Source of the DNA: Lutibacter maritimus
GTDB lineage: Bacteria; Bacteroidota; Bacteroidia; Flavobacteriales; Flavobacteriaceae
Assembly: GCF_900116115.1 (NCBI RefSeq)
Contig: NZ_FOZP01000004.1
Coordinates: forward strand, 69,501 to 133,500
DNA length: 64,000 bases
Direction of reading: 5' to 3'
Program-made: the position numbers and the translations under genes
The notes under the pieces: generated by a model
Told to the model about the DNA's origin: nothing
Database searches by the model: none
What the model saw: only the letters and a program-made list of their open reading frames with translations
Shown: positions 1-64,000 of the stretch, in pieces
How positions within the stretch are numbered: position 1 is the stretch's first letter
How the letters are laid out: each line of letters begins with the position of its first letter

Positions 1-64
1 AAAATTTCGGTTGCTGGTTCTTTTGGGTGTATTTTAAATGTATATGATATATAAATATTATCCA

Positions 65-823
65 TTAAATTGCGTCAATTATCGCTTTAAAATCATCTTT
101 ATTAAGTGCAGCTCCACCAATTAATCCACCATCAACATCTGGCTTTCCAAAAATTTCCTGTGCATTGTTTGGTTTTACACTTCCACCATATAAAATTGAA
201 ACGTTTTCAGCTACATCATCATTAAATTCATCTGCAATAATTTTTCTAATAAACGCGTGCATTTCTTGTGCTTGTTCTGGCGAAGCAGTTTCACCTGTTC
301 CAATTGCCCAAACTGGCTCATATGCTAAAATTATATTTTTCCAAGATTTTGCTTCTAAATGATATAAAGCATTTTTTAATTGACTTTCTACAACTTTAAA
401 ATGATTACCAGATTTTCTATCTTCTAAAACTTCACCAAAACAGAAAATTATTTCCATTTTATTTTCTAAAGCTGCATCCACTTTTTTAGCTAATATTTCA
501 TCGGTTTCTCCAAAATATTCTCTTCTTTCTGAATGCCCTAAAATTACAATTTCAACACCAACAGATTTTAACATTTCTGCAGAAACTTCACCAGTAAAAG
601 CTCCGTTTTTTGCAAAATGCATATTTTGTGCAGCAACTTCAACTTTCGTCCCTTTTGCTTTACTAGCAACTTTTTGTAAACTAACAAACGTTGGAGCGAC
701 AATTACTCTTGTGTTTTTAAGTTTGTTCTTTTTAACACTTTTTGCTACTTTTTTAACTAACGATTTAGATTCATCTAAATTATTATTCATTTTCCAGTTT
801 CCTGCTACTATTTTTTGTCTCAT
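65..823 (-). CDS. tpiA: Triose-phosphate isomerase
   Basis: Interconverts dihydroxyacetone phosphate and glyceraldehyde 3-phosphate in cytosolic glycolysis/gluconeogenesis. The 252-residue length is normal for the family. I see the substrate lysine in GNWKMN (K11), the catalytic histidine in ILGHSERR (H97), the catalytic glutamate in AYEPVWAIGTG (E169) and the phosphate-gripping YGGSV near residue 212. The start at MRQKIVAGNWK is the only sensible one, since the beta-1 strand begins immediately. The gene stands alone, with 102 bp to the permease upstream. Nothing odd; identification is secure. Confidence 0.98.
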   Translation of the reverse strand: MRQKIVAGNWKMNNNLDESKSLVKKVAKSVKKNKLKNTRVIVAPTFVSLQKVASKAKGTKVEVAAQNMHFAKNGAFTGEVSAEMLKSVGVEIVILGHSERREYFGETDEILAKKVDAALENKMEIIFCFGEVLEDRKSGNHFKVVESQLKNALYHLEAKSWKNIILAYEPVWAIGTGETASPEQAQEMHAFIRKIIADEFNDDVAENVSILYGGSVKPNNAQEIFGKPDVDGGLIGGAALNKDDFKAIIDAI

Positions 824-925
824 TTTTACTATTATATTAAATTATAACTACAAAATTAATCAATAATGCAGTCCTTAAAAAACTTCCTTTCAATATACTG
901 CGAATTCGTTTTCGATTTCAACTAT

Positions 926-2002
926 TTATTTTAATCTAATCTTAGGATCTAACATTCCGTAAATAATATCTACAAAAATATTAATTAAAATAAACAATGT
1001 TGCAATGGTTAAAACACTACCCATAATTATTGGCAAATCTAAAGTATTTAAAGCATTTACAATTTCGCGACCTAAACCATTCCAATTAAAAATATATTCT
1101 ACAAAAACCGCACCTGCTAGCATAGATGCAAACCATCCAGAAACCGCAGTAACAACCGGATTTAATGCATTTTTTAATGCGTGCGTTTTAATAATTTTGT
1201 AGGTTGATAATCCTTTTGCTTTGGCAGTTCTAATATAATCTTGGGTTAAAACTTCTAACAAAGAATTTCTCATTAATTGAATTACAACTGCTAACGGTCT
1301 AATCCCTAAAACAACTGCTGGAAGCACTAAATTTTTCCATTGAATGTATATTTTCTCACCAAAATCATCTACTTCAAACAAACTACCAGTCATATTTAAA
1401 TTCGTGTATTTGTGTAAAACAAAACCAAATAACCAAGCAAATAAAATAGCACTAAAAAATGAAGGAACACTCATTCCTAAAGTACTAATTATTGATATTA
1501 TTTTATCAAAAAAACTATCTTTAAAAAGGGCTGATAAAATACCAAAAAAGATTCCAACAATTATGGCAATTGTAATGGCCGAAATGGCTAAAATGGCAGT
1601 GTTAGGCATTGTTTCTGCTATTACTTCTGATACATTTTTATCATTTTTTTGAAACGACTTTCGCAAATATGGATATTTTAAAACCACTGTTTTTTCTTTA
1701 AAAGAAAACAACTCAACAAACGAATATTTATTAGTACTTAAAAACGTATAATTATCACTATTTTTTGAATGCACAGAAATTGGCGATAAATCGTTTAAAT
1801 AATAGAAATATTGTGTGCTTAATGGCTGATCAAAACCATATTTTTTTCTAATATTTTGAAGTTGCTCTGTATCTTCTCGCTGATCTAACATCATACGCGC
1901 AGGATCACCCGGAAGCACATTAAATAAAAAGAAAATAACAGTTATCACTCCTAAAAGTGTTAAAATTCCGTATCCTATTTTATTTGAAATATAGCTAAAC
2001 AA
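926..2002 (-). CDS. ABC transporter permease, DppB/OppB type
   Basis: Inner-membrane permease of the dipeptide/oligopeptide ABC family (358 aa). The N-terminus has the typical first helix followed by LPGDPARMML, and the EAA loop that contacts the ATPase is visible around DYIRTAKAKGLS, followed by several hydrophobic helices ending in VDIIYGMLDPKIRLK. Residues about 60-110 form a periplasmic insert (with LSPISVHSK) typical of Bacteroidota members of this family. No ATPase, second permease or substrate-binding gene lies next to it, so the substrate cannot be inferred; in this phylum such subunits are often scattered. It is divergent from pyrF. Confidence 0.88.
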   Translation of the reverse strand: MFSYISNKIGYGILTLLGVITVIFFLFNVLPGDPARMMLDQREDTEQLQNIRKKYGFDQPLSTQYFYYLNDLSPISVHSKNSDNYTFLSTNKYSFVELFSFKEKTVVLKYPYLRKSFQKNDKNVSEVIAETMPNTAILAISAITIAIIVGIFFGILSALFKDSFFDKIISIISTLGMSVPSFFSAILFAWLFGFVLHKYTNLNMTGSLFEVDDFGEKIYIQWKNLVLPAVVLGIRPLAVVIQLMRNSLLEVLTQDYIRTAKAKGLSTYKIIKTHALKNALNPVVTAVSGWFASMLAGAVFVEYIFNWNGLGREIVNALNTLDLPIIMGSVLTIATLFILINIFVDIIYGMLDPKIRLK

Positions 2003-2048
2003 ATTGTTTTATTTGATGAACAAATATAACTTAAAGTATTAAAATTAC

Positions 2049-2056
2049 TACTTTTG
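2049..2056 (+). promoter_or_regulatory. -7 box of the pyrF promoter
   Basis: TACTTTTG matches the Bacteroidota -7 consensus TAnnTTTG and is followed by CA, placing transcription start near 2060. A possible TTG start at 2054 lies inside this box, which argues that translation starts at the ATG at 2078. No clear TTG -33 element is visible. Confidence 0.5.
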
Positions 2057-2077
2057 CACAACTCTTTATTTGAACTT

Positions 2078-2899
2078 ATGAACAAACAAGAACTCATTTT
2101 ACAAATTCAACAAAAAAAATCGTTTTTATGTATTGGTTTAGATGTTGATTTAACAAAGATTCCAAAGCATTTATTAACTTGTGAAGATCCAATTTTTGAA
2201 TTCAACAAACAAATTATTGATGCCACGCATCAATTAGCTGTAGCTTACAAACCAAATACCGCTTTTTATGAAGCTTACGGAATTAAAGGTTGGCAAGCCT
2301 TGGGTAAAACCATTGATTACATCAATAAAAATTATCCAGAATTATTTACTATTGCCGATGCGAAACGTGGTGATATTGGAAATACTTCCGCCATGTATGC
2401 CAAAGCTTTTTTTGAAGATTTAAATTTTGATGCTGTAACTGTTGCACCATATATGGGCAGCGATTCTGTAGAGCCTTTTTTAGCTTTTAAAAATAAAACA
2501 ACCATTTTATTGGCTTTAACATCTAATAAAGGTGGCTTAGATTTTCAAGGGTTAAAAACTGATAATCAAGAATTGTACAAAGAGGTTTTAAAAACTGCAT
2601 TGACTTGGCAAAACCCTAAAAACTTAATGTTTGTAGTGGGTGCAACAAAAGCAGATTATTTTGCTGAAATCAGAAAAATTGTACCAAATCACTTTTTATT
2701 AGTTCCTGGAGTTGGTGCACAAGGTGGAAATTTACAAGATGTTTGCAAATTTGGTTTAACTAAAGATTGTGGTTTACTAATAAATTCATCTCGTGGAATT
2801 ATTTATGCTGGGAACGATGAAAATTTTGCTAAAGCTGCTAAAAATGAAGCTTTTAAACTACAACAAGAAATGGAACAAATTTTAAATGAAAACAATTAA
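2078..2899 (+). CDS. pyrF: Orotidine 5'-phosphate decarboxylase, type 2
   Basis: Decarboxylates OMP to UMP, the last step of pyrimidine synthesis. The protein is 273 aa, the size of the long (type 2) subfamily rather than the ~230 aa type 1. I see the N-terminal strand FLCIGLDVD and the catalytic Lys/Asp network in [11 protein letters not shown], plus the phosphate-loop region VPGVGAQGG near residue 215. The start chosen is ATG at 2078, because the upstream in-frame TTG falls in the -7 promoter box. The 3' end overlaps the next gene by 14 bp, so the two are probably translationally coupled. Confidence 0.95.
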
Positions 2900-3692
2900 A
2901 GATCAAATTGGTAGAGAAATTATTTTAAAAAATACGCCAAAAAGAATTGTATCACTAGTTCCTTCACAAACCGAATTATTATGCGATTTGGCTTTGGAAA
3001 ATGAATTGGTAGGAATTACAAAATTTTGTGTTCATCCATATCATTTAAAATCTACGAAACAAATTGTTGGAGGTACAAAAAAAGTAGATTATGAAAAAAT
3101 TAAGGCTTTAAATCCAGATTTTATTTTGTGCAACAAAGAGGAAAACGCTTATGATATGTTGCCAGAATTGGAAAAAATTGCTCCTACATATTTTTCTGAT
3201 GTAAACAATTTAAATGATTCTATAGATTTAATATTACACTTAGGTTCTATTTTTAACAGACGCACCGAAGCAGATAATTTAGCGCACAAAATAGAATATA
3301 AACTAGCAGATTTTAAGCAATTTATAAAAGATAAACCAATTAGAAAAGTGGCCTATTTTATTTGGGCAAAACCTTGGATGGTTGCTGGAAATGATACTTA
3401 TATAAATGAAATGTTGCAACTAAATAAGTTTGAAAACATTTATGATACAATGAGTCGTTACCCGAAAGTTGAAATTAATAGAATTAGACATGAAGGCGAC
3501 CCTGATGTAGTAATTTTATCATCGGAACCTTTTCCATTTAAAGATGAACATGCGCTAGAAATTGCATCTTTCACAAACCGATCGATAACTGCTTTTGGAG
3601 ATGGAGAAATGTTTAGCTGGCCAGGTTCCAGAATACTTTTAGCTTTTGATTATTTTAAGCAATTACATAAAAAACTGGAAAGTCATTTTTAA
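2886..3692 (+). CDS. Helical-backbone metal receptor (BtuF/TroA-like), no signal peptide
   Basis: A 268-aa protein of the TroA/BtuF-like substrate-binding superfamily: N-terminal lobe with [16 protein letters not shown] and [10 protein letters not shown], a long connecting helix (about residues 115-150), then a C-terminal lobe with [24 protein letters not shown] and [15 protein letters not shown]. These are hallmarks of cobalamin/metal-binding ABC receptors. There is no signal peptide or lipobox; the protein opens [12 protein letters not shown], so as read it is cytoplasmic. It overlaps pyrF by 14 bp. Family assignment is good; ligand and role are unknown. No permease or ATPase of an uptake system lies nearby. 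Confidence 0.8.
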
Positions 3693-3694
3693 AC

Positions 3695-3733
3695 AAAAAA
3701 ACCTTTCAAAATAAATTGAAAGGCTTTTTTTGT
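3695..3733. terminator. Bidirectional intrinsic terminator
   Basis: Perfect 8-bp stem CCTTTCAA/TTGAAAGG with a 6-nt loop, flanked by an A-run on the left and a T-run on the right, between the convergent genes ending at 3692 and 3753. It can serve both strands. Confidence 0.85.
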
Positions 3734-3752
3734 TATAATTTTTATAACTATT

Positions 3753-4457
3753 TTAGTTATCCTGCAAAGCAAAAACTCTTTTTAATAAATCTGATGTTCT
3801 ACTTGCCACTTTTGTTCTAATATTAAGTTCTTCAACTTCAACCATGGTAAAAACGCCTTTTAGCGCCTCGCCAGTAACATAATCTGTTAAATCTGGATTT
3901 ACTTTATTAACCAATGGAAGATTGTTATATTTTGTAATTAAATCTGACCAAATTTTATCAGCGCCTACTTTTTGAAAGGAATTGGCAATAATTGGATTAA
4001 ATTTTTGATATAACGCATCTGATGTAGAATTTTGCAAATATATTGTGGCCGCATTTTTATCACCCATCAAAATATTTTTAGCATCTGTAAAAGACATACC
4101 TTTAACAGCGTCAACAAAAATTGGAATCGCTTCACCTACAGCATCTTCAGCAGCTCTGTTCAACACTTTCAGCCCTTCATCTGCTAATTTAGATAGACCA
4201 ATTTTACGTAGAGTATTATCAACTTTTTGCAATTCTTCTGGCAATAAAATTCTGGTTAATTCATTTTTAAAAAATCCATCTTCTACAGCCAATTTACTAA
4301 CTTGGTTTGTAATTCCTTTATTTAATGCCTCTTTTAATCCATTGGCAATTTGATCGTTGGTAATCATTCCGCTAGGTAACTGATTAACAACTTGTTGCAA
4401 CTCTGCACACGCTGAGAATTGAAAGATTGCAATTAATAATACTAGTTTTTTAATCAT
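3753..4457 (-). CDS. DUF4197 family lipoprotein
   Basis: 234-aa protein with a lipoprotein signal (MIKKLVLLIAIFQFSAC; lipobox FSAC, Cys17), so probably anchored in the envelope. The rest is mostly helical with IANGLKEALNKGI near the mature N-terminus and FKNELTRILLPEELQKVDNTLR, which I recognise as DUF4197. Function is unknown. It starts 1 bp after the DUF5522 gene ends, so both are likely on one transcript. No catalytic motif was seen. Confidence 0.82.
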   Translation of the reverse strand: MIKKLVLLIAIFQFSACAELQQVVNQLPSGMITNDQIANGLKEALNKGITNQVSKLAVEDGFFKNELTRILLPEELQKVDNTLRKIGLSKLADEGLKVLNRAAEDAVGEAIPIFVDAVKGMSFTDAKNILMGDKNAATIYLQNSTSDALYQKFNPIIANSFQKVGADKIWSDLITKYNNLPLVNKVNPDLTDYVTGEALKGVFTMVEVEELNIRTKVASRTSDLLKRVFALQDN

Positions 4458-4458
4458 T

Positions 4459-4623
4459 TTATTTTTGTTTAAATTGTCCTGTTTTTATATCAAAACCAAA
4501 CGGGCAATGTTTGCATCCATTTTTACAACAATACCCTCTTTTTAAATGATATTGTTCAGTAAAAACTCTATAACCTTGTTCGTTAAAGTAAAAATCTCCT
4601 TCTTCTAAAGGGGTTGTATTCAT
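4459..4623 (-). CDS. Small Cys-rich protein, DUF5522-like
   Basis: 54-aa protein whose centre is YHLKRGYCCKNGCKHCPFGF, a CC-x3-C-x2-C-P-x-G cluster characteristic of the tiny DUF5522 proteins and compatible with metal binding (inference). An in-frame ATG at 4632 and a longer reading frame up to 4695 exist, but a TATTTTTG -7 box (4638-4645) and the upstream gene's terminator lie inside that extension, so the true start is 4623 or 4632. It sits 1 bp ahead of the DUF4197 gene. Confidence 0.7.
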   Translation of the reverse strand: MNTTPLEEGDFYFNEQGYRVFTEQYHLKRGYCCKNGCKHCPFGFDIKTGQFKQK

Positions 4624-4645
4624 AAAATTCATACTTGCAAAAATA

Positions 4646-4676
4646 TAAAAAAAAACGCTCTGAGAATTCAGAACGT
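4646..4676 (-). terminator. Intrinsic terminator of the DUF4136 gene
   Basis: On the minus strand a 9-bp stem (ACGTTCTGA/TCAGAGCGT, one G-T pair) with a 4-nt ATTC loop runs straight into nine Ts. It separates the DUF4136 gene from the DUF5522/DUF4197 unit, which has its own -7 box just beyond. Confidence 0.85.
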
Positions 4677-4695
4677 CTTTTGGTTTCTTTTTCAA

Positions 4696-5229
4696 TTATT
4701 TTTCTATTCCTGGAGGATATTTTGTCATTATTTCAGCAACAAACTCCTTAATTCTTTCTTCTTTTTTAGTTACATTACCTGAAGTATTTAAAGCGCCACT
4801 TCCAATACCTTGCCAAGCCAATTCTTTTGTTTTTGCATCAATTAAATCAACAAACAATGTGCCTTCTGTATATTTTGATATATGTGTTCCAAAATTAGGA
4901 CCATAATACCAAGGGTGCCATCCAAAATACATGGAATTATTATTATAAACATCCACTTTTTGTCTTGATTTGGTAAAGATATTTACCAATACATCAGGGT
5001 CTTCAGAAATTGTTAATCCTTTTGCTAACAATTCACTTTCAATTGCTTTTAAAATTCTACGTTTATCTAAATCAGAAATTTCTACTTTGTCAATTCCTTT
5101 TTTATAAAACGCAAAAGTTTTAAATTTTGAAAAATCGGTGGTAGTATCATAATCAGAAGTAACTCTAACAGAACTACATGAGGCTACTAAAAAAAGCAGG
5201 GCAACTGGTAATAATTTGAAGATTTTCAT
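4696..5229 (-). CDS. DUF4136 family lipoprotein
   Basis: 177-aa lipoprotein: signal peptide MKIFKLLPVALLFLVASC with lipobox VASC (Cys18). Downstream are SVRVTSDYDTTTDFSKFKTFAFY, PDVLVNIFTKS and EGTLFVDLIDAKTKELAWQGIGSG, the usual landmarks of DUF4136 envelope proteins. Function is unknown. It lies 16 bp downstream of hutU on the same strand and ends at a strong terminator, so it may be co-transcribed with hutU; I see no functional link. Confidence 0.85.
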   Translation of the reverse strand: MKIFKLLPVALLFLVASCSSVRVTSDYDTTTDFSKFKTFAFYKKGIDKVEISDLDKRRILKAIESELLAKGLTISEDPDVLVNIFTKSRQKVDVYNNNSMYFGWHPWYYGPNFGTHISKYTEGTLFVDLIDAKTKELAWQGIGSGALNTSGNVTKKEERIKEFVAEIMTKYPPGIEK

Positions 5230-5244
5230 TTGTGTAATTTTTAA

Positions 5245-7248
5245 CTAATTGAACAACTGGTGTAAAATAGATTCATCAACCAAATTAGGTAACGTAACTT
5301 TTAAATTCGGTTCAATTTCCATTGCTCTTTTAATAGCAAATGTTGCACCATCATTACGCGCCCAATTTCTTCGAGAAATTCCATTATTTACATCCCAAAA
5401 AAGCATACTTTTTAAACGCTTTTCCGCTTCTTTACTTCCATCAAGAACCATACCAAAACCGCCGTTGATTACTTCTCCCCATCCTACTCCGCCTCCGTTA
5501 TGTATTGAAACCCAAGTTGCTCCTCTAAAACTATCACCAATTACATTTTGTATAGCCATATCTGCTGTAAACTGCGAACCATCGTAAATATTTGAAGTTT
5601 CTCTATATGGGGAATCCGTTCCAGAAACATCATGATGATCTCTTCCCAAAACAATTGGAGCTGAAATTTCACCAATTTTTATGGCATTATTAAAAGCTTC
5701 AGCTATTTTGGTTCTTCCTTCGGCATCGGCATATAAAATGCGCGCTTGTGAACCCACAACTAATTTATTTTCTTGCGCCCCTTTTATCCATTGAATATTA
5801 TCAGCCATTTGTTGCTGTATTTCTTCAGGTGAATTTTTCATTATTCCCTCAAGAACATTACAAGCAATAGCATCGGTTTTTTCTAAATCTGTTGGATTGC
5901 CACTTGTGCAAACCCAACGGAAAGGTCCAAAACCATAATCAAAACACATTGGTCCCATAATATCTTGCACATAAGAAGGATATTTAAAATTGATGTTATT
6001 TTTACCCATAATATCAGCTCCTGCTCTACTTGCTTCTAACAAAAATGCATTTCCATAATCAAAAAAGTACGTTCCTTTTGCTGTGTGTTTATTAATTGCT
6101 TTTACCTGTCTTCTTAAACTTTCTTGAACTTTTTCTTTAAACAAATCTGGGTTTGAAGCCATTAATTCATTAGCTTCATCAAAAGAAATTCCTACTGGAT
6201 AATAACCTCCAGCCCAAGGATTGTGTAAGGATGTTTGATCGGAACCTAAATCTACATACACATTTTCATCAGCAAATTTTTCCCAAACCTCTACAATATT
6301 TCCTAAATAGGCTATTGAAACCACTTCTTTATTTGCTTTGGCTTTTTTAACTCTTGCAACTAATTGATTTAAATCTGAAATTTTTTCATCAATCCAACCT
6401 TGTGATAAACGGATTTCAGTAATTTTTGGATTTACTTCTGCACAAACTGTAATACAACCTGCTATATTTCCAGCTTTTGGTTGCGCTCCACTCATTCCTC
6501 CAAGACCAGATGTTAAAAATAATTTTCCTGATAAATTTTCCTTATTTTTTGCAATTTTCCTACCAGCATTCAATACGGTAATTGTAGTTCCGTGGACAAT
6601 TCCCTGAGGACCAATATACATATAGCTTCCAGCAGTCATTTGTCCGTATTGTGTAACTCCTAACGCATTATATTTTTCCCAATCATCTGGCTTGCTATAA
6701 TTAGGAATCATCATTCCGTTAGTTACCACAACTCTTGGCGCATTTTTGTGAGATGGAAACAATCCCATTGGATGACCAGAATACATCACCAAAGTTTGCT
6801 CATCTGTCATTTCACTTAAATATTGCATCGTAAGTAAATACTGTGCCCAGTTTTGAAAAACGGCTCCGTTTCCTCCATAGGTAATTAATTCGTGTGGATG
6901 TTGCGCAACAGCATAATCCAAATTATTTTGAATCATGTGCATAATTGCCTTTGCTTGTTCACATTTTCCGGGATATTCACTTATTGGCCTTGCATACATT
7001 TTATAATCTGGTCGAAAACGATACATATAAATTCTACCAAATTCTTTTAATTCATCAGCAAATTCTTTTGCTAAAATAGCATGATGCTTTTTATCAAAAT
7101 ATCTAAGTGCATTTTTTATAGCTAATTCCTTTTCTGGTGTTGATAGAATATCTTTGCGCTTTGGCGCGTGATTTATAGATGTGTTGTATGGTTTAATTGA
7201 AGGTAATTCAGCAGGAATTCCTTGTTGTATAATTTCTTGAAAAGTCAT
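5245..7248 (-). CDS. hutU: Urocanate hydratase
   Basis: Hydrates urocanate to imidazolonepropionate in histidine degradation, using tightly bound NAD+. The protein is 667 aa, longer than the ~555 aa Proteobacterial enzyme but as expected for the long Bacteroidota form. I see YGGNGAVFQNWAQYLLTMQYL, YSGHPMGLFPSH, TSGLGGMSGAQPKAG and the C-terminal DHHDVSGTDSPYRET and IHNGGGVGWGEVINGG. The start is ATG at 7248 (MTFQEIIQQGIP); the frame stays open to 7317 but the extension is hydrophobic junk. No other hut genes are in the window. A TATATTTG -7 box on the minus strand at 7399-7406 would give a ~147-nt leader. Confidence 0.96.
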   Translation of the reverse strand: MTFQEIIQQGIPAELPSIKPYNTSINHAPKRKDILSTPEKELAIKNALRYFDKKHHAILAKEFADELKEFGRIYMYRFRPDYKMYARPISEYPGKCEQAKAIMHMIQNNLDYAVAQHPHELITYGGNGAVFQNWAQYLLTMQYLSEMTDEQTLVMYSGHPMGLFPSHKNAPRVVVTNGMMIPNYSKPDDWEKYNALGVTQYGQMTAGSYMYIGPQGIVHGTTITVLNAGRKIAKNKENLSGKLFLTSGLGGMSGAQPKAGNIAGCITVCAEVNPKITEIRLSQGWIDEKISDLNQLVARVKKAKANKEVVSIAYLGNIVEVWEKFADENVYVDLGSDQTSLHNPWAGGYYPVGISFDEANELMASNPDLFKEKVQESLRRQVKAINKHTAKGTYFFDYGNAFLLEASRAGADIMGKNNINFKYPSYVQDIMGPMCFDYGFGPFRWVCTSGNPTDLEKTDAIACNVLEGIMKNSPEEIQQQMADNIQWIKGAQENKLVVGSQARILYADAEGRTKIAEAFNNAIKIGEISAPIVLGRDHHDVSGTDSPYRETSNIYDGSQFTADMAIQNVIGDSFRGATWVSIHNGGGVGWGEVINGGFGMVLDGSKEAEKRLKSMLFWDVNNGISRRNWARNDGATFAIKRAMEIEPNLKVTLPNLVDESILHQLFN

Positions 7249-7444
7249 ATTGATTGGTTTATTTTTAATTAATTCTACATTGAAAAAATTAAAAAAACTA
7301 AGGATAACGGATATCAACTCTAAAATGAGTTAATGCAATGCATTTTTTATATTTAAAGTGAAAAACGTCCAAGATAATTTCTTTTATTTGGTGTTTTACA
7401 AATATAGTTCAATTTGGATTGATTTTTGAATAACTTGCAATTAA

Positions 7445-7771
7445 ATGATCGTAATTTTTAAACATATAGTTCCTAAAAAATATTGTGGCTTAAGTATTTA
7501 TCCTTTTATTTTCTTGAAATATAAAAGCTTAAAAACTGATGAAATATTTATAAATCACGAAAAAATTCACTTAAAACAACAAATTGAGTTGCTTTGGATT
7601 TTCTTTTTTATTTGGTATTTTATTGAATATTTTATTCGCCTTTTCCAATATAAAAATCATAACAAGGCTTATAAAAATATAAGCTTCGAAAGAGAAGCTT
7701 ATATGAATGAAAATAATTTAAAATATTTAAAAAATAGAAAACACTATTCGTTTTTAAAATATCTTAAATAA
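7445..7771 (+). CDS. Small membrane protein with HExxH motif
   Basis: 108-aa protein I cannot name. It contains NHEKIHLKQQIE (residues about 37-48), a zincin-type HExxH, followed by one hydrophobic helix (LLWIFFFIWYFIEYFI), then FEREAYMNE, whose Glu is correctly placed to be a third zinc ligand. That arrangement suggests a very small metallopeptidase-like membrane protein, but activity is inference. The 3' end overlaps the convergent purU by 8 bp. Very AT-rich like its surroundings. Confidence 0.65.
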   Translation: MIVIFKHIVPKKYCGLSIYPFIFLKYKSLKTDEIFINHEKIHLKQQIELLWIFFFIWYFIEYFIRLFQYKNHNKAYKNISFEREAYMNENNLKYLKNRKHYSFLKYLK

Positions 7772-8618
7772 ATACTACCGTTTTGTTTTTATACACCATT
7801 ACTTTACGTTTTGTGTGTAATTTTATGGCTCTGGAAAGTACAATTTTCTCCAAATCTTTTCCTTTTAAAATAAAATCTTTAATAGTATTTGTATGTGTAA
7901 CACGTGTAATATCTTGCTCAATAATTGGACCTTCATCTAAATCTTCCGTAACATAATGGCTGGTTGCTCCAATAATTTTAACTCCTCTTTCAAAAGCAGA
8001 ATGATATGGTTTTGCACCTGGAAACGCTGGTAAAAATGAGTGATGAATATTAATAATATGGTTGGTATAATCTTCAATTAATTTGCTTGAAATAATTTGC
8101 ATATACCTTGCCAATACAATAAAATCTACTTTATATTCTTGAAGTAATTTTAACTGCAAGTCTTCTGCAACTTTTTTTGTATCTTTTGTAACTTTTATAT
8201 AATAATATGGTATATTAAAACTATTAGCAATATGCTCTAAATCAGGATGATTACTTATAATTAACGGAATTACAACATCCAATTCATTAGCACTATATCT
8301 GCTTAAAATATCATACAAACAATGCTCATATTTAGACACAAATAACGCCATTTTTGGTTTTATATCCGCATCAAATAATTGCCAGTTCATATTAAATTTT
8401 TCAGAAAACGATTCAGCAAAATTTTCTTCAAATTTTTCAACAGAAAAAGTAGCTTTTGCAAACTCACATTCCAATCGCATAAAAAACATTAAATTTTCTC
8501 TATCCACATGCTGGTCAATATATACAATGTTACCATTTTGTTTTTGAATAAAATTTGTAACAGAGGCAATTATTCCTTGTCTATCATTGCAATTTATAAG
8601 TACTATTATTCGTTTCAT
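7764..8618 (-). CDS. purU: Formyltetrahydrofolate deformylase
   Basis: Hydrolyses 10-formyl-THF to formate and THF, balancing the one-carbon pool and supplying formate. 284 aa: an N-terminal ACT domain (about residues 1-80, starting IIVLINCNDRQGIIASVTNFI) and a formyltransferase-fold domain with INIHHSFLPAFPGAKPYHSAFERG and GATSHYVTEDLDEGPII, containing the Asn/His/Asp catalytic set. fhs, which makes formyl-THF from formate, is elsewhere in this window. It is divergent from icmF with 142 bp between. Confidence 0.95.
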   Translation of the reverse strand: MKRIIVLINCNDRQGIIASVTNFIQKQNGNIVYIDQHVDRENLMFFMRLECEFAKATFSVEKFEENFAESFSEKFNMNWQLFDADIKPKMALFVSKYEHCLYDILSRYSANELDVVIPLIISNHPDLEHIANSFNIPYYYIKVTKDTKKVAEDLQLKLLQEYKVDFIVLARYMQIISSKLIEDYTNHIINIHHSFLPAFPGAKPYHSAFERGVKIIGATSHYVTEDLDEGPIIEQDITRVTHTNTIKDFILKGKDLEKIVLSRAIKLHTKRKVMVYKNKTVVFI

Positions 8619-8760
8619 TTTTACATTTATTAAACTTCAAAATTATGCAAAATAACTTTAGTCTTTAACAACTTTACAAAAGTTAGATATTTGATAATTT
8701 TAACGTTATAATTTTAAAAAAATCATAAATTGCACTTTAAATACTAGCTAATATTACATA

Positions 8761-11700
8761 ATGGAAAAAATTTCAGTTTATAAACCAAAAAATAAAATAC
8801 GAATTGTAACTGCCGCATCGCTATTTGACGGTCATGATGCAGCTATAAATATCATGCGGAGAATTATTCAGGCAACAGGCGTTGAAGTTATTCATTTAGG
8901 ACATGATAGAAGTGTTGAAGAAGTTGTAAACTGTGCAATTGAAGAAGATGCAAATGCCATTGCAATGACATCTTACCAAGGAGGTCATATGGAATATTTT
9001 AAGTATATGTATGATTTACTGCAAGAAAAAGGCGCACCACACATTAAAATATTTGGTGGCGGAGGTGGTGTTATTCTTCCTGATGAAATTAAAGAATTGA
9101 TGGATTATGGCGTTACTAGAATCTATTCTCCAGATGATGGAAGAGAAATGGGTTTGCAAGGAATGATTAATGATATGATAGAAAAAAGCGATTTTCCATC
9201 AGGTGAAATTATTGATTTTTCTATAGAAGATTTAACTAAAAAGAATGCCTCACTTTTAGCACGTTCAATTTCTGCTGCTGAAAATTTTTCTGAAAAGCAT
9301 TCAGAATTTATAAAAGAATTAAGAACCATTTCAAAAAAATCTGATATTCCAATTTTAGGAATTACCGGAACAGGAGGTTCTGGTAAATCTTCTACTGTTG
9401 ATGAATTAGTGCGAAGATTTTTAAATGATTTTCCAACCAAAACTATTGGAATTATATCTGTAGATCCATCAAAAAGAAAAACTGGCGGAGCTTTATTAGG
9501 CGATAGAATTAGAATGAATTCTATTAAAAACAATCGAGTTTATATGCGCTCTTTAGCAACCAGACAAGCAAATTTAGCGTTGTCTAAGCACGTAAGTGAC
9601 GCAGTTGCTATTTTAAAAGTAGCTGGTTACGATTTGGTGATTTTAGAAACTTCTGGAATAGGACAAAGTGATACGGAAATTTTAGAGCACTCTGATGTTT
9701 CTTTATATGTTATGACTCCAGAATATGGTGCTGCAACGCAATTGGAAAAAATTGACATGCTAGATTTTGCGGATGTTATTGCGTTGAATAAGTTTGATAA
9801 ACGTGGTGCTTTAGATGCTTTGCGTGATGTTAAAAAGCAATACCAACGCAACCATAATTTATGGGAAACGGATGCAAACGCTATGCCTGTTTACGGTACC
9901 ATTGCATCTCAATTTAACGATCCTGGAACCAATGAATTATACAGCGTACTTATTAAAAAAATAAATGATAAAACAAACGCAAATTTTGAAAGCTCCTTTG
10001 AGTTAAAAGAAAATTTAAGTGAAAAACAATTTATAATTCCACCAAACAGAACTCGCTATTTATCTGAAATTACTGAGAATAATAGAGCCTACACAAAAGA
10101 AAGTTTATCGCAAAAAGAAGTTGCTCAAAAATTATTTGGTATTTATAAAACCATTGAATCAGTTTGTTCAATTAAACCTGAATTAACTGAAATTGGATTG
10201 AATGAGGATGAGATTCTGAAACAAGTTAAGAATAATAATTCAAAAGAATTAATTGTGCTACTCTTTAAAGAATTTTCACGAGTAAAAATGGATTTAAATC
10301 CGCACAATTGGAATATTATTTTAAACTGGGAAACAAAAAAACAATCCTACAAAAATGATATTTATTCTTATAAAGTTAGAGACAAAGAAATTTGTATACA
10401 AACACATAGCGAATCACTTTCTCATTTACAAATTCCAAAAATAGCGTTGCCAAAATATGAAGCTTGGGGAGATATTTTATATTGGAGTTTAGAAGAAAAT
10501 GTTCCTGGGGAATTTCCTTATACTGCAGGGCTTTTTCCATTTAAAAGAACTGGCGAAGATCCAACTAGAATGTTTGCCGGTGAAGGAGGTCCAGAACGCA
10601 CCAACAGACGTTTTCATTATGTAAGTTTAGGATTGCCTGCCAAACGTTTATCTACAGCTTTTGATTCGGTTACTTTGTATGGAAATGACCCTGATATTCG
10701 TCCAGATATTTACGGAAAAATTGGAAATGCAGGCGTTTCTATTTGTTGTTTAGACGATGCTAAAAAATTGTACTCTGGTTTTGAGCTAACCAACCCAATG
10801 ACTTCGGTTTCAATGACAATTAACGGTCCTGCACCAATGATGTTGGCATTTTTTATGAATGCAGCCATTGATCAAGAATGTGAAAAATACATTATTAAAA
10901 ATGGTTTAGAAAAAGAAATTGAAATCAAAATTGCTAAAATCTATAAAGAAAAAGGTGTAGAGCGTCCAAAATATCAAGGAAAATTACCAGAAGGGAATAA
11001 TGGTTTAGGATTACTTTTATTAGGTGTTACTGGTGATGAAGTGTTACCAAATGATGTATATCAAAAAATTAAAAAAGAAACTATTTCAACAGTTAGAGGA
11101 ACTGTACAAGCTGATATTTTAAAAGAAGATCAAGCGCAAAACACCTGTATATTTTCAACTGAATTTGCATTGCGATTAATGGGTGATGTTCAGGAATATT
11201 TTATCGCAAATAATATACGCAATTTTTATTCAGTTTCTATTTCTGGCTATCATATTGCTGAAGCTGGTGCAAATCCAATTTCGCAATTAGCTTTTACCTT
11301 AGCAAACGGATTTACGTATGTAGAATATTATTTATCAAGAGGAATGGACATTAACAAATTTGGTCCAAACCTATCTTTTTTCTTTTCAAATGGTGTAGAT
11401 CCAGAATATGCAGTAATTGGTAGAGTTGCTCGTAAAATTTGGGCAAAAGCATTAAAAAATAAATATGGCGCAAATGAACGTGCTCAAATGTTAAAATATC
11501 ATATTCAAACCTCTGGAAGAAGTTTACACGCACAAGAAATAGATTTTAATGATATACGAACAACATTACAAGCATTGTATGCCATTTATGATAATTGTAA
11601 TAGTTTGCATACCAATGCTTATGATGAAGCAATTACAACTCCAACAGAAGAAAGTGTACGCAGAGCAATGGCAATTCAACTAATTATTAACAAAGAATTA

Positions 11701-12195
11701 GGATTAACAAAAAATGAAAATCCAATTCAAGGTGCATTTATTATTGAAGAATTAACCGATTTGGTGGAAGAAGCTGTATACAAAGAATTTGATAGAATTA
11801 CAGAACGTGGTGGTGTTTTGGGCGCTATGGAAACTATGTACCAAAGAGGGAAAATTCAGGAAGAAAGTTTGTATTATGAAACTTTGAAACACAACGGAGA
11901 TTTTCCAATTATTGGTGTAAATACTTTTTTAAGCAGCAAAGGCTCACCTACCGTTTTACCACAGGAAGTAATTAGAGCAACTGAAGATGAAAAGCAATAT
12001 CAAATTACCGTTGTTAATAATTTAAACAAAGGAAATAAAAATAAGGTTTTAAAACAAATTGAGTTGCTGAAACAAAAATCTATCAACAATCAAAATATTT
12101 TTGAACAGTTAATGGAGGCTTGTAAAGTTTGCTCTATTGGTGAAATTACAGAAGCTTTATTTGAAGTTGGTGGACAATATAGAAGAAATATGTAA
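8761..12195 (+). CDS. icmF: Fused isobutyryl-CoA mutase with G-protein chaperone (IcmF)
   Basis: B12-dependent acyl-CoA mutase in which three parts are joined: a cobalamin domain (residues ~12-145; DGHD with His25 as cobalt ligand), a MeaB-like GTPase (~195-410; P-loop [10 protein letters not shown]209) and the mutase barrel (~540-1090). The two substrate-selecting positions are Phe592 (in AGLFPFKR) and Gln793 (in KEDQAQNT), where methylmalonyl-CoA mutases carry Tyr and Arg; this points to isobutyryl/n-butyryl-CoA as substrate. 1144 aa is slightly longer than characterised IcmF (~1090). It stands alone, followed by a terminator. The name is well supported; the exact substrate is inferred from the two residues. 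Confidence 0.93.
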
Positions 12196-12203
12196 TACTT
12201 GAA

Positions 12204-12246
12204 GTTTGAGTGTTTATAATTTTTGAATAAGTTTAAACACTCAAAC
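12204..12246. terminator. Bidirectional terminator between icmF and the 12262 gene
   Basis: Inverted repeat with 13-bp arms, GTTTGAGTGTTTA and TAAACACTCAAAC, lying in the convergent gap. T-runs are short, so efficiency is uncertain. Confidence 0.6.
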
Positions 12247-12261
12247 CTTAAATTATTTAAC

Positions 12262-12666
12262 TTATAATAAAGATTTTACATAATGTCTGTGCATCCTTCT
12301 TAATAAAATTAATTCTTTACGAAGCATGCGTACAAAATCTTTGCCATTAATTTTTGTGCGTTCAAGATTTAGACAATCTTCATATAAACAATCAATAAAA
12401 TAACGTAATGATTGAGCATACTTTAATTTTAATACTGGATTTTCCTGCGTTTCAGTTTCAGCAATTTTCGGAACTAATCCTAATGAATTCATTACCAAAC
12501 TATCTGCATACCTATCGTGTTTATTAACTGACGAATACATTGATAAAATTGTTTTATCATTAGTAACATACGAAGCTATATGACGTGATAGTTTAAAAAT
12601 ATCTAAAGATTTTTGATAAAAACTTAAATGATTTAAAGTATGTTTTTTATAATTTTTCATTTCCAT
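12262..12666 (-). CDS. Hypothetical all-helical protein, four-helix-bundle-like
   Basis: 134-aa protein without signal or membrane segment. The order FYQKSLDIFKLSRHIASYV, a central SLVMNSLGLVPKIAETET and a later SLRYFIDCLYEDCLNLE resembles the four-helix bundle proteins first named after 23S intervening sequences (QKS..., IP.NIAEG, FL..A.GSL.ELE), but similarity is weak by eye. The C-terminal tail is basic (RMLRKELILLRRMHRHY). No rRNA is nearby. It is convergent with icmF and divergent from lrp. Function unknown. Confidence 0.7.
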   Translation of the reverse strand: MEMKNYKKHTLNHLSFYQKSLDIFKLSRHIASYVTNDKTILSMYSSVNKHDRYADSLVMNSLGLVPKIAETETQENPVLKLKYAQSLRYFIDCLYEDCLNLERTKINGKDFVRMLRKELILLRRMHRHYVKSLL

Positions 12667-12779
12667 TTTTTAATAGCATCACAAATTTACCTACATTTTA
12701 AAATTTTTATATTTAATAATTAATGTGTAATTTTATTTTTCTTTAAATATTAATGGATTTTTAGATGAATACTTAAATT

Positions 12780-13235
12780 ATGAAATTAGATGATATCAAT
12801 TGGAAAATACTAAAATGTTTACAAAAAAATGCCCGACAGTCTAATACTGAAATTGCAAAACAAGTAAATATATCATCTCCTGCTGTTGCTGAACGCATAA
12901 GAAAAATGGAAGACATTGGAATTATACAAGGATATCATGCCAAAGTTTCTCATTATGAAACAGGTCATCAATTAAAAGCAATTATTACTTTAAGAGCTTT
13001 TATGGGAAGACTGAAACCATTTTTAGAAATAGTTAAAAATTTTGACGAAGTTGTAAACTGTTATAGAATTACAGGAAATGAAAATATAGTGATGGAAGTG
13101 GTTTTAAATAATCAAAAACACTTAGAAAAATTTATAGATCAGCTAATTACTTATGGTGAAACCCGAACTCATATTGTTCTTTCTAATGTTGTTGAAAATA
13201 ATCCAATTATAAAAAGAACAAATCTTAATTTATAA
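12780..13235 (+). CDS. Lrp/AsnC family transcriptional regulator
   Basis: 151-aa regulator: N-terminal winged helix (LDDINWKILKCLQKNARQSNTEIAKQVNISSPAVAERIRKMEDIGII, residues 2-48 region) and a C-terminal RAM ligand domain with VVNCYRITGNENIVMEVV. Such proteins sense amino acids and oligomerise on DNA. No target can be named; there is no amino acid gene next to it. The stop codon abuts the end of convergent recQ with no gap. Confidence 0.93.
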   Translation: MKLDDINWKILKCLQKNARQSNTEIAKQVNISSPAVAERIRKMEDIGIIQGYHAKVSHYETGHQLKAIITLRAFMGRLKPFLEIVKNFDEVVNCYRITGNENIVMEVVLNNQKHLEKFIDQLITYGETRTHIVLSNVVENNPIIKRTNLNL

Positions 13236-15350
13236 CTAACTATTACTATCAATAATAGTTAATGCTAACCGAATTTTAAAATACTCAATTTCGCCATTAA
13301 AATACTCAAAATAAGGCTTTAGCGCTTGTGGATTTTCTAACTCATTTTTGGCTAATCTTACTTTCTCCACCTCTTCATTACTCACAAATTTATATATGTC
13401 AATAGCTTTTCCGTCACTATAAAGTTTTGCTAAATGGGAAAATATAGTAGTAGATTTTAAATCTCTTTTTTCGGCAATTTCATCAATACTAAAACCTTCT
13501 TTATATAGTTCATAGGTAATTAAATTGGTATCTTTCTTTTTATGCTTTTTCTTTTTATCACCCATAAAATTGATGATTTCAGCAATAAACTCATCACCAT
13601 ATACTTCTAATTTTCGCTGTCCTACTCCACTTATTTCTAATAAATCACTTTCACTCATTGGTCTTGCGCGCTCCATCTCTTTTAAAGTAGCATCACTAAA
13701 TACTAAGTATGCAGGAATATTCTCCTCTAAAGCAATTTGATGACGCAATTTTCTCAATCTTTCAAACAACGTATCCTTTTTAGCCTTAGTAACTTTTGGC
13801 TCTTTTTGCAAAATCTGTTGCTCTTTAATATCAACAGCTTTGGTTAAACTTACAGTTGCATTTTCAAACAATACTTTTTTTGAAAATTGTGTTAATCGTA
13901 GCGCATTATTTTTATGAAAAGCTATTTCGCAATATCCTTGATTTATTAACTGAATAATATATTGTTGCCAATCGCGCCAAGAAATTTCTTTCCCAACACC
14001 GTGTGATTTTAGTTTATCATACCCTTTATCTAAAATAGCGGCATTATGCGCGCCTCGTAACACATCAATTACAGTTCCAATTGCTTCATTTTCATTTAAA
14101 CGTGTAATAACGGACAATGCTTTTTGCGCAATTATTGTTCCGTTAAAAACTTGTGGCGGATTTTTACACACATCACAATTTCCACAGTTTTCTGATAGTA
14201 ATTCACCAAAATAACTTAATAAAATTTTTCTTCGGCAAGTGGTAGCTTCAGAAAATTGTTTCATACGTTCTAATTTTGCAACTTGTACCTCCTCATTACT
14301 TGCGCCACTCATAAACTTTCGTAACTGAATTACATCTGAATAACTATGAAAAAGTAACGCTTTTGCATCTAACCCGTCACGTCCACAACGTCCAATTTCC
14401 TGATAATATCCTTCAATATTTTTAGGCATATTATAATGAATTACCCATCGAACATTGGATTTATCAATTCCCATTCCAAATGCAATGGTAGCGCAAACAA
14501 CTTGCGTTTTATCGTAAATAAAATCTTCCTGCGCTTTTGTGCGCTCTATAAAATTTAATCCGGCGTGATATGCTTTTGCGTTGATTCCATTTTGCATTAA
14601 TTTTTCAGCTAGTTGCTCGGTAGATTTTCTACTTAAACAATAAATAATTCCAGCTTCTGATGGTTTTTTTCTTATAAATTTTATAATTTGTAATACTCTA
14701 TCGTTTGCTGGACGCACCTCTAATTCTATATTTTTTCTATCAAAAGATGATAAAAATTGTGCAGCTTTTGGAATATTTAACTGCTCTAAAATATCTTTTC
14801 TCGTTGCTTTATCGGCAGTTGCAGTTAATGCAATAATTGGAGTGTTTGGTAATAATTTTTTTAAAAAACCTAGTTGCTGATATGATGGACGAAAATCATG
14901 TCCCCAAGAAGAAATACAATGCGCTTCATCAATTGCAATGCAACTAAAATATGTTTCATTTAAAATGTTTTCTAAAAAACTTAAACTTTCTGGAGCAACA
15001 TAAAGTAACTTAATTTCTTTATTAACAACCTTATCAAAAATAGCATCTTGTTCAAATTTTTCCTGACTGCTATTGTAAAAATCTGCAGTAATTCCGTTGG
15101 CATTTAAACCATCTACTTGATCTTTCATTAATGCTATTAAAGGTGAAATTACCAAGGTTACTCCTTCAAATAATAATGCTGGCAATTGAAAACAAATTGA
15201 TTTACCGCCACCAGTTGGCATGATAACTAAATTATCTTTTTTTAATAGTACAGATTCAACTATTAATTGTTGTTGATCACGAAAACTATCATAACCAAAA
15301 TATTTTTTTAAGGTAGGCAATAATTTACTTTGTGTTTCTTTTAAAAGCAT
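13236..15350 (-). CDS. recQ: ATP-dependent DNA helicase RecQ
   Basis: 3'-5' helicase for recombination repair. 704 aa with Walker A MPTGGGKSICFQLPAL, DEAH box IDEAHCISSWG, motif VI QEIGRCGRDG, a four-Cys zinc site (CRRKILLSYFGE...CGNCDVC, residues ~360-385), RQC domain (VIDVLRGA...), HRDC domain (~520-600, RPMSESDLLEISGVG) and an extra C-terminal helix-turn-helix (~620-665, LYKEGFSIDEIAEKRDLKS), an add-on common in Bacteroidota RecQ. Divergent from the gat operon across 254 bp. Confidence 0.96.
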   Translation of the reverse strand: MLLKETQSKLLPTLKKYFGYDSFRDQQQLIVESVLLKKDNLVIMPTGGGKSICFQLPALLFEGVTLVISPLIALMKDQVDGLNANGITADFYNSSQEKFEQDAIFDKVVNKEIKLLYVAPESLSFLENILNETYFSCIAIDEAHCISSWGHDFRPSYQQLGFLKKLLPNTPIIALTATADKATRKDILEQLNIPKAAQFLSSFDRKNIELEVRPANDRVLQIIKFIRKKPSEAGIIYCLSRKSTEQLAEKLMQNGINAKAYHAGLNFIERTKAQEDFIYDKTQVVCATIAFGMGIDKSNVRWVIHYNMPKNIEGYYQEIGRCGRDGLDAKALLFHSYSDVIQLRKFMSGASNEEVQVAKLERMKQFSEATTCRRKILLSYFGELLSENCGNCDVCKNPPQVFNGTIIAQKALSVITRLNENEAIGTVIDVLRGAHNAAILDKGYDKLKSHGVGKEISWRDWQQYIIQLINQGYCEIAFHKNNALRLTQFSKKVLFENATVSLTKAVDIKEQQILQKEPKVTKAKKDTLFERLRKLRHQIALEENIPAYLVFSDATLKEMERARPMSESDLLEISGVGQRKLEVYGDEFIAEIINFMGDKKKKHKKKDTNLITYELYKEGFSIDEIAEKRDLKSTTIFSHLAKLYSDGKAIDIYKFVSNEEVEKVRLAKNELENPQALKPYFEYFNGEIEYFKIRLALTIIDSNS

Positions 15351-15604
15351 TTTTTAATTTTTTTACAAAAATACATTTAATTAACAAATTAGAAGAAATT
15401 GAAATAAACTAGGGTATTTTTATCTTTAATTCAAAATACCTATTACTGAATGCACGGCATTTAATATTATAGTAAAAATTACCGCAAATGTTTATTATAA
15501 AGGCAATAAACACAAGGCTAGCAACAAAAAAAACGTGCATCCCAAGTAAAACTTTCGTAATTTCGCACACTTGACGTTTAATATATAAACAAAAAAATAA
15601 AGAC

Positions 15605-15871
15605 ATGAGTAAAATAATGACAGTCGACATATTGTCGAGTATTAAAGGAGCGCAGCCTTCAGAGGCAGTGAATAAATTATTTGATGTGATTAAAAATGCA
15701 CATACCAATAATAATTCTTTAAATAATGTCAATTATAATTGCGTGTCTGTAAACGACCTTAGAGAAGATCTTGTAGTAGAAAGTTCGGCTATTGAAAAAG
15801 AATTAATTATAGAAAACTTTCCGAACAAAAAAAACGGTTATCTAGTAGTTGCTAAAATTATAGAAGACTAG
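15605..15871 (+). CDS. gatC: GatC-like amidotransferase subunit (divergent N-terminus)
   Basis: 88-aa protein. Its C-terminal half (VNDLREDLVVESSAIEKE, then NFPNKKNGYLVVAKIIED) lines up with the conserved GatC ending LRED-x-V-x-x-S...N-x-P...GY-x-V-x-K-(I/V)-x-E. The first ~45 residues (MSKIMTVDILSSIKGAQPSE...) lack the usual GatC start with its LA-x-L-x-(L/M) and EE pattern. It is 2 bp ahead of gatA in the same operon, the normal place for gatC. I infer a shortened or remodelled GatC that still bridges GatA and GatB. An alternative is a partner specific to the GatB-AspRS fusion, with an ordinary GatC elsewhere in the genome. Confidence 0.6.
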   Translation: MSKIMTVDILSSIKGAQPSEAVNKLFDVIKNAHTNNNSLNNVNYNCVSVNDLREDLVVESSAIEKELIIENFPNKKNGYLVVAKIIED

Positions 15872-15873
15872 TT

Positions 15874-17271
15874 ATGGAATCTCAAATAAAAGCATTGCAC
15901 CAACAATTGGTGACAAAACAGATTACTTGTACTGCATTAGTAAAAGAAAAATTAGAACTACTTAAAAAGAACACACACAATACTGTTAATTCTTTGTTAG
16001 ATACTTTAGCGTTAGATTTAGCTGCAAAAGTAGATGCTAAAATTACAAAAGGTGAGGAAATTGGTTTGCTGGAAGGAATTCCTTTTGGAATTAAAGATGT
16101 GTATATGTTGCAAGGAACTTTTGCAACTGCAAGTTCCAATTTATTGAAAAATTACAAATCTGCTTACACAGCAACGGCAATTCAAAAATTATTAGATGCT
16201 GGTGCAATTCCGTTAGTGAAAGAAAATTGCGATAGTTTTGGACACGGTTCTTCTAGTGAAAATACTATTTTTGGCGCTGTTAAAAATGCTGTAAATACCG
16301 ATTTAGTTGCTGGTGGTTCAAGTGGTGGTTCTGCAGTAAATGTTGCTTTAGATTATACTGTTTTTTCTATTGGTGGAGATACTGGAGGTTCTATTCGTCA
16401 ACCTGCTGGTTACAACAATATTTACGGTTTAAAACCAACATACGGACGTATTTCTAGATATGGTTTAATGGCCTACGCATCCTCAACAGATTGTGTTGGA
16501 CCGTTAGCAAAATCTATTGAAGATATTAGAATTGTATTAAATGTAATGAGTGGAAAAGATGCTAAAGATCAAACATCCATCACCTCATCTGAAATAACTG
16601 AAGATGCTATTTTAAAAAACACTGTTAAAACTGTTGGTTATTTTAAGAATTTTATTGAAAATGATGCTATTGCCCCTAAAGTTAAAGCCGATTTTTTACA
16701 AAGTATTGAAAAAGTTAAGCTAAAAGGAATTAAAGTAAAAGAATTAGATTTCTTTCCATCAGATATTTTGGTTTCAACGTATTATACGTTGGCAATGGCC
16801 GAAACAGCTTCTAACTTATCGCGTTTAGATGGCACAAACTATGGAAATAGAATTGAAGATAAAAATTTGAAAGAAACCTATGCAGTAACGCGTTCAGAAA
16901 ATTTTTCAGAAGAAACAAAACGAAGAATTGTTGGTGGAAACCAAGTATTATCGCAAGGTTTTTCAGATGAAATTTATTTAAAAGGATTGGCTATTCGCGA
17001 TCAAATTGCTGCAAATTTCACTAAAGATTTTGAAGAAGTTGATATTATTTTATCGCCAGTTACACCTATGAGTCCACCAAAAATTGGAGATAGCTTAAAA
17101 GATCCTTTGGCCATGTATTTATCTGATGCGTACACTGTTGGTTTTAGTTTAGGACAATTACCAACGCTAACTGTGCCACAAGGAACACAAACTGGTTTGC
17201 AAATTACCGCAGCCAAAAATAACGAAGAATTGATATTGAAGTTTGCTAACTTCTTAAAAGATACAATATAA
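15874..17271 (+). CDS. gatA: Glutamyl-/aspartyl-tRNA amidotransferase subunit A
   Basis: Amidase-signature subunit that releases ammonia from glutamine for tRNA-bound Glu/Asp amidation. 465 aa. The Ser-cisSer-Lys triad is visible: Lys in PFGIKDVYM (~residue 74), the cis-Ser in GGSSGGSA (~149) and the nucleophile Ser173 in GGDTGGSIRQPAG. Also YGLKPTYGRISRYGL and the C-terminal TLTVPQGTQTGLQI. It begins 2 bp after the GatC-like gene, and its stop overlaps the ATG of gatB-aspS by one base (TAATG), so the three are translationally coupled. Confidence 0.96.
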   Translation: MESQIKALHQQLVTKQITCTALVKEKLELLKKNTHNTVNSLLDTLALDLAAKVDAKITKGEEIGLLEGIPFGIKDVYMLQGTFATASSNLLKNYKSAYTATAIQKLLDAGAIPLVKENCDSFGHGSSSENTIFGAVKNAVNTDLVAGGSSGGSAVNVALDYTVFSIGGDTGGSIRQPAGYNNIYGLKPTYGRISRYGLMAYASSTDCVGPLAKSIEDIRIVLNVMSGKDAKDQTSITSSEITEDAILKNTVKTVGYFKNFIENDAIAPKVKADFLQSIEKVKLKGIKVKELDFFPSDILVSTYYTLAMAETASNLSRLDGTNYGNRIEDKNLKETYAVTRSENFSEETKRRIVGGNQVLSQGFSDEIYLKGLAIRDQIAANFTKDFEEVDIILSPVTPMSPPKIGDSLKDPLAMYLSDAYTVGFSLGQLPTLTVPQGTQTGLQITAAKNNEELILKFANFLKDTI

Positions 17272-20200
17272 TGGAATTGGAGCAATTACAGGCGGCTATA
17301 AAAGCCCACGATTTAGAATTGGTTATTGGACTAGAAACGCACGTTCGATTAAATACCAAAACCAAGTTATTTTGTTCTTGTCCAAATCAAGAAATTGAAA
17401 CACCAAACCAAAACATTTGTTCGGTTTGTACTGGTCAAATGGGTGTTTTACCAGCATTGAATAAAGAAGCAATTACAAAAGCCATCTATTTTGGTAAAGC
17501 GGTAGATTCTTCATTTTCTAATGAAGTAATCTCTTGGGATAGAAAACATTACGAATATCCTGATAACCCGAAAAACATACAAATTACACAATATCACAAT
17601 CCTATAATTCCGGACGGACAAGTTTCTTGTTACCGAAATGATGGTTCTCAGTTTACGGTTAATTTAACGCAAGTGCATATAGAAGAAGATGCCGCAAAAT
17701 TAATGCACGAAAAGAAAGTTTCTTTGGTTGATTTTAACAAAGCCGGAGTTCCTTTAATTGAAATTGTTACAGAACCTTGTATTCGGAATATTGAAGATGC
17801 TTCTATTTACGCACAATACATTCAGCGTATTGTTCAAAACTTAGGAATTTCTGAAGCCAACCTAGAGAAAGGTGAATTTAAATCGGATGTTTCGGTTTCG
17901 CTTCGTAAAAAAAGAAGCTACGATTTAAATCCTAGAACTGAAATAAAAAACTTGAATTCATTCAAGTTTATGGTAGAAGCTTTAAAAGAAGAAATTGAAA
18001 AACAATTCAACTATTATGTTGAACATAAAGAATTTAGACCAGATCAAACCACTGTTTTATGGGATGCCGATTTAAAGCAAACTAAAACAATGCGTAAAAA
18101 GGAATTTGAAGCCGATTATCGTTTTATTTCGGAGCCAGATTTACCTTTTGTAAACATAAAAGATGTTGTAAATGCTATAAAAGTTGACAATAGTGCATTG
18201 CCGTATGCGGTTGAATCTATTTTAATTAAAGGCGGGGTTTTACCACAAGATGCTAAGTTTTTTACGGCAGATGCTGATCGATCTAAAACGTTTATGGCGA
18301 TAAATAATGTACTGAAAGATCCATCATTTGTAGCTAAAACCTTGGTAAATAATTTAAGTGCCGATGAATATTCAAAAATTAAAAATATTGAGCATTTAAT
18401 AGAAATTTTCCAATTATTTAAAGCTGAAAAAATTACAGTTGTTTTAGTTCAAAATGCCATTACTGCCTATTTAAAAGATAGAACTTTTGATTACAATAAA
18501 TATTTTGAAGAAAATACCATTTCAGAGACTCAAATTAAAAATGCTATTGAAAAAGTAATTTCAGAAAATGAAGCCATTGCCAATGAAATTAAAGCCGGAA
18601 ACCAAGGAAAAGCTGGTATTTTAGTTGGTAAAATAATTACAATAATTGGAAAAGGAGCATCAGGAAAAGTAATAAGAGAAGGTATTTTAGCTGCTTTAGG
18701 TGCTGATGAAATGCAAGCTTCAAAAAATGAAGCTCAAAAATCAAAAACAGAAAGCGCAACTACTTCATCCAAAGAACAAGAAGAAGTATTGCCAGAAATT
18801 CCTATTGTTATAAAAGAGAGGTACAGAACGCATTTAACTTCTAGTTTATCAGAAAAAAACATCAACGAAAAAATATCTTTGGCTGGTTGGGTTGCAAGTG
18901 TTCGTGACCACGGTGAATTAATTTTTATTGATTTACGTGATTCTAGTGCAGAAATTTTTCAGGTTCGTTTAAGCAGAGAATCGTTTCCTAATTTAGATGA
19001 ATTGGTAAAATTAAAACCAGAATCTGTAATTATGGTTACTGGTGTTGTGGTACAACGTAATGCCGATGATTATAATGCGGCTTTACGTACTGGTGAAATT
19101 GAATTAGAAACTTCGGAATTAGAAATTTTAAATCTTTCTAAAACCTTACCTTTTGAAATAAAAAGAGCGACAAAAACCAGTGAAAATGTTCGTTTTCAAT
19201 ATAAGTTTTTAGATCATAGAAATGATGATGTTAGACGCGTTATTGTAAACCGCCATAAAGTTATTAAATTATTACGTGACGTTTTAGATGCAGAGAATTT
19301 CTTAGAAATTGAAACACCAATTTTAAGTGCAGGAACCGATGAAGGCGCACGTGAGTTTATTGTTCCAACACGTAAACAACCAGGATTCTTTTACACGTTA
19401 CCACAAGCACCGCAGCAGTTTAAACAAATGTTAATGGTAAGTGGTTATGAAAAATATTTTCAATTTGCACGATGCTTTAGAGATGAAGATTCTCGTGGAG
19501 ATCGTCAGCCAGAGTTTACGCAATTAGATATGGAAATGGCATATGCAAGTATGCAGCAAATTATAGATTTAAACACCAAAATGTTTAATGAAGTAGTGAA
19601 AAAAATATATGGTAACAAGTGGATTTTACGTCCGTTTGAAATACTTACCTACAAACAAGCTATGGATAATTATGGTTGTGATAGACCGGATTTACGTTTT
19701 GGATTGCAATTACAAGATATCACCAATATTGTTAAGGACACTACTTTTCAGGTATTTAGCAAACCAATTGAAGATGGCGGCATTGTAAAATGTATTAAAG
19801 TATCAGCTAAAGAGCAAGGAAGTAAGCGTTTATCTAAAGGACAAATTGAAAATTTAACTTCTATTGCGCAACAAAACGGCTTGGGTGGTTTGGCTTATAT
19901 TATTGTAAATGAAGATGAATTACAATCGCCCATCATTAAGTTTTTAGGTGAAGAAATTGCAGCAGGAATTATAAAAGCTACCAATGCGCAAGTTGGTGAT
20001 ATTGTATTTTTCTCAGCGGCAGATTATACTACAGCAAACAAAGCTTTAGATGCTGTGCGTCAGGAATTGGGTAAACTATTGCATTTAATAAATCCAAAAG
20101 AATTACGCCCTGCTTGGGTAATAGATTTCCCTATGTTTGAAAGAACTGATGAAGGACGATGGACCTTTACACACAATCCGTTTTCGATGCCTGCTGTGTA

Positions 20201-20603
20201 CGATTTAGAAAAACACATGAAAGGTAATGATGAAGAGATTGGAACTATCATTGCTCAACAATACGATTTAATTTTAAACGGTTACGAAATTGGTGGAGGA
20301 TCGGTTCGTGCGCATAAATCAGAAATTTTAGAAGCAACGTATAGAAATATGGGTTACACTAAAGAAGAAATGATTAAAAGTGTGGGAACTATGTACAAAG
20401 CGTTTCAATACGGTGCGCCGCCACACGGTGGAATTGCTTGGGGAGTTGACCGTTTAATGATGATTTTAGAGAAAAAAACATCTATTAGAGAAGTTATGGC
20501 GTTCCCAAAAACAGGTACTAGTGAAGATTTACTATTTGGAGCTCCATCACTTTTATCTGATAAAAAGGTAGAGGAACAAAACGTGAGAGTTATTAGAAAA
20601 TAA
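17271..20603 (+). CDS. gatB-aspS: Fused amidotransferase GatB and aspartyl-tRNA synthetase
   Basis: One continuous 1110-codon frame. Residues 1-~482 are GatB: IGLETHVRLNTKTKLFCSC, zinc Cys pairs, EKGEFKSDVSVSLR and the C-terminal tRNA-binding part. Residues ~483-514 are a polar Ser/Lys/Glu linker. Residues ~516-1110 (595 aa, full size) are bacterial AspRS: OB fold (LAGWVASVRDHGELIFIDLRD), motif 2 FRDEDSRGDRQPEFTQLDME, GAD insert (~790-900) and motif 3 GIAWGVDRLMMILE. His547 in RDHG occupies the position that is His in non-discriminating and Leu in discriminating AspRS. Inference: it charges tRNA(Asn) with Asp and amidates it in situ. No internal stop or frameshift was seen. Confidence 0.96.
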   Translation: MELEQLQAAIKAHDLELVIGLETHVRLNTKTKLFCSCPNQEIETPNQNICSVCTGQMGVLPALNKEAITKAIYFGKAVDSSFSNEVISWDRKHYEYPDNPKNIQITQYHNPIIPDGQVSCYRNDGSQFTVNLTQVHIEEDAAKLMHEKKVSLVDFNKAGVPLIEIVTEPCIRNIEDASIYAQYIQRIVQNLGISEANLEKGEFKSDVSVSLRKKRSYDLNPRTEIKNLNSFKFMVEALKEEIEKQFNYYVEHKEFRPDQTTVLWDADLKQTKTMRKKEFEADYRFISEPDLPFVNIKDVVNAIKVDNSALPYAVESILIKGGVLPQDAKFFTADADRSKTFMAINNVLKDPSFVAKTLVNNLSADEYSKIKNIEHLIEIFQLFKAEKITVVLVQNAITAYLKDRTFDYNKYFEENTISETQIKNAIEKVISENEAIANEIKAGNQGKAGILVGKIITIIGKGASGKVIREGILAALGADEMQASKNEAQKSKTESATTSSKEQEEVLPEIPIVIKERYRTHLTSSLSEKNINEKISLAGWVASVRDHGELIFIDLRDSSAEIFQVRLSRESFPNLDELVKLKPESVIMVTGVVVQRNADDYNAALRTGEIELETSELEILNLSKTLPFEIKRATKTSENVRFQYKFLDHRNDDVRRVIVNRHKVIKLLRDVLDAENFLEIETPILSAGTDEGAREFIVPTRKQPGFFYTLPQAPQQFKQMLMVSGYEKYFQFARCFRDEDSRGDRQPEFTQLDMEMAYASMQQIIDLNTKMFNEVVKKIYGNKWILRPFEILTYKQAMDNYGCDRPDLRFGLQLQDITNIVKDTTFQVFSKPIEDGGIVKCIKVSAKEQGSKRLSKGQIENLTSIAQQNGLGGLAYIIVNEDELQSPIIKFLGEEIAAGIIKATNAQVGDIVFFSAADYTTANKALDAVRQELGKLLHLINPKELRPAWVIDFPMFERTDEGRWTFTHNPFSMPAVYDLEKHMKGNDEEIGTIIAQQYDLILNGYEIGGGSVRAHKSEILEATYRNMGYTKEEMIKSVGTMYKAFQYGAPPHGGIAWGVDRLMMILEKKTSIREVMAFPKTGTSEDLLFGAPSLLSDKKVEEQNVRVIRK

Positions 20604-20610
20604 ATAGATA

Positions 20611-20740
20611 AAAGGCTGTCTGAAAACGAAATTTTCGTCAACCTGAACTTGTGTTTCAGGTTCTCATAGTGATTGATGACCAATATGATGAGATGCTGAA
20701 TCAAGTTCAGCATGACGTGTTCTTAAAATTTTTCAAGTAG
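20611..20740. repeat. Palindromic intergenic repeat, copy A (terminator)
   Basis: Ends are inverted (AAAAGGCT ... AGCCTTTT), with inner hairpins ACCTGAA/TTTCAGGT and ATGCTGAA/TTCAGCAT. The inner ~65 bp closely matches 29690-29755 (copy B). It occupies the convergent gap between gatB-aspS and the barrel gene and could terminate both. REP-like ATGCTGAA...TTCAGCAT elements are common in bacteria; no transposase is present here. Confidence 0.8.
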
Positions 20741-20750
20741 CCTTTTATTT

Positions 20751-23411
20751 TTATAGATTATACCCAATAGAAAACATTACAATTCTTGGTAATATATATG
20801 TTTTTTGATCAGAAATTATATACGATGAAAAACTATTTGAACTTTTATATTTTACGTTTAATAAATTTTGAGCATCTATTTTAAAACTCCAAGCGCTATT
20901 TTCCTTTTTATAGGAAAGTGTAGTATTTGCTAATTGGTAATTTGTAGTTTGATTGCTTGTTTTATTAGTATAGTTGTAATTTTCGTACTCAAAAGAAAAA
21001 ATAAATCCTTTTAAAAAATCATAATCTATAGTTAAATAAGGTTGATTTGTTACAAATTTTGAAGTTTGATTACTTGATGTGTAATTACCAAAATCTTGCT
21101 TAAAACCAACTTCAACAGTTGGAAATTTATCAAACAATGTTTTTACAGATAATTCATAGCCTACATTAGTACTTTTATTAGTTACAAAATTTTCATTAAT
21201 ATTTTGTAAATATGTAGAAGTTGAAGCTGTAGTTTTTAAACCATATTTAATATTTTTTATTTTTTTACTAATATCCATATTAAAATTCCAACGTTCTTCG
21301 GGGTTATTTATTAATATTGGTGAAATAAATTGGTTGGTTTCTTGAAACTGAACTGCATTTTGAATTCCTTTTACTTTTTTAGTATAATTTATAGCGCTAA
21401 ACAACATTAAACCTCTGTACAAACTAAATCTGCTATAATACATACGTGCTGTATGAAATAGTTCATTTTCTAAGTTTTCATTTCCTTTAAATACGGAATT
21501 GTATGAACGTAAATAAAAACGGTTCGCCAATTTTGAAGCATCAGAAAAGGCACTTTTTAGTTGATAATTTAATTGTATTTTTTTTGAGCTGCTAAACGCA
21601 ATTTTTGCTGAAAAATCTGGCAGAAGTACCGTTTTTTGATGATTCTCACTTGTAACTTGCTGTGTTTCCCAATTGTATTGGTGCAAAAATGCACCTTGTT
21701 TTACTTCAAAAATACCTGCTTTAAATTTGTAATGAATACCCACAAACAAATCATTCAATTGAAACTTTAAATCATTTCCAAATCCAGCTTGAGCAAAGCT
21801 ATTTTCTGTTCCGTTCTCCAAAAGCTGACTATCTTCCGTTAAAAAAGAGTCTTTAGTATAGTTGTTTCCAATAGTTGTATATATATGATTAAAGTTATTG
21901 AGCACCCAATAATGCTTAAAAATAGCATCAATACTGGTTTTATTAATTTCTCTTAATTGATGAATATTATAAGTATCCGATTGCACAATAGGAATTAAAC
22001 CTTGTAAAATTGGTTGATTTGTTTCCCATAAAGTCATTGGATTATTTTCATCTAAAACAGCATCAACAGCAAATGAAAAGGAATGCTTTTGGTTCATTTT
22101 TTTATGCCATTCTATATTTTGATTTAGATACTTTGAAACAGCTTCATTCTTTTCTGAAATATGGTTTTGTTCATTTTCAATGACTGATAAAATGGTGTTA
22201 TTTTTATAGTTATCCGTCTGTTTTACTTGCGATTTAAAATACCATTGTTCATTGTTATTAGGTGCATATTCAATATTTAACTTCCCAATACCCAATATAT
22301 TTCTTGTAGCAGAATTATGGGCTTTTTCTTCTGTAAATGCAGAATATTGATTGATTGATTCTTGAAAAGTTTCATTTTTTGAATGTGAAAAAATAGCATA
22401 TCCAGAAATGTCTAGCTTGCTATTTACCGCTTTGGTAATGTTTAATGCGCCAAATTTATTAGTACTGTTTACAATATCTTGGGTTTCTAAAAACTGAGAA
22501 AAATCACTGGCAGAAATATTATAAATTGAACCATCGGTTTTTAAAAAGGCACTAACACCACCTTGAAAATTCATATAATCTTTAAATGTAAAGGTTTTCT
22601 CACCCGTATTATTTAAGTTCCCAATAAAATTAACATTGGTTTTTGGGCTGTAATAAAATAAGTTGCTGTGTGCTCTGTAAAAATCTTTATTTCCCTTTCC
22701 AACTTCAATATCGCCAAAGGCAAATTGTTTTTTATCTTTTTTTAAGAGAATATTCATTGCCATTTCATCTGAATCTGTTACGTTTTTTAAAAAGGCAATT
22801 TCATTATAATTATCAATTACCTGCACTTTATCAATAGCATTTGCAGGAATATTTTCAACGGCTAATTTAGTGCCGCCATTAAAAAACTTCTTGCCTTCCA
22901 CTAACATTTTTGTTACTTTTTTACCTTGTACTGTAACACCTCCATTTTTATCAACCTCAACACCTGGTAATTTTTTAAGTACATTTTTTAATTTGCGTTC
23001 TTCTCCTGTAACAAACTTACTGGTGTTGTAGGTTATGGTATCTTCCTTTACGGTAACTGGCAACTCAATAATAACTTCTTGTAATTGATTGGAATCTTCT
23101 TTTAAAATTATGTTTTTTAGTGCATTTTCTGAAGCTACTAATTCAAAATTGGCAGTTTTATAGCCCATATAACTCACCGAAATTACAAATTTTTCACCTT
23201 TATTAAGTTCTAATTTGTACAACCCTGCATCATCAGTAATTGCAAATTGTAAATTTTTTGTAAGGTCTGCAGGTTTAGCAATAACGTTGGCATAGCTTAA
23301 CGGATTTTGCAAACTATCTTTTACGCTACCTTTTAGGGTAATTGTTTGGGAATTTGCAACACAAATTTTGATGATAATAAAAAATATACTTAGAAATTTC
23401 CTTATAAACAT
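20751..23411 (-). CDS. Outer-membrane beta-barrel receptor, TonB-dependent-receptor-like
   Basis: 886 aa with signal peptide (about 1-21), a CarboxypepD-regulatory-like domain (~25-105; GSVKDSLQNPLSYANVIAKP, VSYMGYKTANFEL), a plug-like region (~125-215; LKNVLKKLPGVEVDKNGGVTVQ, NIPANAIDKVQVIDNY) and a long barrel region with alternating aromatic strands to the C-terminus (FSIGYNL). This fits the barrel proteins that accompany GLPGLI proteins in Flavobacteria. No clear TonB box was found. It starts 1 bp after the GLPGLI gene ends, so they are co-translated. Substrate unknown. Confidence 0.87.
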   Translation of the reverse strand: MFIRKFLSIFFIIIKICVANSQTITLKGSVKDSLQNPLSYANVIAKPADLTKNLQFAITDDAGLYKLELNKGEKFVISVSYMGYKTANFELVASENALKNIILKEDSNQLQEVIIELPVTVKEDTITYNTSKFVTGEERKLKNVLKKLPGVEVDKNGGVTVQGKKVTKMLVEGKKFFNGGTKLAVENIPANAIDKVQVIDNYNEIAFLKNVTDSDEMAMNILLKKDKKQFAFGDIEVGKGNKDFYRAHSNLFYYSPKTNVNFIGNLNNTGEKTFTFKDYMNFQGGVSAFLKTDGSIYNISASDFSQFLETQDIVNSTNKFGALNITKAVNSKLDISGYAIFSHSKNETFQESINQYSAFTEEKAHNSATRNILGIGKLNIEYAPNNNEQWYFKSQVKQTDNYKNNTILSVIENEQNHISEKNEAVSKYLNQNIEWHKKMNQKHSFSFAVDAVLDENNPMTLWETNQPILQGLIPIVQSDTYNIHQLREINKTSIDAIFKHYWVLNNFNHIYTTIGNNYTKDSFLTEDSQLLENGTENSFAQAGFGNDLKFQLNDLFVGIHYKFKAGIFEVKQGAFLHQYNWETQQVTSENHQKTVLLPDFSAKIAFSSSKKIQLNYQLKSAFSDASKLANRFYLRSYNSVFKGNENLENELFHTARMYYSRFSLYRGLMLFSAINYTKKVKGIQNAVQFQETNQFISPILINNPEERWNFNMDISKKIKNIKYGLKTTASTSTYLQNINENFVTNKSTNVGYELSVKTLFDKFPTVEVGFKQDFGNYTSSNQTSKFVTNQPYLTIDYDFLKGFIFSFEYENYNYTNKTSNQTTNYQLANTTLSYKKENSAWSFKIDAQNLLNVKYKSSNSFSSYIISDQKTYILPRIVMFSIGYNL

Positions 23412-23412
23412 A

Positions 23413-24126
23413 TCATTTTTTTCTTTCCTTAAAAAACCCTGGAAAATAATCCTTTAATAAATTACGATACTCCTCCTCTGTTACTTTTATCCCAGCATTT
23501 GGCTTTTCTATACGAACAGGTCTCTTTGAGTTTAGCTTTATTTTTGTAGCTCTATAACTTAGTAAAGAATGTTCTAATTCCAAAATTAAGCCTGGCAGGC
23601 CATTATATTCTTTTGGTCCAAAGCTTACTGGAATTTGTGGTGTAAACCAAGCTACTGTCTTATTATTTGAATTTAAAGTATCTTTTTTTATTGCTTTAAA
23701 ACAATTATAAGTCCCTATTTTTTTTGATTCTTGTTTAATTTCCCAAGTAATCGGTTTTTTATTAATTAAAAATTTACCAGCCGCATTACTTTTTTGTAAC
23801 AAATGTATATCATTTGAAACGTCATTATAAAACACATCTCCTTTTCCTGCAAAGGTTCGAGTCAAATTAATTCCTTGATCTGCATCATTCTCCATTGGAG
23901 TATCCAATTTGTAAAGAGATTCATTATTAGAAAAAAATAAGCTTGCAGTAATATCTTTGGAATTATTTATAGCTTTTATTGCCTGTTTATTATTTTCAGT
24001 TTCAACAATCTCTTTTTGGTTGGCTTTATTATAACTAATAGTATATGTTACTTTTCCTTCAATGTTGTTTTGAGCAAACAAAAAAGTAGTATATAAACAG
24101 GTTATTATTAAAATATAAATTTTCAT
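23413..24126 (-). CDS. GLPGLI family secreted protein (paralogue 1)
   Basis: 237 aa with signal peptide (MKIYILIITCLYTTFLFAQ). Shared family landmarks: GKVTYTISY near the N-terminus, IGTYNCFKA with a lone conserved Cys, AWFTPQIPVSFGPKEYNGLPGLILELE (split here as AWFTPQIP and GLPGLILELE), and a C-terminal VTEEEYRNLL. Function of GLPGLI proteins is not established; they are typically beside outer-membrane barrels, as here. Lies between the small secreted protein gene and the barrel gene, apparently one operon. Confidence 0.93.
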   Translation of the reverse strand: MKIYILIITCLYTTFLFAQNNIEGKVTYTISYNKANQKEIVETENNKQAIKAINNSKDITASLFFSNNESLYKLDTPMENDADQGINLTRTFAGKGDVFYNDVSNDIHLLQKSNAAGKFLINKKPITWEIKQESKKIGTYNCFKAIKKDTLNSNNKTVAWFTPQIPVSFGPKEYNGLPGLILELEHSLLSYRATKIKLNSKRPVRIEKPNAGIKVTEEEYRNLLKDYFPGFFKERKK

Positions 24127-24196
24127 TTTAAATAGAATTTGAACAACCGAGTATTAATATATTAATACTCGGTTGTAATTAAACAAATTTGTTATA

Positions 24197-24424
24197 CTAA
24201 TTTGCCATACAGTCAAGATAAAACTCCATATAAAGTTCAAGATAATAATCCTGATACTCCCCTCGAATATCTTCTTCATTAACCATTGCAACTGTTTCAA
24301 CGTTACCCATGGCTTGATCAACACAATCTCTAACTTTTACAACTTTGTCTTCTATACTTGAATTCGCATTCACCATTGCTAAACTTGCAAAAACAAATAC
24401 TATACTTAAAATTATTTTTTTCAT
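24197..24424 (-). CDS. Small secreted protein, hypothetical
   Basis: 75 aa: clear signal peptide (MKKIILSIVFVFASLAMVNA) and an acidic ~55-residue mature part with two Cys (in VRDCVDQAM and LDCMAN) about 38 residues apart and a Tyr-rich stretch (YQDYYLELYMEFY). I do not recognise a family. First gene of the operon to the GLPGLI/barrel pair, preceded by copy 1 of the ~395-bp repeated element. A diverged, start-less relative lies at 27240-27548 in the equivalent place ahead of the second GLPGLI set. Confidence 0.7.
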   Translation of the reverse strand: MKKIILSIVFVFASLAMVNANSSIEDKVVKVRDCVDQAMGNVETVAMVNEEDIRGEYQDYYLELYMEFYLDCMAN

Positions 24425-24450
24425 TTTATTAAAATTTAAATTTGTTACTA

Positions 24451-24846
24451 GCGCATAATTGCGCTTTAATATTTTGTTAGTTCTGCGAGGTGTATTACTT
24501 TTGCAACACTTTTGGCTGTTTGTATATAGTAGCTATGTCATAATAGTTAGTGGTTTTAAGTTAAACATTTTATTAGCGTATTGTGTTCTTAAAATTTTTA
24601 CCAGCAGAGGATTTTTATTTTTTCTCCGCTTATTAACAATATATAATTACCTTCTTTAAGTTTTATTTAAAACTTAAAGGCAACAAAAAAACTCTTAATA
24701 TGAGTTTACTCCTTATTCTTAAAAATATGTGGTAAATAGCAATTTACAGCAGTATTCTTTTTCATATAACAATTTTATATTAGGTTTTAAATCTTTCTTC
24801 AGGTTAAATGTATAAAAAAAAAAAAAAGACTTGGCAAAATATTTTT
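24451..24846. repeat. ~395-bp duplicated non-coding element, copy 1
   Basis: Nearly identical to 27550-27943, from the hairpin GCGCATAATTGCGC to GACTTGGCAAA. Contents: GCGCA/TGCGC hairpin at the left edge, a plus-strand TTG-N19-TACTTTTG promoter, a 9-bp stem around AGCAGAGGA (24604-24632), a perfect 11-bp stem CTTTAAGTTTT/AAAACTTAAAG (24654-24679), and an oligo-A tract. The 486-bp gap 24425-24910 holds this and nothing else recognisable. Lying upstream of both GLPGLI operons, it may be a shared leader/promoter segment or encode an RNA. The 66-codon plus-strand frame inside is broken in copy 2. Confidence 0.88.
24474..24503 (+). promoter_or_regulatory. Plus-strand promoter inside repeat copy 1
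   Basis: TTG (24474-24476), 19 nt, then TACTTTTG (24496-24503), a full match to the Bacteroidota -33/-7 pattern, with start expected near 24507. It points away from the operon it precedes and is conserved in copy 2, suggesting an RNA transcribed rightward through the element. Confidence 0.5.
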
Positions 24847-24910
24847 ACTAATTAGCTACATTTAAAATGGTTATAAATAAGAATAATATTTATCTTATTT
24901 TTAAAAAAAG

Positions 24911-25657
24911 CTAATTTCTTCTACTTTTATCAATTTCTTTATATTTATTTAATAATTGCTCATGAGTTATAATTTTACCTTTTTCAGGCTTTTTAATTTT
25001 AGGCTCATTTTTAGGATTTAATTTTATTGAACTTGCATAATATGTTATACCGCCTTCTGTTAATTCTAAAATAAGACCTGGTAAACCTGCATAATATTTT
25101 GGACCAAAACCATTTGCAATTTGAGGAGTATACCAAGCTTCAATTGCTATCTTTTTTTTAGGGTTTACTTTTATAGCTGTTGCTTTAAAGCAAATATAAG
25201 CTCCTATTTGTTTGGATTCGTTTGATAATTTCCAACCAATTTCATTTAAATTTCTTTTTATAATCATTCCCTTATCATAAGAACCTAATTCCTCTAATGA
25301 AATACTATCTTTAATACTTGTATAAAAAAAACTATCGCTTGCTGTAAAAATTTTAGCATAATCTATACTAATCATATTATTTTCTGAACCTAAAATTTCT
25401 TTCCAAAAATAATTGGAACTGTCTTTATTAAAAATCAAATTAAACTGAAAGGAGTCTTGATATTCCTTTATGCTTTCATTTATAGTATAAAGTGCCTCTG
25501 CCGCTCCTGGCTTACCAAATTGTTTCAATGAATCTATATTAAACATATCTGAAGCTCTATATTTATAAACTACTTCACCCGTAAATTTTTGTGCATAATT
25601 TGTGTTGTAAATTGAAAATATGAGTACGAGTAAAAAAATGTTTTTTATTGAATTCAT
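24911..25657 (-). CDS. GLPGLI family secreted protein (paralogue 2)
   Basis: 248 aa, signal peptide ending at ...NTNYAQ. Landmarks: GEVVYKYRASD, IGAYICFKA, AWYTPQIANGFGPKYY followed by AGLPGLILEL, and HEQLLNKYKEI at the end. This copy has an extra segment about residues 35-60 (LKQFGKPGAAEALYTI). Last gene of a three-GLPGLI tandem; the next gene upstream ends 31 bp away. No barrel gene follows it: downstream is repeat copy 1. Function unknown. Confidence 0.92.
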   Translation of the reverse strand: MNSIKNIFLLVLIFSIYNTNYAQKFTGEVVYKYRASDMFNIDSLKQFGKPGAAEALYTINESIKEYQDSFQFNLIFNKDSSNYFWKEILGSENNMISIDYAKIFTASDSFFYTSIKDSISLEELGSYDKGMIIKRNLNEIGWKLSNESKQIGAYICFKATAIKVNPKKKIAIEAWYTPQIANGFGPKYYAGLPGLILELTEGGITYYASSIKLNPKNEPKIKKPEKGKIITHEQLLNKYKEIDKSRRN

Positions 25658-25688
25658 GTGGATGAGTATTAATTTCGTTTTATGCTCT

Positions 25689-26423
25689 TTAAAAAATCAT
25701 ACGCCCTTTTTTTTTGCTTATTTCATTGTATTCATCCTTTGTAACTTCTTTACCTTTTGCTGGTTTCACTATTTTAGTGCCTTTTTTAGTATTTAACTCA
25801 ATTGTTGAGGCATAAAAACGAACGTTTTGATATTGTATTTCTATAATTAAACCCGGTAAACCGCCAAAACCTACAGGACCAAAACCAAATGGAATTTCAG
25901 GAACAAACCAAGCTTCAACAGGATGCTTAAATATACCTACATTATTTTCAACAACTTTTGTAGTGAGTGCCTTATAACATTTATAGTTGCCTATTAATTT
26001 ACTCTCATTTGTAATTTGCCATTTTATGGAGTCTAAATTAGAAACTATATTAAAAATTTCTCCTGACAGCTCAACACTTCTTATAGCCTCTTTTGTTTTT
26101 AAATTCATATAAAAATCGCCACTTGCACCTCCCGCACCTACAATAAATTTTAGTGATTTTTCATCTGTTTCAATCGCTAAATTTTCTTCTAAGGAAAATA
26201 ATGATTCATTATTATTAATAATCAGATTGTACCGTAAACTATTGCTACTTTCTTTTAAACCATCTTGTATGGTATTCATTATTTTTTGCTTCTCTGGATT
26301 GCTATTATTTATTGGGTAGTAGTTTATTATATCTTTTTTATACATAACAAAAACTTTCCCATTCTGAGAAAAACTTAGTACTGTAAATAATAATAGTGTT
26401 GATAAAAGAATTATTTTTTTCAT
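25689..26423 (-). CDS. GLPGLI family secreted protein (paralogue 3)
   Basis: 244 aa, signal peptide MKKIILLSTLLLFTVLSFSQ. Landmarks: IGNYKCYKA, AWFVPEIPFGFGPVGF then GGLPGLIIEIQ, and TKDEYNEISKKKG. The start of the mature protein (KVFVMYKKDIINYYP) is less like the other paralogues, so it is the most diverged in its N-terminal strand. Middle gene of the tandem, 16 bp after paralogue 4. Confidence 0.92.
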   Translation of the reverse strand: MKKIILLSTLLLFTVLSFSQNGKVFVMYKKDIINYYPINNSNPEKQKIMNTIQDGLKESSNSLRYNLIINNNESLFSLEENLAIETDEKSLKFIVGAGGASGDFYMNLKTKEAIRSVELSGEIFNIVSNLDSIKWQITNESKLIGNYKCYKALTTKVVENNVGIFKHPVEAWFVPEIPFGFGPVGFGGLPGLIIEIQYQNVRFYASTIELNTKKGTKIVKPAKGKEVTKDEYNEISKKKGRMIF

Positions 26424-26439
26424 TTTATTGAAATTTATT

Positions 26440-27147
26440 TTAATTATTCTGGTGCTTTTTCATAAAATCCTGTGTCAATTTTTTTACAATATTTTCATAT
26501 TCTTCTGACGATACCTTCTTTCCTTCTATTGGTTTATTTATAACCAAGGAATCTAGGTTTAATTCAATTTTTAAAGCTGAAAAAGTTAGGTTTCCTTCTT
26601 GTAATTCTAAAATTAAACCTGGTAAATTGTCATATTCTTTAGGTCCAAAATTAACTGGTATTTCAGTTGTATACCAAGCAACAACTTCTCTTTCCTTAGT
26701 AATTCCTTTTCTGTTTTTAAAATACTTTACTGCTGTTGCTTTTAAACAAGAATATTTTCCAATTATCTTTTCTTCTTGAGTTAATTCCCACTTTATTAAG
26801 GGATAATCAACCAAAAATAATTCTCCATAATACTCTTTTTGATTTATTCTTTCATTTGCTTTTACATTTGAATAAAAAATTCCATTTCCAGCAAAAATTG
26901 TAACTAAACCTAATTTCTTATCATTTTCATTTACTAAAACGTCTTGTTTTTTAAAAATAGATTCATTGCTAGAAAAACTTAATATGTATAGTAATTTATC
27001 TGAATCCATTGACAAAGATTTACTATTATCCATATTAAATTCTGCTGAGTAAACAATTTGTCCATTTATATTTTGACTATAAGTACTCTGTGAAATAAAT
27101 GTTATTAAAACTATACTTATCAATAATAAAGTTTTTAAATATCTCAT
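26440..27147 (-). CDS. GLPGLI family secreted protein (paralogue 4)
   Basis: 235 aa, signal peptide ending near STYSQ. Landmarks: GQIVYSAEFN, IGKYSCLKA, AWYTTEIPVNFGPKEY then DNLPGLILELQ; the first Gly of the signature is Asn here. C-terminal SSEEYENIVKKL. By its FGPKEYDNLPGLILELQ block it looks closest to paralogue 1 of the barrel operon, supporting operon duplication. First complete gene of the tandem. Confidence 0.92.
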   Translation of the reverse strand: MRYLKTLLLISIVLITFISQSTYSQNINGQIVYSAEFNMDNSKSLSMDSDKLLYILSFSSNESIFKKQDVLVNENDKKLGLVTIFAGNGIFYSNVKANERINQKEYYGELFLVDYPLIKWELTQEEKIIGKYSCLKATAVKYFKNRKGITKEREVVAWYTTEIPVNFGPKEYDNLPGLILELQEGNLTFSALKIELNLDSLVINKPIEGKKVSSEEYENIVKKLTQDFMKKHQNN

Positions 27148-27239
27148 TTTTTAAATATTTTAATTAAAAAATTAAGGATTCATTATAAAAAAAAGTTAAC
27201 TAATGAACCCTTAATCGCTCATTAAATTAAGTTTTTTAT

Positions 27240-27548
27240 TTAATATTCGTTAAATTCATTGCATAAATCGAAAAGATTACGAAAAACTCTTCCCCATTCT
27301 TCACTTGACCAATCTTGATCACTATTTTCTTCAATTTCATTTGCTGCATTATATGCTTTACTCAAACAGCTTTCCTCAGCTATATTAAAAATTTCTGAAA
27401 TTTCTGTTAATTCATAATTAAACTCCATTGAATTTATTGTTTTAATTAAAACTTTATAATCATTTAAAACTTCATTTTCTTTAGCTTCATGAGCTTCAAT
27501 ATTAATTGCCAGTACTAAAAAAATTGCTCCTAAAATTAATTTTTTAAA
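27240..27548 (-). pseudogene. Start-less copy of the small secreted protein gene
   Basis: The frame is open from about 27557 and reads through a signal-like stretch (LILGAIFLVLAINIEAHEA) to a stop at 27240. Where the intact gene at 24424 has ATG-AAA-AAA, this copy has TTT-AAA-AAA, because repeat copy 2 joins directly to the codon and the ~25-nt leader seen in copy 1 is missing. No in-frame ATG, GTG or TTG lies between there and an upstream TGA. An internal ATG at 27428 could give a 62-aa cytosolic fragment with two Cys. Probably a 5'-deleted pseudogene; the amino acid match to the 75-aa protein is weak beyond the signal region. Confidence 0.6.
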
Positions 27549-27549
27549 T

Positions 27550-27943
27550 GCGCATAATTGCGCTTTTATATTTTGTCAGTTCTGCGAGGTGTATTACTTT
27601 TGCAACACTTCCTCTGTTTGTATTAATTAGCTATGTCATAGTTGGTTGGTTTTAGGTTAAACATTTTATTAGCGTATTGTGTTCTTAAAATTTTTACCAG
27701 CAGAGGATTTTTATTTTTTCTCCGCTTATTAACAATATATAATTACCTTCTTTAAGTTTTAAATAAAACTTAAAGGCAACAAAAAAATCTCTTAATATGA
27801 GTTTACTCCTTATTCTTAAAAATATGTGGTAAATAGCAATTTACAGCAGTATTCTTTTTCATATAACAATTTTGTATTGGGTTTTAAATCTTTCTTCAGG
27901 TTAAATGTATAAAAAAAAAAAAAGACTTGGCAAACTATTTTTT
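27550..27943. repeat. ~395-bp duplicated non-coding element, copy 2
   Basis: Second copy of 24451-24846. Substitutions and small indels are scattered, mainly between the -7 box and 27660; from about 27660 to 27930 it is almost unchanged. The hairpin CTTTAAGTTTT/AAAACTTAAAG (27750-27775) is kept while its loop differs (ATTT in copy 1, AAAT here). Its right edge joins directly to a decayed DUF423 fragment. Confidence 0.88.
27573..27602 (+). promoter_or_regulatory. Plus-strand promoter inside repeat copy 2
   Basis: TTG (27573-27575), 19 nt, TACTTTTG (27595-27602): the same promoter as in copy 1 at the same place in the element, start expected near 27606. Confidence 0.5.
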
Positions 27944-28083
27944 AGGATACAATTTACATTGCTTTTTATCAGTATTTTAGGAGGTTTAGCTGTAATATTT
28001 GGTGCTTTTGGGGCGCATGCATTAAAAAAATATTGAATGAAGATCAACTAAAAAGTTTTGAAACTGGTGTTAAATACCAACTT
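27944..28083 (+). pseudogene. Truncated duplicate of the DUF423 gene
   Basis: Aligns base by base with 29224-29363 at roughly 85-90% by eye. The start ATG has become AGG, one A is lost in the run after GCATTA (7 instead of 8), giving an early TGA, and the 3' two-thirds is missing after the codons for VKYQL. Clearly non-functional. It marks an old duplication or insertion boundary; the following 117 bp (28084-28200) match nothing I recognise. Confidence 0.85.
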
Positions 28084-28200
28084 GTAGTTTACAAATAATC
28101 TAAATAAGTAAGTAATGCCTTTAAAATGATACTGTGTTGGAAGCTGTGCATTTAAAATTATCATTACCGTTAAAAAAGGTACAATTTTATTGTTGTCAAG

Positions 28201-28593
28201 CTATTTTTTGGGTGGTTCTTTTCTAATTTGAATTCCTTTTTTTAACCAACGTTTAATTTGTACAGCAGGCTGAAAATTTAAATGAAATTTTTGAATGCCC
28301 TTTACGCGTAATAATGCTTGTGAAGGTTGCGCTTTGCCTTTCATTCCAATTTTAAACTTTCCTAAATGTTCTATATCAACTATTTTGCCATCTTGCAAAT
28401 GAAATAACATTTTAGGAGCCAATGCCATTAAAACAAATTTAACATCAACAGCACTTAAAGAACATTCATTACTAATTTCATACGCTATTTGGTCTAAATC
28501 TACCGTACCTGTACTTACAGCTTGCATAATATGCTGTATTTCATCTGTATTCAAAGGATTTCTTCGTTTTGAAAATCGATATTGTAATGGCAT
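28201..28593 (-). CDS. HU-like DNA-binding protein (HU-HIG type)
   Basis: 130 aa. It has the Bacteroidota HU-HIG pattern: MPLQYRFSKRRNP at the start, a helical region (VSTGTVDLDQIAYEISNECSLSAVDVKFVLMALAPKM), then IVDIEHLGKFKIGMKGKA and KFHLNFQPAVQIKRWLKKG. Presumably binds DNA as a nucleoid protein. It is isolated between a DUF423 fragment and a palindromic repeat, which together with the duplicated flanks suggests a mobile-prone location. Confidence 0.85.
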   Translation of the reverse strand: MPLQYRFSKRRNPLNTDEIQHIMQAVSTGTVDLDQIAYEISNECSLSAVDVKFVLMALAPKMLFHLQDGKIVDIEHLGKFKIGMKGKAQPSQALLRVKGIQKFHLNFQPAVQIKRWLKKGIQIRKEPPKK

Positions 28594-28892
28594 AATGTGA
28601 GTATTAAAATTTATAACGTATAGTTGTATTTATTTCTTCTTCTAGTAAATGAATTGTTTTCTTGTATAAATGAGTTTTTTTACTTGATAGTTGAAGTAAA
28701 TATAGTGCTTTTTATTTAAAAATATAGTACTATTAATTTGTAAATATTGAGCTATTTAATTAAGAAAATTGTACTACTAAAAAATACACATCTTTTAAAT
28801 GAAGTAATACACTGAATTAAAGAAAGTTAAACGTGTGTATTTATATTAAATTAAAAATAACCCATTGAGTGTAATTAGTTTTTTAAGTTAAG
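28594..28892. other. AT-rich intergenic stretch, nothing recognised
   Basis: Upstream of the HU-like gene. No open frame of note, no consensus promoter facing the HU-like gene, and no repeat found by eye; only A/T-rich sequence. Confidence 0.6.
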
Positions 28893-29020
28893 TTTTCGTC
28901 AGTTCGAGTGATTTTCGATAGAAAATTGTATCGAGGACTAGAAAATTTATCTTAAAAAATGGTTCTCGATACATTTTTTGTTCCTTTGCAATACACAAAA
29001 AACACTCGAACTGACGTTTT
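28893..29020. repeat. Nested palindromic repeat (MITE/REP-like)
   Basis: Outer arms CGTCAGTTCGAGTG (28897-28910) and CACTCGAACTGACG (29003-29016) are perfect 14-bp inverted repeats; inner arms TGTATCGAG (28928-28936) and CTCGATACA (28965-28973) pair too, so the whole ~125 bp can fold into one cruciform. I recall near-identical elements dispersed in many Flavobacteriaceae genomes. No coding capacity. Confidence 0.85.
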
Positions 29021-29223
29021 TAAAAATTACACCTAACGTGTTAAAGATACTAAAAATATATTGATATGTAATAAGTAAGACCTATTAATTATGAACAAAA
29101 AATCATCATTTATTTAGAACCAAGCTATCTAAAAAGCCTTGAAATTAGTCCTGCTATTTTAAAGTTTTTCAATCAGTTTCATTTACAAATAAGAATAGCT
29201 ACATTTACACCAAACTATTTTTT

Positions 29224-29604
29224 ATGTCACAATTTACATTACTTTTTGCCAGTATTTTAGGAGGTTTAGCCGTTATTTTTGGTGCTTTTGGTGCACATGC
29301 ATTAAAAAAAATACTAAATGAAGATCAATTAAAAAGTTTTGAAACTGGTGTAAAATACCAACTATATCACGCTATTGTTTTATTGGTTATTGGCTTTAAT
29401 TTAAGTTTAGATACTACATTAGAAAAATATATGGTATATAGCTTTATGATTGGAATTATACTTTTTTCATTCAGTATTTATGGTTTGGTTATTTCATCTG
29501 CAAATAATAAAAAATTAAAGTTTTTAGGCCCAATTACGCCTTTAGGTGGTTTATTATTAGTATGCGGCTGGATTTTGTTATGTTTTTCAATTTTGAATTT
29601 ATAA
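29224..29604 (+). CDS. DUF423 family membrane protein
   Basis: 126-aa inner-membrane protein with four predicted helices: LLFASILGGLAVIFGAFGAHALKKIL (TM1, with the family signature GAFGAHALK), YHAIVLLVIGFNLSL, YSFMIGIILFSFSIYGLVIS and LGPITPLGGLLLVCGWILL (with the conserved PxGG). YgdD/DUF423 proteins have no settled function. A degenerate copy of the 5' third lies 1.3 kb upstream at 27944-28083. Confidence 0.9.
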   Translation: MSQFTLLFASILGGLAVIFGAFGAHALKKILNEDQLKSFETGVKYQLYHAIVLLVIGFNLSLDTTLEKYMVYSFMIGIILFSFSIYGLVISSANNKKLKFLGPITPLGGLLLVCGWILLCFSILNL

Positions 29605-29607
29605 CAT

Positions 29608-29787
29608 AAAGAGGCTGTATTGAAAGTAGAATTTTAGTCAACTTATGCATCTATTTCACTCAGCAACAGATTATTGAGCGAAGTAGATACACAGGTTCTC
29701 ATTGTGATCGATGATCAATATGATAAGATGCTGAATCAAGTTCAGCATGACGTGTTTCTAGACTTTTTAAACAGCCTCTTTTTTTAA
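29608..29787. repeat. Palindromic intergenic repeat, copy B (terminator)
   Basis: Outer arms AAAGAGGCTGT and ACAGCCTCTTT form a perfect 11-bp stem followed by a T-run; the interior shares ~65 bp (from CAGGTTCTCAT to CAGCATGACGTG) with copy A at 20611. Copy B carries additional sequence with GCATCTATTTCACTC near its left end. It fills the convergent gap between the DUF423 and porin genes. Confidence 0.8.
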
Positions 29788-29816
29788 AACAACTAACTAA
29801 AGCTTTTGTCTATAAA

Positions 29817-31067
29817 TTATTTTGAAGAAAATAATTTAGGATTAAATGTAAACATAATCCAGCTCCAAGAACTGTTTTCATCTTTACCACCACCTTTTAA
29901 TACTTCCATAGAATTTGTTCCGTACATTTTAGAATAACCTGCGCTAAATGCAATATTATTAGCTACTTTATATCCAATTGTTAGATCAATTTCAGTTCCT
30001 AATTTACTGTCCATTTTAGTAGTTCCGCTATAAATATCAGCAGCAGATGAAAAGAAATGAGGCATAACCTTTGCTGAAAACTTATCTTTATTATACCCAA
30101 CAAAACCATTTACATCTACTAAACCAACTGATCCACCGTGGTTTCCAACATAAAAATAATCCATCCAACCATTAAATTTATGGTTGGTACCATATAACGG
30201 ATTGAAGGATTTTACGTCTAAACTTGTGTCATTTGTGTCTTTCCCACTTAAATATTCAGCACCTACACCAAAAGAAAATAAATCGGAAGCTTTATAACTT
30301 ATGTTTCCAGAAAAATTAGAAGCACTTACATCTTTATCAGAAATTTTTCCAGTTTGAACATATATAGAGAAATCTGAAGCAAATTTTCCTTCTTTATACG
30401 TAATATACGTACCTATTGTTTGTGAGTAATCTACTTTTTGATCTCCAGCATTTAAATATTCAACACCATTATTTAAAGCCAATAAACTTAAACCAACTTT
30501 ATCAATTGCTGTGTGATAATATGCATATTGAAATGTTTTGTAACCTGCAATATTGCTGTATAAATTATCTACACCTGCTTGGCTATCAGCATTTAAAGCA
30601 AAACCTATATCTAAATTACTCTTTTCTGAAAGTTTAAATTTAGCAATCATAGCATCATGGCTTCTAGCTTGTTGTGCCCAACCTACGTTTCCAAAAATTC
30701 TACTGTCATCATATACAATTTCTTGACGCCCTAATTTTAATGAAAAACTGTCAGATAATAATGCTTCTGCCCAAGCTTCGTGTAACATTGTAGCATTGTC
30801 ATCAGCGCCTAAAGTACTAATATCTCCCCAAACTCTAACGTTTTGTAAAGACATTCCAATTTTAATTTTATCTTGACTAAAATTAAAGTTTAAACGTGAT
30901 CGCTGTGAAATAAAGTTGGCACCATCTGCATTTGTTGCTAGCAATGAACCGTAACCATGTTTATTTTCAAAACGCGGTCTTAATTCGGCAGATAAATCAA
31001 ATTGTTGCGCATAATTAGTTGTTACAATTAATGTAACTAAAAGTGTAAAATAAAAATACTTTCTCAT
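29817..31067 (-). CDS. Outer-membrane porin, alginate-export-like
   Basis: 416 aa with signal peptide (MRKYFYFTLLVTLIVTTNYAQ) and repeated amphipathic strands: SAELRPRFENKHGYG, RSRLNFNF, FSLKLGRQEIVYDDSRIFGN, the block WAQQARSHDAMI. These resemble the alginate export (AlgE-type) barrel family found widely in Bacteroidota as general or nitrate-linked porins. It is the last gene behind the nor cluster but has its own promoter, whose layout copies that of norC, so I infer expression under the same low-oxygen/NO conditions. Substrate unknown. Confidence 0.82.
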   Translation of the reverse strand: MRKYFYFTLLVTLIVTTNYAQQFDLSAELRPRFENKHGYGSLLATNADGANFISQRSRLNFNFSQDKIKIGMSLQNVRVWGDISTLGADDNATMLHEAWAEALLSDSFSLKLGRQEIVYDDSRIFGNVGWAQQARSHDAMIAKFKLSEKSNLDIGFALNADSQAGVDNLYSNIAGYKTFQYAYYHTAIDKVGLSLLALNNGVEYLNAGDQKVDYSQTIGTYITYKEGKFASDFSIYVQTGKISDKDVSASNFSGNISYKASDLFSFGVGAEYLSGKDTNDTSLDVKSFNPLYGTNHKFNGWMDYFYVGNHGGSVGLVDVNGFVGYNKDKFSAKVMPHFFSSAADIYSGTTKMDSKLGTEIDLTIGYKVANNIAFSAGYSKMYGTNSMEVLKGGGKDENSSWSWIMFTFNPKLFSSK

Positions 31068-31099
31068 TGGTATTTGTTTTAATTATTTTTCAGTTAAAT

Positions 31100-31172
31100 A
31101 TATAAAGACCTCTTTGTCTTTATATGGCGAAAATACGCGCAATAAAAGAAGTAAATAATGATTTTTATCAAC
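31100..31172 (-). promoter_or_regulatory. Porin promoter with two palindromes
   Basis: Minus-strand order: AATGA-N6-TCAAC type palindrome (31157-31172, centre about -40), -7 box TATTTTCG (31128-31135), start near 31124, then a perfect inverted repeat with 10-bp arms ATATAAAGAC/GTCTTTATAT (31100-31125). The same three parts at the same spacing occur ahead of norC (38275-38352). Confidence 0.55.
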
Positions 31173-31176
31173 TTTG

Positions 31177-31425
31177 CTATTTTAAAATAAATAGTAGCGT
31201 TCCCATTACTATAATTAAATAAAATATTATTGAAAATTTCCAAAAAGAATGTGCTTTTTTCATTTCCATAAAATAATTTGCAACTAAAATAAATTTAATG
31301 GCAGCAAGCACCAATATAAAAGTTACAGCAACTGTTGTTACAAGTGTTGAATTTGATACCAATGCTGTACAAATTGTAAGCATAATTAATACTAGCCAAA
31401 CTATTAAAAGAAGGTTTTTTCTCAT
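31177..31425 (-). CDS. Small membrane protein, cytochrome oxidase subunit IV/NorF-like
   Basis: 82 aa with three hydrophobic helices (LLLIVWLVLIMLTICTALV, LVTTVAVTFILVLAAIKFILVANYFMEMKKAH, FWKFSIIFYLIIVMGTLLFI). The AAIKFILVANYFMEMKKAH block is typical of prokaryotic subunit IV-like (COX4_pro) proteins and of NorF, which accompanies NorE in nor clusters. Begins 1 bp after the norE-like gene. Assists NO reductase activity by inference only. Confidence 0.75.
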   Translation of the reverse strand: MRKNLLLIVWLVLIMLTICTALVSNSTLVTTVAVTFILVLAAIKFILVANYFMEMKKAHSFWKFSIIFYLIIVMGTLLFILK

Positions 31426-31426
31426 T

Positions 31427-32005
31427 TTAAAAAAGTAAATAGATTACGGGAAATAATAATAACCAAATTAAATCGCACATATGCCAAAACGCAGCACTTG
31501 CTTCAAAATCTTCTAAGTTTAGGGTAGATTTTCTTTTAAAACCAACATAATTAAATAGTAAAATAACCAATCCAACCACCACATGAATTACATGAAACAA
31601 GGTTAACATCCAATAAAATGAAAAAAATGTATTGTAACCAATTGTTAAACCTGCTTGTAGTTTAAAATAATATTCAACGCTTTTTAATAGTAAAAACAAC
31701 ACGCCACCAACCATTGTTAATTTTAGAAAAAAAGTAGCTTTTTCAATCTTATTTTCTTTAAAATTTTCTACCGATTTTGCCATAAAAAACCCACTGGTTA
31801 ATAAAAAAATGGTATTGATTGCACCAAAAGTAGTATTCAATAATAATTTAGATTGATGAAAAATTTCAGGTTCATCTTTACTATACAAAACCATTGCAAC
31901 TAAAGCTGCGCCAAAAGTGAATAATTCTAAAAAGATGATAATCCATAGTAAAATTCCTCCTGGCGGATACGCAATATTTTTGCTGTTAATTGTTGAAGTA
32001 TCCAT
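31427..32005 (-). CDS. norE: Cytochrome oxidase subunit III-like protein, NorE type
   Basis: 192 aa, five hydrophobic segments, subunit-III fold: GGILLWIIIFLELFTFGAALVAM, NTIFLLTSGFFMAKSVE and ending SAAFWHMCDLIWLLLFPVIYL with the conserved WHxxDxxW. In denitrifiers norE sits in the nor operon and raises NO reductase activity; here it follows the hemerythrin-PAS gene by 3 bp. A stand-alone subunit III without subunits I/II of an oxidase supports the NorE reading. Confidence 0.8.
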   Translation of the reverse strand: MDTSTINSKNIAYPPGGILLWIIIFLELFTFGAALVAMVLYSKDEPEIFHQSKLLLNTTFGAINTIFLLTSGFFMAKSVENFKENKIEKATFFLKLTMVGGVLFLLLKSVEYYFKLQAGLTIGYNTFFSFYWMLTLFHVIHVVVGLVILLFNYVGFKRKSTLNLEDFEASAAFWHMCDLIWLLLFPVIYLLF

Positions 32006-32008
32006 AAA

Positions 32009-32986
32009 TTAATCCCAATCTAACAAACGTTTTTCGCCTTCTAATTTTTGAATATCTGTTACGTCCTGTGACATTTCAATAACACCTCTGTATTTCTTAT
32101 CATTATCTCTAATAGCGAAATATCTGATATGAATAATTCTTCCTCTAAAGTTGAACCAAAACTCTGCAACATCTTTTGTTCCAGCTTTAAATTCGGCTAC
32201 AATTCGCAATACCATATCTACACTTTTTGGTGGATGACAAAAACGAACTTCACGTCCAATAATTCCTTTACTTCTTGGAAAAACTCTATCATCTCCTCTA
32301 TTGTAAAAAATTACTTTATCATTTTCATCCACAAACGTAATGTCAACTGGCAAAAAACGAAGTAATAAATTTACTTGTTCAGGAGTCATATAACCTTCGT
32401 CGTAATGAAACGTGTTTTCCAACGAAAAAGATAAATCGCGTTGTGTAAAATCTTCACTTGGGTGCACATATGTTTCTTGCTCAATTGCAGGATATGGTAA
32501 TGGTTTTTCTAATAACATCCAACCAATTTCCTCATCGCCTTGGTAAAATTCTTTCCATTCGTCTTCCGATAATAATTCCATTGAATTTGGAAATAATTTC
32601 ATATGTTCAATGGTTAATAAACGCTTAATTCCTTCCACTAAATACGGAATATTATCTACAATTTTCTGTGTATTTCTTTCTGAATTATAGGTATTTAATA
32701 AACGTATTTGATCACGTAAATTGTCATGAAATGACCACATTCCTTGACTTGGACCTTCCCAACCGTGCTTTTCTAAATATGGAAATAATTGATTTTCTTT
32801 GCGTGAAAATCGTTTTTCAATAGTTGTTAATTGATTGAAAATATTAAAATATTTTTGAAAATCAGCTACTGGATTAACATCATATAATTCAGCTAATAAA
32901 TTCTGAATTAATTCGCTTTCTTGGTAATATACTTTTACTGGATGCCCCGTTGGCAGTTTTTCTACAGTAGTTAAAAATGAATTCAT
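32009..32986 (-). CDS. Hemerythrin-like and PAS domain protein
   Basis: 325 aa. Residues ~15-150 are an all-helical HHE/DUF438-type region with FSRKENQLFPYLEKHGWEGP, WSFHDNLRDQI and LTIEHMKLFPNSMELL, giving His/Glu positions for a di-iron site. Residues ~205-320 form a PAS domain (RFLPVDITFVDENDKVIFYN, IGREVRFCHPPKSVD, YFAIRDNDKKYRGVIEMSQDVTDI). No kinase or DNA-binding output follows. Position between ric and norE in the nor unit suggests NO/O2 or iron sensing or NO scavenging; this is inference. Next gene upstream ends 15 bp away. Confidence 0.82.
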   Translation of the reverse strand: MNSFLTTVEKLPTGHPVKVYYQESELIQNLLAELYDVNPVADFQKYFNIFNQLTTIEKRFSRKENQLFPYLEKHGWEGPSQGMWSFHDNLRDQIRLLNTYNSERNTQKIVDNIPYLVEGIKRLLTIEHMKLFPNSMELLSEDEWKEFYQGDEEIGWMLLEKPLPYPAIEQETYVHPSEDFTQRDLSFSLENTFHYDEGYMTPEQVNLLLRFLPVDITFVDENDKVIFYNRGDDRVFPRSKGIIGREVRFCHPPKSVDMVLRIVAEFKAGTKDVAEFWFNFRGRIIHIRYFAIRDNDKKYRGVIEMSQDVTDIQKLEGEKRLLDWD

Positions 32987-33001
32987 TTTTTTAATTTTTT
33001 A

Positions 33002-33715
33002 TTAGGCTATTAATTTCAACACTTTTGGAAAAAAAACGTGTTTATTAAAATGTACATATTTTTGAAGTTGATGATCTAATTCGTGTAATTTTTCATATAA
33101 AAAACGGAACGAATTACAACCATCTGCAGGAACAGTATAATGTGTAGATAAATTTGAAATTTCTTTAAAAGTATCACTCACTAATTGTTGTGCAATTTCA
33201 GTTTTATTGATGGCTTTTTTAATTCCATCTATTTGATCTGTTGAAATTTCATCGAATTTATTGTTTAACTCTAAAACACTTTCAATAGTTGGAAACAAAG
33301 TAGTTTCTGTATTTTTTAGCATTTCAACCAACACCACCTCAACAGCTTGTAATAACGTATTAATTTCAACAACTTCTTTTGCATGACCTCCATGAACCTG
33401 CGCTACTTTAGCTGCAATTGGCATAATTTGCGGTAAATTTTCTTCAATGTAATTGTGGTATTCTTCACTAATTTGATCAATTAGTGAACTAATATCTAAA
33501 TCGTTTAAATCATGTTCTCCCGATATTTTTGAATTTAAAGCTTCAATTTCTTGCTTTAAAACGTTAAACTCAATTCCAATTTCTTTACAAGCGTTTTCTA
33601 AAGTAACGCCACCTCCACAACAAAAATCGATTTTGTATTTGCTAAAAACGTGATCAGATCCTAATTTTTTTGAAACAATTTCTGCAACTGTATTCTCTTT
33701 TGTAATATTCATCAT
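33002..33715 (-). CDS. ric: Iron-sulfur cluster repair di-iron protein (RIC/ScdA/YtfE)
   Basis: 237 aa. N-terminal ScdA domain with the CC motif (YKIDFCCGGGVTLENAC, about residues 26-43) and a C-terminal hemerythrin domain with repeated His: EEYHNYIEENLP, AQVHGGHAKEV, LSTHYTV, KLHELDHQLQKYVHFNKHVFFP. Repairs Fe-S clusters damaged by NO or oxidants. Located 8 bp after norD, consistent with an NO-defence operon. The start is MMNITKENTV; the second Met is equally possible. Confidence 0.93.
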   Translation of the reverse strand: MMNITKENTVAEIVSKKLGSDHVFSKYKIDFCCGGGVTLENACKEIGIEFNVLKQEIEALNSKISGEHDLNDLDISSLIDQISEEYHNYIEENLPQIMPIAAKVAQVHGGHAKEVVEINTLLQAVEVVLVEMLKNTETTLFPTIESVLELNNKFDEISTDQIDGIKKAINKTEIAQQLVSDTFKEISNLSTHYTVPADGCNSFRFLYEKLHELDHQLQKYVHFNKHVFFPKVLKLIA

Positions 33716-33723
33716 TTTAAATT

Positions 33724-35493
33724 TTATGATTGATGTTTTATTTTTTCATATAGTTGAACCATAGACCTTAACAATTCAACTGGTGTTGTTAATATTTGAT
33801 AATGATTTTGTCCAAACATTTGCGGTAAATAATATTTTGCTTGTGCTTCAATAGCTAAAGCATACGAATTTATATTGCGTTCATTTAATTCTCTTAACGC
33901 TTGTTTTACATCATTTACGCCGTACTTACCTTCGTATTTATCGTAATCATTTGGTTTGCCGTCTGACAGTAAAATCACCCATTTATTTTTAGTACTTCGC
34001 TTATCTAACATCGCACCAGAATGACGCAAAGCAGCACCAATTCTGGTATAACCACTTGGCGCTACAGCGCCAACTTTAAATTTGGCTTTATTCCAATCTT
34101 CATCAAAATCTTTTATGGTGATGTATGAAGAATGATTTCTAGTTTTAGAGTAAAAACAATCGATAGAAAAATCGATATTAAATTCATTTAAAATTTCTCC
34201 AAACAAAATAGAAACTTGCTTTTCTACATCAATTACGCGATTTCCTGCGGCATAACCATCACTTGATAAACTGATATCTAACAGCAATAAAATGGATAAA
34301 TCTTTCTCCTTTTTACGTTTTGAAATGTAAATATTTTCTGAAGGTGTGTGGTTAGAATGTACATCTACAAACAAATCTGTAATAGCATCAATATCAAATT
34401 CATCACCTTGTGTTTGTCTGCGTTGTTGTTGCAATTTATTGTTTACCGTTGTCAACATTTTACGCAAACCCATTAAGGTACTATTGTTTTCCTTTATCGT
34501 TTTTTTGTAATAATTCACATCATTTTTTAGCAAAGTTTTTGGGTATACTTTGCAAAAATCTGGTTTATAAGTACGTTTTGTATAATCCCATTCATCATAT
34601 TTAATATGATAGCCATTGGCATCAATTTCAGCACTTTCAGAAACGGTTGTATTTTCAATAAAATCTGCCTGATATACAGAATGCGCGGTATCATCAACAC
34701 GTACGGTATATTTCATATTAACATCTTCCAACGCATTTGAATGATCATCCAATTCATCTTCCCCATCAAAATCTCTAAAATTACCACCAAATTCTTCTGC
34801 TGTTTCAACTTTTTCAAACTGATGTTGTAAAACAGCATCTTCTTGTTGCTTTACATCAACTTGCACAGAAATAATTTCTTCAACAGCTTTTGATTTTAAA
34901 ATGGTTTTCGGTTGTTCTTCATTGGCTTTTTTTACTTTATCTGTAAAATTATTTAATGTGTTTTCTGAAGCTTCTTCAGGGTTGTTTCGCATCCATTTTC
35001 CGTAGATAAATGAATAATCTGCCACTTCTTCTTCTTTTACTTTGTTTGTATAGAACTTTTTAAAGTTCGCATAGTATTTTTTAGTTATGGGAAATTGCTC
35101 AAATAACGATACTAATATTTGTTGAGATGTTTCTTGTGCTTTTTGTTGTGATTCTATTAACTCATGTTCTTGATGATCGTTCCAATTTAAATTTAAATTC
35201 TTTTGAATTGATAAGTATAAAACTCGAAATAAATAGAACGCAATATTTTCATCAATCGACTGAAAATCAGAAAATTTTGTAGGTAAAAAGAAATTATTGT
35301 TTTTATAACCACCTTCTCTTTCAGCCTCGTAAATTTCGATAGAATTACCAGTAATTGCGCGCGCCAATATGGTTAATCTAGGTTTTATATCTTCTAAATT
35401 AACAGTGTACAAATTCGCATTCTCTTTCTCTTTTTTCTTTCTTTTAAAATAAAAAGCTAATTTGGTAAATATGTATTCATCTGGTTCGAACAT
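33724..35493 (-). CDS. norD: NorD-type VWA domain protein
   Basis: 589 aa. The C-terminal third is a von Willebrand A domain: LLLLDISLSSDG is the DxSxS metal site and VILLSDGKPND the later Asp loop; the middle is acidic and poorly conserved. NorD pairs with the MoxR-type ATPase NorQ to insert iron and activate NorBC. It is 18 bp behind norQ in the expected order. Length is close to that of known NorD proteins (~600-640). Confidence 0.92.
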   Translation of the reverse strand: MFEPDEYIFTKLAFYFKRKKKEKENANLYTVNLEDIKPRLTILARAITGNSIEIYEAEREGGYKNNNFFLPTKFSDFQSIDENIAFYLFRVLYLSIQKNLNLNWNDHQEHELIESQQKAQETSQQILVSLFEQFPITKKYYANFKKFYTNKVKEEEVADYSFIYGKWMRNNPEEASENTLNNFTDKVKKANEEQPKTILKSKAVEEIISVQVDVKQQEDAVLQHQFEKVETAEEFGGNFRDFDGEDELDDHSNALEDVNMKYTVRVDDTAHSVYQADFIENTTVSESAEIDANGYHIKYDEWDYTKRTYKPDFCKVYPKTLLKNDVNYYKKTIKENNSTLMGLRKMLTTVNNKLQQQRRQTQGDEFDIDAITDLFVDVHSNHTPSENIYISKRKKEKDLSILLLLDISLSSDGYAAGNRVIDVEKQVSILFGEILNEFNIDFSIDCFYSKTRNHSSYITIKDFDEDWNKAKFKVGAVAPSGYTRIGAALRHSGAMLDKRSTKNKWVILLSDGKPNDYDKYEGKYGVNDVKQALRELNERNINSYALAIEAQAKYYLPQMFGQNHYQILTTPVELLRSMVQLYEKIKHQS

Positions 35494-35511
35494 TCTTTAT
35501 TTTTTGGCAAA

Positions 35512-36291
35512 TTATATCATCAAATTACATAAATCTTTCAGTGCTTCAATCACTTCTAAATCATCTGTTAAAGGTTCTACAATAGCAACTTCTACCGATA
35601 ATCTTTTTGGTAAACCACTATGAATTAATTTTGCTGCATCCACCAACAAACGTGTTGAAACAGTTTCTGCTAAACCTAGTTCCGTTAGATTTCTAATTTT
35701 TGTAGCAATATTTACTAGCTTTTTAGCAATACCAGCTTCAATACCAGCTTCATTCACCAAAATTTCAATCTCAATTTTTTCTTCAGGATATGCAAAAGAA
35801 CTTGCAATAAAACGCTGGCGAGTAGATGGTTTTAATTCTTTAAATCCTTTTTGATAACCTGGATTAAAAGATGCAACTAACATAAAATCTTCATGTGCTT
35901 TTACTATAATTCCTAACTTATCAATAAACAATTCTCGCCTATGATCTGTGAGTGAATGAATAGCAACAATAACATCTGGCCTAGCTTCAGCAATTTCATC
36001 TAAATAAATAATGGCGCCTTGTTTAATTGCTGTTGTTAAAGGTCCATCCGACCAAATTGTTTCTGCTCCTTTTATAATATACCTTCCAACTAAATCTGTT
36101 GATGAAGTTTCTTCGTGACAACTTATTGTAATTAGCTTTTTATCTAATTTTGAAGCCATAAATTCTACAAACCGAGATTTTCCAGTTCCTGTTGGTCCTT
36201 TTAATAAAAATGGAATCTTATTTTTATAAGCGTGTTCAAACACTTCAACTTCTTTTCCTATTTGATGATAATATGGTAATTGCGTGTTCAT
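35512..36291 (-). CDS. norQ: NorQ/CbbQ-type AAA+ ATPase
   Basis: 259 aa MoxR-family ATPase: Walker A LLKGPTGTGKSRFVEF, Walker B AIIYLDEIAEARPDV, sensor LVASFNPGYQ, arginine finger region STRQRFIASSF, and the CbbQ/NirQ C-terminal domain ending VEPLTDDLEVIEALKDL. Acts with NorD to mature the NO reductase. Start taken at ATG 36291 (MNTQLPYYHQIG); the open frame to 36348 begins in the norB-norQ gap. That 133-bp gap has CCAGAG/CTCTGG inverted arms ~50 nt apart, perhaps an mRNA-processing structure. Confidence 0.94.
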   Translation of the reverse strand: MNTQLPYYHQIGKEVEVFEHAYKNKIPFLLKGPTGTGKSRFVEFMASKLDKKLITISCHEETSSTDLVGRYIIKGAETIWSDGPLTTAIKQGAIIYLDEIAEARPDVIVAIHSLTDHRRELFIDKLGIIVKAHEDFMLVASFNPGYQKGFKELKPSTRQRFIASSFAYPEEKIEIEILVNEAGIEAGIAKKLVNIATKIRNLTELGLAETVSTRLLVDAAKLIHSGLPKRLSVEVAIVEPLTDDLEVIEALKDLCNLMI

Positions 36292-36424
36292 TTTCTTCTT
36301 TTTTTGATTTATTAGAGTTGAAAACCAGAGCCTTTGACTATTGTGCAAACAAGTATGGGTATTTGCTAATTATCTTAAACTCTGGCATCAATCTAAAAAA
36401 CTACAATTTAAATTTTTCAGCTAA

Positions 36425-37762
36425 TTATTCATTAATCTGTAATGCCTCATCAGTTGGCTTACCGTGCTTATAAAAATCAATAATATATAATACAATTCCG
36501 GTTGTAAACATCGTTGCACACAACACTAAAACAACAAAATGGATACTAATTTCTTTTTGAACTTTCATAAAATCCATTCCAAACTTACGTTCTAAATAAA
36601 CTTGTGCAACACCAGCAACTCCAAAAGCAACTGTCATTCCAATCATACCAATATTTGCTAGCCAAAATGCTGCTCTACCTCTAGTACTTTCATATAATTT
36701 TCTACCAGTCATATTTGGTAAACTATAACTTATAATTGCTAAAACAATCATTGCGTATGCTCCCCAAAAAGCTAAATGTCCGTGCATTGCTGTTACTAAA
36801 GTTCCGTGTGTATATAAATTTGTTTGAGGTAATGTATGTGCAAATCCTAATAAACCAGCTCCTACAAAAGATACAATTGCAGAACCTAATGTCCAGTATA
36901 ATGCTAATTTGTTTGGATGTTTTTTCTCACCTTTTCTATACATATTTACTGCAAATAATGCCATTGCTAAGAAAGCTAAAGGCTCTAATGCTGAAAATAT
37001 TCCACCAACAACTAACCAAATTTTATTTACACCTATGTAATAATAGTGGTGACCTGTTCCTAAAACTCCAGATAAGAAAGTTAAACCAACAATTACGTAT
37101 AACCATTTTTCAATAACTTCTCTATCAACACCTGTTAATTTTATTAATAAAAATGATAAAATACCACCCATAATTAATTCCCAAACACCTTCAACCCATA
37201 AATGAACAACCCACCAACGGAAAAATGAATCGGTAACTTGGCTATCAAAAGGTAACATTCCTGGTAAGTACAATAATGCTGCAAATAATAATCCCATAGA
37301 AAGCACTAACGCAGTAGTAGTTTGGCGTTTTCCTTTAAATAATGTGGTTAAAATTAAACCGAGGAATAATAATACGTTTACAACTACTAAATAATCTAAC
37401 GGACGAGGAATTTCTAAAAATTTACGTCCTTCCCAATAATTAAAATGATAACCAACAATTGCTATAACTCCAACAATTGCTAAGCTAATTAATTGGACAT
37501 ATGCTAATTTTACACTTACCAATTCTTTTTGAGCTTCTTCTGGAATAATATAATAAGCTGCTCCCATAAAACCAGATAATAGCCAAACAACTAATAAATT
37601 TGTATGTACGGCTCTTGCAGTGTTAAAAGGAATAAAATCGTGTAAGTTATCAAATCCTATTCGGGCAAAACCCATAATAAAACCGTATGTAATTTGTAAT
37701 ATTAATAAGAGCATTGAAAGGGCAAAAAACCAATATGCTACTTTTTGTGATTTATATTTCAT
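36425..37762 (-). CDS. norB: Nitric oxide reductase subunit B
   Basis: Membrane catalytic subunit reducing 2 NO to N2O. 445 aa, about 12 helices. Metal ligands visible: low-spin heme His in FNTARAVHTNLLVVW, FeB ligands His and Glu in WVVHLWVEGVWE, the His pair in GTGHHYYYIG, and His residues in TAMHGHLAFWGAYAM. Size and the adjacent separate norC identify the cytochrome-c-dependent (cNOR) type rather than the long quinol type. Starts 10 bp after norC. Confidence 0.96.
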   Translation of the reverse strand: MKYKSQKVAYWFFALSMLLLILQITYGFIMGFARIGFDNLHDFIPFNTARAVHTNLLVVWLLSGFMGAAYYIIPEEAQKELVSVKLAYVQLISLAIVGVIAIVGYHFNYWEGRKFLEIPRPLDYLVVVNVLLFLGLILTTLFKGKRQTTTALVLSMGLLFAALLYLPGMLPFDSQVTDSFFRWWVVHLWVEGVWELIMGGILSFLLIKLTGVDREVIEKWLYVIVGLTFLSGVLGTGHHYYYIGVNKIWLVVGGIFSALEPLAFLAMALFAVNMYRKGEKKHPNKLALYWTLGSAIVSFVGAGLLGFAHTLPQTNLYTHGTLVTAMHGHLAFWGAYAMIVLAIISYSLPNMTGRKLYESTRGRAAFWLANIGMIGMTVAFGVAGVAQVYLERKFGMDFMKVQKEISIHFVVLVLCATMFTTGIVLYIIDFYKHGKPTDEALQINE

Positions 37763-37772
37763 AATGTGATTT

Positions 37773-38234
37773 TTAGTTGTTAATTTTATCTTTTGCTAAA
37801 GGCGAAACAATTCTGTCAAAACCATTTAAATCAATCTCTCCAATCCATTTAAAAAATGCTATTACATCAGTAGCTTCTTGTTCTGTCATTCCGTACGCCA
37901 CCATTTTTCTACCGTTTGGTTGCCAAGGTCCTTTAGACATTAGAATACTTTTAATTACTTCCTCTCCATTTCCATCATAACGTTGGTTTAATCTGTCCAC
38001 TACTTTTGTAAGCTCAGGTGCATAATAGCCTCCTTCGCCTAAAATAGTATGACATCCCATACAGTTATTTGATTCCCAAATTTCTTTACCTCTAACCACT
38101 TCTGCAGTAAGATTTTCATGATTTGTTTGATCCGTTGCTTCCGATAATGAATACACTGTAAGTCCTATAAAAATTAGGAAAGTTACCAATGTACCGCCAA
38201 GAAAGAACGCCCTTGCTTGTTTTTTAGATAACAT
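37773..38234 (-). CDS. norC: Nitric oxide reductase subunit C (cytochrome c)
   Basis: 153 aa: one N-terminal membrane anchor (AFFLGGTLVTFLIFIGLTVYSL) then a periplasmic cytochrome c domain with heme motif NNCMGCHTILGEGGYYAPEL and a later Met ligand candidate (GRKMVAYGMT). Passes electrons to NorB. First gene of the nor unit, preceded by a well-formed promoter with two palindromes. Cytochrome c maturation for it could be supplied by ccsBA 2.4 kb away. Confidence 0.95.
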   Translation of the reverse strand: MLSKKQARAFFLGGTLVTFLIFIGLTVYSLSEATDQTNHENLTAEVVRGKEIWESNNCMGCHTILGEGGYYAPELTKVVDRLNQRYDGNGEEVIKSILMSKGPWQPNGRKMVAYGMTEQEATDVIAFFKWIGEIDLNGFDRIVSPLAKDKINN

Positions 38235-38274
38235 GTTTAAAAGAGTTTAATTTAGTTAAATTGATTATTAATAT

Positions 38275-38352
38275 ATATTAAGACCTTTTTATCTTTTATA
38301 TGGTACAAAAGTAAATAAAATATTTATTTGAATTATGATAATTGTCATAATT
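38275..38352 (-). promoter_or_regulatory. norC promoter with CRP/FNR-type site and downstream palindrome
   Basis: Minus-strand order: near-perfect 22-bp palindrome at 38331-38352 (core TTATGATAATTGTCATAA; half-sites TATGA-N6-TCATA), centred about 40 bp before the start; -7 box TACTTTTG (38306-38313); start near 38302; then an imperfect inverted repeat (38275-38303) with AAGACC...ATCTTT matching the porin leader. No good -33 TTG, as expected for an activator-dependent promoter. Confidence 0.6.
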
Positions 38353-38358
38353 TTAATT

Positions 38359-38817
38359 TTATTTAAATTCAGGTGTAATATCTTTTAGGGTTAATTTTCT
38401 TCCTTGCGAAGTAATCTCTTTAGAAAATTCCATAATAGTTAAATCTCTAAACTTTCCTAAAATACCATTTTTAAATGGCTCAACAATAAAATGAACTGGA
38501 CAAGGATTTGCGCCATCACATTCAGAAAGCCCTAAAAAACATTCGTTTAACCTAGTTAATCCATCAATATTTTCAATTATATCTAATACAGTTCTTTTTC
38601 CGTTCTTTTTAGTTAAATAGAAACCACCATTAGGACCTTTTGTTGAAGAAATAATTTTGCCTCGTACTAATTGTTGAAACAATTTTGCCAAAAATGGATT
38701 AGGTACATCAATACTTTCGGCAATGACTTTTACACTTATTTTATGGGTTTCACTTGAATGTTCTGCTAAAAACAATGTTGATAAAATAGCATACTTACTT
38801 GCACGAGATAACATCAT
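38359..38817 (-). CDS. Rrf2 family Fe-S regulator, NsrR-like
   Basis: 152 aa. N-terminal winged helix (MLSRASKYAILSTLFLAEHS, IAESIDVPNPFLAKLFQQLV, ISSTKGPNGGFYL) and three Cys in LNECFLGLSECDGANPCPVH (C-x6-C-x5-C), the Fe-S ligands of the IscR/NsrR group. Directly upstream of norC on the same strand, so NO-responsive repression of nor is the natural inference; IscR- or RsrR-like roles cannot be excluded. The palindrome at +1 of norC and porin is a candidate operator. Confidence 0.88.
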   Translation of the reverse strand: MMLSRASKYAILSTLFLAEHSSETHKISVKVIAESIDVPNPFLAKLFQQLVRGKIISSTKGPNGGFYLTKKNGKRTVLDIIENIDGLTRLNECFLGLSECDGANPCPVHFIVEPFKNGILGKFRDLTIMEFSKEITSQGRKLTLKDITPEFK

Positions 38818-38877
38818 AATAAATAATATTTTTGATTTCTTTTTTTGGTAAAATTAATAAAAAAAGAGTAACAAGTA

Positions 38878-40254
38878 TTATATTTTTTTGAATTTAACTG
38901 TAAAGTGCCTCATTATAGGAGCCTCATCTGAAATGATATATCCAGATTTTGCTTCATTTCTAGTGTCATAAATATTTTTAATAGAAGCAGCAATGTAATC
39001 CATATGATTATTTGTGTACGTTCTTCTTGGTATTGCTAATCTAACTAATTCTAATTCTGGATATCTATTTTCTCTTGTAACCGGATCTCTATCTGCTAAA
39101 ACTGTCCCAATTTCAACACCACGAATTCCACCAACAACGTATAATTCTACAGCTAATGCTTGTCCTCTGTATTCTTCTCTTGGAATGGTTGGTACAAATT
39201 TATTAGCATCTAAATAAATAGCATGACCGCCAAATGGTTGTTGCACAGGAACACCATAATCTACCAACTTTTGACCTAAATATGCAACTTGCTCTACCCT
39301 ACTTTCTAAATAATTAAATTCTGTAGATTCATTTAATCCAACTGCCAATGCACCCATATCTCTACCATTCATCCCTCCATAGGTAATAAAACCTTCAAAC
39401 ATAATATTAAAAACAGTTGCTTGTTTAAAAACTTCTTTGTTATTAAGCGCAATAAAACCACCCATATTTACCAAACCATCTTTTTTTGCACTCATTGTCA
39501 TTCCATCACCATAAGAAAAAACTTCCTTTACAATTTCTTTAATCGTTTTATCAGCATAACCTTCTTCTCTTTTTTTGATAAAATAGGCGTTTTCAGAAAA
39601 ACGTGCAGCATCAAAATATAAAGGGATTCCGTATTTTTTACAAAGTTCAGAAACTTCTTTTGTGTTTTTAACAGATACAGGCTGTCCACCCGCACTATTA
39701 CATGTAATGGTTAAAATTACAAATGGAATTTTTTCTTTTGGATATTTATTAAATACAGATTCTAATTTTTTTATATCTATATTTCCTTTAAACGGATGTA
39801 CTACTGATGTATCAAATGCTTCATCAATTGTGCAATCAATTGCGGTTGCTTTTCTGAATTCAATATGTCCTTTTGTTGTATCAAAATGTGAGTTTCCAGG
39901 CACAACATCGCCTTCTTTTACCAAGGTAGAAAATAACACATTTTCAGCAGCTCTTCCTTGATGCGTTGGTAAAAAATACTTAAAACCAGTTATATTTTTT
40001 ACTGTCTTCTTTAATTTTTTAAATGATAATGATCCCGCATAACTTTCATCTCCTATCATCATTTCCGCCCACTGTTTATCACTCATAGCACCAGTTCCAG
40101 AATCGGTTAATAAATCAATAAAAACTTTATCTGAAGAAAGGTTAAATAAATTATAATGCGCTTTTTTAATCCATTTTAAACGTTGTTCTTTAGTTGATCT
40201 GTTAATAGTTTCAACCATTTTAATTTTATACGGTTCAGCATATGGTAATTCCAT
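38878..40254 (-). CDS. tnaA: Tryptophanase
   Basis: PLP enzyme cleaving tryptophan to indole, pyruvate and ammonia. 458 aa. I see the PLP lysine motif MTMSAKKDGLVNMGGF, LPTHQGRAAENVLF and the aspartate in YFDAARFSENAYF. Three tryptophanase-type positions separate it from tyrosine phenol-lyase: GIRGVEIGTVLADRD (Val/Ile-Gly where TPL has Arg), AIPRRTYTNNHMDYI, and the C-terminal MRHFTVKF with His. No TnaC-like leader was recognised. 60 bp downstream lies the Rrf2 gene on the same strand. A minus-strand TAAATTTG (40422-40429) with TTG 22 nt upstream is a plausible promoter. Confidence 0.93.
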   Translation of the reverse strand: MELPYAEPYKIKMVETINRSTKEQRLKWIKKAHYNLFNLSSDKVFIDLLTDSGTGAMSDKQWAEMMIGDESYAGSLSFKKLKKTVKNITGFKYFLPTHQGRAAENVLFSTLVKEGDVVPGNSHFDTTKGHIEFRKATAIDCTIDEAFDTSVVHPFKGNIDIKKLESVFNKYPKEKIPFVILTITCNSAGGQPVSVKNTKEVSELCKKYGIPLYFDAARFSENAYFIKKREEGYADKTIKEIVKEVFSYGDGMTMSAKKDGLVNMGGFIALNNKEVFKQATVFNIMFEGFITYGGMNGRDMGALAVGLNESTEFNYLESRVEQVAYLGQKLVDYGVPVQQPFGGHAIYLDANKFVPTIPREEYRGQALAVELYVVGGIRGVEIGTVLADRDPVTRENRYPELELVRLAIPRRTYTNNHMDYIAASIKNIYDTRNEAKSGYIISDEAPIMRHFTVKFKKI

Positions 40255-40481
40255 AATAATAATTTTAATATTTATAAAAGAAGTAAGGTGATGTGTGGTT
40301 TAATAACCAAAAACGAGGTAAATAATTATTTCATAAAACACTCAGGGCGCTTTATATTTAAATAACTGTTAAAATATAGTTTGAAAAAACTTAATGTATT
40401 CATAAAACTTATTTCTGATAACAAATTTACAAAATTTAAATTTTAATGTCTCAATTTCACTATAAAATTTGAATTTTAATT

Positions 40482-40517
40482 AATGACAATAATCAGTAAT
40501 TGTGACAAAAGTTACAA
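40482..40517. promoter_or_regulatory. Tandem CRP/FNR-type palindromes between tnaA and ccsBA
   Basis: AATGA-N6-TCAGT (40482-40497) resembles the norC and porin sites; next to it TTGTGACAAAAGTTACAA (40500-40517) is a 7-bp dyad around AAAA. They lie ~70 and ~90 bp upstream of the proposed tnaA start and upstream of a TATTTTTG box (40545-40552) facing ccsBA. The 382-bp gap 40255-40636 otherwise shows nothing coding. Confidence 0.4.
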
Positions 40518-40580
40518 TTAACTTTACTTCCGCAAAAGCTAGGTTATTTTTGTCTTAAAATTACATTAAAAAGGTAGTTT

Positions 40581-40603
40581 TATGACAATTATCATTAGCT
40601 TTG
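40581..40603 (+). promoter_or_regulatory. ccsBA -7 box overlapped upstream by a palindrome
   Basis: TATGA-CAATTA-TCATT (40581-40596) has the same half-sites as the norC operator and directly touches the -7 box TAGCTTTG (40596-40603). Start would be near 40607, so the site sits at about -18, a blocking position. The in-frame ATG at 40601 is inside this promoter, so translation should begin at 40637. Confidence 0.45.
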
Positions 40604-40636
40604 CAAAACATTATTTTTAATAACAAAATTAATAAA

Positions 40637-43600
40637 ATGAATAAATTTTTATCGTTTATATATTCTACTAGAATTATGGCCGTTCTTTTTCTTGTATTTG
40701 CTGCAGCTATGGGTGTTGCAACTTTCATAGAAAATGATCACGGAACTGAAACAGCAAAAGCAGTAATTTATAATGCTTGGTGGTTTGAAGGAATTATGGT
40801 ATTTTTTGCAATCAACTTTTTTGGAAATATTTTTAAATATAAATTATTAAGAAAAGAAAAATTAGTTGTTTTAGCATTCCATTTAGCTTTCTTTTTAATA
40901 ATCATAGGCGCTGGAATAACAAGATATATTAGTTTTGAAGGCATCATGCCAATTAAAGAAGGTGCTGTTAGCAACACATTTCTTTCTGAAAAAAACTATA
41001 TAAGTATCGTAGTTAATGATGGGAATGAACAAAAAACACCTTATCATAAACCAGTTCTATTATCATCTATTAGTAAAAATAGCTTTAATTATACTACTGA
41101 TTTTAAAGGAACGGATGTTTCTGTAAAATTGACCAATTACATACCAAATGCTGAAGAGGTTTTTGAAGAAAATGAAACAGGTGAAGAATATTTATTATTT
41201 GTTGAATCTGGCGGTGGCGGAAGACACAACCATTACTTAAAAAAAGGAAATGCTGAAGTAGTGCATGGTGTATTAGTTGGTTTTGATTCTCCAAATAAAA
41301 ACACAATAGATTTTAAAACTGTTGATGGAAATTTAAAAATTTCAACTGCCGTTGATGGAGAATTTTTTAGAATGGCTGACAATTTTGAAGGAAACATTGC
41401 AAAGGATTCTATACAAGATTTTTCACTTTTAGCAGTTCATTCAATTGCTGGACTTCAATTTGTTGTTCCAAAAGGCCCAATTAAAGGTACTTATAAAACC
41501 ATTTCAGGTAATAAAGATATGAGTCCTTTGGCTCAATTAGAATTTGATGTTAAGGTTGGAGACGAAACAAAACATATTAAATTAAACGGAGGCAAATTTG
41601 CAATTCAACCGCCAACACAATTTTCTGTTGGAAATTTAAATTTCAGAATGAGTTATGGTGCTATGCAAATGAAATTACCATTTAGTATTAAATTAAACGA
41701 TTTTCAGTTAGATAAATACCCAGGATCTGAAAGTGCTATGTCATTTGCAAGTGAAATTACTGTAATTGATCCAAGTGAAACTTTTGATTTTAGAATTTTT
41801 ATGAATCATATATTAAATTACAAAGGCTATAAATTTTTTCAATCTAGTTATAATATTACACCCGAATATGAAGAAACTCATTTATCAGTAAATCATGATT
41901 TTTGGGGTTCTACAATAACTTATATCGGTTATTTCTTATTATATGCAGGTTTAATATTAATTATATTTATGCCAGGTACAAGATTTGATTTCTTAAGAAA
42001 AAGCTTACAAAAAATGAAAAAAGCCAAAACAACACTTTCTATTTTAGCTTTACTTTTATTTTCCGTTATTTCTTTTGGTCAAGAGCACAATCATGTAATG
42101 ACTGAAAAACAAATTGATTCTGCTTTGGTTGCTAATGAAATTAGTGTAGAACATGCAGAAAAGTTTAGTAGGCTTATTATTCAAGATGCTGGTGGTAGAA
42201 TGAAACCTGTGCATACCTACGCATCAGAATTATTACGAAAAGTAAGTAAACATGATACTTATAAAGATATGAACGCTACACAAGTGTTTTTATCTATTCA
42301 ACAAAATCCAAGAACTTGGTTTCAAATTCCTGTAATTTATATTGAAAAAGATAATACAAAACTAAGAGACATTATAGGTATTCCTCACGATCAAAAATAT
42401 GCAGCATTGGCTAGCTTTTTTGATGCTAAAGGAATGTATAAAATTTCTGAAATTCAGCAAGAAGCTCAAAAAAGCAATATCAAAAGCAAGTTTGAAAAAG
42501 ATGTTATTAATGTAGATAGAAGAGTTAATTTATTATACTCTGCTATTACAGGTGATATTTTACGCATATTCCCAATACCAAATGATCCAAATAATACTTG
42601 GGTATCACACAACAATATTCAACCAACAAATTTTAAAGGTCAAGATTCATTATTTGTTCAACAAATATTACCAATTTATTTACAAACCTTATTTGAATCT
42701 AAAACAACAAAAGACTATTCTCAATCTGATGAAATTATTGATGGTGTTATAAAGTTTCAAAAAAAATATGGAAGTGCTGTTTATCCATCAGATCATAAAA
42801 TAGATTTAGAAATAGCCTATAATAAATATGATATTTTTAGAACAATTTACAGCTATTATATGTACATAGGAACTTTAATGTTCTTATTTGTAATTTTTCA
42901 AATTTTCAATTCAAATAAAGTAATTAACTACTTAATTAAAGGAAGTATTGCTATTGTTGTTCTGCTGTTTTTAATGCATACAGGAGGTTTAATAGCGCGT
43001 TGGATTGTGAGCGGAAATGCTCCTTGGAGTAACGCTTATGAATCTATGATTTATGTCGGTTGGGCAACCATGTTGTTCGGGTTAATTTTTGGGCGAAAAT
43101 CATCAATGACCATTGCTGCAACAGCATTTTTAACCGCATTTATTTTAATGGTGGCGCATTGGAACTGGATGGATCCTGAAATTGCAAACCTTCAACCAGT
43201 ATTAAATTCATATTGGTTAATGATTCACGTTTCAATAATTGTTGCTAGTTATGGACCGTTTGCTTTGGGTATGATTTTAGGTTTAATTTCATTAATTCTG
43301 ATGATTTTAACCACCGAAAAAAACAAAGCCAAAGTGGGTGCAATGATAAAAGAATTAACTACTATTAATGAAATGTCATTAACTGTAGGTTTGGTAATGT
43401 TAACTATTGGAAACTTTTTAGGTGGACAATGGGCAAACGAAAGTTGGGGTCGTTACTGGGGATGGGATCCAAAAGAAACTTGGGCTTTAATTAGTATTAT
43501 GATTTATGCTTTTGTACTACATTTAAGATTGGTACCAGGTTTAAGAAGCAGATTTACTTTTAACGTATTTTCTGTTGCTGCATTTGCATCAATATTAATG

Positions 43601-43756
43601 ACCTATTTTGGAGTTAACTTTTACTTGTCTGGATTACATTCTTATGCCAGTGGAGATAAGGTAATTACACCTAATTTTGTATATTATTCAGTTGCTATTG
43701 TTGCTGTTTTATCAATTATTGCATATTTTAAATTCAAAAAATATTATAAAAAATAA
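40637..43756 (+). CDS. ccsBA: Cytochrome c biogenesis protein CcsBA (ResB-CcsA fusion)
   Basis: System II factor that exports heme and attaches it to apocytochromes. 1039 aa. N-terminal ResB/Ccs1 part: helices FLSFIYSTRIMAVLFLVFAAAMGVATFIEN and WWFEGIMVFFAINFFGNIF, a large periplasmic domain (~100-430), a helix, then an extra periplasmic segment (~475-735), and the CcsA part (~740-1039) with the heme-handling motif WANESWGRYWGWDPKETWALI and conserved His (LMHTGGLIARW, MIHVSIIVASYGPFA, LSGLHSYASGD). Fused forms are usual in Bacteroidota. Natural partner of the nearby NorC. The ATG at 40601 lies in the promoter, so 40637 is preferred. Confidence 0.95.
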   Translation: MNKFLSFIYSTRIMAVLFLVFAAAMGVATFIENDHGTETAKAVIYNAWWFEGIMVFFAINFFGNIFKYKLLRKEKLVVLAFHLAFFLIIIGAGITRYISFEGIMPIKEGAVSNTFLSEKNYISIVVNDGNEQKTPYHKPVLLSSISKNSFNYTTDFKGTDVSVKLTNYIPNAEEVFEENETGEEYLLFVESGGGGRHNHYLKKGNAEVVHGVLVGFDSPNKNTIDFKTVDGNLKISTAVDGEFFRMADNFEGNIAKDSIQDFSLLAVHSIAGLQFVVPKGPIKGTYKTISGNKDMSPLAQLEFDVKVGDETKHIKLNGGKFAIQPPTQFSVGNLNFRMSYGAMQMKLPFSIKLNDFQLDKYPGSESAMSFASEITVIDPSETFDFRIFMNHILNYKGYKFFQSSYNITPEYEETHLSVNHDFWGSTITYIGYFLLYAGLILIIFMPGTRFDFLRKSLQKMKKAKTTLSILALLLFSVISFGQEHNHVMTEKQIDSALVANEISVEHAEKFSRLIIQDAGGRMKPVHTYASELLRKVSKHDTYKDMNATQVFLSIQQNPRTWFQIPVIYIEKDNTKLRDIIGIPHDQKYAALASFFDAKGMYKISEIQQEAQKSNIKSKFEKDVINVDRRVNLLYSAITGDILRIFPIPNDPNNTWVSHNNIQPTNFKGQDSLFVQQILPIYLQTLFESKTTKDYSQSDEIIDGVIKFQKKYGSAVYPSDHKIDLEIAYNKYDIFRTIYSYYMYIGTLMFLFVIFQIFNSNKVINYLIKGSIAIVVLLFLMHTGGLIARWIVSGNAPWSNAYESMIYVGWATMLFGLIFGRKSSMTIAATAFLTAFILMVAHWNWMDPEIANLQPVLNSYWLMIHVSIIVASYGPFALGMILGLISLILMILTTEKNKAKVGAMIKELTTINEMSLTVGLVMLTIGNFLGGQWANESWGRYWGWDPKETWALISIMIYAFVLHLRLVPGLRSRFTFNVFSVAAFASILMTYFGVNFYLSGLHSYASGDKVITPNFVYYSVAIVAVLSIIAYFKFKKYYKK

Positions 43757-43807
43757 CAAATACCAATGCAAAAATGTAACTTTGCAAACTATTAAAAAAT
43801 ATTATAA

Positions 43808-44323
43808 ATGTTTAATAAGTACATAAAATTAGTTATAGCAGGAGCAATTTTTATTTGGGCAATATTTCAGTTTGTTGAAGGAAATATAATGAACGGAATT
43901 TCATTAATTTTATTAGCAGGAATTTTTGTGCTGTTTTATTTTAAAAACGAATTTATTTTGTTAGCCTTTTTACAATTAAGAAAACAAAACTTTGCTGGCG
44001 CAAGCAAATGGTTATCTTACATAAAAAATCCTAGTAGTGCTTTAATAAAAAAGCAAGAAGGTTATTACAACTTTTTACAAGGAATTATGGTTTCGCAAAC
44101 AAATATAACACAAGCTGAAAAATACTTTAAAAAAGCGCTAAGTTTAGGCTTAAATATGAAACATGATATTGCAATGGCAAAATTACAATTAGCAGGAATT
44201 GCAATGACAAAAAGAAGAAAAAGAGAAGCTACACTTTTAATGAATGAAGCTAAAAAGCTTGACACTCAAAATATGTTAGCCGAACAAATAAAAATGTTAA
44301 AAAATCAATTAAAGAAAATTTAA
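43808..44323 (+). CDS. DUF2892/TPR-like membrane protein
   Basis: 171 aa: two N-terminal hydrophobic helices (LVIAGAIFIWAIFQF and ISLILLAGIFVLFYF), then a helical repeat region (FAGASKWLSYIKNPSS, ITQAEKYFKKALSLGLNMKHDIAMAKLQLAGIAMT, REATLLMNEAKKLD) reading as two to three TPR-like hairpins facing the cytoplasm. Function unknown. It follows ccsBA by 51 bp on the same strand, so may share its transcript; a terminator follows. Confidence 0.78.
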   Translation: MFNKYIKLVIAGAIFIWAIFQFVEGNIMNGISLILLAGIFVLFYFKNEFILLAFLQLRKQNFAGASKWLSYIKNPSSALIKKQEGYYNFLQGIMVSQTNITQAEKYFKKALSLGLNMKHDIAMAKLQLAGIAMTKRRKREATLLMNEAKKLDTQNMLAEQIKMLKNQLKKI

Positions 44324-44339
44324 TTTTCTTTAATTTCAT

Positions 44340-44370
44340 AAAAAAAGCGCAACAAATGTTGCGCTTTTTT
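44340..44370. terminator. Bidirectional intrinsic terminator
   Basis: AGCGCAAC-AAAT-GTTGCGCT: perfect 8-bp GC-rich stem, with A-run and T-run extending the pairing, in the convergent gap between the TPR-like and LysM genes. Confidence 0.9.
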
Positions 44371-44387
44371 TATGCTTAAATTTTAAA

Positions 44388-46136
44388 TTATTGTAAAATT
44401 AATGGAACCAATTCTTTGGTATATTGTATTACATAAATACCATTATTTTCAAAGCTTCCGTTTATTTTTTTAGCGTAATTAAATGATGATGAAACTCTCA
44501 CTGATTTTCCTGCTTTCAAACTTTCCTCTAGCGTTTCATAACTAGCCAATCTAATTAAAACATCATACGTTACATCAAAGCCTCTAATTGCATAATCAGA
44601 AGGAATAGTATTGTTTACCTTTTGATATTTGTTGAAAAAGTTTTTAACGATCTCATTATTCATATTAAAAAATTCGGCAGTTGGATATGTGAAATTTAAC
44701 TGACCTAAATAGTTATTATCTACAGTATCAAAATTTTTCCCTTTTTCTAAAGAAATTAAACGAATAGAGAACTTATCTGCCAAACTTTTTAAATTGTTTA
44801 TTGTAGATGCTGTTGTAACGTTGTCTTCACTAATTAAAAATATCCAATTTTTAGTTCCTTCTTTTAATTTTTCAGTAACTCTTCCTGCTGCTATATATCC
44901 TTTTTCTGGTTTAATTACTGAAACCTGTTTAATATCATCAAAAGCATTTAATTTATTTACAATACGCCAAAGTGCGTTTTGAGATTCTGCCTTTCCATCA
45001 TTAATAACAATAATATTCTCGCCGTTATACGTACGTTCTAAATACGTAATTAATTTATCTTCAACCAAAGCTTCTTTAGGAGAAGCTTTTATTAAGTTTT
45101 CAGCACCATATGTATCCTGATTTTTCGAGAAAAACGGAGTAATTATTGGTGCTTTTATATTTTTAGATAGCCATTCTGCTTTTTCAAAAAACAACGGACC
45201 AATAACAACATCAACATCATTAAAATTTACTTTATTAACTAAACTTTGAATTTTTGATAGAGAATTTTCTGAATCAAAAAAATGTACTTTTAAATTTGCT
45301 CCTTTTTCTTTTAAAGAATCTATTGCCATTAAAGCTCCCAAATGAAAATCAGTTGCTACATTTGTTAAATTATTTTTAGTAAAAATTGAACTAGCTATAG
45401 AATCATTTATTTTATTTAATTGGTAAGGCAGTAAAAAAACTACGTTTAATTCTTTATTTAAATTAATTTTCTCTTTAAAAGTAACCCCAAGAGATTCATT
45501 TATAAGGTTAGAATTATAATCATTAAATAACGGTACTTTTACTATAACTTCTTCATTATTATTTTTTGAAATTTTCAGAACCATTCCTAATTTTAAACCT
45601 TCTTTTAAGTCTGGGTTTAGCTTTAATAATTCTGCTTCTGTAATATCATATTTTCTAGTTAAATTATAAATGGTATTGTCTTTAACCACCGTATGTAAAA
45701 TATATTCTTTTTCTGTTGACGATTTTTGGTTAGTTTCTATACCTGGAATGATTAATTTCATTCCAATTTTTAGTCCGTCTTCAAGTCCAGGGTTTGCGTT
45801 TATTAAATCATTTATTGAAACATTAAACTTTTTAGAAATACCATAAATAGTTTCTTTTGGTTGTACCTCATAAAGGTTAACGTTTGTATTATCAGTTTCA
45901 ATTATATTTTTTCCATAATTTTTATTAGGAACAATTATAACCGTTTCTGCATCTGGTTTTCTACTAACATCCGGATTTAATTTTAACAAATCTCTTGTTG
46001 ATAAATCATATTCTTTGGCAATACTTTTTATAGTTTCTCCCTCTTTAACTATATAAGTTATATATTTTTTTTGCTGTGCAAAGGAAGCTACAGAAGTTAA
46101 AAAAAGAAATACTAAAAATAATTTAGATAAATTCAT
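44388..46136 (-). CDS. LysM-repeat protein with periplasmic-binding-like domain
   Basis: 582 aa secreted protein: signal peptide to about residue 20, three LysM repeats (ITYIVKEGETIKSIAKEYDLS; NLYEVQPKETIYGISKKFNVS; HTVVKDNTIYNLTRKYDIT), then from ~residue 225 a type-1 periplasmic-binding fold (LNVVFLLPYQLN, DFHLGALMAIDSLKEKGANLKVHFFDSENS, VDVVIGPLFFEKAEWLSK, AIRGFDVTYDVLIRLA). It binds peptidoglycan by LysM; the second domain probably senses a ligand or has lost that role. It follows guaA by 27 bp, an arrangement I recall in other Flavobacteriaceae. Function unknown. Confidence 0.88.
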   Translation of the reverse strand: MNLSKLFLVFLFLTSVASFAQQKKYITYIVKEGETIKSIAKEYDLSTRDLLKLNPDVSRKPDAETVIIVPNKNYGKNIIETDNTNVNLYEVQPKETIYGISKKFNVSINDLINANPGLEDGLKIGMKLIIPGIETNQKSSTEKEYILHTVVKDNTIYNLTRKYDITEAELLKLNPDLKEGLKLGMVLKISKNNNEEVIVKVPLFNDYNSNLINESLGVTFKEKINLNKELNVVFLLPYQLNKINDSIASSIFTKNNLTNVATDFHLGALMAIDSLKEKGANLKVHFFDSENSLSKIQSLVNKVNFNDVDVVIGPLFFEKAEWLSKNIKAPIITPFFSKNQDTYGAENLIKASPKEALVEDKLITYLERTYNGENIIVINDGKAESQNALWRIVNKLNAFDDIKQVSVIKPEKGYIAAGRVTEKLKEGTKNWIFLISEDNVTTASTINNLKSLADKFSIRLISLEKGKNFDTVDNNYLGQLNFTYPTAEFFNMNNEIVKNFFNKYQKVNNTIPSDYAIRGFDVTYDVLIRLASYETLEESLKAGKSVRVSSSFNYAKKINGSFENNGIYVIQYTKELVPLILQ

Positions 46137-46163
46137 TTATGTTAATTTTTTAAAAATGGAAAT

Positions 46164-47696
46164 TTATTCCCACTCAATTGTTGCTGGCGGTTTAGAACTT
46201 ATATCATACACTACTCTATTAACGCCTTTTACACCATTTATTATTTTGTTTGATGTTTTTTGTAAAAACTCATATGGTAAATTTACCCAATCAGCAGTCA
46301 TACCATCAGTAGATTCAACGGCTCTTAAAACCACAGCTTTTTCATAAGTTCTTTCGTCACCCATAACACCAACAGAGTTTACTGGCAATAACATTGCTCC
46401 TGCTTGCCATACACCATCATATAATCCTTCATCTTTTAGACCTTGAATAAAAATGGCATCAACTTCTTGTAACATTCTTACTTTTTCAGCAGTAATATCT
46501 CCTAAAATACGAATTCCTAAACCTGGTCCTGGAAATGGATGTCTTCCTAATAATTCATCATCAATTCCCATAGATCGCCCAACTCTTCTAACTTCATCTT
46601 TAAATAACATTTTTAAAGGTTCTATTATTTTAAGCTTCATAAAATCTGGTAATCCACCAACATTATGATGCGATTTTATAGTTGCTGAAGGTCCTCCGGT
46701 TGCAGAAACTGATTCTATAACGTCTGGATAAATTGTACCTTGTCCTAACCATTTAACATCTTGAATTAAATGTGCCTCATCATCAAAAACTTCAATAAAA
46801 ACTCTACCAATTATTTTTCGTTTTCCTTCTGGATCTGATTCACCGGCTAATTCTTTCAAAAAACGTGCCGAAGCATCAACACCTTTTACATTTAACCCCA
46901 TGTTCTTGTATTGATCTAACACATTTTCAAATTCGTTTTTACGCAACAAACCATTATTTACAAAAATACAATACAAATTAGTACCAATAGCTTTACTTAA
47001 TAATGTTGCTGCTACTGTAGAATCTACACCACCAGATAATCCTAAAACAACTTTATCGTTTCCTAATTTTTCTTTTAAATTTTTTACAGTAGTTTCAACA
47101 AAAGAATCTGGTGTCCAAGTTTGTGCAACACCCGCTATTTTTACTAAAAAGTTTTCTAAAATTTTTAAACCATCTTTTGAGTGATATACTTCAGGATGGA
47201 ATTGTATTCCGTATGAAACTTCATTTATTAATTTAAATGCAGCATTTTTAACGTCGTGCGTACTGGCAATTAACTCACTATATTCTGGTAATTCCACAAT
47301 AGTATCGCTATGACTCATCCAAACCTGACTTCCTTCATTAACGCCTTCAAAAAATAAATCGTTAGAATTTACATAAGAAAGATTTGCTCTACCATATTCT
47401 CTGGTATTTGAAGCTGCTACTTTTCCACCAAAATTATGCGCCATAAATTGTGCTCCAAAACAAACTCCTAACAATGGTAATTTGCCTTTAATTTTAGATA
47501 AATCTGGATGTGGCGCATCTTCAGCTCTAACTGAAAATGGACTTCCTGAAAGAATTATAGCTTTATAATCTTCAATTTTAAAATTTTTACTGTTGTACGG
47601 AAATATTTCACAAAAAATATTGAGTTCTCTAACTCTTCTAGCAATCAACTGTGTGTATTGCGAACCGAAATCTAAAATAAGTACCTTTTGTTGCAT
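46164..47696 (-). CDS. guaA: GMP synthase (glutamine-hydrolysing)
   Basis: Converts XMP to GMP. 510 aa: class I glutamine amidotransferase (residues 1-~190; [18 protein letters not shown], nucleophile Cys in [21 protein letters not shown]), ATP pyrophosphatase (P-loop [17 protein letters not shown]) and the C-terminal dimer domain ([55 protein letters not shown] in part). Start set at ATG 47696; an in-frame TTG at 47702 lies in the -7 box. Appears to be first gene of a two-gene unit with the LysM protein. Confidence 0.97.
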
Positions 47697-47699
47697 CCG

Positions 47700-47707
47700 C
47701 AAAAATA
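47700..47707 (-). promoter_or_regulatory. -7 box at the guaA start
   Basis: TATTTTTG on the minus strand ends 3 nt before the guaA ATG. With the usual spacing, transcription would start at or within a base or two of the A of ATG, giving a leaderless mRNA. No -33 TTG is evident. Confidence 0.35.
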
Positions 47708-50005
<2,298 letters not shown>

Positions 50006-50034
50006 AAACTCAAATTCAATATTATTAAATCAAT

Positions 50035-50069
50035 AAAAGACTGCTTTTTTAAGCGGTCTTTTATTTTTT
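50035..50069 (+). terminator. gyrB terminator
   Basis: 12-bp stem AAAAGACTGCTT/AAGCGGTCTTTT (one G-T pair) with a 4-T loop, followed by ATTTTTTG. Confidence 0.88.
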
Positions 50070-50113
50070 GTAACATATTTTTATATATTTACTAAATAAA
50101 ACCTCCAAAACCC

Positions 50114-51142
50114 ATGAAAAAATTAGCACTACTTTTTATTATAATTTTACTGAATTTTTCAGTAAAAGCACAAGATGGTATGGAAGCAATCCTTCTATCT
50201 GGAATAAATGATGCAAATAAATTAACTGAAGCTTATATTAACCCGGCAATGAAAGGGCTTATACATAGTATGAATGGCGGATGGTATCATACAGCCAAAG
50301 CGCATAAAACCTTTGGTTTTGATGTTAGTATTGGACTTAACGCTTCTTTAATTCCTTCTTCAGAAGAAATTTTTAATTTTTCAGATTTAGGTTTATCTTC
50401 AAATACAACTTCTACATCTTTAACTGGAGCAACTGTTGCTGGACCTAATTCTTTAGAAGCACCTATAAATGTTTCTACCACAATTAATGGTCAAAATGTT
50501 ACTGCAAATTATACAATGCCTGGCGGAATTAAAGATGATTTGCCTTTAAATGCAATGCCAGCACCTTCAGTTCAAATAACTTTAGGATTGCCACAAAAAA
50601 TAGATATTATGCTAAGAGGTGTTCCAAACGTAGGGTCGGATGATGTTAAAGGTAATTTATTAGGTGTTGGTGTTAAAAAAGAAATAACAAGTTTATTTGG
50701 ACCTGTTGATAAACTTCCTCTACACGTTGCACTATTAGGTACCTATACTACTATGGACGTTACGTACAATTTACAAAATGACAGCTCTATTCAAGGTACA
50801 AATCAAGAAGCAACTTTTAATTTAAATGCTTATTCTGTTCAAGCAATAGCTTCTATTAATTTTCCAGTAGTAAATTTTTATGGAGGTATTGGTTATAGTG
50901 GTGGAAATTCGAAATTTAAAATGAAGGGTACTTATAATTTAGAATATAACACTGGATATCCTGCTCCTAATGATACTGTTGAGGTTGAATTTACGGATCC
51001 TGTAAATTTAAGCTTTGAAAGTAAAGGCCTTAAAACAACTTTAGGAACTAGAATTAGTTTAGGGTTTTTTAAATTATTTGTGGATTATACAATACAAGAA
51101 TACAATACAATTACCACAGGTATAGCATTTAGTTTCAGGTAA
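50114..51142 (+). CDS. DUF6588 family secreted protein
   Basis: 342 aa, signal peptide MKKLALLFIIILLNFSVKAQ. The mature part has DANKLTEAYINPAMKGLIHSMNGGWYHTAKAHKTFGFDVSIG, NAMPAPSVQITLGLPQKIDIMLRGVP, YGGIGYSGGNSKFKMKG and ends LGFFKLFVDYTIQEYNTITTGIAFSFR (quoted in parts), i.e. short amphipathic strands with an aromatic last residue typical of outer-membrane barrels. Assigned to DUF6588 from its overall look; function unknown. Single gene between gyrB and mdh. Confidence 0.75.
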   Translation: MKKLALLFIIILLNFSVKAQDGMEAILLSGINDANKLTEAYINPAMKGLIHSMNGGWYHTAKAHKTFGFDVSIGLNASLIPSSEEIFNFSDLGLSSNTTSTSLTGATVAGPNSLEAPINVSTTINGQNVTANYTMPGGIKDDLPLNAMPAPSVQITLGLPQKIDIMLRGVPNVGSDDVKGNLLGVGVKKEITSLFGPVDKLPLHVALLGTYTTMDVTYNLQNDSSIQGTNQEATFNLNAYSVQAIASINFPVVNFYGGIGYSGGNSKFKMKGTYNLEYNTGYPAPNDTVEVEFTDPVNLSFESKGLKTTLGTRISLGFFKLFVDYTIQEYNTITTGIAFSFR

Positions 51143-51272
51143 TTAAAATCTATCAAAAAATGCCCTAAAACACTATAAACGATTTCGTAGATTAGACACT
51201 AATAAGTCCATAATTTCATTAAAATTTGTTATTTTTACGTCAAAATAAATTATTAAACATAACACTAAAAAT

Positions 51273-52193
51273 ATGAAAGTAACAGTAGTAGGAGCTGGTG
51301 CTGTAGGTGCAAGTTGCGCTGAGTACATAGCTATTAAAAATTTCGCTTCTGAAGTTGTATTAATTGATATTAAAGAAGGATTTGCTGAAGGAAAAGCAAT
51401 GGACTTAATGCAAACAGCATCATTAATGGGCTTTGACACCCAAATTACTGGTGTAACAAACGATTATTCAAAAACTGCAGGAAGTGATGTTGCAGTTATT
51501 ACAAGTGGTATTCCTAGAAAACCAGGAATGACGCGCGAAGAATTAATTGGAATTAATGCTGGTATTGTAAAAACTGTATCTGCAAGTTTAGTACAATATT
51601 CTCCAAACGTTATTATTATAGTTGTAAGTAACCCAATGGATACTATGGCTTATTTAGCTCACAAATCTACAGGATTACCAAAAAACAGAATTATTGGTAT
51701 GGGTGGAGCATTAGATAGTGCTCGTTTTAAATTTAGATTAGCAGAAGCTTTAGGTTGTCCACAATCTGATGTTGATGGTATGGTAATTGCTGGTCACAGT
51801 GATACTGGAATGTTACCTCTAACTCGATTAGCTGTTAGAAATAGTGTACCAGTTTCTGAATTTTTATCAGAAGAAAAATTAGCTGAAGTTGCCGAAGCTA
51901 CTAAAGTTGGTGGAGCTACCTTAACAAAATTATTAGGAACTAGTGCTTGGTATGCCCCAGGTGCCGCAGTTTCTTCTATGGTTCAAGCTATTGCTTGTGA
52001 CACTAAAAAAATGTTCCCTTGTTCAGCTTTATTAGAAGGTGAATATGGATTAAAAGACATTTCAATTGGTGTACCTTGTATTATTGGTAAAAACGGAATT
52101 GAAAAAATAGTTGAAATTGAATTATCTGATGCTGAAAAAGCTAAATTAGCAGAAAGCGCTGATGGCGTAAGAGCTGTAAATAATTTATTATAA
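51273..52193 (+). CDS. mdh: Malate dehydrogenase
   Basis: NAD-dependent malate/oxaloacetate interconversion in the TCA cycle. 306 aa, LDH-like MDH subgroup: Rossmann VTVVGAGAVGASCAEYI, ITSGIPRKPGMTREELIGINAGI with the substrate Arg residues, VVSNPMDTMAYLAHK, catalytic His in VIAGHSDTGMLPLTR. The Arg at the specificity position (KPGMTREEL) marks malate rather than lactate. Own terminator at 52214. Confidence 0.96.
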   Translation: MKVTVVGAGAVGASCAEYIAIKNFASEVVLIDIKEGFAEGKAMDLMQTASLMGFDTQITGVTNDYSKTAGSDVAVITSGIPRKPGMTREELIGINAGIVKTVSASLVQYSPNVIIIVVSNPMDTMAYLAHKSTGLPKNRIIGMGGALDSARFKFRLAEALGCPQSDVDGMVIAGHSDTGMLPLTRLAVRNSVPVSEFLSEEKLAEVAEATKVGGATLTKLLGTSAWYAPGAAVSSMVQAIACDTKKMFPCSALLEGEYGLKDISIGVPCIIGKNGIEKIVEIELSDAEKAKLAESADGVRAVNNLL

Positions 52194-52213
52194 AAAAATA
52201 TCTTATTCATAAA

Positions 52214-52256
52214 AAAACTCCTCAATACTTTGTTTTTGAGGAGTTTTCATTTTTTA
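52214..52256 (+). terminator. mdh terminator
   Basis: 12-bp perfect stem AAAACTCCTCAA/TTGAGGAGTTTT with a 9-nt loop and a trailing ATTTTTTA. Confidence 0.9.
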
Positions 52257-52291
52257 GTGTATATTTATCTTTCAAATAAGATACACTTACT

Positions 52292-53341
52292 ATGGGTAAA
52301 TTCAAATATTTATCGGCATATATTTTAGCTTCAACAATTTATATTTCCTTTACTTCTTTTGGAATCTGGACATATTTACCAGTAATCTTTTCCTTTGGAT
52401 TTATTCCCTTATTTGAATTATTTTTTAAACCAAATGAAACAAATTTTTCTGATGAAGAAAAGAAAAATGCAAAAAGTGATAATTACTACAAATTTGTGTT
52501 GTACTCAATTATTCCAATACAACTTGGTTTAGTTATTTTATTTTTAATCAGCTTTCAGGAAAACTTATTGCTTACTGAACAAATTGGTAGAATTGCATCA
52601 CTAGGAATTTTATGTGGAATATTTGGCATTAATGTTGGCCACGAACTAGGTCATAGCAACAAAAGATTTGAACAATTTTTAGGTGAAATTTTATTATTAA
52701 CGTCGTTAGAAAATCATTTTTTACCATACCACAATAGTGGACATCATTACAATGTAGCAACACCTAAAGATCCCGCAACTGCCAGAAAAGGAGAGATTTT
52801 ATATTTATTTTGGTTCAGATCTCAAATAGGAAGCTATATCCAAGCTTGGCAATTAGAAAATGAACGATTAACCAAAAAAGGCAGTTCAGCACTATCATTT
52901 TATAATAAAATGATAGTGTATACATTAGCGCAAATAATTTTACTTTTATCAATATATTTTATATTCAATTTTCAAACTTTAATAGCATTTATAATTGGTG
53001 CTATTGTTGGAATTTTATTGCTTGAAACTGTTAATTATATTGAACATTACGCCTTACTTAGAAATAAAAATGAAAGCGGAAATTATGAACGTGTAAAACC
53101 TCATCACTCATGGAATTCTAACCATATAATAGGCCGAACCATTTTATTTGAACTTTCTCGCCATTCCGATCACCATTACAAAGCAAGCAAACCATATCAA
53201 TTGCTAGATTATATTCCAAAAAGTCCACAAATGATTACAGGGTATCCTGGAATGATGTTGTTAGCCTTAATTCCACCACTTTGGTTTAAAGTTATGCATA
53301 AAAGATTAAAACAATTTCAACAAACAATTAATAAAATATAA
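52292..53341 (+). CDS. alkB: Alkane 1-monooxygenase (AlkB-type)
   Basis: Membrane di-iron hydroxylase of medium-chain alkanes/fatty compounds. 349 aa with about six helices and the four histidine boxes: HELGHS (~residue 111), HNSGHH (~147), NYIEHYAL (~248) and LSRHSDHHYKASKPYQLL (~287). The second box lacks the usual Glu of EHNxGHH. No rubredoxin or fatty-acid genes adjoin. Spaced 1 bp from the sulfurtransferase gene downstream, so co-transcribed. AGTGTAT/ATACACT arms (52256-52287) sit just before the start and could be an operator. Confidence 0.92.
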   Translation: MGKFKYLSAYILASTIYISFTSFGIWTYLPVIFSFGFIPLFELFFKPNETNFSDEEKKNAKSDNYYKFVLYSIIPIQLGLVILFLISFQENLLLTEQIGRIASLGILCGIFGINVGHELGHSNKRFEQFLGEILLLTSLENHFLPYHNSGHHYNVATPKDPATARKGEILYLFWFRSQIGSYIQAWQLENERLTKKGSSALSFYNKMIVYTLAQIILLLSIYFIFNFQTLIAFIIGAIVGILLLETVNYIEHYALLRNKNESGNYERVKPHHSWNSNHIIGRTILFELSRHSDHHYKASKPYQLLDYIPKSPQMITGYPGMMLLALIPPLWFKVMHKRLKQFQQTINKI

Positions 53342-53342
53342 A

Positions 53343-54194
53343 ATGAAACAAAACATTTCACCAATTATAAATGTTTCAGAATTAATTAAACTTAGTAAAC
53401 TAAATGATATCGTAATTGTAGATGCTAGTAATGGAGCTAATGCAAAATTAAATTATGAAACAAAGCACTTAAACGATGCTCTTTTTGTTGATTTAGACAC
53501 CCAATTAGCTAATATTAAAAAAAATGTCGCAAATGGTGGAAGACATCCGCTCCCAAGTATAAACCAATTTTCTAAAACATTACAAGATTTAGGAATTTCA
53601 ACACAAACGCACGTAATAATTTATGATGATAAAAACGGGGCAAATGCTGCTGCAAGATTTTGGTGGATGCTTAAAGCCATTGGACATGAAAAAGTACAAG
53701 TATTAAATGGTGGCATTCAAGAAGCTGAAAGAATGTCCTTTCCAATAAATTCTAATAAAGTTAAAGCAAAAAAAGTAACTCCATATACAATAAATCAATG
53801 GCAACTTCCAACAATTTCATTAACAGCTATTGAAAAAACTGTTAAACTTAAAAATTCAATTATTATTGATGTTCGTGAAACGGCTAGATATAAAGGAGAA
53901 TATGAACCAATAGATTTAGTTGCTGGGCACATACCGACAGCAATTAATATTCCTTTTATTGAAAATTTAACTAAAGATGGTTTGTTTGCATCTCCTTCCG
54001 AATTACATACCAAATATTCCAAAATAATAAATGCTTTTAAAAACAATGGACCAATAATTGTACACTGCGGATCAGGAGTTACTGCATGCCACACACTTTT
54101 AGCCTTTGAATATGCAGGCTTAAAAATGCCAACACTTTTTGTAGGCTCTTGGAGTGAATGGAGCAGAAATAACAAACCTATTGAAATCAACTAA
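53343..54194 (+). CDS. Thiosulfate/3-mercaptopyruvate sulfurtransferase
   Basis: 283 aa with two rhodanese domains: an inactive N-terminal one (VIVDASNGANAKLNYETKHLNDALFVDLD, IIYDDKNGANAAARFWWMLKAIGH) and a catalytic C-terminal one with the active-site loop IVHCGSGVTACHTLLA. CG[ST]GVT is the mercaptopyruvate-type loop, versus CRKGVT in thiosulfate enzymes, so 3-MST is the better call. Cytoplasmic. Co-transcribed with alkB. Confidence 0.92.
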   Translation: MKQNISPIINVSELIKLSKLNDIVIVDASNGANAKLNYETKHLNDALFVDLDTQLANIKKNVANGGRHPLPSINQFSKTLQDLGISTQTHVIIYDDKNGANAAARFWWMLKAIGHEKVQVLNGGIQEAERMSFPINSNKVKAKKVTPYTINQWQLPTISLTAIEKTVKLKNSIIIDVRETARYKGEYEPIDLVAGHIPTAINIPFIENLTKDGLFASPSELHTKYSKIINAFKNNGPIIVHCGSGVTACHTLLAFEYAGLKMPTLFVGSWSEWSRNNKPIEIN

Positions 54195-54213
54195 AATTGG
54201 TTTCAATAGGTTT
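54175..54213. terminator. Hairpin over the sulfurtransferase stop codon
   Basis: AACCTATTGAAA (54175-54186) pairs with TTTCAATAGGTT (54201-54212); the stop codon lies in the loop. In the convergent gap before fhs; T-runs are short, so termination is probable but not certain. Confidence 0.55.
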
Positions 54214-54232
54214 AAAAGTATTTATAGTAACA

Positions 54233-55909
54233 TTAAGATAATCCAGAAATCACTCCATTTTTATCAATTTTCATTTCTTCTGAAGCTGGAACACCTGGCA
54301 ATCCAGGCATTCGCATCATTTGACCTAAAATTGGTATAATAAATTTTGCTCCTGCAGCAATTTCAATTTCACGCACTGTTACCACAAAGTTTTTAGGTCG
54401 CCCAATTAAAAATTCATTATCTGAAAAAGATTTTTGAGTTTTAGCCATACAAATTGCAAAATCATTAAAACCTAAACGATCAATTCTTTTTAAATTTAAT
54501 TTTGCTTGTTTATCAAAATCAACACCATCAGCGCCATAAATTTCTTTAGCAATAATTTCAATTTTTTCTTTTATTGGCATATCCCATTTATACAAAGGTT
54601 CAAAATGCGACTTGTTCAATTCAACAACTTTAACAACAGCATGAGCTAAATCCTTCGTTCCTTCACCACCTTTTGCCCAATTTTCAGATACAACTGCTTG
54701 TACTCCTAATGATTTACAATGATTAATTACAAAATTAATTTCTTCATAAGAATCATTGACAAAAGTATTAATTGCAACAACTGGCTCTATGTTAAATTTT
54801 CTGATGTTTTCAATATGTTTTTCTAAATTGCAAAAACCAGCTTTAACGTGGTGTAAATTAGGAGTGTTGATTTCTTCTGTTTTTGCGCCTCCGTGGTGTC
54901 GTAAAGCTCTAATTGTAGCAACTAACACTACTGCTTTTGGATTTAAGTTTGCCGCAGCACATTTAATATTTAAAAACTTTTCTGCACCTAAGTCAGCTCC
55001 AAACCCAGCTTCAGTTACTACGTAGTTTGATAGTGATAATCCCATTTTAGTAGCTATAATGGTATTAGTTCCTTGCGCAATATTTGCAAAAGGACCTCCA
55101 TGAATAATCGCAGGATTTTCTTCTAACGTTTGTACTAAATTAGGTTGTATAGCATCTTTTAATAAAATAGCCATAGCATTTTCAGCTTTTAAATCACGTG
55201 CAAAAACGGGTTTTTTATCAAAAGTAAAACCAATTAAAATATTACCAAGTCTATTTTTTAAATCTTCAAAATCAGTAGCCATACAAAGAATTGCCATAAC
55301 TTCTGAAGCTGGTGTAATATTAAAGCCATCTTCACGTGGAATACCATTTGCAACACCTCCTAAGCCAATAGTTATTTTACGTAATGATCTATCATTCATA
55401 TCAATAACACGCTTCCATAAAATTGTTCTTGAATCAATATTTAAATTACAACAAGAACTTTGCAAGTTATTGTCTATTAAAGCAGCTAGTAAATTATTTG
55501 CTTTTTCTACCGCATTAAAATCTCCTGTAAAATGTAAATTAATATCTTCCATAGGAACAACTTGAGAATATCCTCCTCCTGCTGCGCCACCTTTAATTCC
55601 AAAAACAGGACCTAATGAAGGTTCTCTAAGCACAACAATTGCTTGTTTTCCTATTTTATTTAAACCTTCGGTTAAACCAATTGATACGGTTGTTTTTCCT
55701 TCACCTGCTGGTGTTGGTGTCATTGCTGTTACTAAAATTAAGTTATTCTTTTTAATTTTATCTTCATCAATTAGTGTTAAAGGCAATTTAGCTTTGTATT
55801 TTCCATACATTTCTAATGCATCTTCTTCTATGCCTAATTTTGCAGCAATTTCTTTAATGTGTAATAATTTTTTATTTTGAGCAATTTCTATATCCGATAA
55901 AACTTTCAT
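54233..55909 (-). CDS. fhs: Formate-tetrahydrofolate ligase
   Basis: ATP-dependent synthesis of 10-formyl-THF from formate and THF. 558 aa, normal length. P-loop TPTPAGEGKTTVSIGLTEGLN, VLREPSLGPVFGIKGGAAGGGYSQVVPMEDINLHFTGD (in parts), HGGPFANIAQGTN and C-terminal GQMMRMPGLPGVPASE. Complements purU (deformylase, 7764) and purH (formyl-THF user, 63783) in the same window. Single gene, divergent from secDF. Confidence 0.97.
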   Translation of the reverse strand: MKVLSDIEIAQNKKLLHIKEIAAKLGIEEDALEMYGKYKAKLPLTLIDEDKIKKNNLILVTAMTPTPAGEGKTTVSIGLTEGLNKIGKQAIVVLREPSLGPVFGIKGGAAGGGYSQVVPMEDINLHFTGDFNAVEKANNLLAALIDNNLQSSCCNLNIDSRTILWKRVIDMNDRSLRKITIGLGGVANGIPREDGFNITPASEVMAILCMATDFEDLKNRLGNILIGFTFDKKPVFARDLKAENAMAILLKDAIQPNLVQTLEENPAIIHGGPFANIAQGTNTIIATKMGLSLSNYVVTEAGFGADLGAEKFLNIKCAAANLNPKAVVLVATIRALRHHGGAKTEEINTPNLHHVKAGFCNLEKHIENIRKFNIEPVVAINTFVNDSYEEINFVINHCKSLGVQAVVSENWAKGGEGTKDLAHAVVKVVELNKSHFEPLYKWDMPIKEKIEIIAKEIYGADGVDFDKQAKLNLKRIDRLGFNDFAICMAKTQKSFSDNEFLIGRPKNFVVTVREIEIAAGAKFIIPILGQMMRMPGLPGVPASEEMKIDKNGVISGLS

Positions 55910-56077
55910 TTTGGTAATTTTAGGTATACAAATATATAAAATTCTTAATCTGAATAAGTGATTTATATCAAAGTGTTAATTTATACTTATAAAAGAGTAA
56001 AAAGAATTGTTAGTTCCTATTTGAAATTATATATTTGCACGTTTATTACAAATGATTCTTATATTAAATTAAATAAA

Positions 56078-59077
56078 ATGCAAAACAAAGGACTTATAAA
56101 ATTATTCGCTATTCTTTTCGGATTAGTAAGTTTATACCAATTATCATTTACTTGGTTTACAAATGGTGTTGAAGATAAAGCAAAAATTTATGCTGAATCA
56201 AAATCAAATGACGGTAGAGAAATAGCAAATCTTGAAAGAGTTTATTTGGACTCTGTTGCTAACAAACCTGTTATAGATTTAGGTTTCGCTCAGTTCAGTT
56301 ACAATGACATTAAAGACAAAGAGTTAAATTTAGGATTAGACTTAAAAGGTGGTATTAATGCCATTTTACAAGTATCGGTTAAAGATATCTTGATTGGGTT
56401 ATCAAACGATTCTAAAAACCCTGTTTTTAATGAAGCCTTAGCAAAAGCAACTGAAGCTCAAAAAAATAGTGATAAAACTTTTTTAGACTTATTTTTTAAT
56501 GAGTTTGAAAAATTAAGCGCTGGAAAAGTAAAATTAAGTGATCCTAGCATTTTTGGAAACAAATCGTTAAGAGATAAAATTAATTTCAAATTAACCGACG
56601 AAGAAGTTAAACCTATAATTGCTGATGAAATATCAGGATCTATAAGTACTGCTTTTGAAGTATTACGTAGTCGTATTGATAAATTTGGAGTTACACAGCC
56701 AAACATTCAACGTATAGGTAACTCTGGACGTATTTTAATTGAATTACCTGGAGCAAAAGATATTGACCGTGTAAAAAAATTATTACAAAGTACTGCTGAA
56801 TTACAATTTTGGGAAGTATACTCTAACCAAGAAACAGCAAATTTCTTTTTTGCAGCAAATTCTGTGATAGAAAATCACTTAAAAGCAGAAAAAGAAGAAA
56901 CTGCTCAAGATTCTACTACAGTTAAAGATGATTTAAATGATTTATTAGGTGAAGTTTCTGATTCTATTGCAAACAAACAAGTAGATAACTTATTTACAGT
57001 TTTAACACCAAGTGTACCACAATCTGAAAACCAAATTTCATCAGTTATTGCAACTGCTAAAGTAGCAGATACAGCAACTGTAAATAAATATTTAGCGATG
57101 AAAGATGTTAGAGCATTGTTATCTAACGAAATGAAATATGCTAAATTCTTATGGGATTCTAAACCTTTTACTTCAACAGTTGCAGCAACTAATGAAAGTG
57201 TAGATTTAATTTATTTATACGGAATTAAATCTAACAGAGAAGATCTTGCTCCAATAGAAGGTGATGTAATTGATGATGCAAGTCAAGAATACGGACAAAC
57301 TGGTAAGCCAGAAGTTAGTATGACAATGAATGCAACAGGAACAAAACAATGGGCTAAAATGACTACAGAAAACGTAGGTAAATTTGTTGCAGTTGTTTTA
57401 GATGATTATGTTTATACTGCACCTTCTGTAAATACTGCTATAACAAACGGTAGAACTTCAATTTCTGGAGGAAGTATGACAGTTGTTGAAGCACAAGATA
57501 TTGCAAACGTTTTAAAAGCTGGTAAATTACCTGCTGCTGCACACATTATACAATCTGAAGTAGTTGGTCCATCACTTGGTCAACAAGCTATTGACAGCAG
57601 TTTAAGTTCATTTGCTTTAGCTTTATTAATTGTATTAGCTTGGATGGTATTCTATTACGGAAAAGCTGGTGGTTTTGCAAATATTGCCTTAGCAGCTAAC
57701 TTATTATTCATCTTTGGAATACTAACAGCTTTTGGAGCTGTACTAACATTACCAGGTATCGCAGGTATCATCTTAACAATTGGTATGTCCGTAGATGCTA
57801 ACGTAATTATTTTTGAAAGAATAAAAGAAGAGTTAAATAGCGGAAAAGGTTTAAAAGCTGCTATTGAATACGGATTTAGTTATAAAGGAGCTTTCTCTGC
57901 AATTTTAGATGCCAACGTAACATCAATGTTAACTGGTGTTATTTTATATGTATTTGGAACAGGACCTGTAAAAGGATTTGCTTATACATTAATGGTAGGT
58001 ATCGTAACATCATTATTCTCAGCAATTTTTATTACAAGATTATTAATTGACTGGTATGCTGGAAAAGGTAAAACATTTACTTTTAACACAGCTATCACTA
58101 AAAACTGGTTTACAAATATTGATGTTGAATTCCTTAAAAAACGTAAAATTGCTTATATAATTTCTGGAATTTTAATTATTGTAAGTTTAAGTTCATTAAT
58201 TTCAAATGGTTTAAACTATGGTGTAGATTTTGTTGGAGGTAGATCTTATGTAGTAAAGTTTGATAAACAAATAGTAGCATCTGATGTTGCTAGTACTTTA
58301 AAAGATGTATTTGGTGATGCCCCTGAAGTTAAAACTTATGGAGAAGCTACTCAATTAAAAATAACTACTAAATACAAAATTGAAGAAGAAGGAAATCATA
58401 TTGATGATGAAGTACAAGGCTTATTATATACTGGTTTAAAATCATACATTTCTGAAGACGTAAGTTTAGATGAATTTAAACCTGGATATGACGGTGATAA
58501 AAAAGTTGGTATTATGAGTTCAATTAAAGTTGAGCCAACAATTGCCGATGACATTAAAACTGCTGCAGGATGGGCAATTTTAGGTTCGTTATTAGTAATT
58601 TTCCTTTACATCCTATTCCGTTTCAGAAAATGGCAATACAGTTTAGGTGCTGTTGCAGCACTTTTCCATGATGTTATTATTGTAATTGGTATATTCTCTT
58701 TATTTTATAAAGTTTTACCTTTTGATATGGAAATTGGACAATCATTTATTGCAGCAATTCTAACAGTATTAGGTTACTCAATTAATGATACTGTAATTGT
58801 ATTTGATAGAATTCGTGAATTTGCAGGAACACATACTTCTTGGAAATTCTCAACTGTAATTGATAAAGCTTTAAGTACTACATTAGGAAGAACCATAAAC
58901 ACATCATTAACAACATTAGTTGTATTAATTGCTATCTTCTTATTTGGAGGTGATTCAATTAAAGGATTTATGTTCGCATTAATTGTAGGTATCGTAGTAG
59001 GTACGTATTCTTCGTTATTTATTGCCTCACCAATATTATACGATACAGTAAAAAAACTAGATAAAACTAAAAAATAA
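56078..59077 (+). CDS. secDF: Fused protein-export protein SecDF
   Basis: Proton-motive-force-driven secretion helper. 999 aa: N-terminal helix, SecD motif LNLGLDLKGGINAILQV, large periplasmic domain (~80-500), five helices (LTLPGIAGIILTIGMSVDANVIIFERIKEEL, quoted for the D5 motif VDANVIIFERIKEE), then SecF with NYGVDFVGGRSYVV and GYSINDTVIVFDRIREF. Fusion is usual in Bacteroidota. The 40-codon upstream extension to 55958 is dismissed: TATATTTGCAC (a -7 box, 56029-56036 region) lies inside it. Own terminator. Confidence 0.96.
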   Translation: MQNKGLIKLFAILFGLVSLYQLSFTWFTNGVEDKAKIYAESKSNDGREIANLERVYLDSVANKPVIDLGFAQFSYNDIKDKELNLGLDLKGGINAILQVSVKDILIGLSNDSKNPVFNEALAKATEAQKNSDKTFLDLFFNEFEKLSAGKVKLSDPSIFGNKSLRDKINFKLTDEEVKPIIADEISGSISTAFEVLRSRIDKFGVTQPNIQRIGNSGRILIELPGAKDIDRVKKLLQSTAELQFWEVYSNQETANFFFAANSVIENHLKAEKEETAQDSTTVKDDLNDLLGEVSDSIANKQVDNLFTVLTPSVPQSENQISSVIATAKVADTATVNKYLAMKDVRALLSNEMKYAKFLWDSKPFTSTVAATNESVDLIYLYGIKSNREDLAPIEGDVIDDASQEYGQTGKPEVSMTMNATGTKQWAKMTTENVGKFVAVVLDDYVYTAPSVNTAITNGRTSISGGSMTVVEAQDIANVLKAGKLPAAAHIIQSEVVGPSLGQQAIDSSLSSFALALLIVLAWMVFYYGKAGGFANIALAANLLFIFGILTAFGAVLTLPGIAGIILTIGMSVDANVIIFERIKEELNSGKGLKAAIEYGFSYKGAFSAILDANVTSMLTGVILYVFGTGPVKGFAYTLMVGIVTSLFSAIFITRLLIDWYAGKGKTFTFNTAITKNWFTNIDVEFLKKRKIAYIISGILIIVSLSSLISNGLNYGVDFVGGRSYVVKFDKQIVASDVASTLKDVFGDAPEVKTYGEATQLKITTKYKIEEEGNHIDDEVQGLLYTGLKSYISEDVSLDEFKPGYDGDKKVGIMSSIKVEPTIADDIKTAAGWAILGSLLVIFLYILFRFRKWQYSLGAVAALFHDVIIVIGIFSLFYKVLPFDMEIGQSFIAAILTVLGYSINDTVIVFDRIREFAGTHTSWKFSTVIDKALSTTLGRTINTSLTTLVVLIAIFLFGGDSIKGFMFALIVGIVVGTYSSLFIASPILYDTVKKLDKTKK

Positions 59078-59097
59078 TAACTATTGAAATTTATTTC

Positions 59098-59130
59098 AAA
59101 AACCGTTTTGACGTCTCAAAACGGTTTTTG
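59098..59130 (+). terminator. secDF terminator
   Basis: 14-bp perfect stem AAAAACCGTTTTGA/TCAAAACGGTTTTT around CGTC, in the 131-bp gap before the next gene. Confidence 0.9.
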
Positions 59131-59208
59131 TATTTCAAATTAGCAAAGAAACTTCATTTCTAAAGTAATTTTCTAATTTGATTCTTACATTTGTAACAAA
59201 GCATTAAG

Positions 59209-60324
59209 ATGAGCATAATTAAACTACACGACAAACATTTTAAAACGTATATATCAGCACAAGAAATTGATAACGCAATAAATACCTTAGTTACTCAAAT
59301 TTCAAATGAACTAAAAGATGAAACACCATTGTTTATTGGTATTTTAAACGGTTCATTTATGTTTGTTGCTGATTTTGTTAGAAAATACAATTATAACTGT
59401 GAAGTCTCATTTGTTAAATTAGCCTCTTATGAAGGAACAAATTCTACAGGAAAAATAAAAAAATTAGTTGGAGTTAATGAAAATTTAGAAGGTAGAACAA
59501 TTGTTATTTTAGAAGATATTATTGATACTGGCAATACACTTCAAGAAATATTTGAAATTTTTAAAGACAAAAATTTAAAGCAACTTAAAATAGCCACATT
59601 ATTTTTTAAACCTGATGTATTTAAAAAAGAATTACCAATTGATTATGTAGGAATATCAATTCCTGATAAATTTATAGTTGGATACGGATTAGATTACAAC
59701 GGTTTTGGAAGAAATTTGGCAGATATTTATCAACTTACTACTCAACCAACTATGAAAAACATTGTATTATTTGGCCCTCCAGGTGCAGGAAAGGGAACGC
59801 AGGCAGATTTGTTAAAAGAAAAATACAACCTAAAACATATTTCAACAGGGGAAGTTTTTAGATTTCATATTAAAAATGAAACTGAATTAGGAATTTTAGC
59901 TAAATCTTATATGGATCAAGGTAATTTAGTTCCAGATGAAGTTACAATTGAAATGCTAAAAGATGAAGTAAATAAAAATATAGATGTTGGCGGATTTATT
60001 TTTGATGGGTTTCCAAGAACAGAGTCACAAGCTATTGCATTGGACGAATTTTTAGCCGAGAAAGGTGAAACAATTAATGGAATGGTTGCTTTAGAAGTAC
60101 CTGAAGATTTATTGATTCAAAGATTGCTTGAAAGAGGAAAAACAAGTGGAAGAAGTGATGACCAAGATGAAAGTAAAATTAGAAATCGATTCGATCAATA
60201 CAACTCAAAAACAGCAATACTTAAAAATTATTACACAGTACAAAACAAATATTTTGGCGTAAATGGCGTTGGAGAAATAAAAGATATTACCGTACGATTA
60301 AGTAACGTTTTTGATAAATTATAA
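59209..60324 (+). CDS. hpt-adk: Fused hypoxanthine phosphoribosyltransferase and adenylate kinase
   Basis: 371-aa fusion. Residues 1-~178 are HPRT (purine salvage to IMP/GMP): FIGILNGSFMFVADFVR, LASYEGTNSTGKIK, PRPP loop VILEDIIDTGNTL, and the C-terminal YVGISIPDKFIVGYGLDYNGFGRNL. From Met182, MKNIVLFGPPGAGKGTQADLL starts a complete adenylate kinase (190 aa, short-lid type): STGEVFRFH, FDGFPRTESQA, LLERGKTSGRSDD. Linker is only LTTQPT. The in-frame ATG at Met182 (59752) could also start a separate Adk, but no ribosome signal is obvious. Followed 38 bp later by obgE. Confidence 0.95.
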   Translation: MSIIKLHDKHFKTYISAQEIDNAINTLVTQISNELKDETPLFIGILNGSFMFVADFVRKYNYNCEVSFVKLASYEGTNSTGKIKKLVGVNENLEGRTIVILEDIIDTGNTLQEIFEIFKDKNLKQLKIATLFFKPDVFKKELPIDYVGISIPDKFIVGYGLDYNGFGRNLADIYQLTTQPTMKNIVLFGPPGAGKGTQADLLKEKYNLKHISTGEVFRFHIKNETELGILAKSYMDQGNLVPDEVTIEMLKDEVNKNIDVGGFIFDGFPRTESQAIALDEFLAEKGETINGMVALEVPEDLLIQRLLERGKTSGRSDDQDESKIRNRFDQYNSKTAILKNYYTVQNKYFGVNGVGEIKDITVRLSNVFDKL

Positions 60325-60362
60325 CATAATTAAACAAACTGTAAAAGCAGAAAATAGACATA

Positions 60363-61355
60363 ATGGTAGAAGGAAATTTTGTAGATTATATTAAAATACA
60401 CGCTAATTCTGGTAAAGGAGGACGTGGTTCTGCACATTTACACAGAGAAAAATACGTGGCTAAAGGCGGACCTGACGGTGGTGACGGAGGAAGAGGTGGT
60501 CATGTAATTGTTCGTGGAGATAAAAACTTATGGACATTGTACCATTTAAAGTTTAAAAAACATTTTAAAGCCGAACATGGTGGTGACGGAAGCGCATCAA
60601 GAAGTACAGGAAAAGATGGTGAAGATGTGTATATTGATGTGCCTCTTGGAACAATTATAAGAGATGCAGAAACCCAAGAAATTCTTTTCGAAATTACAAC
60701 TGAAAACACTGAACAAATACTTCTTGAAGGCGGTATGGGAGGTTTAGGAAACTGGCATTTTAAATCATCAACAAATCAAACACCTCGTTACGCACAACCA
60801 GGTATTGATGCACAAGAAGGGTGGTTTCAGTTAGAATTAAAAATTTTAGCAGATGTTGGTTTGGTTGGATTTCCTAATGCAGGAAAATCGACTTTACTAT
60901 CTGTTGTAACTGCTGCTAAACCTAAAATTGCAGATTATGCTTTTACTACATTAAAACCAAATTTAGGAATTGTTGAATATCGAGATTTTCAAACTTTTGT
61001 AATGGCAGATATTCCTGGAATTATAGAAGGTGCTGCTGAAGGTAAAGGATTAGGACATAGATTTTTAAGACATATTGAACGAAACTCAACATTATTATTT
61101 TTAATTCCTGCGGATTCAGAAAACATTCAAAAAGAATATGACATTTTATTAAATGAACTACAACAGCATAACCCTGAACTTTTAGATAAAAATAGATTGT
61201 TAGCAATCTCTAAATCAGACATGTTAGACGAGGAATTAAAAAATGAATTAAAGAAAGAACTTCCAACAGGAATTCAAACATTATTTATTTCATCAGTTGC
61301 TCAACAAGGTTTAACCGAGTTAAAAGACACATTATGGAAAATGCTAAATTCATAG
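60363..61355 (+). CDS. obgE: GTPase ObgE/CgtA
   Basis: Ribosome-assembly/stringency GTPase. 330 aa: Gly-rich Obg fold (residues 3-160; [40 protein letters not shown] in parts), G domain with G1 [11 protein letters not shown]2 [11 protein letters not shown]3 [27 protein letters not shown] and G4 AISKSDM. There is no C-terminal OCT domain, which is normal in this phylum. Probably in one transcript with hpt-adk; strong terminator follows. Confidence 0.97.
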
Positions 61356-61377
61356 TATAATTATAAATAATTAACAT

Positions 61378-61406
61378 AAAAAAAGGGACGTATTAATACG
61401 TCCCTT
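61378..61406. terminator. Terminator after obgE
   Basis: GGGACGTA-TTAA-TACGTCCC, a perfect GC-rich stem with A-run before and T-run after, usable on both strands between obgE and the convergent lipoprotein gene. Confidence 0.93.
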
Positions 61407-61429
61407 TTTTATGCTATATACAAAGTGTT

Positions 61430-61873
61430 TTAGGCTTTACAAGAACAAGCTCCAGGTTTGCATTTAGATTTAGCGCTTTCTAAATTTGCAACTTCATCTT
61501 TACAAGTACATTTTCCCGGTTCACATTTTGTACATGCAACTTCGTCTTTTTCTTGACAAGTACATTTACCTTCAGGACATGTACATTCTCCAGCTTCTTT
61601 ACATTTGCAACCCTCTGCATGTTCCATATTTGCAGCTTTTTCTTTTAAGTCCATTTTACAAACTGGACAAGAACCTTCTTCTGCATAAGTTTTACCTTTT
61701 TCACAATCCATTGGGCATTGGTAAGTTTTAGACGCCATAGCATCATGGTCATGTCCTTCATGACTTTCCATTTGAACTTCTTCTTTTGCCTCTTCTTTTT
61801 TAGTTTCTTTACAAGCAGTAAATAATACTGCAAAAGAAAAAATTGTAGCAACTACAAAAATAATTTTTTTCAT
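61430..61873 (-). CDS. Cys-rich lipoprotein with heavy-metal-binding and metallothionein-like parts
   Basis: 147 aa. Lipoprotein signal (lipobox LFTAC, about residue 21), a Glu/Lys/His spacer with HEGHDHD, then a heavy-metal-binding (HMBD-like) module YQCPMDCEKG...EGSCPVCKMDLKEKA, and a tail (~90-147) of CxC and CxxC pairs (CKCKE, CTCPEGKCTCQ, CTKCEPGKCTCK, GACSCKA). Envelope anchored; the composition points to copper/zinc/cadmium binding. No efflux system adjoins. The Cys tail could be a metallothionein-like buffer; this is inference from composition. Confidence 0.8.
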   Translation of the reverse strand: MKKIIFVVATIFSFAVLFTACKETKKEEAKEEVQMESHEGHDHDAMASKTYQCPMDCEKGKTYAEEGSCPVCKMDLKEKAANMEHAEGCKCKEAGECTCPEGKCTCQEKDEVACTKCEPGKCTCKDEVANLESAKSKCKPGACSCKA

Positions 61874-61999
61874 AATACTTTAATTAACGTTAAAATTGAT
61901 ATTTTTTTAAAGGCGTAATTTACTAAAAATAAAACAATAAAATATTTTGTGTGACTCAAAATATAAACACCTGATTATATTACACTTAATGAAGACATA

Positions 62000-62443
62000 T
62001 TAATTATCGTTACTTTTAAAAGCTAACCGTTGATAATAAAATGCTGGAATTAGCAGTAATAAAATTATTGGATGAATTAAAAAACGACGTAAATAAAATA
62101 TCACTAAATAACCATTTATTAATTGATATTTAATCACTAAAAAAAATAAAATCATTAAAATTAAAAAAGTAATAACATACACTTTTGAAGAAAATCTTAT
62201 AACGCTTTTTTTATTAAAAATTACATACAAAATTGATAATGAGATTATTGTATTTATAAAAAATCTAAAAGATAGGTTTAACATATATAAACTCCAATTT
62301 AAATCAGGGATAGGTTTATGTAAATAGTCGCTTTTAAAATAGTCTATTAAAGGATCGTACAAAAAGGGTTCTAAAAAAACTCTAACACCTATTAAACATA
62401 GTATTAATAAAAATAATAATCCAAATTTTGCAATTTTACCCAT
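62000..62443 (-). CDS. Exosortase F-associated membrane protein
   Basis: 147 aa with four hydrophobic helices (FGLLFLLILCLIGVRVFL, LSFRFFINTIISLSILYVIF, VYVITFLILMILFFLVI, FLIHPIILLLLIPAFYY). The landmarks PFLYDPLIDYF and the RRFLIHP segment match the small protein that always pairs with XrtF in Flavobacteria. Its start ATG shares a base with the end of xrtF, so the two are translationally coupled. Biochemical role unknown. Confidence 0.85.
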   Translation of the reverse strand: MGKIAKFGLLFLLILCLIGVRVFLEPFLYDPLIDYFKSDYLHKPIPDLNWSLYMLNLSFRFFINTIISLSILYVIFNKKSVIRFSSKVYVITFLILMILFFLVIKYQLINGYLVIFYLRRFLIHPIILLLLIPAFYYQRLAFKSNDN

Positions 62444-62976
62444 TATTTTTGTTTTGAAAATTTAGACACCCACACAATCCATAACATAAAAGTAAAGCCA
62501 TAAATTAAAGCAGGAAAAAAAATATCGTGCAACATATACTCGTACTCAGGAAATTTATACAATGCAATAGTAATTACAGCAATTCTAACAACATTTATTA
62601 AATAAATCAATAAGCTTCCAACTAAAATAAATAGCAAAGTTTGCTTAAATTTTCCTGAAAACGCCACAATAAATGCAATAAATAAAATTATAATACTTAT
62701 TGAATTACAACCTTCAATAACTCTAGCAATTGGTTTTTTATCAATAATTACTTGGTATGATAACTCATAGTTACTTTGTACTATTTCAGAATTATAACCA
62801 AAACTATTAATTAAAAAATTACTTTGTTTAGCAACAATTTCTGTAACTGAATCACAAGAGTAAAAAGTTAGTTGTTTTTGACTATTACTTAAATAAATAG
62901 AATACAATAAAAATAACAAGGCATAAGTGCCAAAAAATTTAACTAAAAATAATATAACGGTTTTATTATTTTGCAC
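62443..62976 (-). CDS. xrtF: Exosortase XrtF
   Basis: 177-aa polytopic membrane protein of the exosortase/archaeosortase superfamily. The catalytic trio is present: Cys90 in EGCNSISI, Arg131 in NVVRIAVI, His150 in MLHDIFFPALIYG. Exosortases cut C-terminal sorting signals and link proteins to surface polymers; the target set for XrtF is not clear to me and no PEP-CTERM-like protein is in this window. Head-to-head with the GAF gene. Confidence 0.92.
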   Translation of the reverse strand: MQNNKTVILFLVKFFGTYALLFLLYSIYLSNSQKQLTFYSCDSVTEIVAKQSNFLINSFGYNSEIVQSNYELSYQVIIDKKPIARVIEGCNSISIIILFIAFIVAFSGKFKQTLLFILVGSLLIYLINVVRIAVITIALYKFPEYEYMLHDIFFPALIYGFTFMLWIVWVSKFSKQK

Positions 62977-63016
62977 TCAAAAAGATTTATATTTTTGCAT
63001 AAAATTACAAATTAAT

Positions 63017-63469
63017 ATGAACTTATCTCAACTAAAAGAATCTGTTGTATCTATTATTAACAGCACCAATACAAAACCATTTAAACTACAAGCTATTTGC
63101 GATTTACTAAAAAAAGAAATTTCGTATTATGATTGGGTTGGCTTTTACTTTAAAAATGGAGATAAACATGAATTAAAATTAGCCGAATTTGCTGGTGAAC
63201 CAACCGAACATACAATTATACCTTTTGGAAAAGGAATTTGCGGGCAAGTAGCCATTAGCAACCAAAACTTTGTTGTGCCAGATGTAACCGCTCAAGATAA
63301 TTATATTTCTTGTGGATGGAAAGTTAAAAGCGAAATTGTAATCCCTATTTTTGTTAATCAAGAAAATATTGGACAAATAGATATTGATTCACACACAGTT
63401 AACCCATTTACAAAAAATGATGAAGAACTGTTAGAATTTGTATGTAAAAAAGTAGCACAAATACTATAA
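63017..63469 (+). CDS. GAF domain protein, free-methionine-(R)-sulfoxide-reductase-like
   Basis: 150 aa single GAF domain. ISYYDWVGFYFKNGDKHELKLAEFAGEP, FGKGICGQVAISNQNFVVPDVTAQDNYISCGWKVKSEIVIPIF (in parts) match the fRMsr group; two Cys (in KGICG and YISCG) correspond to two of its three redox Cys, the middle one is missing. Reduction of free Met-R-sulfoxide is therefore likely but not certain. Start at ATG 63017; the extension to 62927 crosses the -7 box TATTTTTG at 62990-62997 (TTG 16 nt upstream at 62971). Confidence 0.85.
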   Translation: MNLSQLKESVVSIINSTNTKPFKLQAICDLLKKEISYYDWVGFYFKNGDKHELKLAEFAGEPTEHTIIPFGKGICGQVAISNQNFVVPDVTAQDNYISCGWKVKSEIVIPIFVNQENIGQIDIDSHTVNPFTKNDEELLEFVCKKVAQIL

Positions 63470-63546
63470 AAAATTTATTTGTATTATAATTATATTGAAT
63501 AATCTTAATTGCAACATAGTTATAATTATATTTTTACAATTTTTAT

Positions 63547-63705
63547 ATGTTAAAACTTTATACTAAAAAGAAACTTAAAATAAAACAACTCATCTCAAAA
63601 AAGCTGTTTAAAGACATATTAAACTCAAAAAAAGTTAACAACCAAAAATCACCAAACTACCTTGAAATGGTTCATAATTTTGAATCAAAAATCAAAAAGA
63701 ATTAA
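63547..63705 (+). CDS. Small lysine-rich hypothetical protein
   Basis: 52-codon frame beginning MLKLYTKKKLKIKQLISKK and ending ESKIKKN, with SPNYLEMVHNFE in the middle. No signal peptide or membrane helix; very basic. It lies between the GAF gene and purH with codon use like its neighbours. No family recognised. It may be real but could be a chance frame in A-rich DNA. Confidence 0.4.
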   Translation: MLKLYTKKKLKIKQLISKKLFKDILNSKKVNNQKSPNYLEMVHNFESKIKKN

Positions 63706-63728
63706 TAAAAATTTAGTATTCTTTTGTT

Positions 63729-63759
63729 TTGTTTAAACTGTTGATAATTATTAGCTTTG
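63729..63759 (+). promoter_or_regulatory. purH promoter
   Basis: TTG (63729-63731), 20 nt, then TAGCTTTG (63752-63759), a good -33/-7 match; start near 63763, 20 nt before the ATG. Confidence 0.6.
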
Positions 63760-63782
63760 CGCAAAAATAACAACACAACAAA

Positions 63783-64000
63783 ATGAGCATAACTAAAAAA
63801 GCAAAATCAGCATTAATTTCAGTATTTCATAAAGACGGATTAGCCCCAATAGTTGAAAAACTTAACCAATTAGGAATCACAATATACTCTACCGGAGGTA
63901 CAGAAGATTTTATTAAAAAATTGGGAATTAACGTTGTCCCTGTAGAAGAATTAACTTCATATCCATCAATTTTAGGAGGAAGAGTTAAAACATTACACCC
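63783..64000 (+). CDS. purH: PurH (AICAR transformylase/IMP cyclohydrolase), 5' part
   Basis: The window ends after 72 codons. The reading MSITKKAKSALISVFHKDGL, VEKLNQLGITIYSTGGTEDFI and SYPSILGGRVKTLHP is the N-terminal IMP cyclohydrolase (MGS-fold) domain of PurH, with its GRVKTLHP signature. It catalyses the last two steps of IMP synthesis, using 10-formyl-THF. The remaining ~440 codons lie outside. Confidence 0.96.
   Translation, partial: MSITKKAKSALISVFHKDGLAPIVEKLNQLGITIYSTGGTEDFIKKLGINVVPVEELTSYPSILGGRVKTLH

Follow-up and report, generated by a model that had tools for sequence, protein, structure and literature searches.

The promoters of the porin gene and of norC in the nitric oxide reductase (nor) cluster of Lutibacter maritimus share a two-part switch. 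Judging from their sequences, we consider it likely (probability about 0.75) that both are class II FNR-type promoters with an added operator for an Rrf2-family protein, released by NO. What was observed directly is the sites themselves, how they are spaced and conserved, and their association with genes for three-cysteine Rrf2 proteins. The window analyzed is a stretch of 64,000 nucleotides of contig NZ_FOZP01000004.1. The cluster is read from its minus strand in the order rrf2, norC, norB, norQ, norD, ric, hemerythrin/PAS, norE, norF-like and porin:

38359..38817, minus strand: Rrf2-family regulator, 152 amino acids, proposed repressor, with C93, C100 and C106
37773..38234, minus strand: norC, cytochrome c subunit of NO reductase
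36425..37762, minus strand: norB, catalytic subunit, COX1 family
35512..36348, minus strand: norQ, AAA protein with a CbbQ/NirQ/NorQ C-terminal domain
33724..35493, minus strand: norD-like VWA/CoxE protein
33002..33715, minus strand: ric/ScdA-type di-iron Fe-S repair protein (TIGR03652 171.9 bits, below the cut-off of 204.7)
32009..32986, minus strand: hemerythrin-PAS protein
31427..32005, minus strand: norE-like protein, COX3 family
31177..31425, minus strand: small membrane protein, 82 amino acids, called norF-like from its position only
29817..31067, minus strand: outer-membrane porin-like protein (Pfam Alginate_exp), 416 amino acids, proposed member of the regulon

Promoter positions were derived from the box numbering of Flavobacterium johnsoniae, in which the -7 element runs from T-12 to G-5, as given in the accessible text of PMC6847099. 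Application of this numbering puts the center of the upstream dyad at -41.5 for the porin and at -40.5 for norC. The elements are:

31158..31171 (center 31164.5), minus strand: predicted FNR-like activator site of the porin, TTGATAAAAATCAT, center at -41.5; also present in porin orthologues
31128..31135, minus strand: -7 box of the porin, TATTTTCG; with its first T taken as -12, the start is predicted near 31123
31100..31125, minus strand: predicted Rrf2 operator of the porin, ATATAAAGAC-AAAGAG-GTCTTTATAT, with perfect 10-bp arms
31105-31120, minus strand: core of the porin operator, AAGACAAAGAGGTCTT, at about +4 to +19
38333..38350 (center 38341.5), minus strand: predicted FNR-like activator site of norC, TTATGA-CAATTA-TCATAA, TTATGACAATTATCATAA, center at -40.5
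38306..38313, minus strand: -7 box of norC, TACTTTTG; start predicted near 38301
38280..38295, minus strand: predicted Rrf2 operator of norC, AAGATAAAAAGGTCTT, core AAGAT-AAAAAG-GTCTT, at about +7 to +22

The porin begins 109 bases past the stop codon of the norF-like gene and the promoter elements lie in that gap, the FNR-like site beginning 5 bases beyond the stop codon. After rechecking of the coordinates, the center of TGA-N6-TCA was found 29.5 bp from the box at the porin and 28.5 bp from it at norC, exactly the distances of the original prediction, and a TAnnTTTG-type box was read on the minus strand at both promoters, as had been claimed. The first palindrome had been described as TATGA-N6-TCATA at both. 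This is correct for norC, but the porin has TTGAT-N4-ATCAT, an FNR-like form. Similarly, the AAGAC...GTCTT palindrome at the start is perfect over 10 bp at the porin but contains one mismatched pair at norC (AAGAT/GTCTT); the form found over the predicted start at both promoters is AAGAY-N6-RTCTT. The two were also said to share an ATATGG end; by eye, the CCATAT that precedes the second palindrome is not conserved in the majority of the other norC promoters of Lutibacter.

In 61 named loci (1.01 Mb), picked by their Rrf2 gene, AAGAY-Nk-RTCTT occurred at 64 places with k = 6 and at 1-11 places with every other k from 0 to 15. The controls gave 6.6 places on average for first-order Markov copies, 4 for the everted form and 9 for a direct repeat. 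Bare counts in whole genomes gave another picture. In this genome (3.48 Mb), AAAGAC-N6-GTCTTT was found at 1 place vs 2 for the reversed control, AAGAY-N6-RTCTT at 9 places vs 75, and a 20-base form of the operator, allowing up to 3 mismatches, gave 6 matches vs 15 for the control. A 17-base form with one mismatch gave 65 matches in 38 genomes of the genus, and its control 66. Bare counts of the palindrome thus did not rise above the reversed control, but two of the nine strict places are the porin and norC promoters themselves. A third (C9:151632) also has the FNR-like site, with a box 29 bp from it. As to the remaining strict places, L302 and L303 lie inside open frames and L300 looks like a terminator stem; the others are L295, L296 and L301. 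Real sites are marked by place and spacing; raw counts do not exceed the control. The pattern matches reading AAAGATAAAAAGGTTTTC, from several genomes of the genus (L061, L068, L072 and L076), represented one conserved stretch after which no open frame starts, and were dropped as probably coding.

Both parts of the switch recur across Flavobacteriaceae. Among named loci, the nearest by Rrf2 is that of a Lutibacter MAG, and most of the close ones carry this genus name. Thirty Lutibacter-type Rrf2 loci were fetched, two of them without norC, giving a set of 28 norC promoters that includes the one of this genome. The strict operator AAGAY-N6-RTCTT was present in 24 of the 28 (this one included), with slight deviations in L012, L016, L024 and L036. 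Column conservation was computed on 26 of the 28 promoters (L024 and L027 were not anchored by the regular expression): the operator-anchored columns of TAAAAGATAAAAAGGTCTT were 73-100% pairwise identical, and those of flanks and spacer about 26-68%. TGA-N6-TCA was found in 25 of the 28 promoters (all except L021, L022 and L023), its center lying 28-30 bp from the box in all 24 with a recognizable box. With the box as anchor, the FNR-like site did not stand out in the column conservation, since it is 28 bp away in some promoters and 29 in others. A symmetric dimer site does not account for the asymmetry of the Lutibacter operator: the norC copies, including that at 38280-38295 in the window, have an A-rich center and mostly read GAT-AAAAAG-GTC, and in every genome they face transcription the same way.

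Among porin orthologues of at least 63% identity, 9 of 11 had the strict operator together with the FNR-like site. The remaining two (L086 and L087) have upstream sequence that looks coding by eye, and their porin is therefore probably part of the nor operon. The operator-filtered set of porin promoters comprised 7 loci plus L110; the unfiltered repeat comprised 30 porin loci, 29 of which were aligned (none from L104). Seventeen porin paralogues were under 50% identity, and 13 of them were analyzed as type-2 promoters (see below). No site was found at the porin paralogues L100, L102, L105 and L106, nor at L088 (59%).

Upstream regions of norC were also scored in 30 further, non-Lutibacter genomes, on a scale with a lowest training score of 8.8 and a median of 23.5. 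Nineteen contained an operator scoring 16 or more. In four others the variant is weaker: only one arm is left in L171 and L177, the site reads AGGATAAAATTATCCT in L176, and that of L186 is doubtful. The operator before norC was absent in the other seven (L169, L170, L175, L185, L188, L211 and L215). The stretch upstream of norC reads by eye as coding in L169, L175, L211 and L215, indicating that norC is probably not the first gene there, but not in L170, L185 and L188. The genome of L188 encodes an Rrf2 (60% identity) with its own operator, though there is none before norC. The sole genome of the 30 without a three-cysteine Rrf2, G053 (L170), has no norC operator, which fits, but with n = 1.

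The original prediction had pointed to the adjacent Rrf2 protein as a plausible second regulator. This protein scored 77.3 bits against PF02082 (cut-off 30), making it a member of the Rrf2 family. Its cysteines C93, C100 and C106 are invariant in 18 aligned Rrf2 sequences, and the three-cysteine motif was present in 129 of the 140 distinct Rrf2 proteins collected. The grouping of these proteins is by identity to the Rrf2 of the window, and some other Flavobacteriaceae MAGs are included in the 37 'Lutibacter-type' rows (about 70% identity or more). In the 250 bp upstream, the relaxed operator ARGAY-N6-RTCYT was found for 27 of 49 three-cysteine Rrf2 genes at 45-61% identity (0.14 expected) and for 19 of 43 under 45% identity (0.19 expected). 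Overall, 46 of the 92 such genes outside the Lutibacter-type group had the operator in their own promoter (0.3 expected) and 46 did not, many rows being related genomes, so that counts across loci are not independent events. None was found in the 250 bp upstream of the 11 Rrf2 genes without the three cysteines, nor upstream of the 37 Lutibacter-type genes. Of the Lutibacter-type genes, 35 are followed by a frame; in 34 of these it is norC, and the operator stands before norC.

In many relatives with an Rrf2 at 53-61% identity, the palindrome was located 40-96 bases ahead of the Rrf2 start. A motif-free count of exact 5-mer palindromes in the 92 Rrf2 upstream regions ranked AAAGA-N8-TCTTT first (17) and had ATGAT-N4-ATCAT (11) and TATGA-N6-TCATA (10) among its top ten, indicating that operator and FNR-like site belong together well beyond the genus. 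When the own-operator label was mapped on the tree, 25 changes were required, a number below that of every one of 500 shuffles (mean 39). Two Rrf2 genes were found in this genome; only that of the window carries the cysteine motif, the second having neither the cysteine spacing nor an operator upstream. With the operator tied to three-cysteine Rrf2 genes and found at 0 of 11 others, the adjacent Rrf2 protein is very likely, by this association, the reader of the second palindrome.

The spacing between FNR-like site and box agreed with the activation by a CRP/FNR-type protein that had been suggested. Near operators, 82 pairs were 28-30 bp apart, 66 of them at exactly 29 bp, 10 at 28 and 6 at 30, with a background of 0.41 per distance. 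A distance of 29 bp to the box corresponds to -41.5, which is the position of class II activators. Of 208 distinct operator sites, 107 had TGA-N6-TCA within about 115 bp and 74 had a box 28-30 bp from such a center; these sets, like the operator classes described below, leave out sites less than 130 bp from a locus end or with N, and keep one site per identical 76-bp stretch. FNR-like sites without an operator nearby also peaked at 29 bp (46 cases), with 1-11 cases at other distances except for 26 at 7 bp. The 29-bp spacing therefore appears to be a general activator geometry of these bacteria. The 26 cases at 7 bp, a second peak of TGA-N6-TCA without operator in loci L107-L207, come perhaps from one conserved gene.

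The operator was less strictly placed relative to the box, at 17-23 bp from it in 27 norC and 7 porin promoters. With respect to the FNR-like center, the operators fell into two classes. Class A operators were 49-63 bp away (66 pairs, peak at 53-54) and lie over the start, as at norC and the porin here. Class B operators were 18-21 bp away (29 pairs, 27 of them at 19-20), a spacing that would put the two footprints edge to edge and suggests occlusion of the activator. Six class B sites (L176, L203-L205, L239 and L272) had boxes 28-30 bp on both sides of the FNR-like site, so that one activator site may serve two divergent promoters. The 13 type-2 porin promoters of the genus (L089-L099, L101 and L103) consist of an operator-like site, 5-6 bases, an FNR-like site, 23 bases and a T-rich box, which ends in TTTG at the usual place and has the TA in only one case (L092); in three of these promoters the operator does not match even the relaxed pattern.

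Candidates for the activator are present in this genome, which has nine HTH_Crp_2 matches, eight of them over the cut-off, and four, by eye, with an E-x-x-x-R recognition helix. One candidate, L003, has N-terminal cysteines, and an FNR-like relative at 32% identity is encoded in the nor locus of G236, the only one with a CRP/FNR gene among loci L107-L207 and the window. Matches to the CRP/FNR queries in L166, L198 and L190 were rejected because of their likeness to receiver domains.

Beyond norC and the porin, sites were found before the cytochrome cd1 nitrite reductase gene nirS (L126; Cytochrom_D1), two copper nitrite reductase genes nirK (L173 and L175), ric (L138-L140, L149, L151, L152 and L180), nrdG (L181 tested, others by likeness), norQ, and cytochrome c lipoprotein genes divergent from rrf2 (L194 tested). 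L200 has a site between rrf2 and the divergent nadA. In this genome, the site at C9:151632-151647 (L297) lies between genes for a fasciclin-domain lipoprotein and a thioredoxin that face each other; a look-alike gene, judged by eye, has a site in G033 (L050). Among the genes that follow the more divergent three-cysteine Rrf2 genes are ric (9) and a truncated-globin cluster (4, of which one was tested). By their sequence assignments, the linked genes are the signature of an NO-stress regulator. Two further loci are recorded here: a 601-residue protein behind an operator (L152:16656-18461), which has no Pfam or NCBIfam match, and L064 (G029), in which AAAGACAAAAAGGTTTT stands 53 bp ahead of a gene reading, by eye, like ribonucleotide reductase.

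In the mechanism that we propose, a CRP/FNR-family protein would bind the TTGAT/TATGA-type dyads at -41.5 and replace the missing -33 element, so that transcription would require the low-oxygen (or NO) form of this activator. The neighboring Rrf2, probably a dimer with an Fe-S cluster held by the three cysteines, would bind ARGAY-N6-RTCYT. At norC, nirS and the type-1 porin, where the operator covers about +4 to +22, it would block RNA polymerase; at the divergent Rrf2/cytochrome c promoters and the type-2 porins, where it would sit 19-20 bp from the FNR-like center, it would occlude the activator. Damage to the cluster by NO would release Rrf2, and the nor operon, the porin, the nitrite reductases and the repair genes would be expressed only under low oxygen and in the presence of NO. 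Binding by Rrf2, repression rather than activation, the Fe-S cluster, the NO signal and FNR-type activation at -41.5 are what we infer from the arrangement of sites and genes.

We considered the possibility that the likeness is a chance product of two AT-rich promoters, given that the window offered only two sites and that raw genome-wide counts are not above control. The position and spacing of the sites in relatives, as seen in the spacer test, the Rrf2 promoters, the distance to the box, the two operator classes and the porin orthologues, refute this explanation, the probability of which is negligible; it is these, not bare counts, that bear out the original argument that the equal spacing exceeds chance. 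We also considered that the second palindrome might act in the message itself, as a 5'-terminal RNA hairpin controlling stability or translation, rather than as a protein operator. In favor of this, the palindrome starts at about +1, the folding energy is -9.6 kcal/mol (z -3.2) for the porin copy and -7.3 (z -3.75) for one other norC leader of Lutibacter, and 26-28 of the 28 norC copies retain the inner 5 pairs. Yet the window's norC copy folds no better than shuffles (z -0.64), three of the outer pairs are lost in 10, 9 and 13 of the 28 norC copies, respectively, and the inner sequence, being almost invariant, does not covary. Furthermore, the palindrome lies upstream of the box in L216 and L221 and upstream of the FNR-like site in type-2 porins, and is not transcribed from those promoters. 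These untranscribed copies, supporting the conclusion that the element is a DNA operator, together with the failure to maintain pairing, refute a 5'-UTR RNA element as a general explanation and make a hairpin very improbable; an Rfam search of window positions 29000-40400 returned 0 matches at E up to 1.

The operator could also be real but serve a different regulator, one inherited together with the three-cysteine Rrf2 genes. The assignment to Rrf2 comes from sequence evidence, Lutibacter-type Rrf2 genes have no site in their own promoter (0/37), and G172 has operator and Rrf2, yet no site before norC. However, three-cysteine Rrf2 genes have the site in front of them even at 32-45% identity and the 11 others do not, Rrf2 proteins are dimers that bind palindromes, and only one of the two Rrf2 genes found in this genome has the cysteine motif, so that we regard another reader as unlikely. 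Somewhat in the same range, though a little less probable still, is that Rrf2 is the reader but senses iron or Fe-S supply, as IscR or RirA do, or activates when bound beside FNR. The Fe-S enzymes NadA and NrdG are among the targets. The best NCBIfam equivalogs of the window's Rrf2 are SUF-regulator and IscR-like models, all below cut-off (IscR 50.5 bits, cut-off 207.55). Aspartate at residue 8 is the fourth ligand of NsrR according to the available text of PMC13404960; in the window's Rrf2 this residue is lysine. As to activation, E. coli O157 NsrR is described in PMC4432287, as far as its text was available, as activating some promoters. Against an iron or Fe-S signal, the linked genes mostly serve NO chemistry (nor, nirS, nirK, ric and globin), and release by NO is the reading that we retain.

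The closest known system is the NsrR regulon of proteobacteria and bacilli, described by Rodionov et al. (2005) in the accessible part of PMC1274295, with targets that include norB, nirK and dnrN/ric. At the enterobacterial hcp promoter, an FNR-like site is followed downstream by an NsrR site (PMC1274295). The Bacteroidota promoters analyzed here resemble this regulon in the Rrf2-family repressor, the overlapping targets and the hcp-type layout of FNR site plus repressor site, but differ in the operator, which is gATGyAT-N5-ATrCATc for NsrR (PMC1274295) and the 16-bp ARGAY-N6-RTCYT here. In 1.64 Mb of loci, the canonical NsrR motif was not matched exactly at any place (0). Among NsrR targets, hmp is the most conserved. 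The window's Rrf2 has three cysteines in its C-terminal part, and the genes linked to it or to related Rrf2s serve NO reduction and repair (norC, nirS, nirK, ric, and globin downstream of related Rrf2s), as expected of an NsrR. It scored only 25.6 bits against the NsrR model (NCBIfam PRK11014, cut-off 182), and all 18 aligned sequences have lysine as residue 8. Either of two Met codons may start the protein, which affects the numbering, but with neither is residue 8 an Asp. By its sequence, the window's Rrf2 would work like NsrR, but it is not filed as NsrR because of the different operator, the score below the model cut-off and the missing Asp8.

The NsrR of Streptomyces coelicolor, in the accessible text of PMC4432287, is similar in being a three-cysteine Rrf2 that acts on an inverted repeat in its own promoter (autoregulation). 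It differs in its site, two 11-bp repeats with 1 bp between them, and in its regulon, which comprises only hmpA1, hmpA2 and nsrR (PMC4432287). FNR and DNR promoters share with those described here the -41.5 position and the type of dyad, TTGAT-N4-ATCAA being the DNR consensus in PMC1274295. Unlike in FNR and DNR promoters, the dyad here is joined to the Bacteroidota -7 box TAnnTTTG, and one dyad can serve two divergent promoters with boxes 28-30 bp away (6 sites). Clade II nos clusters of coastal-sediment metagenomes also have Rrf2 genes, some Flavobacteriales-matched, beside denitrification genes (PMC6264515), but this likeness concerns the neighborhood only, 'binding site' not occurring in the accessible text of that paper. 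IscR, RirA and CymR share the Pfam Rrf2 domain with the window's protein, and IscR and RirA also have cysteines, but the scores of the window's protein are all under the curated cut-offs of their models.

We give about even odds to a broader view, in which a distinct Rrf2 subfamily of Bacteroidota, not NsrR proper, would control NO metabolism through its own 16-bp operator and act by position: by blocking polymerase over the start, by evicting the class II activator at 19-20 bp, and with one FNR and one Rrf2 dimer gating two divergent genes. A literature search, with subscription journals and regulon databases outside its scope, returned no paper on the operator of an NO-linked Rrf2 in Bacteroidota, the closest being PMC6264515 and PMC13404960 in their accessible text. 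If the proposal is true, the motif would predict NO-regulated genes across the Flavobacteriaceae that carry nor and nir genes, and an outer-membrane porin would join the NO response. The 29-bp rule from FNR-like center to box offers a generally usable guide to class II activation at promoters of the TAnnTTTG type, because it also holds at FNR-like sites without operator.

Two other features of the window were observed. Between the porin stop codon and the next gene, at 29610-29779, there is an inverted repeat, AGAGGCTGT ... AACAGCCTCT, with arms about 150 bp apart and a T run after the right arm, possibly a small mobile or terminator element. Positions 23413-27147 encode, consecutively on one strand, four similar secreted-looking proteins of 235-248 amino acids with a GLPGL motif.
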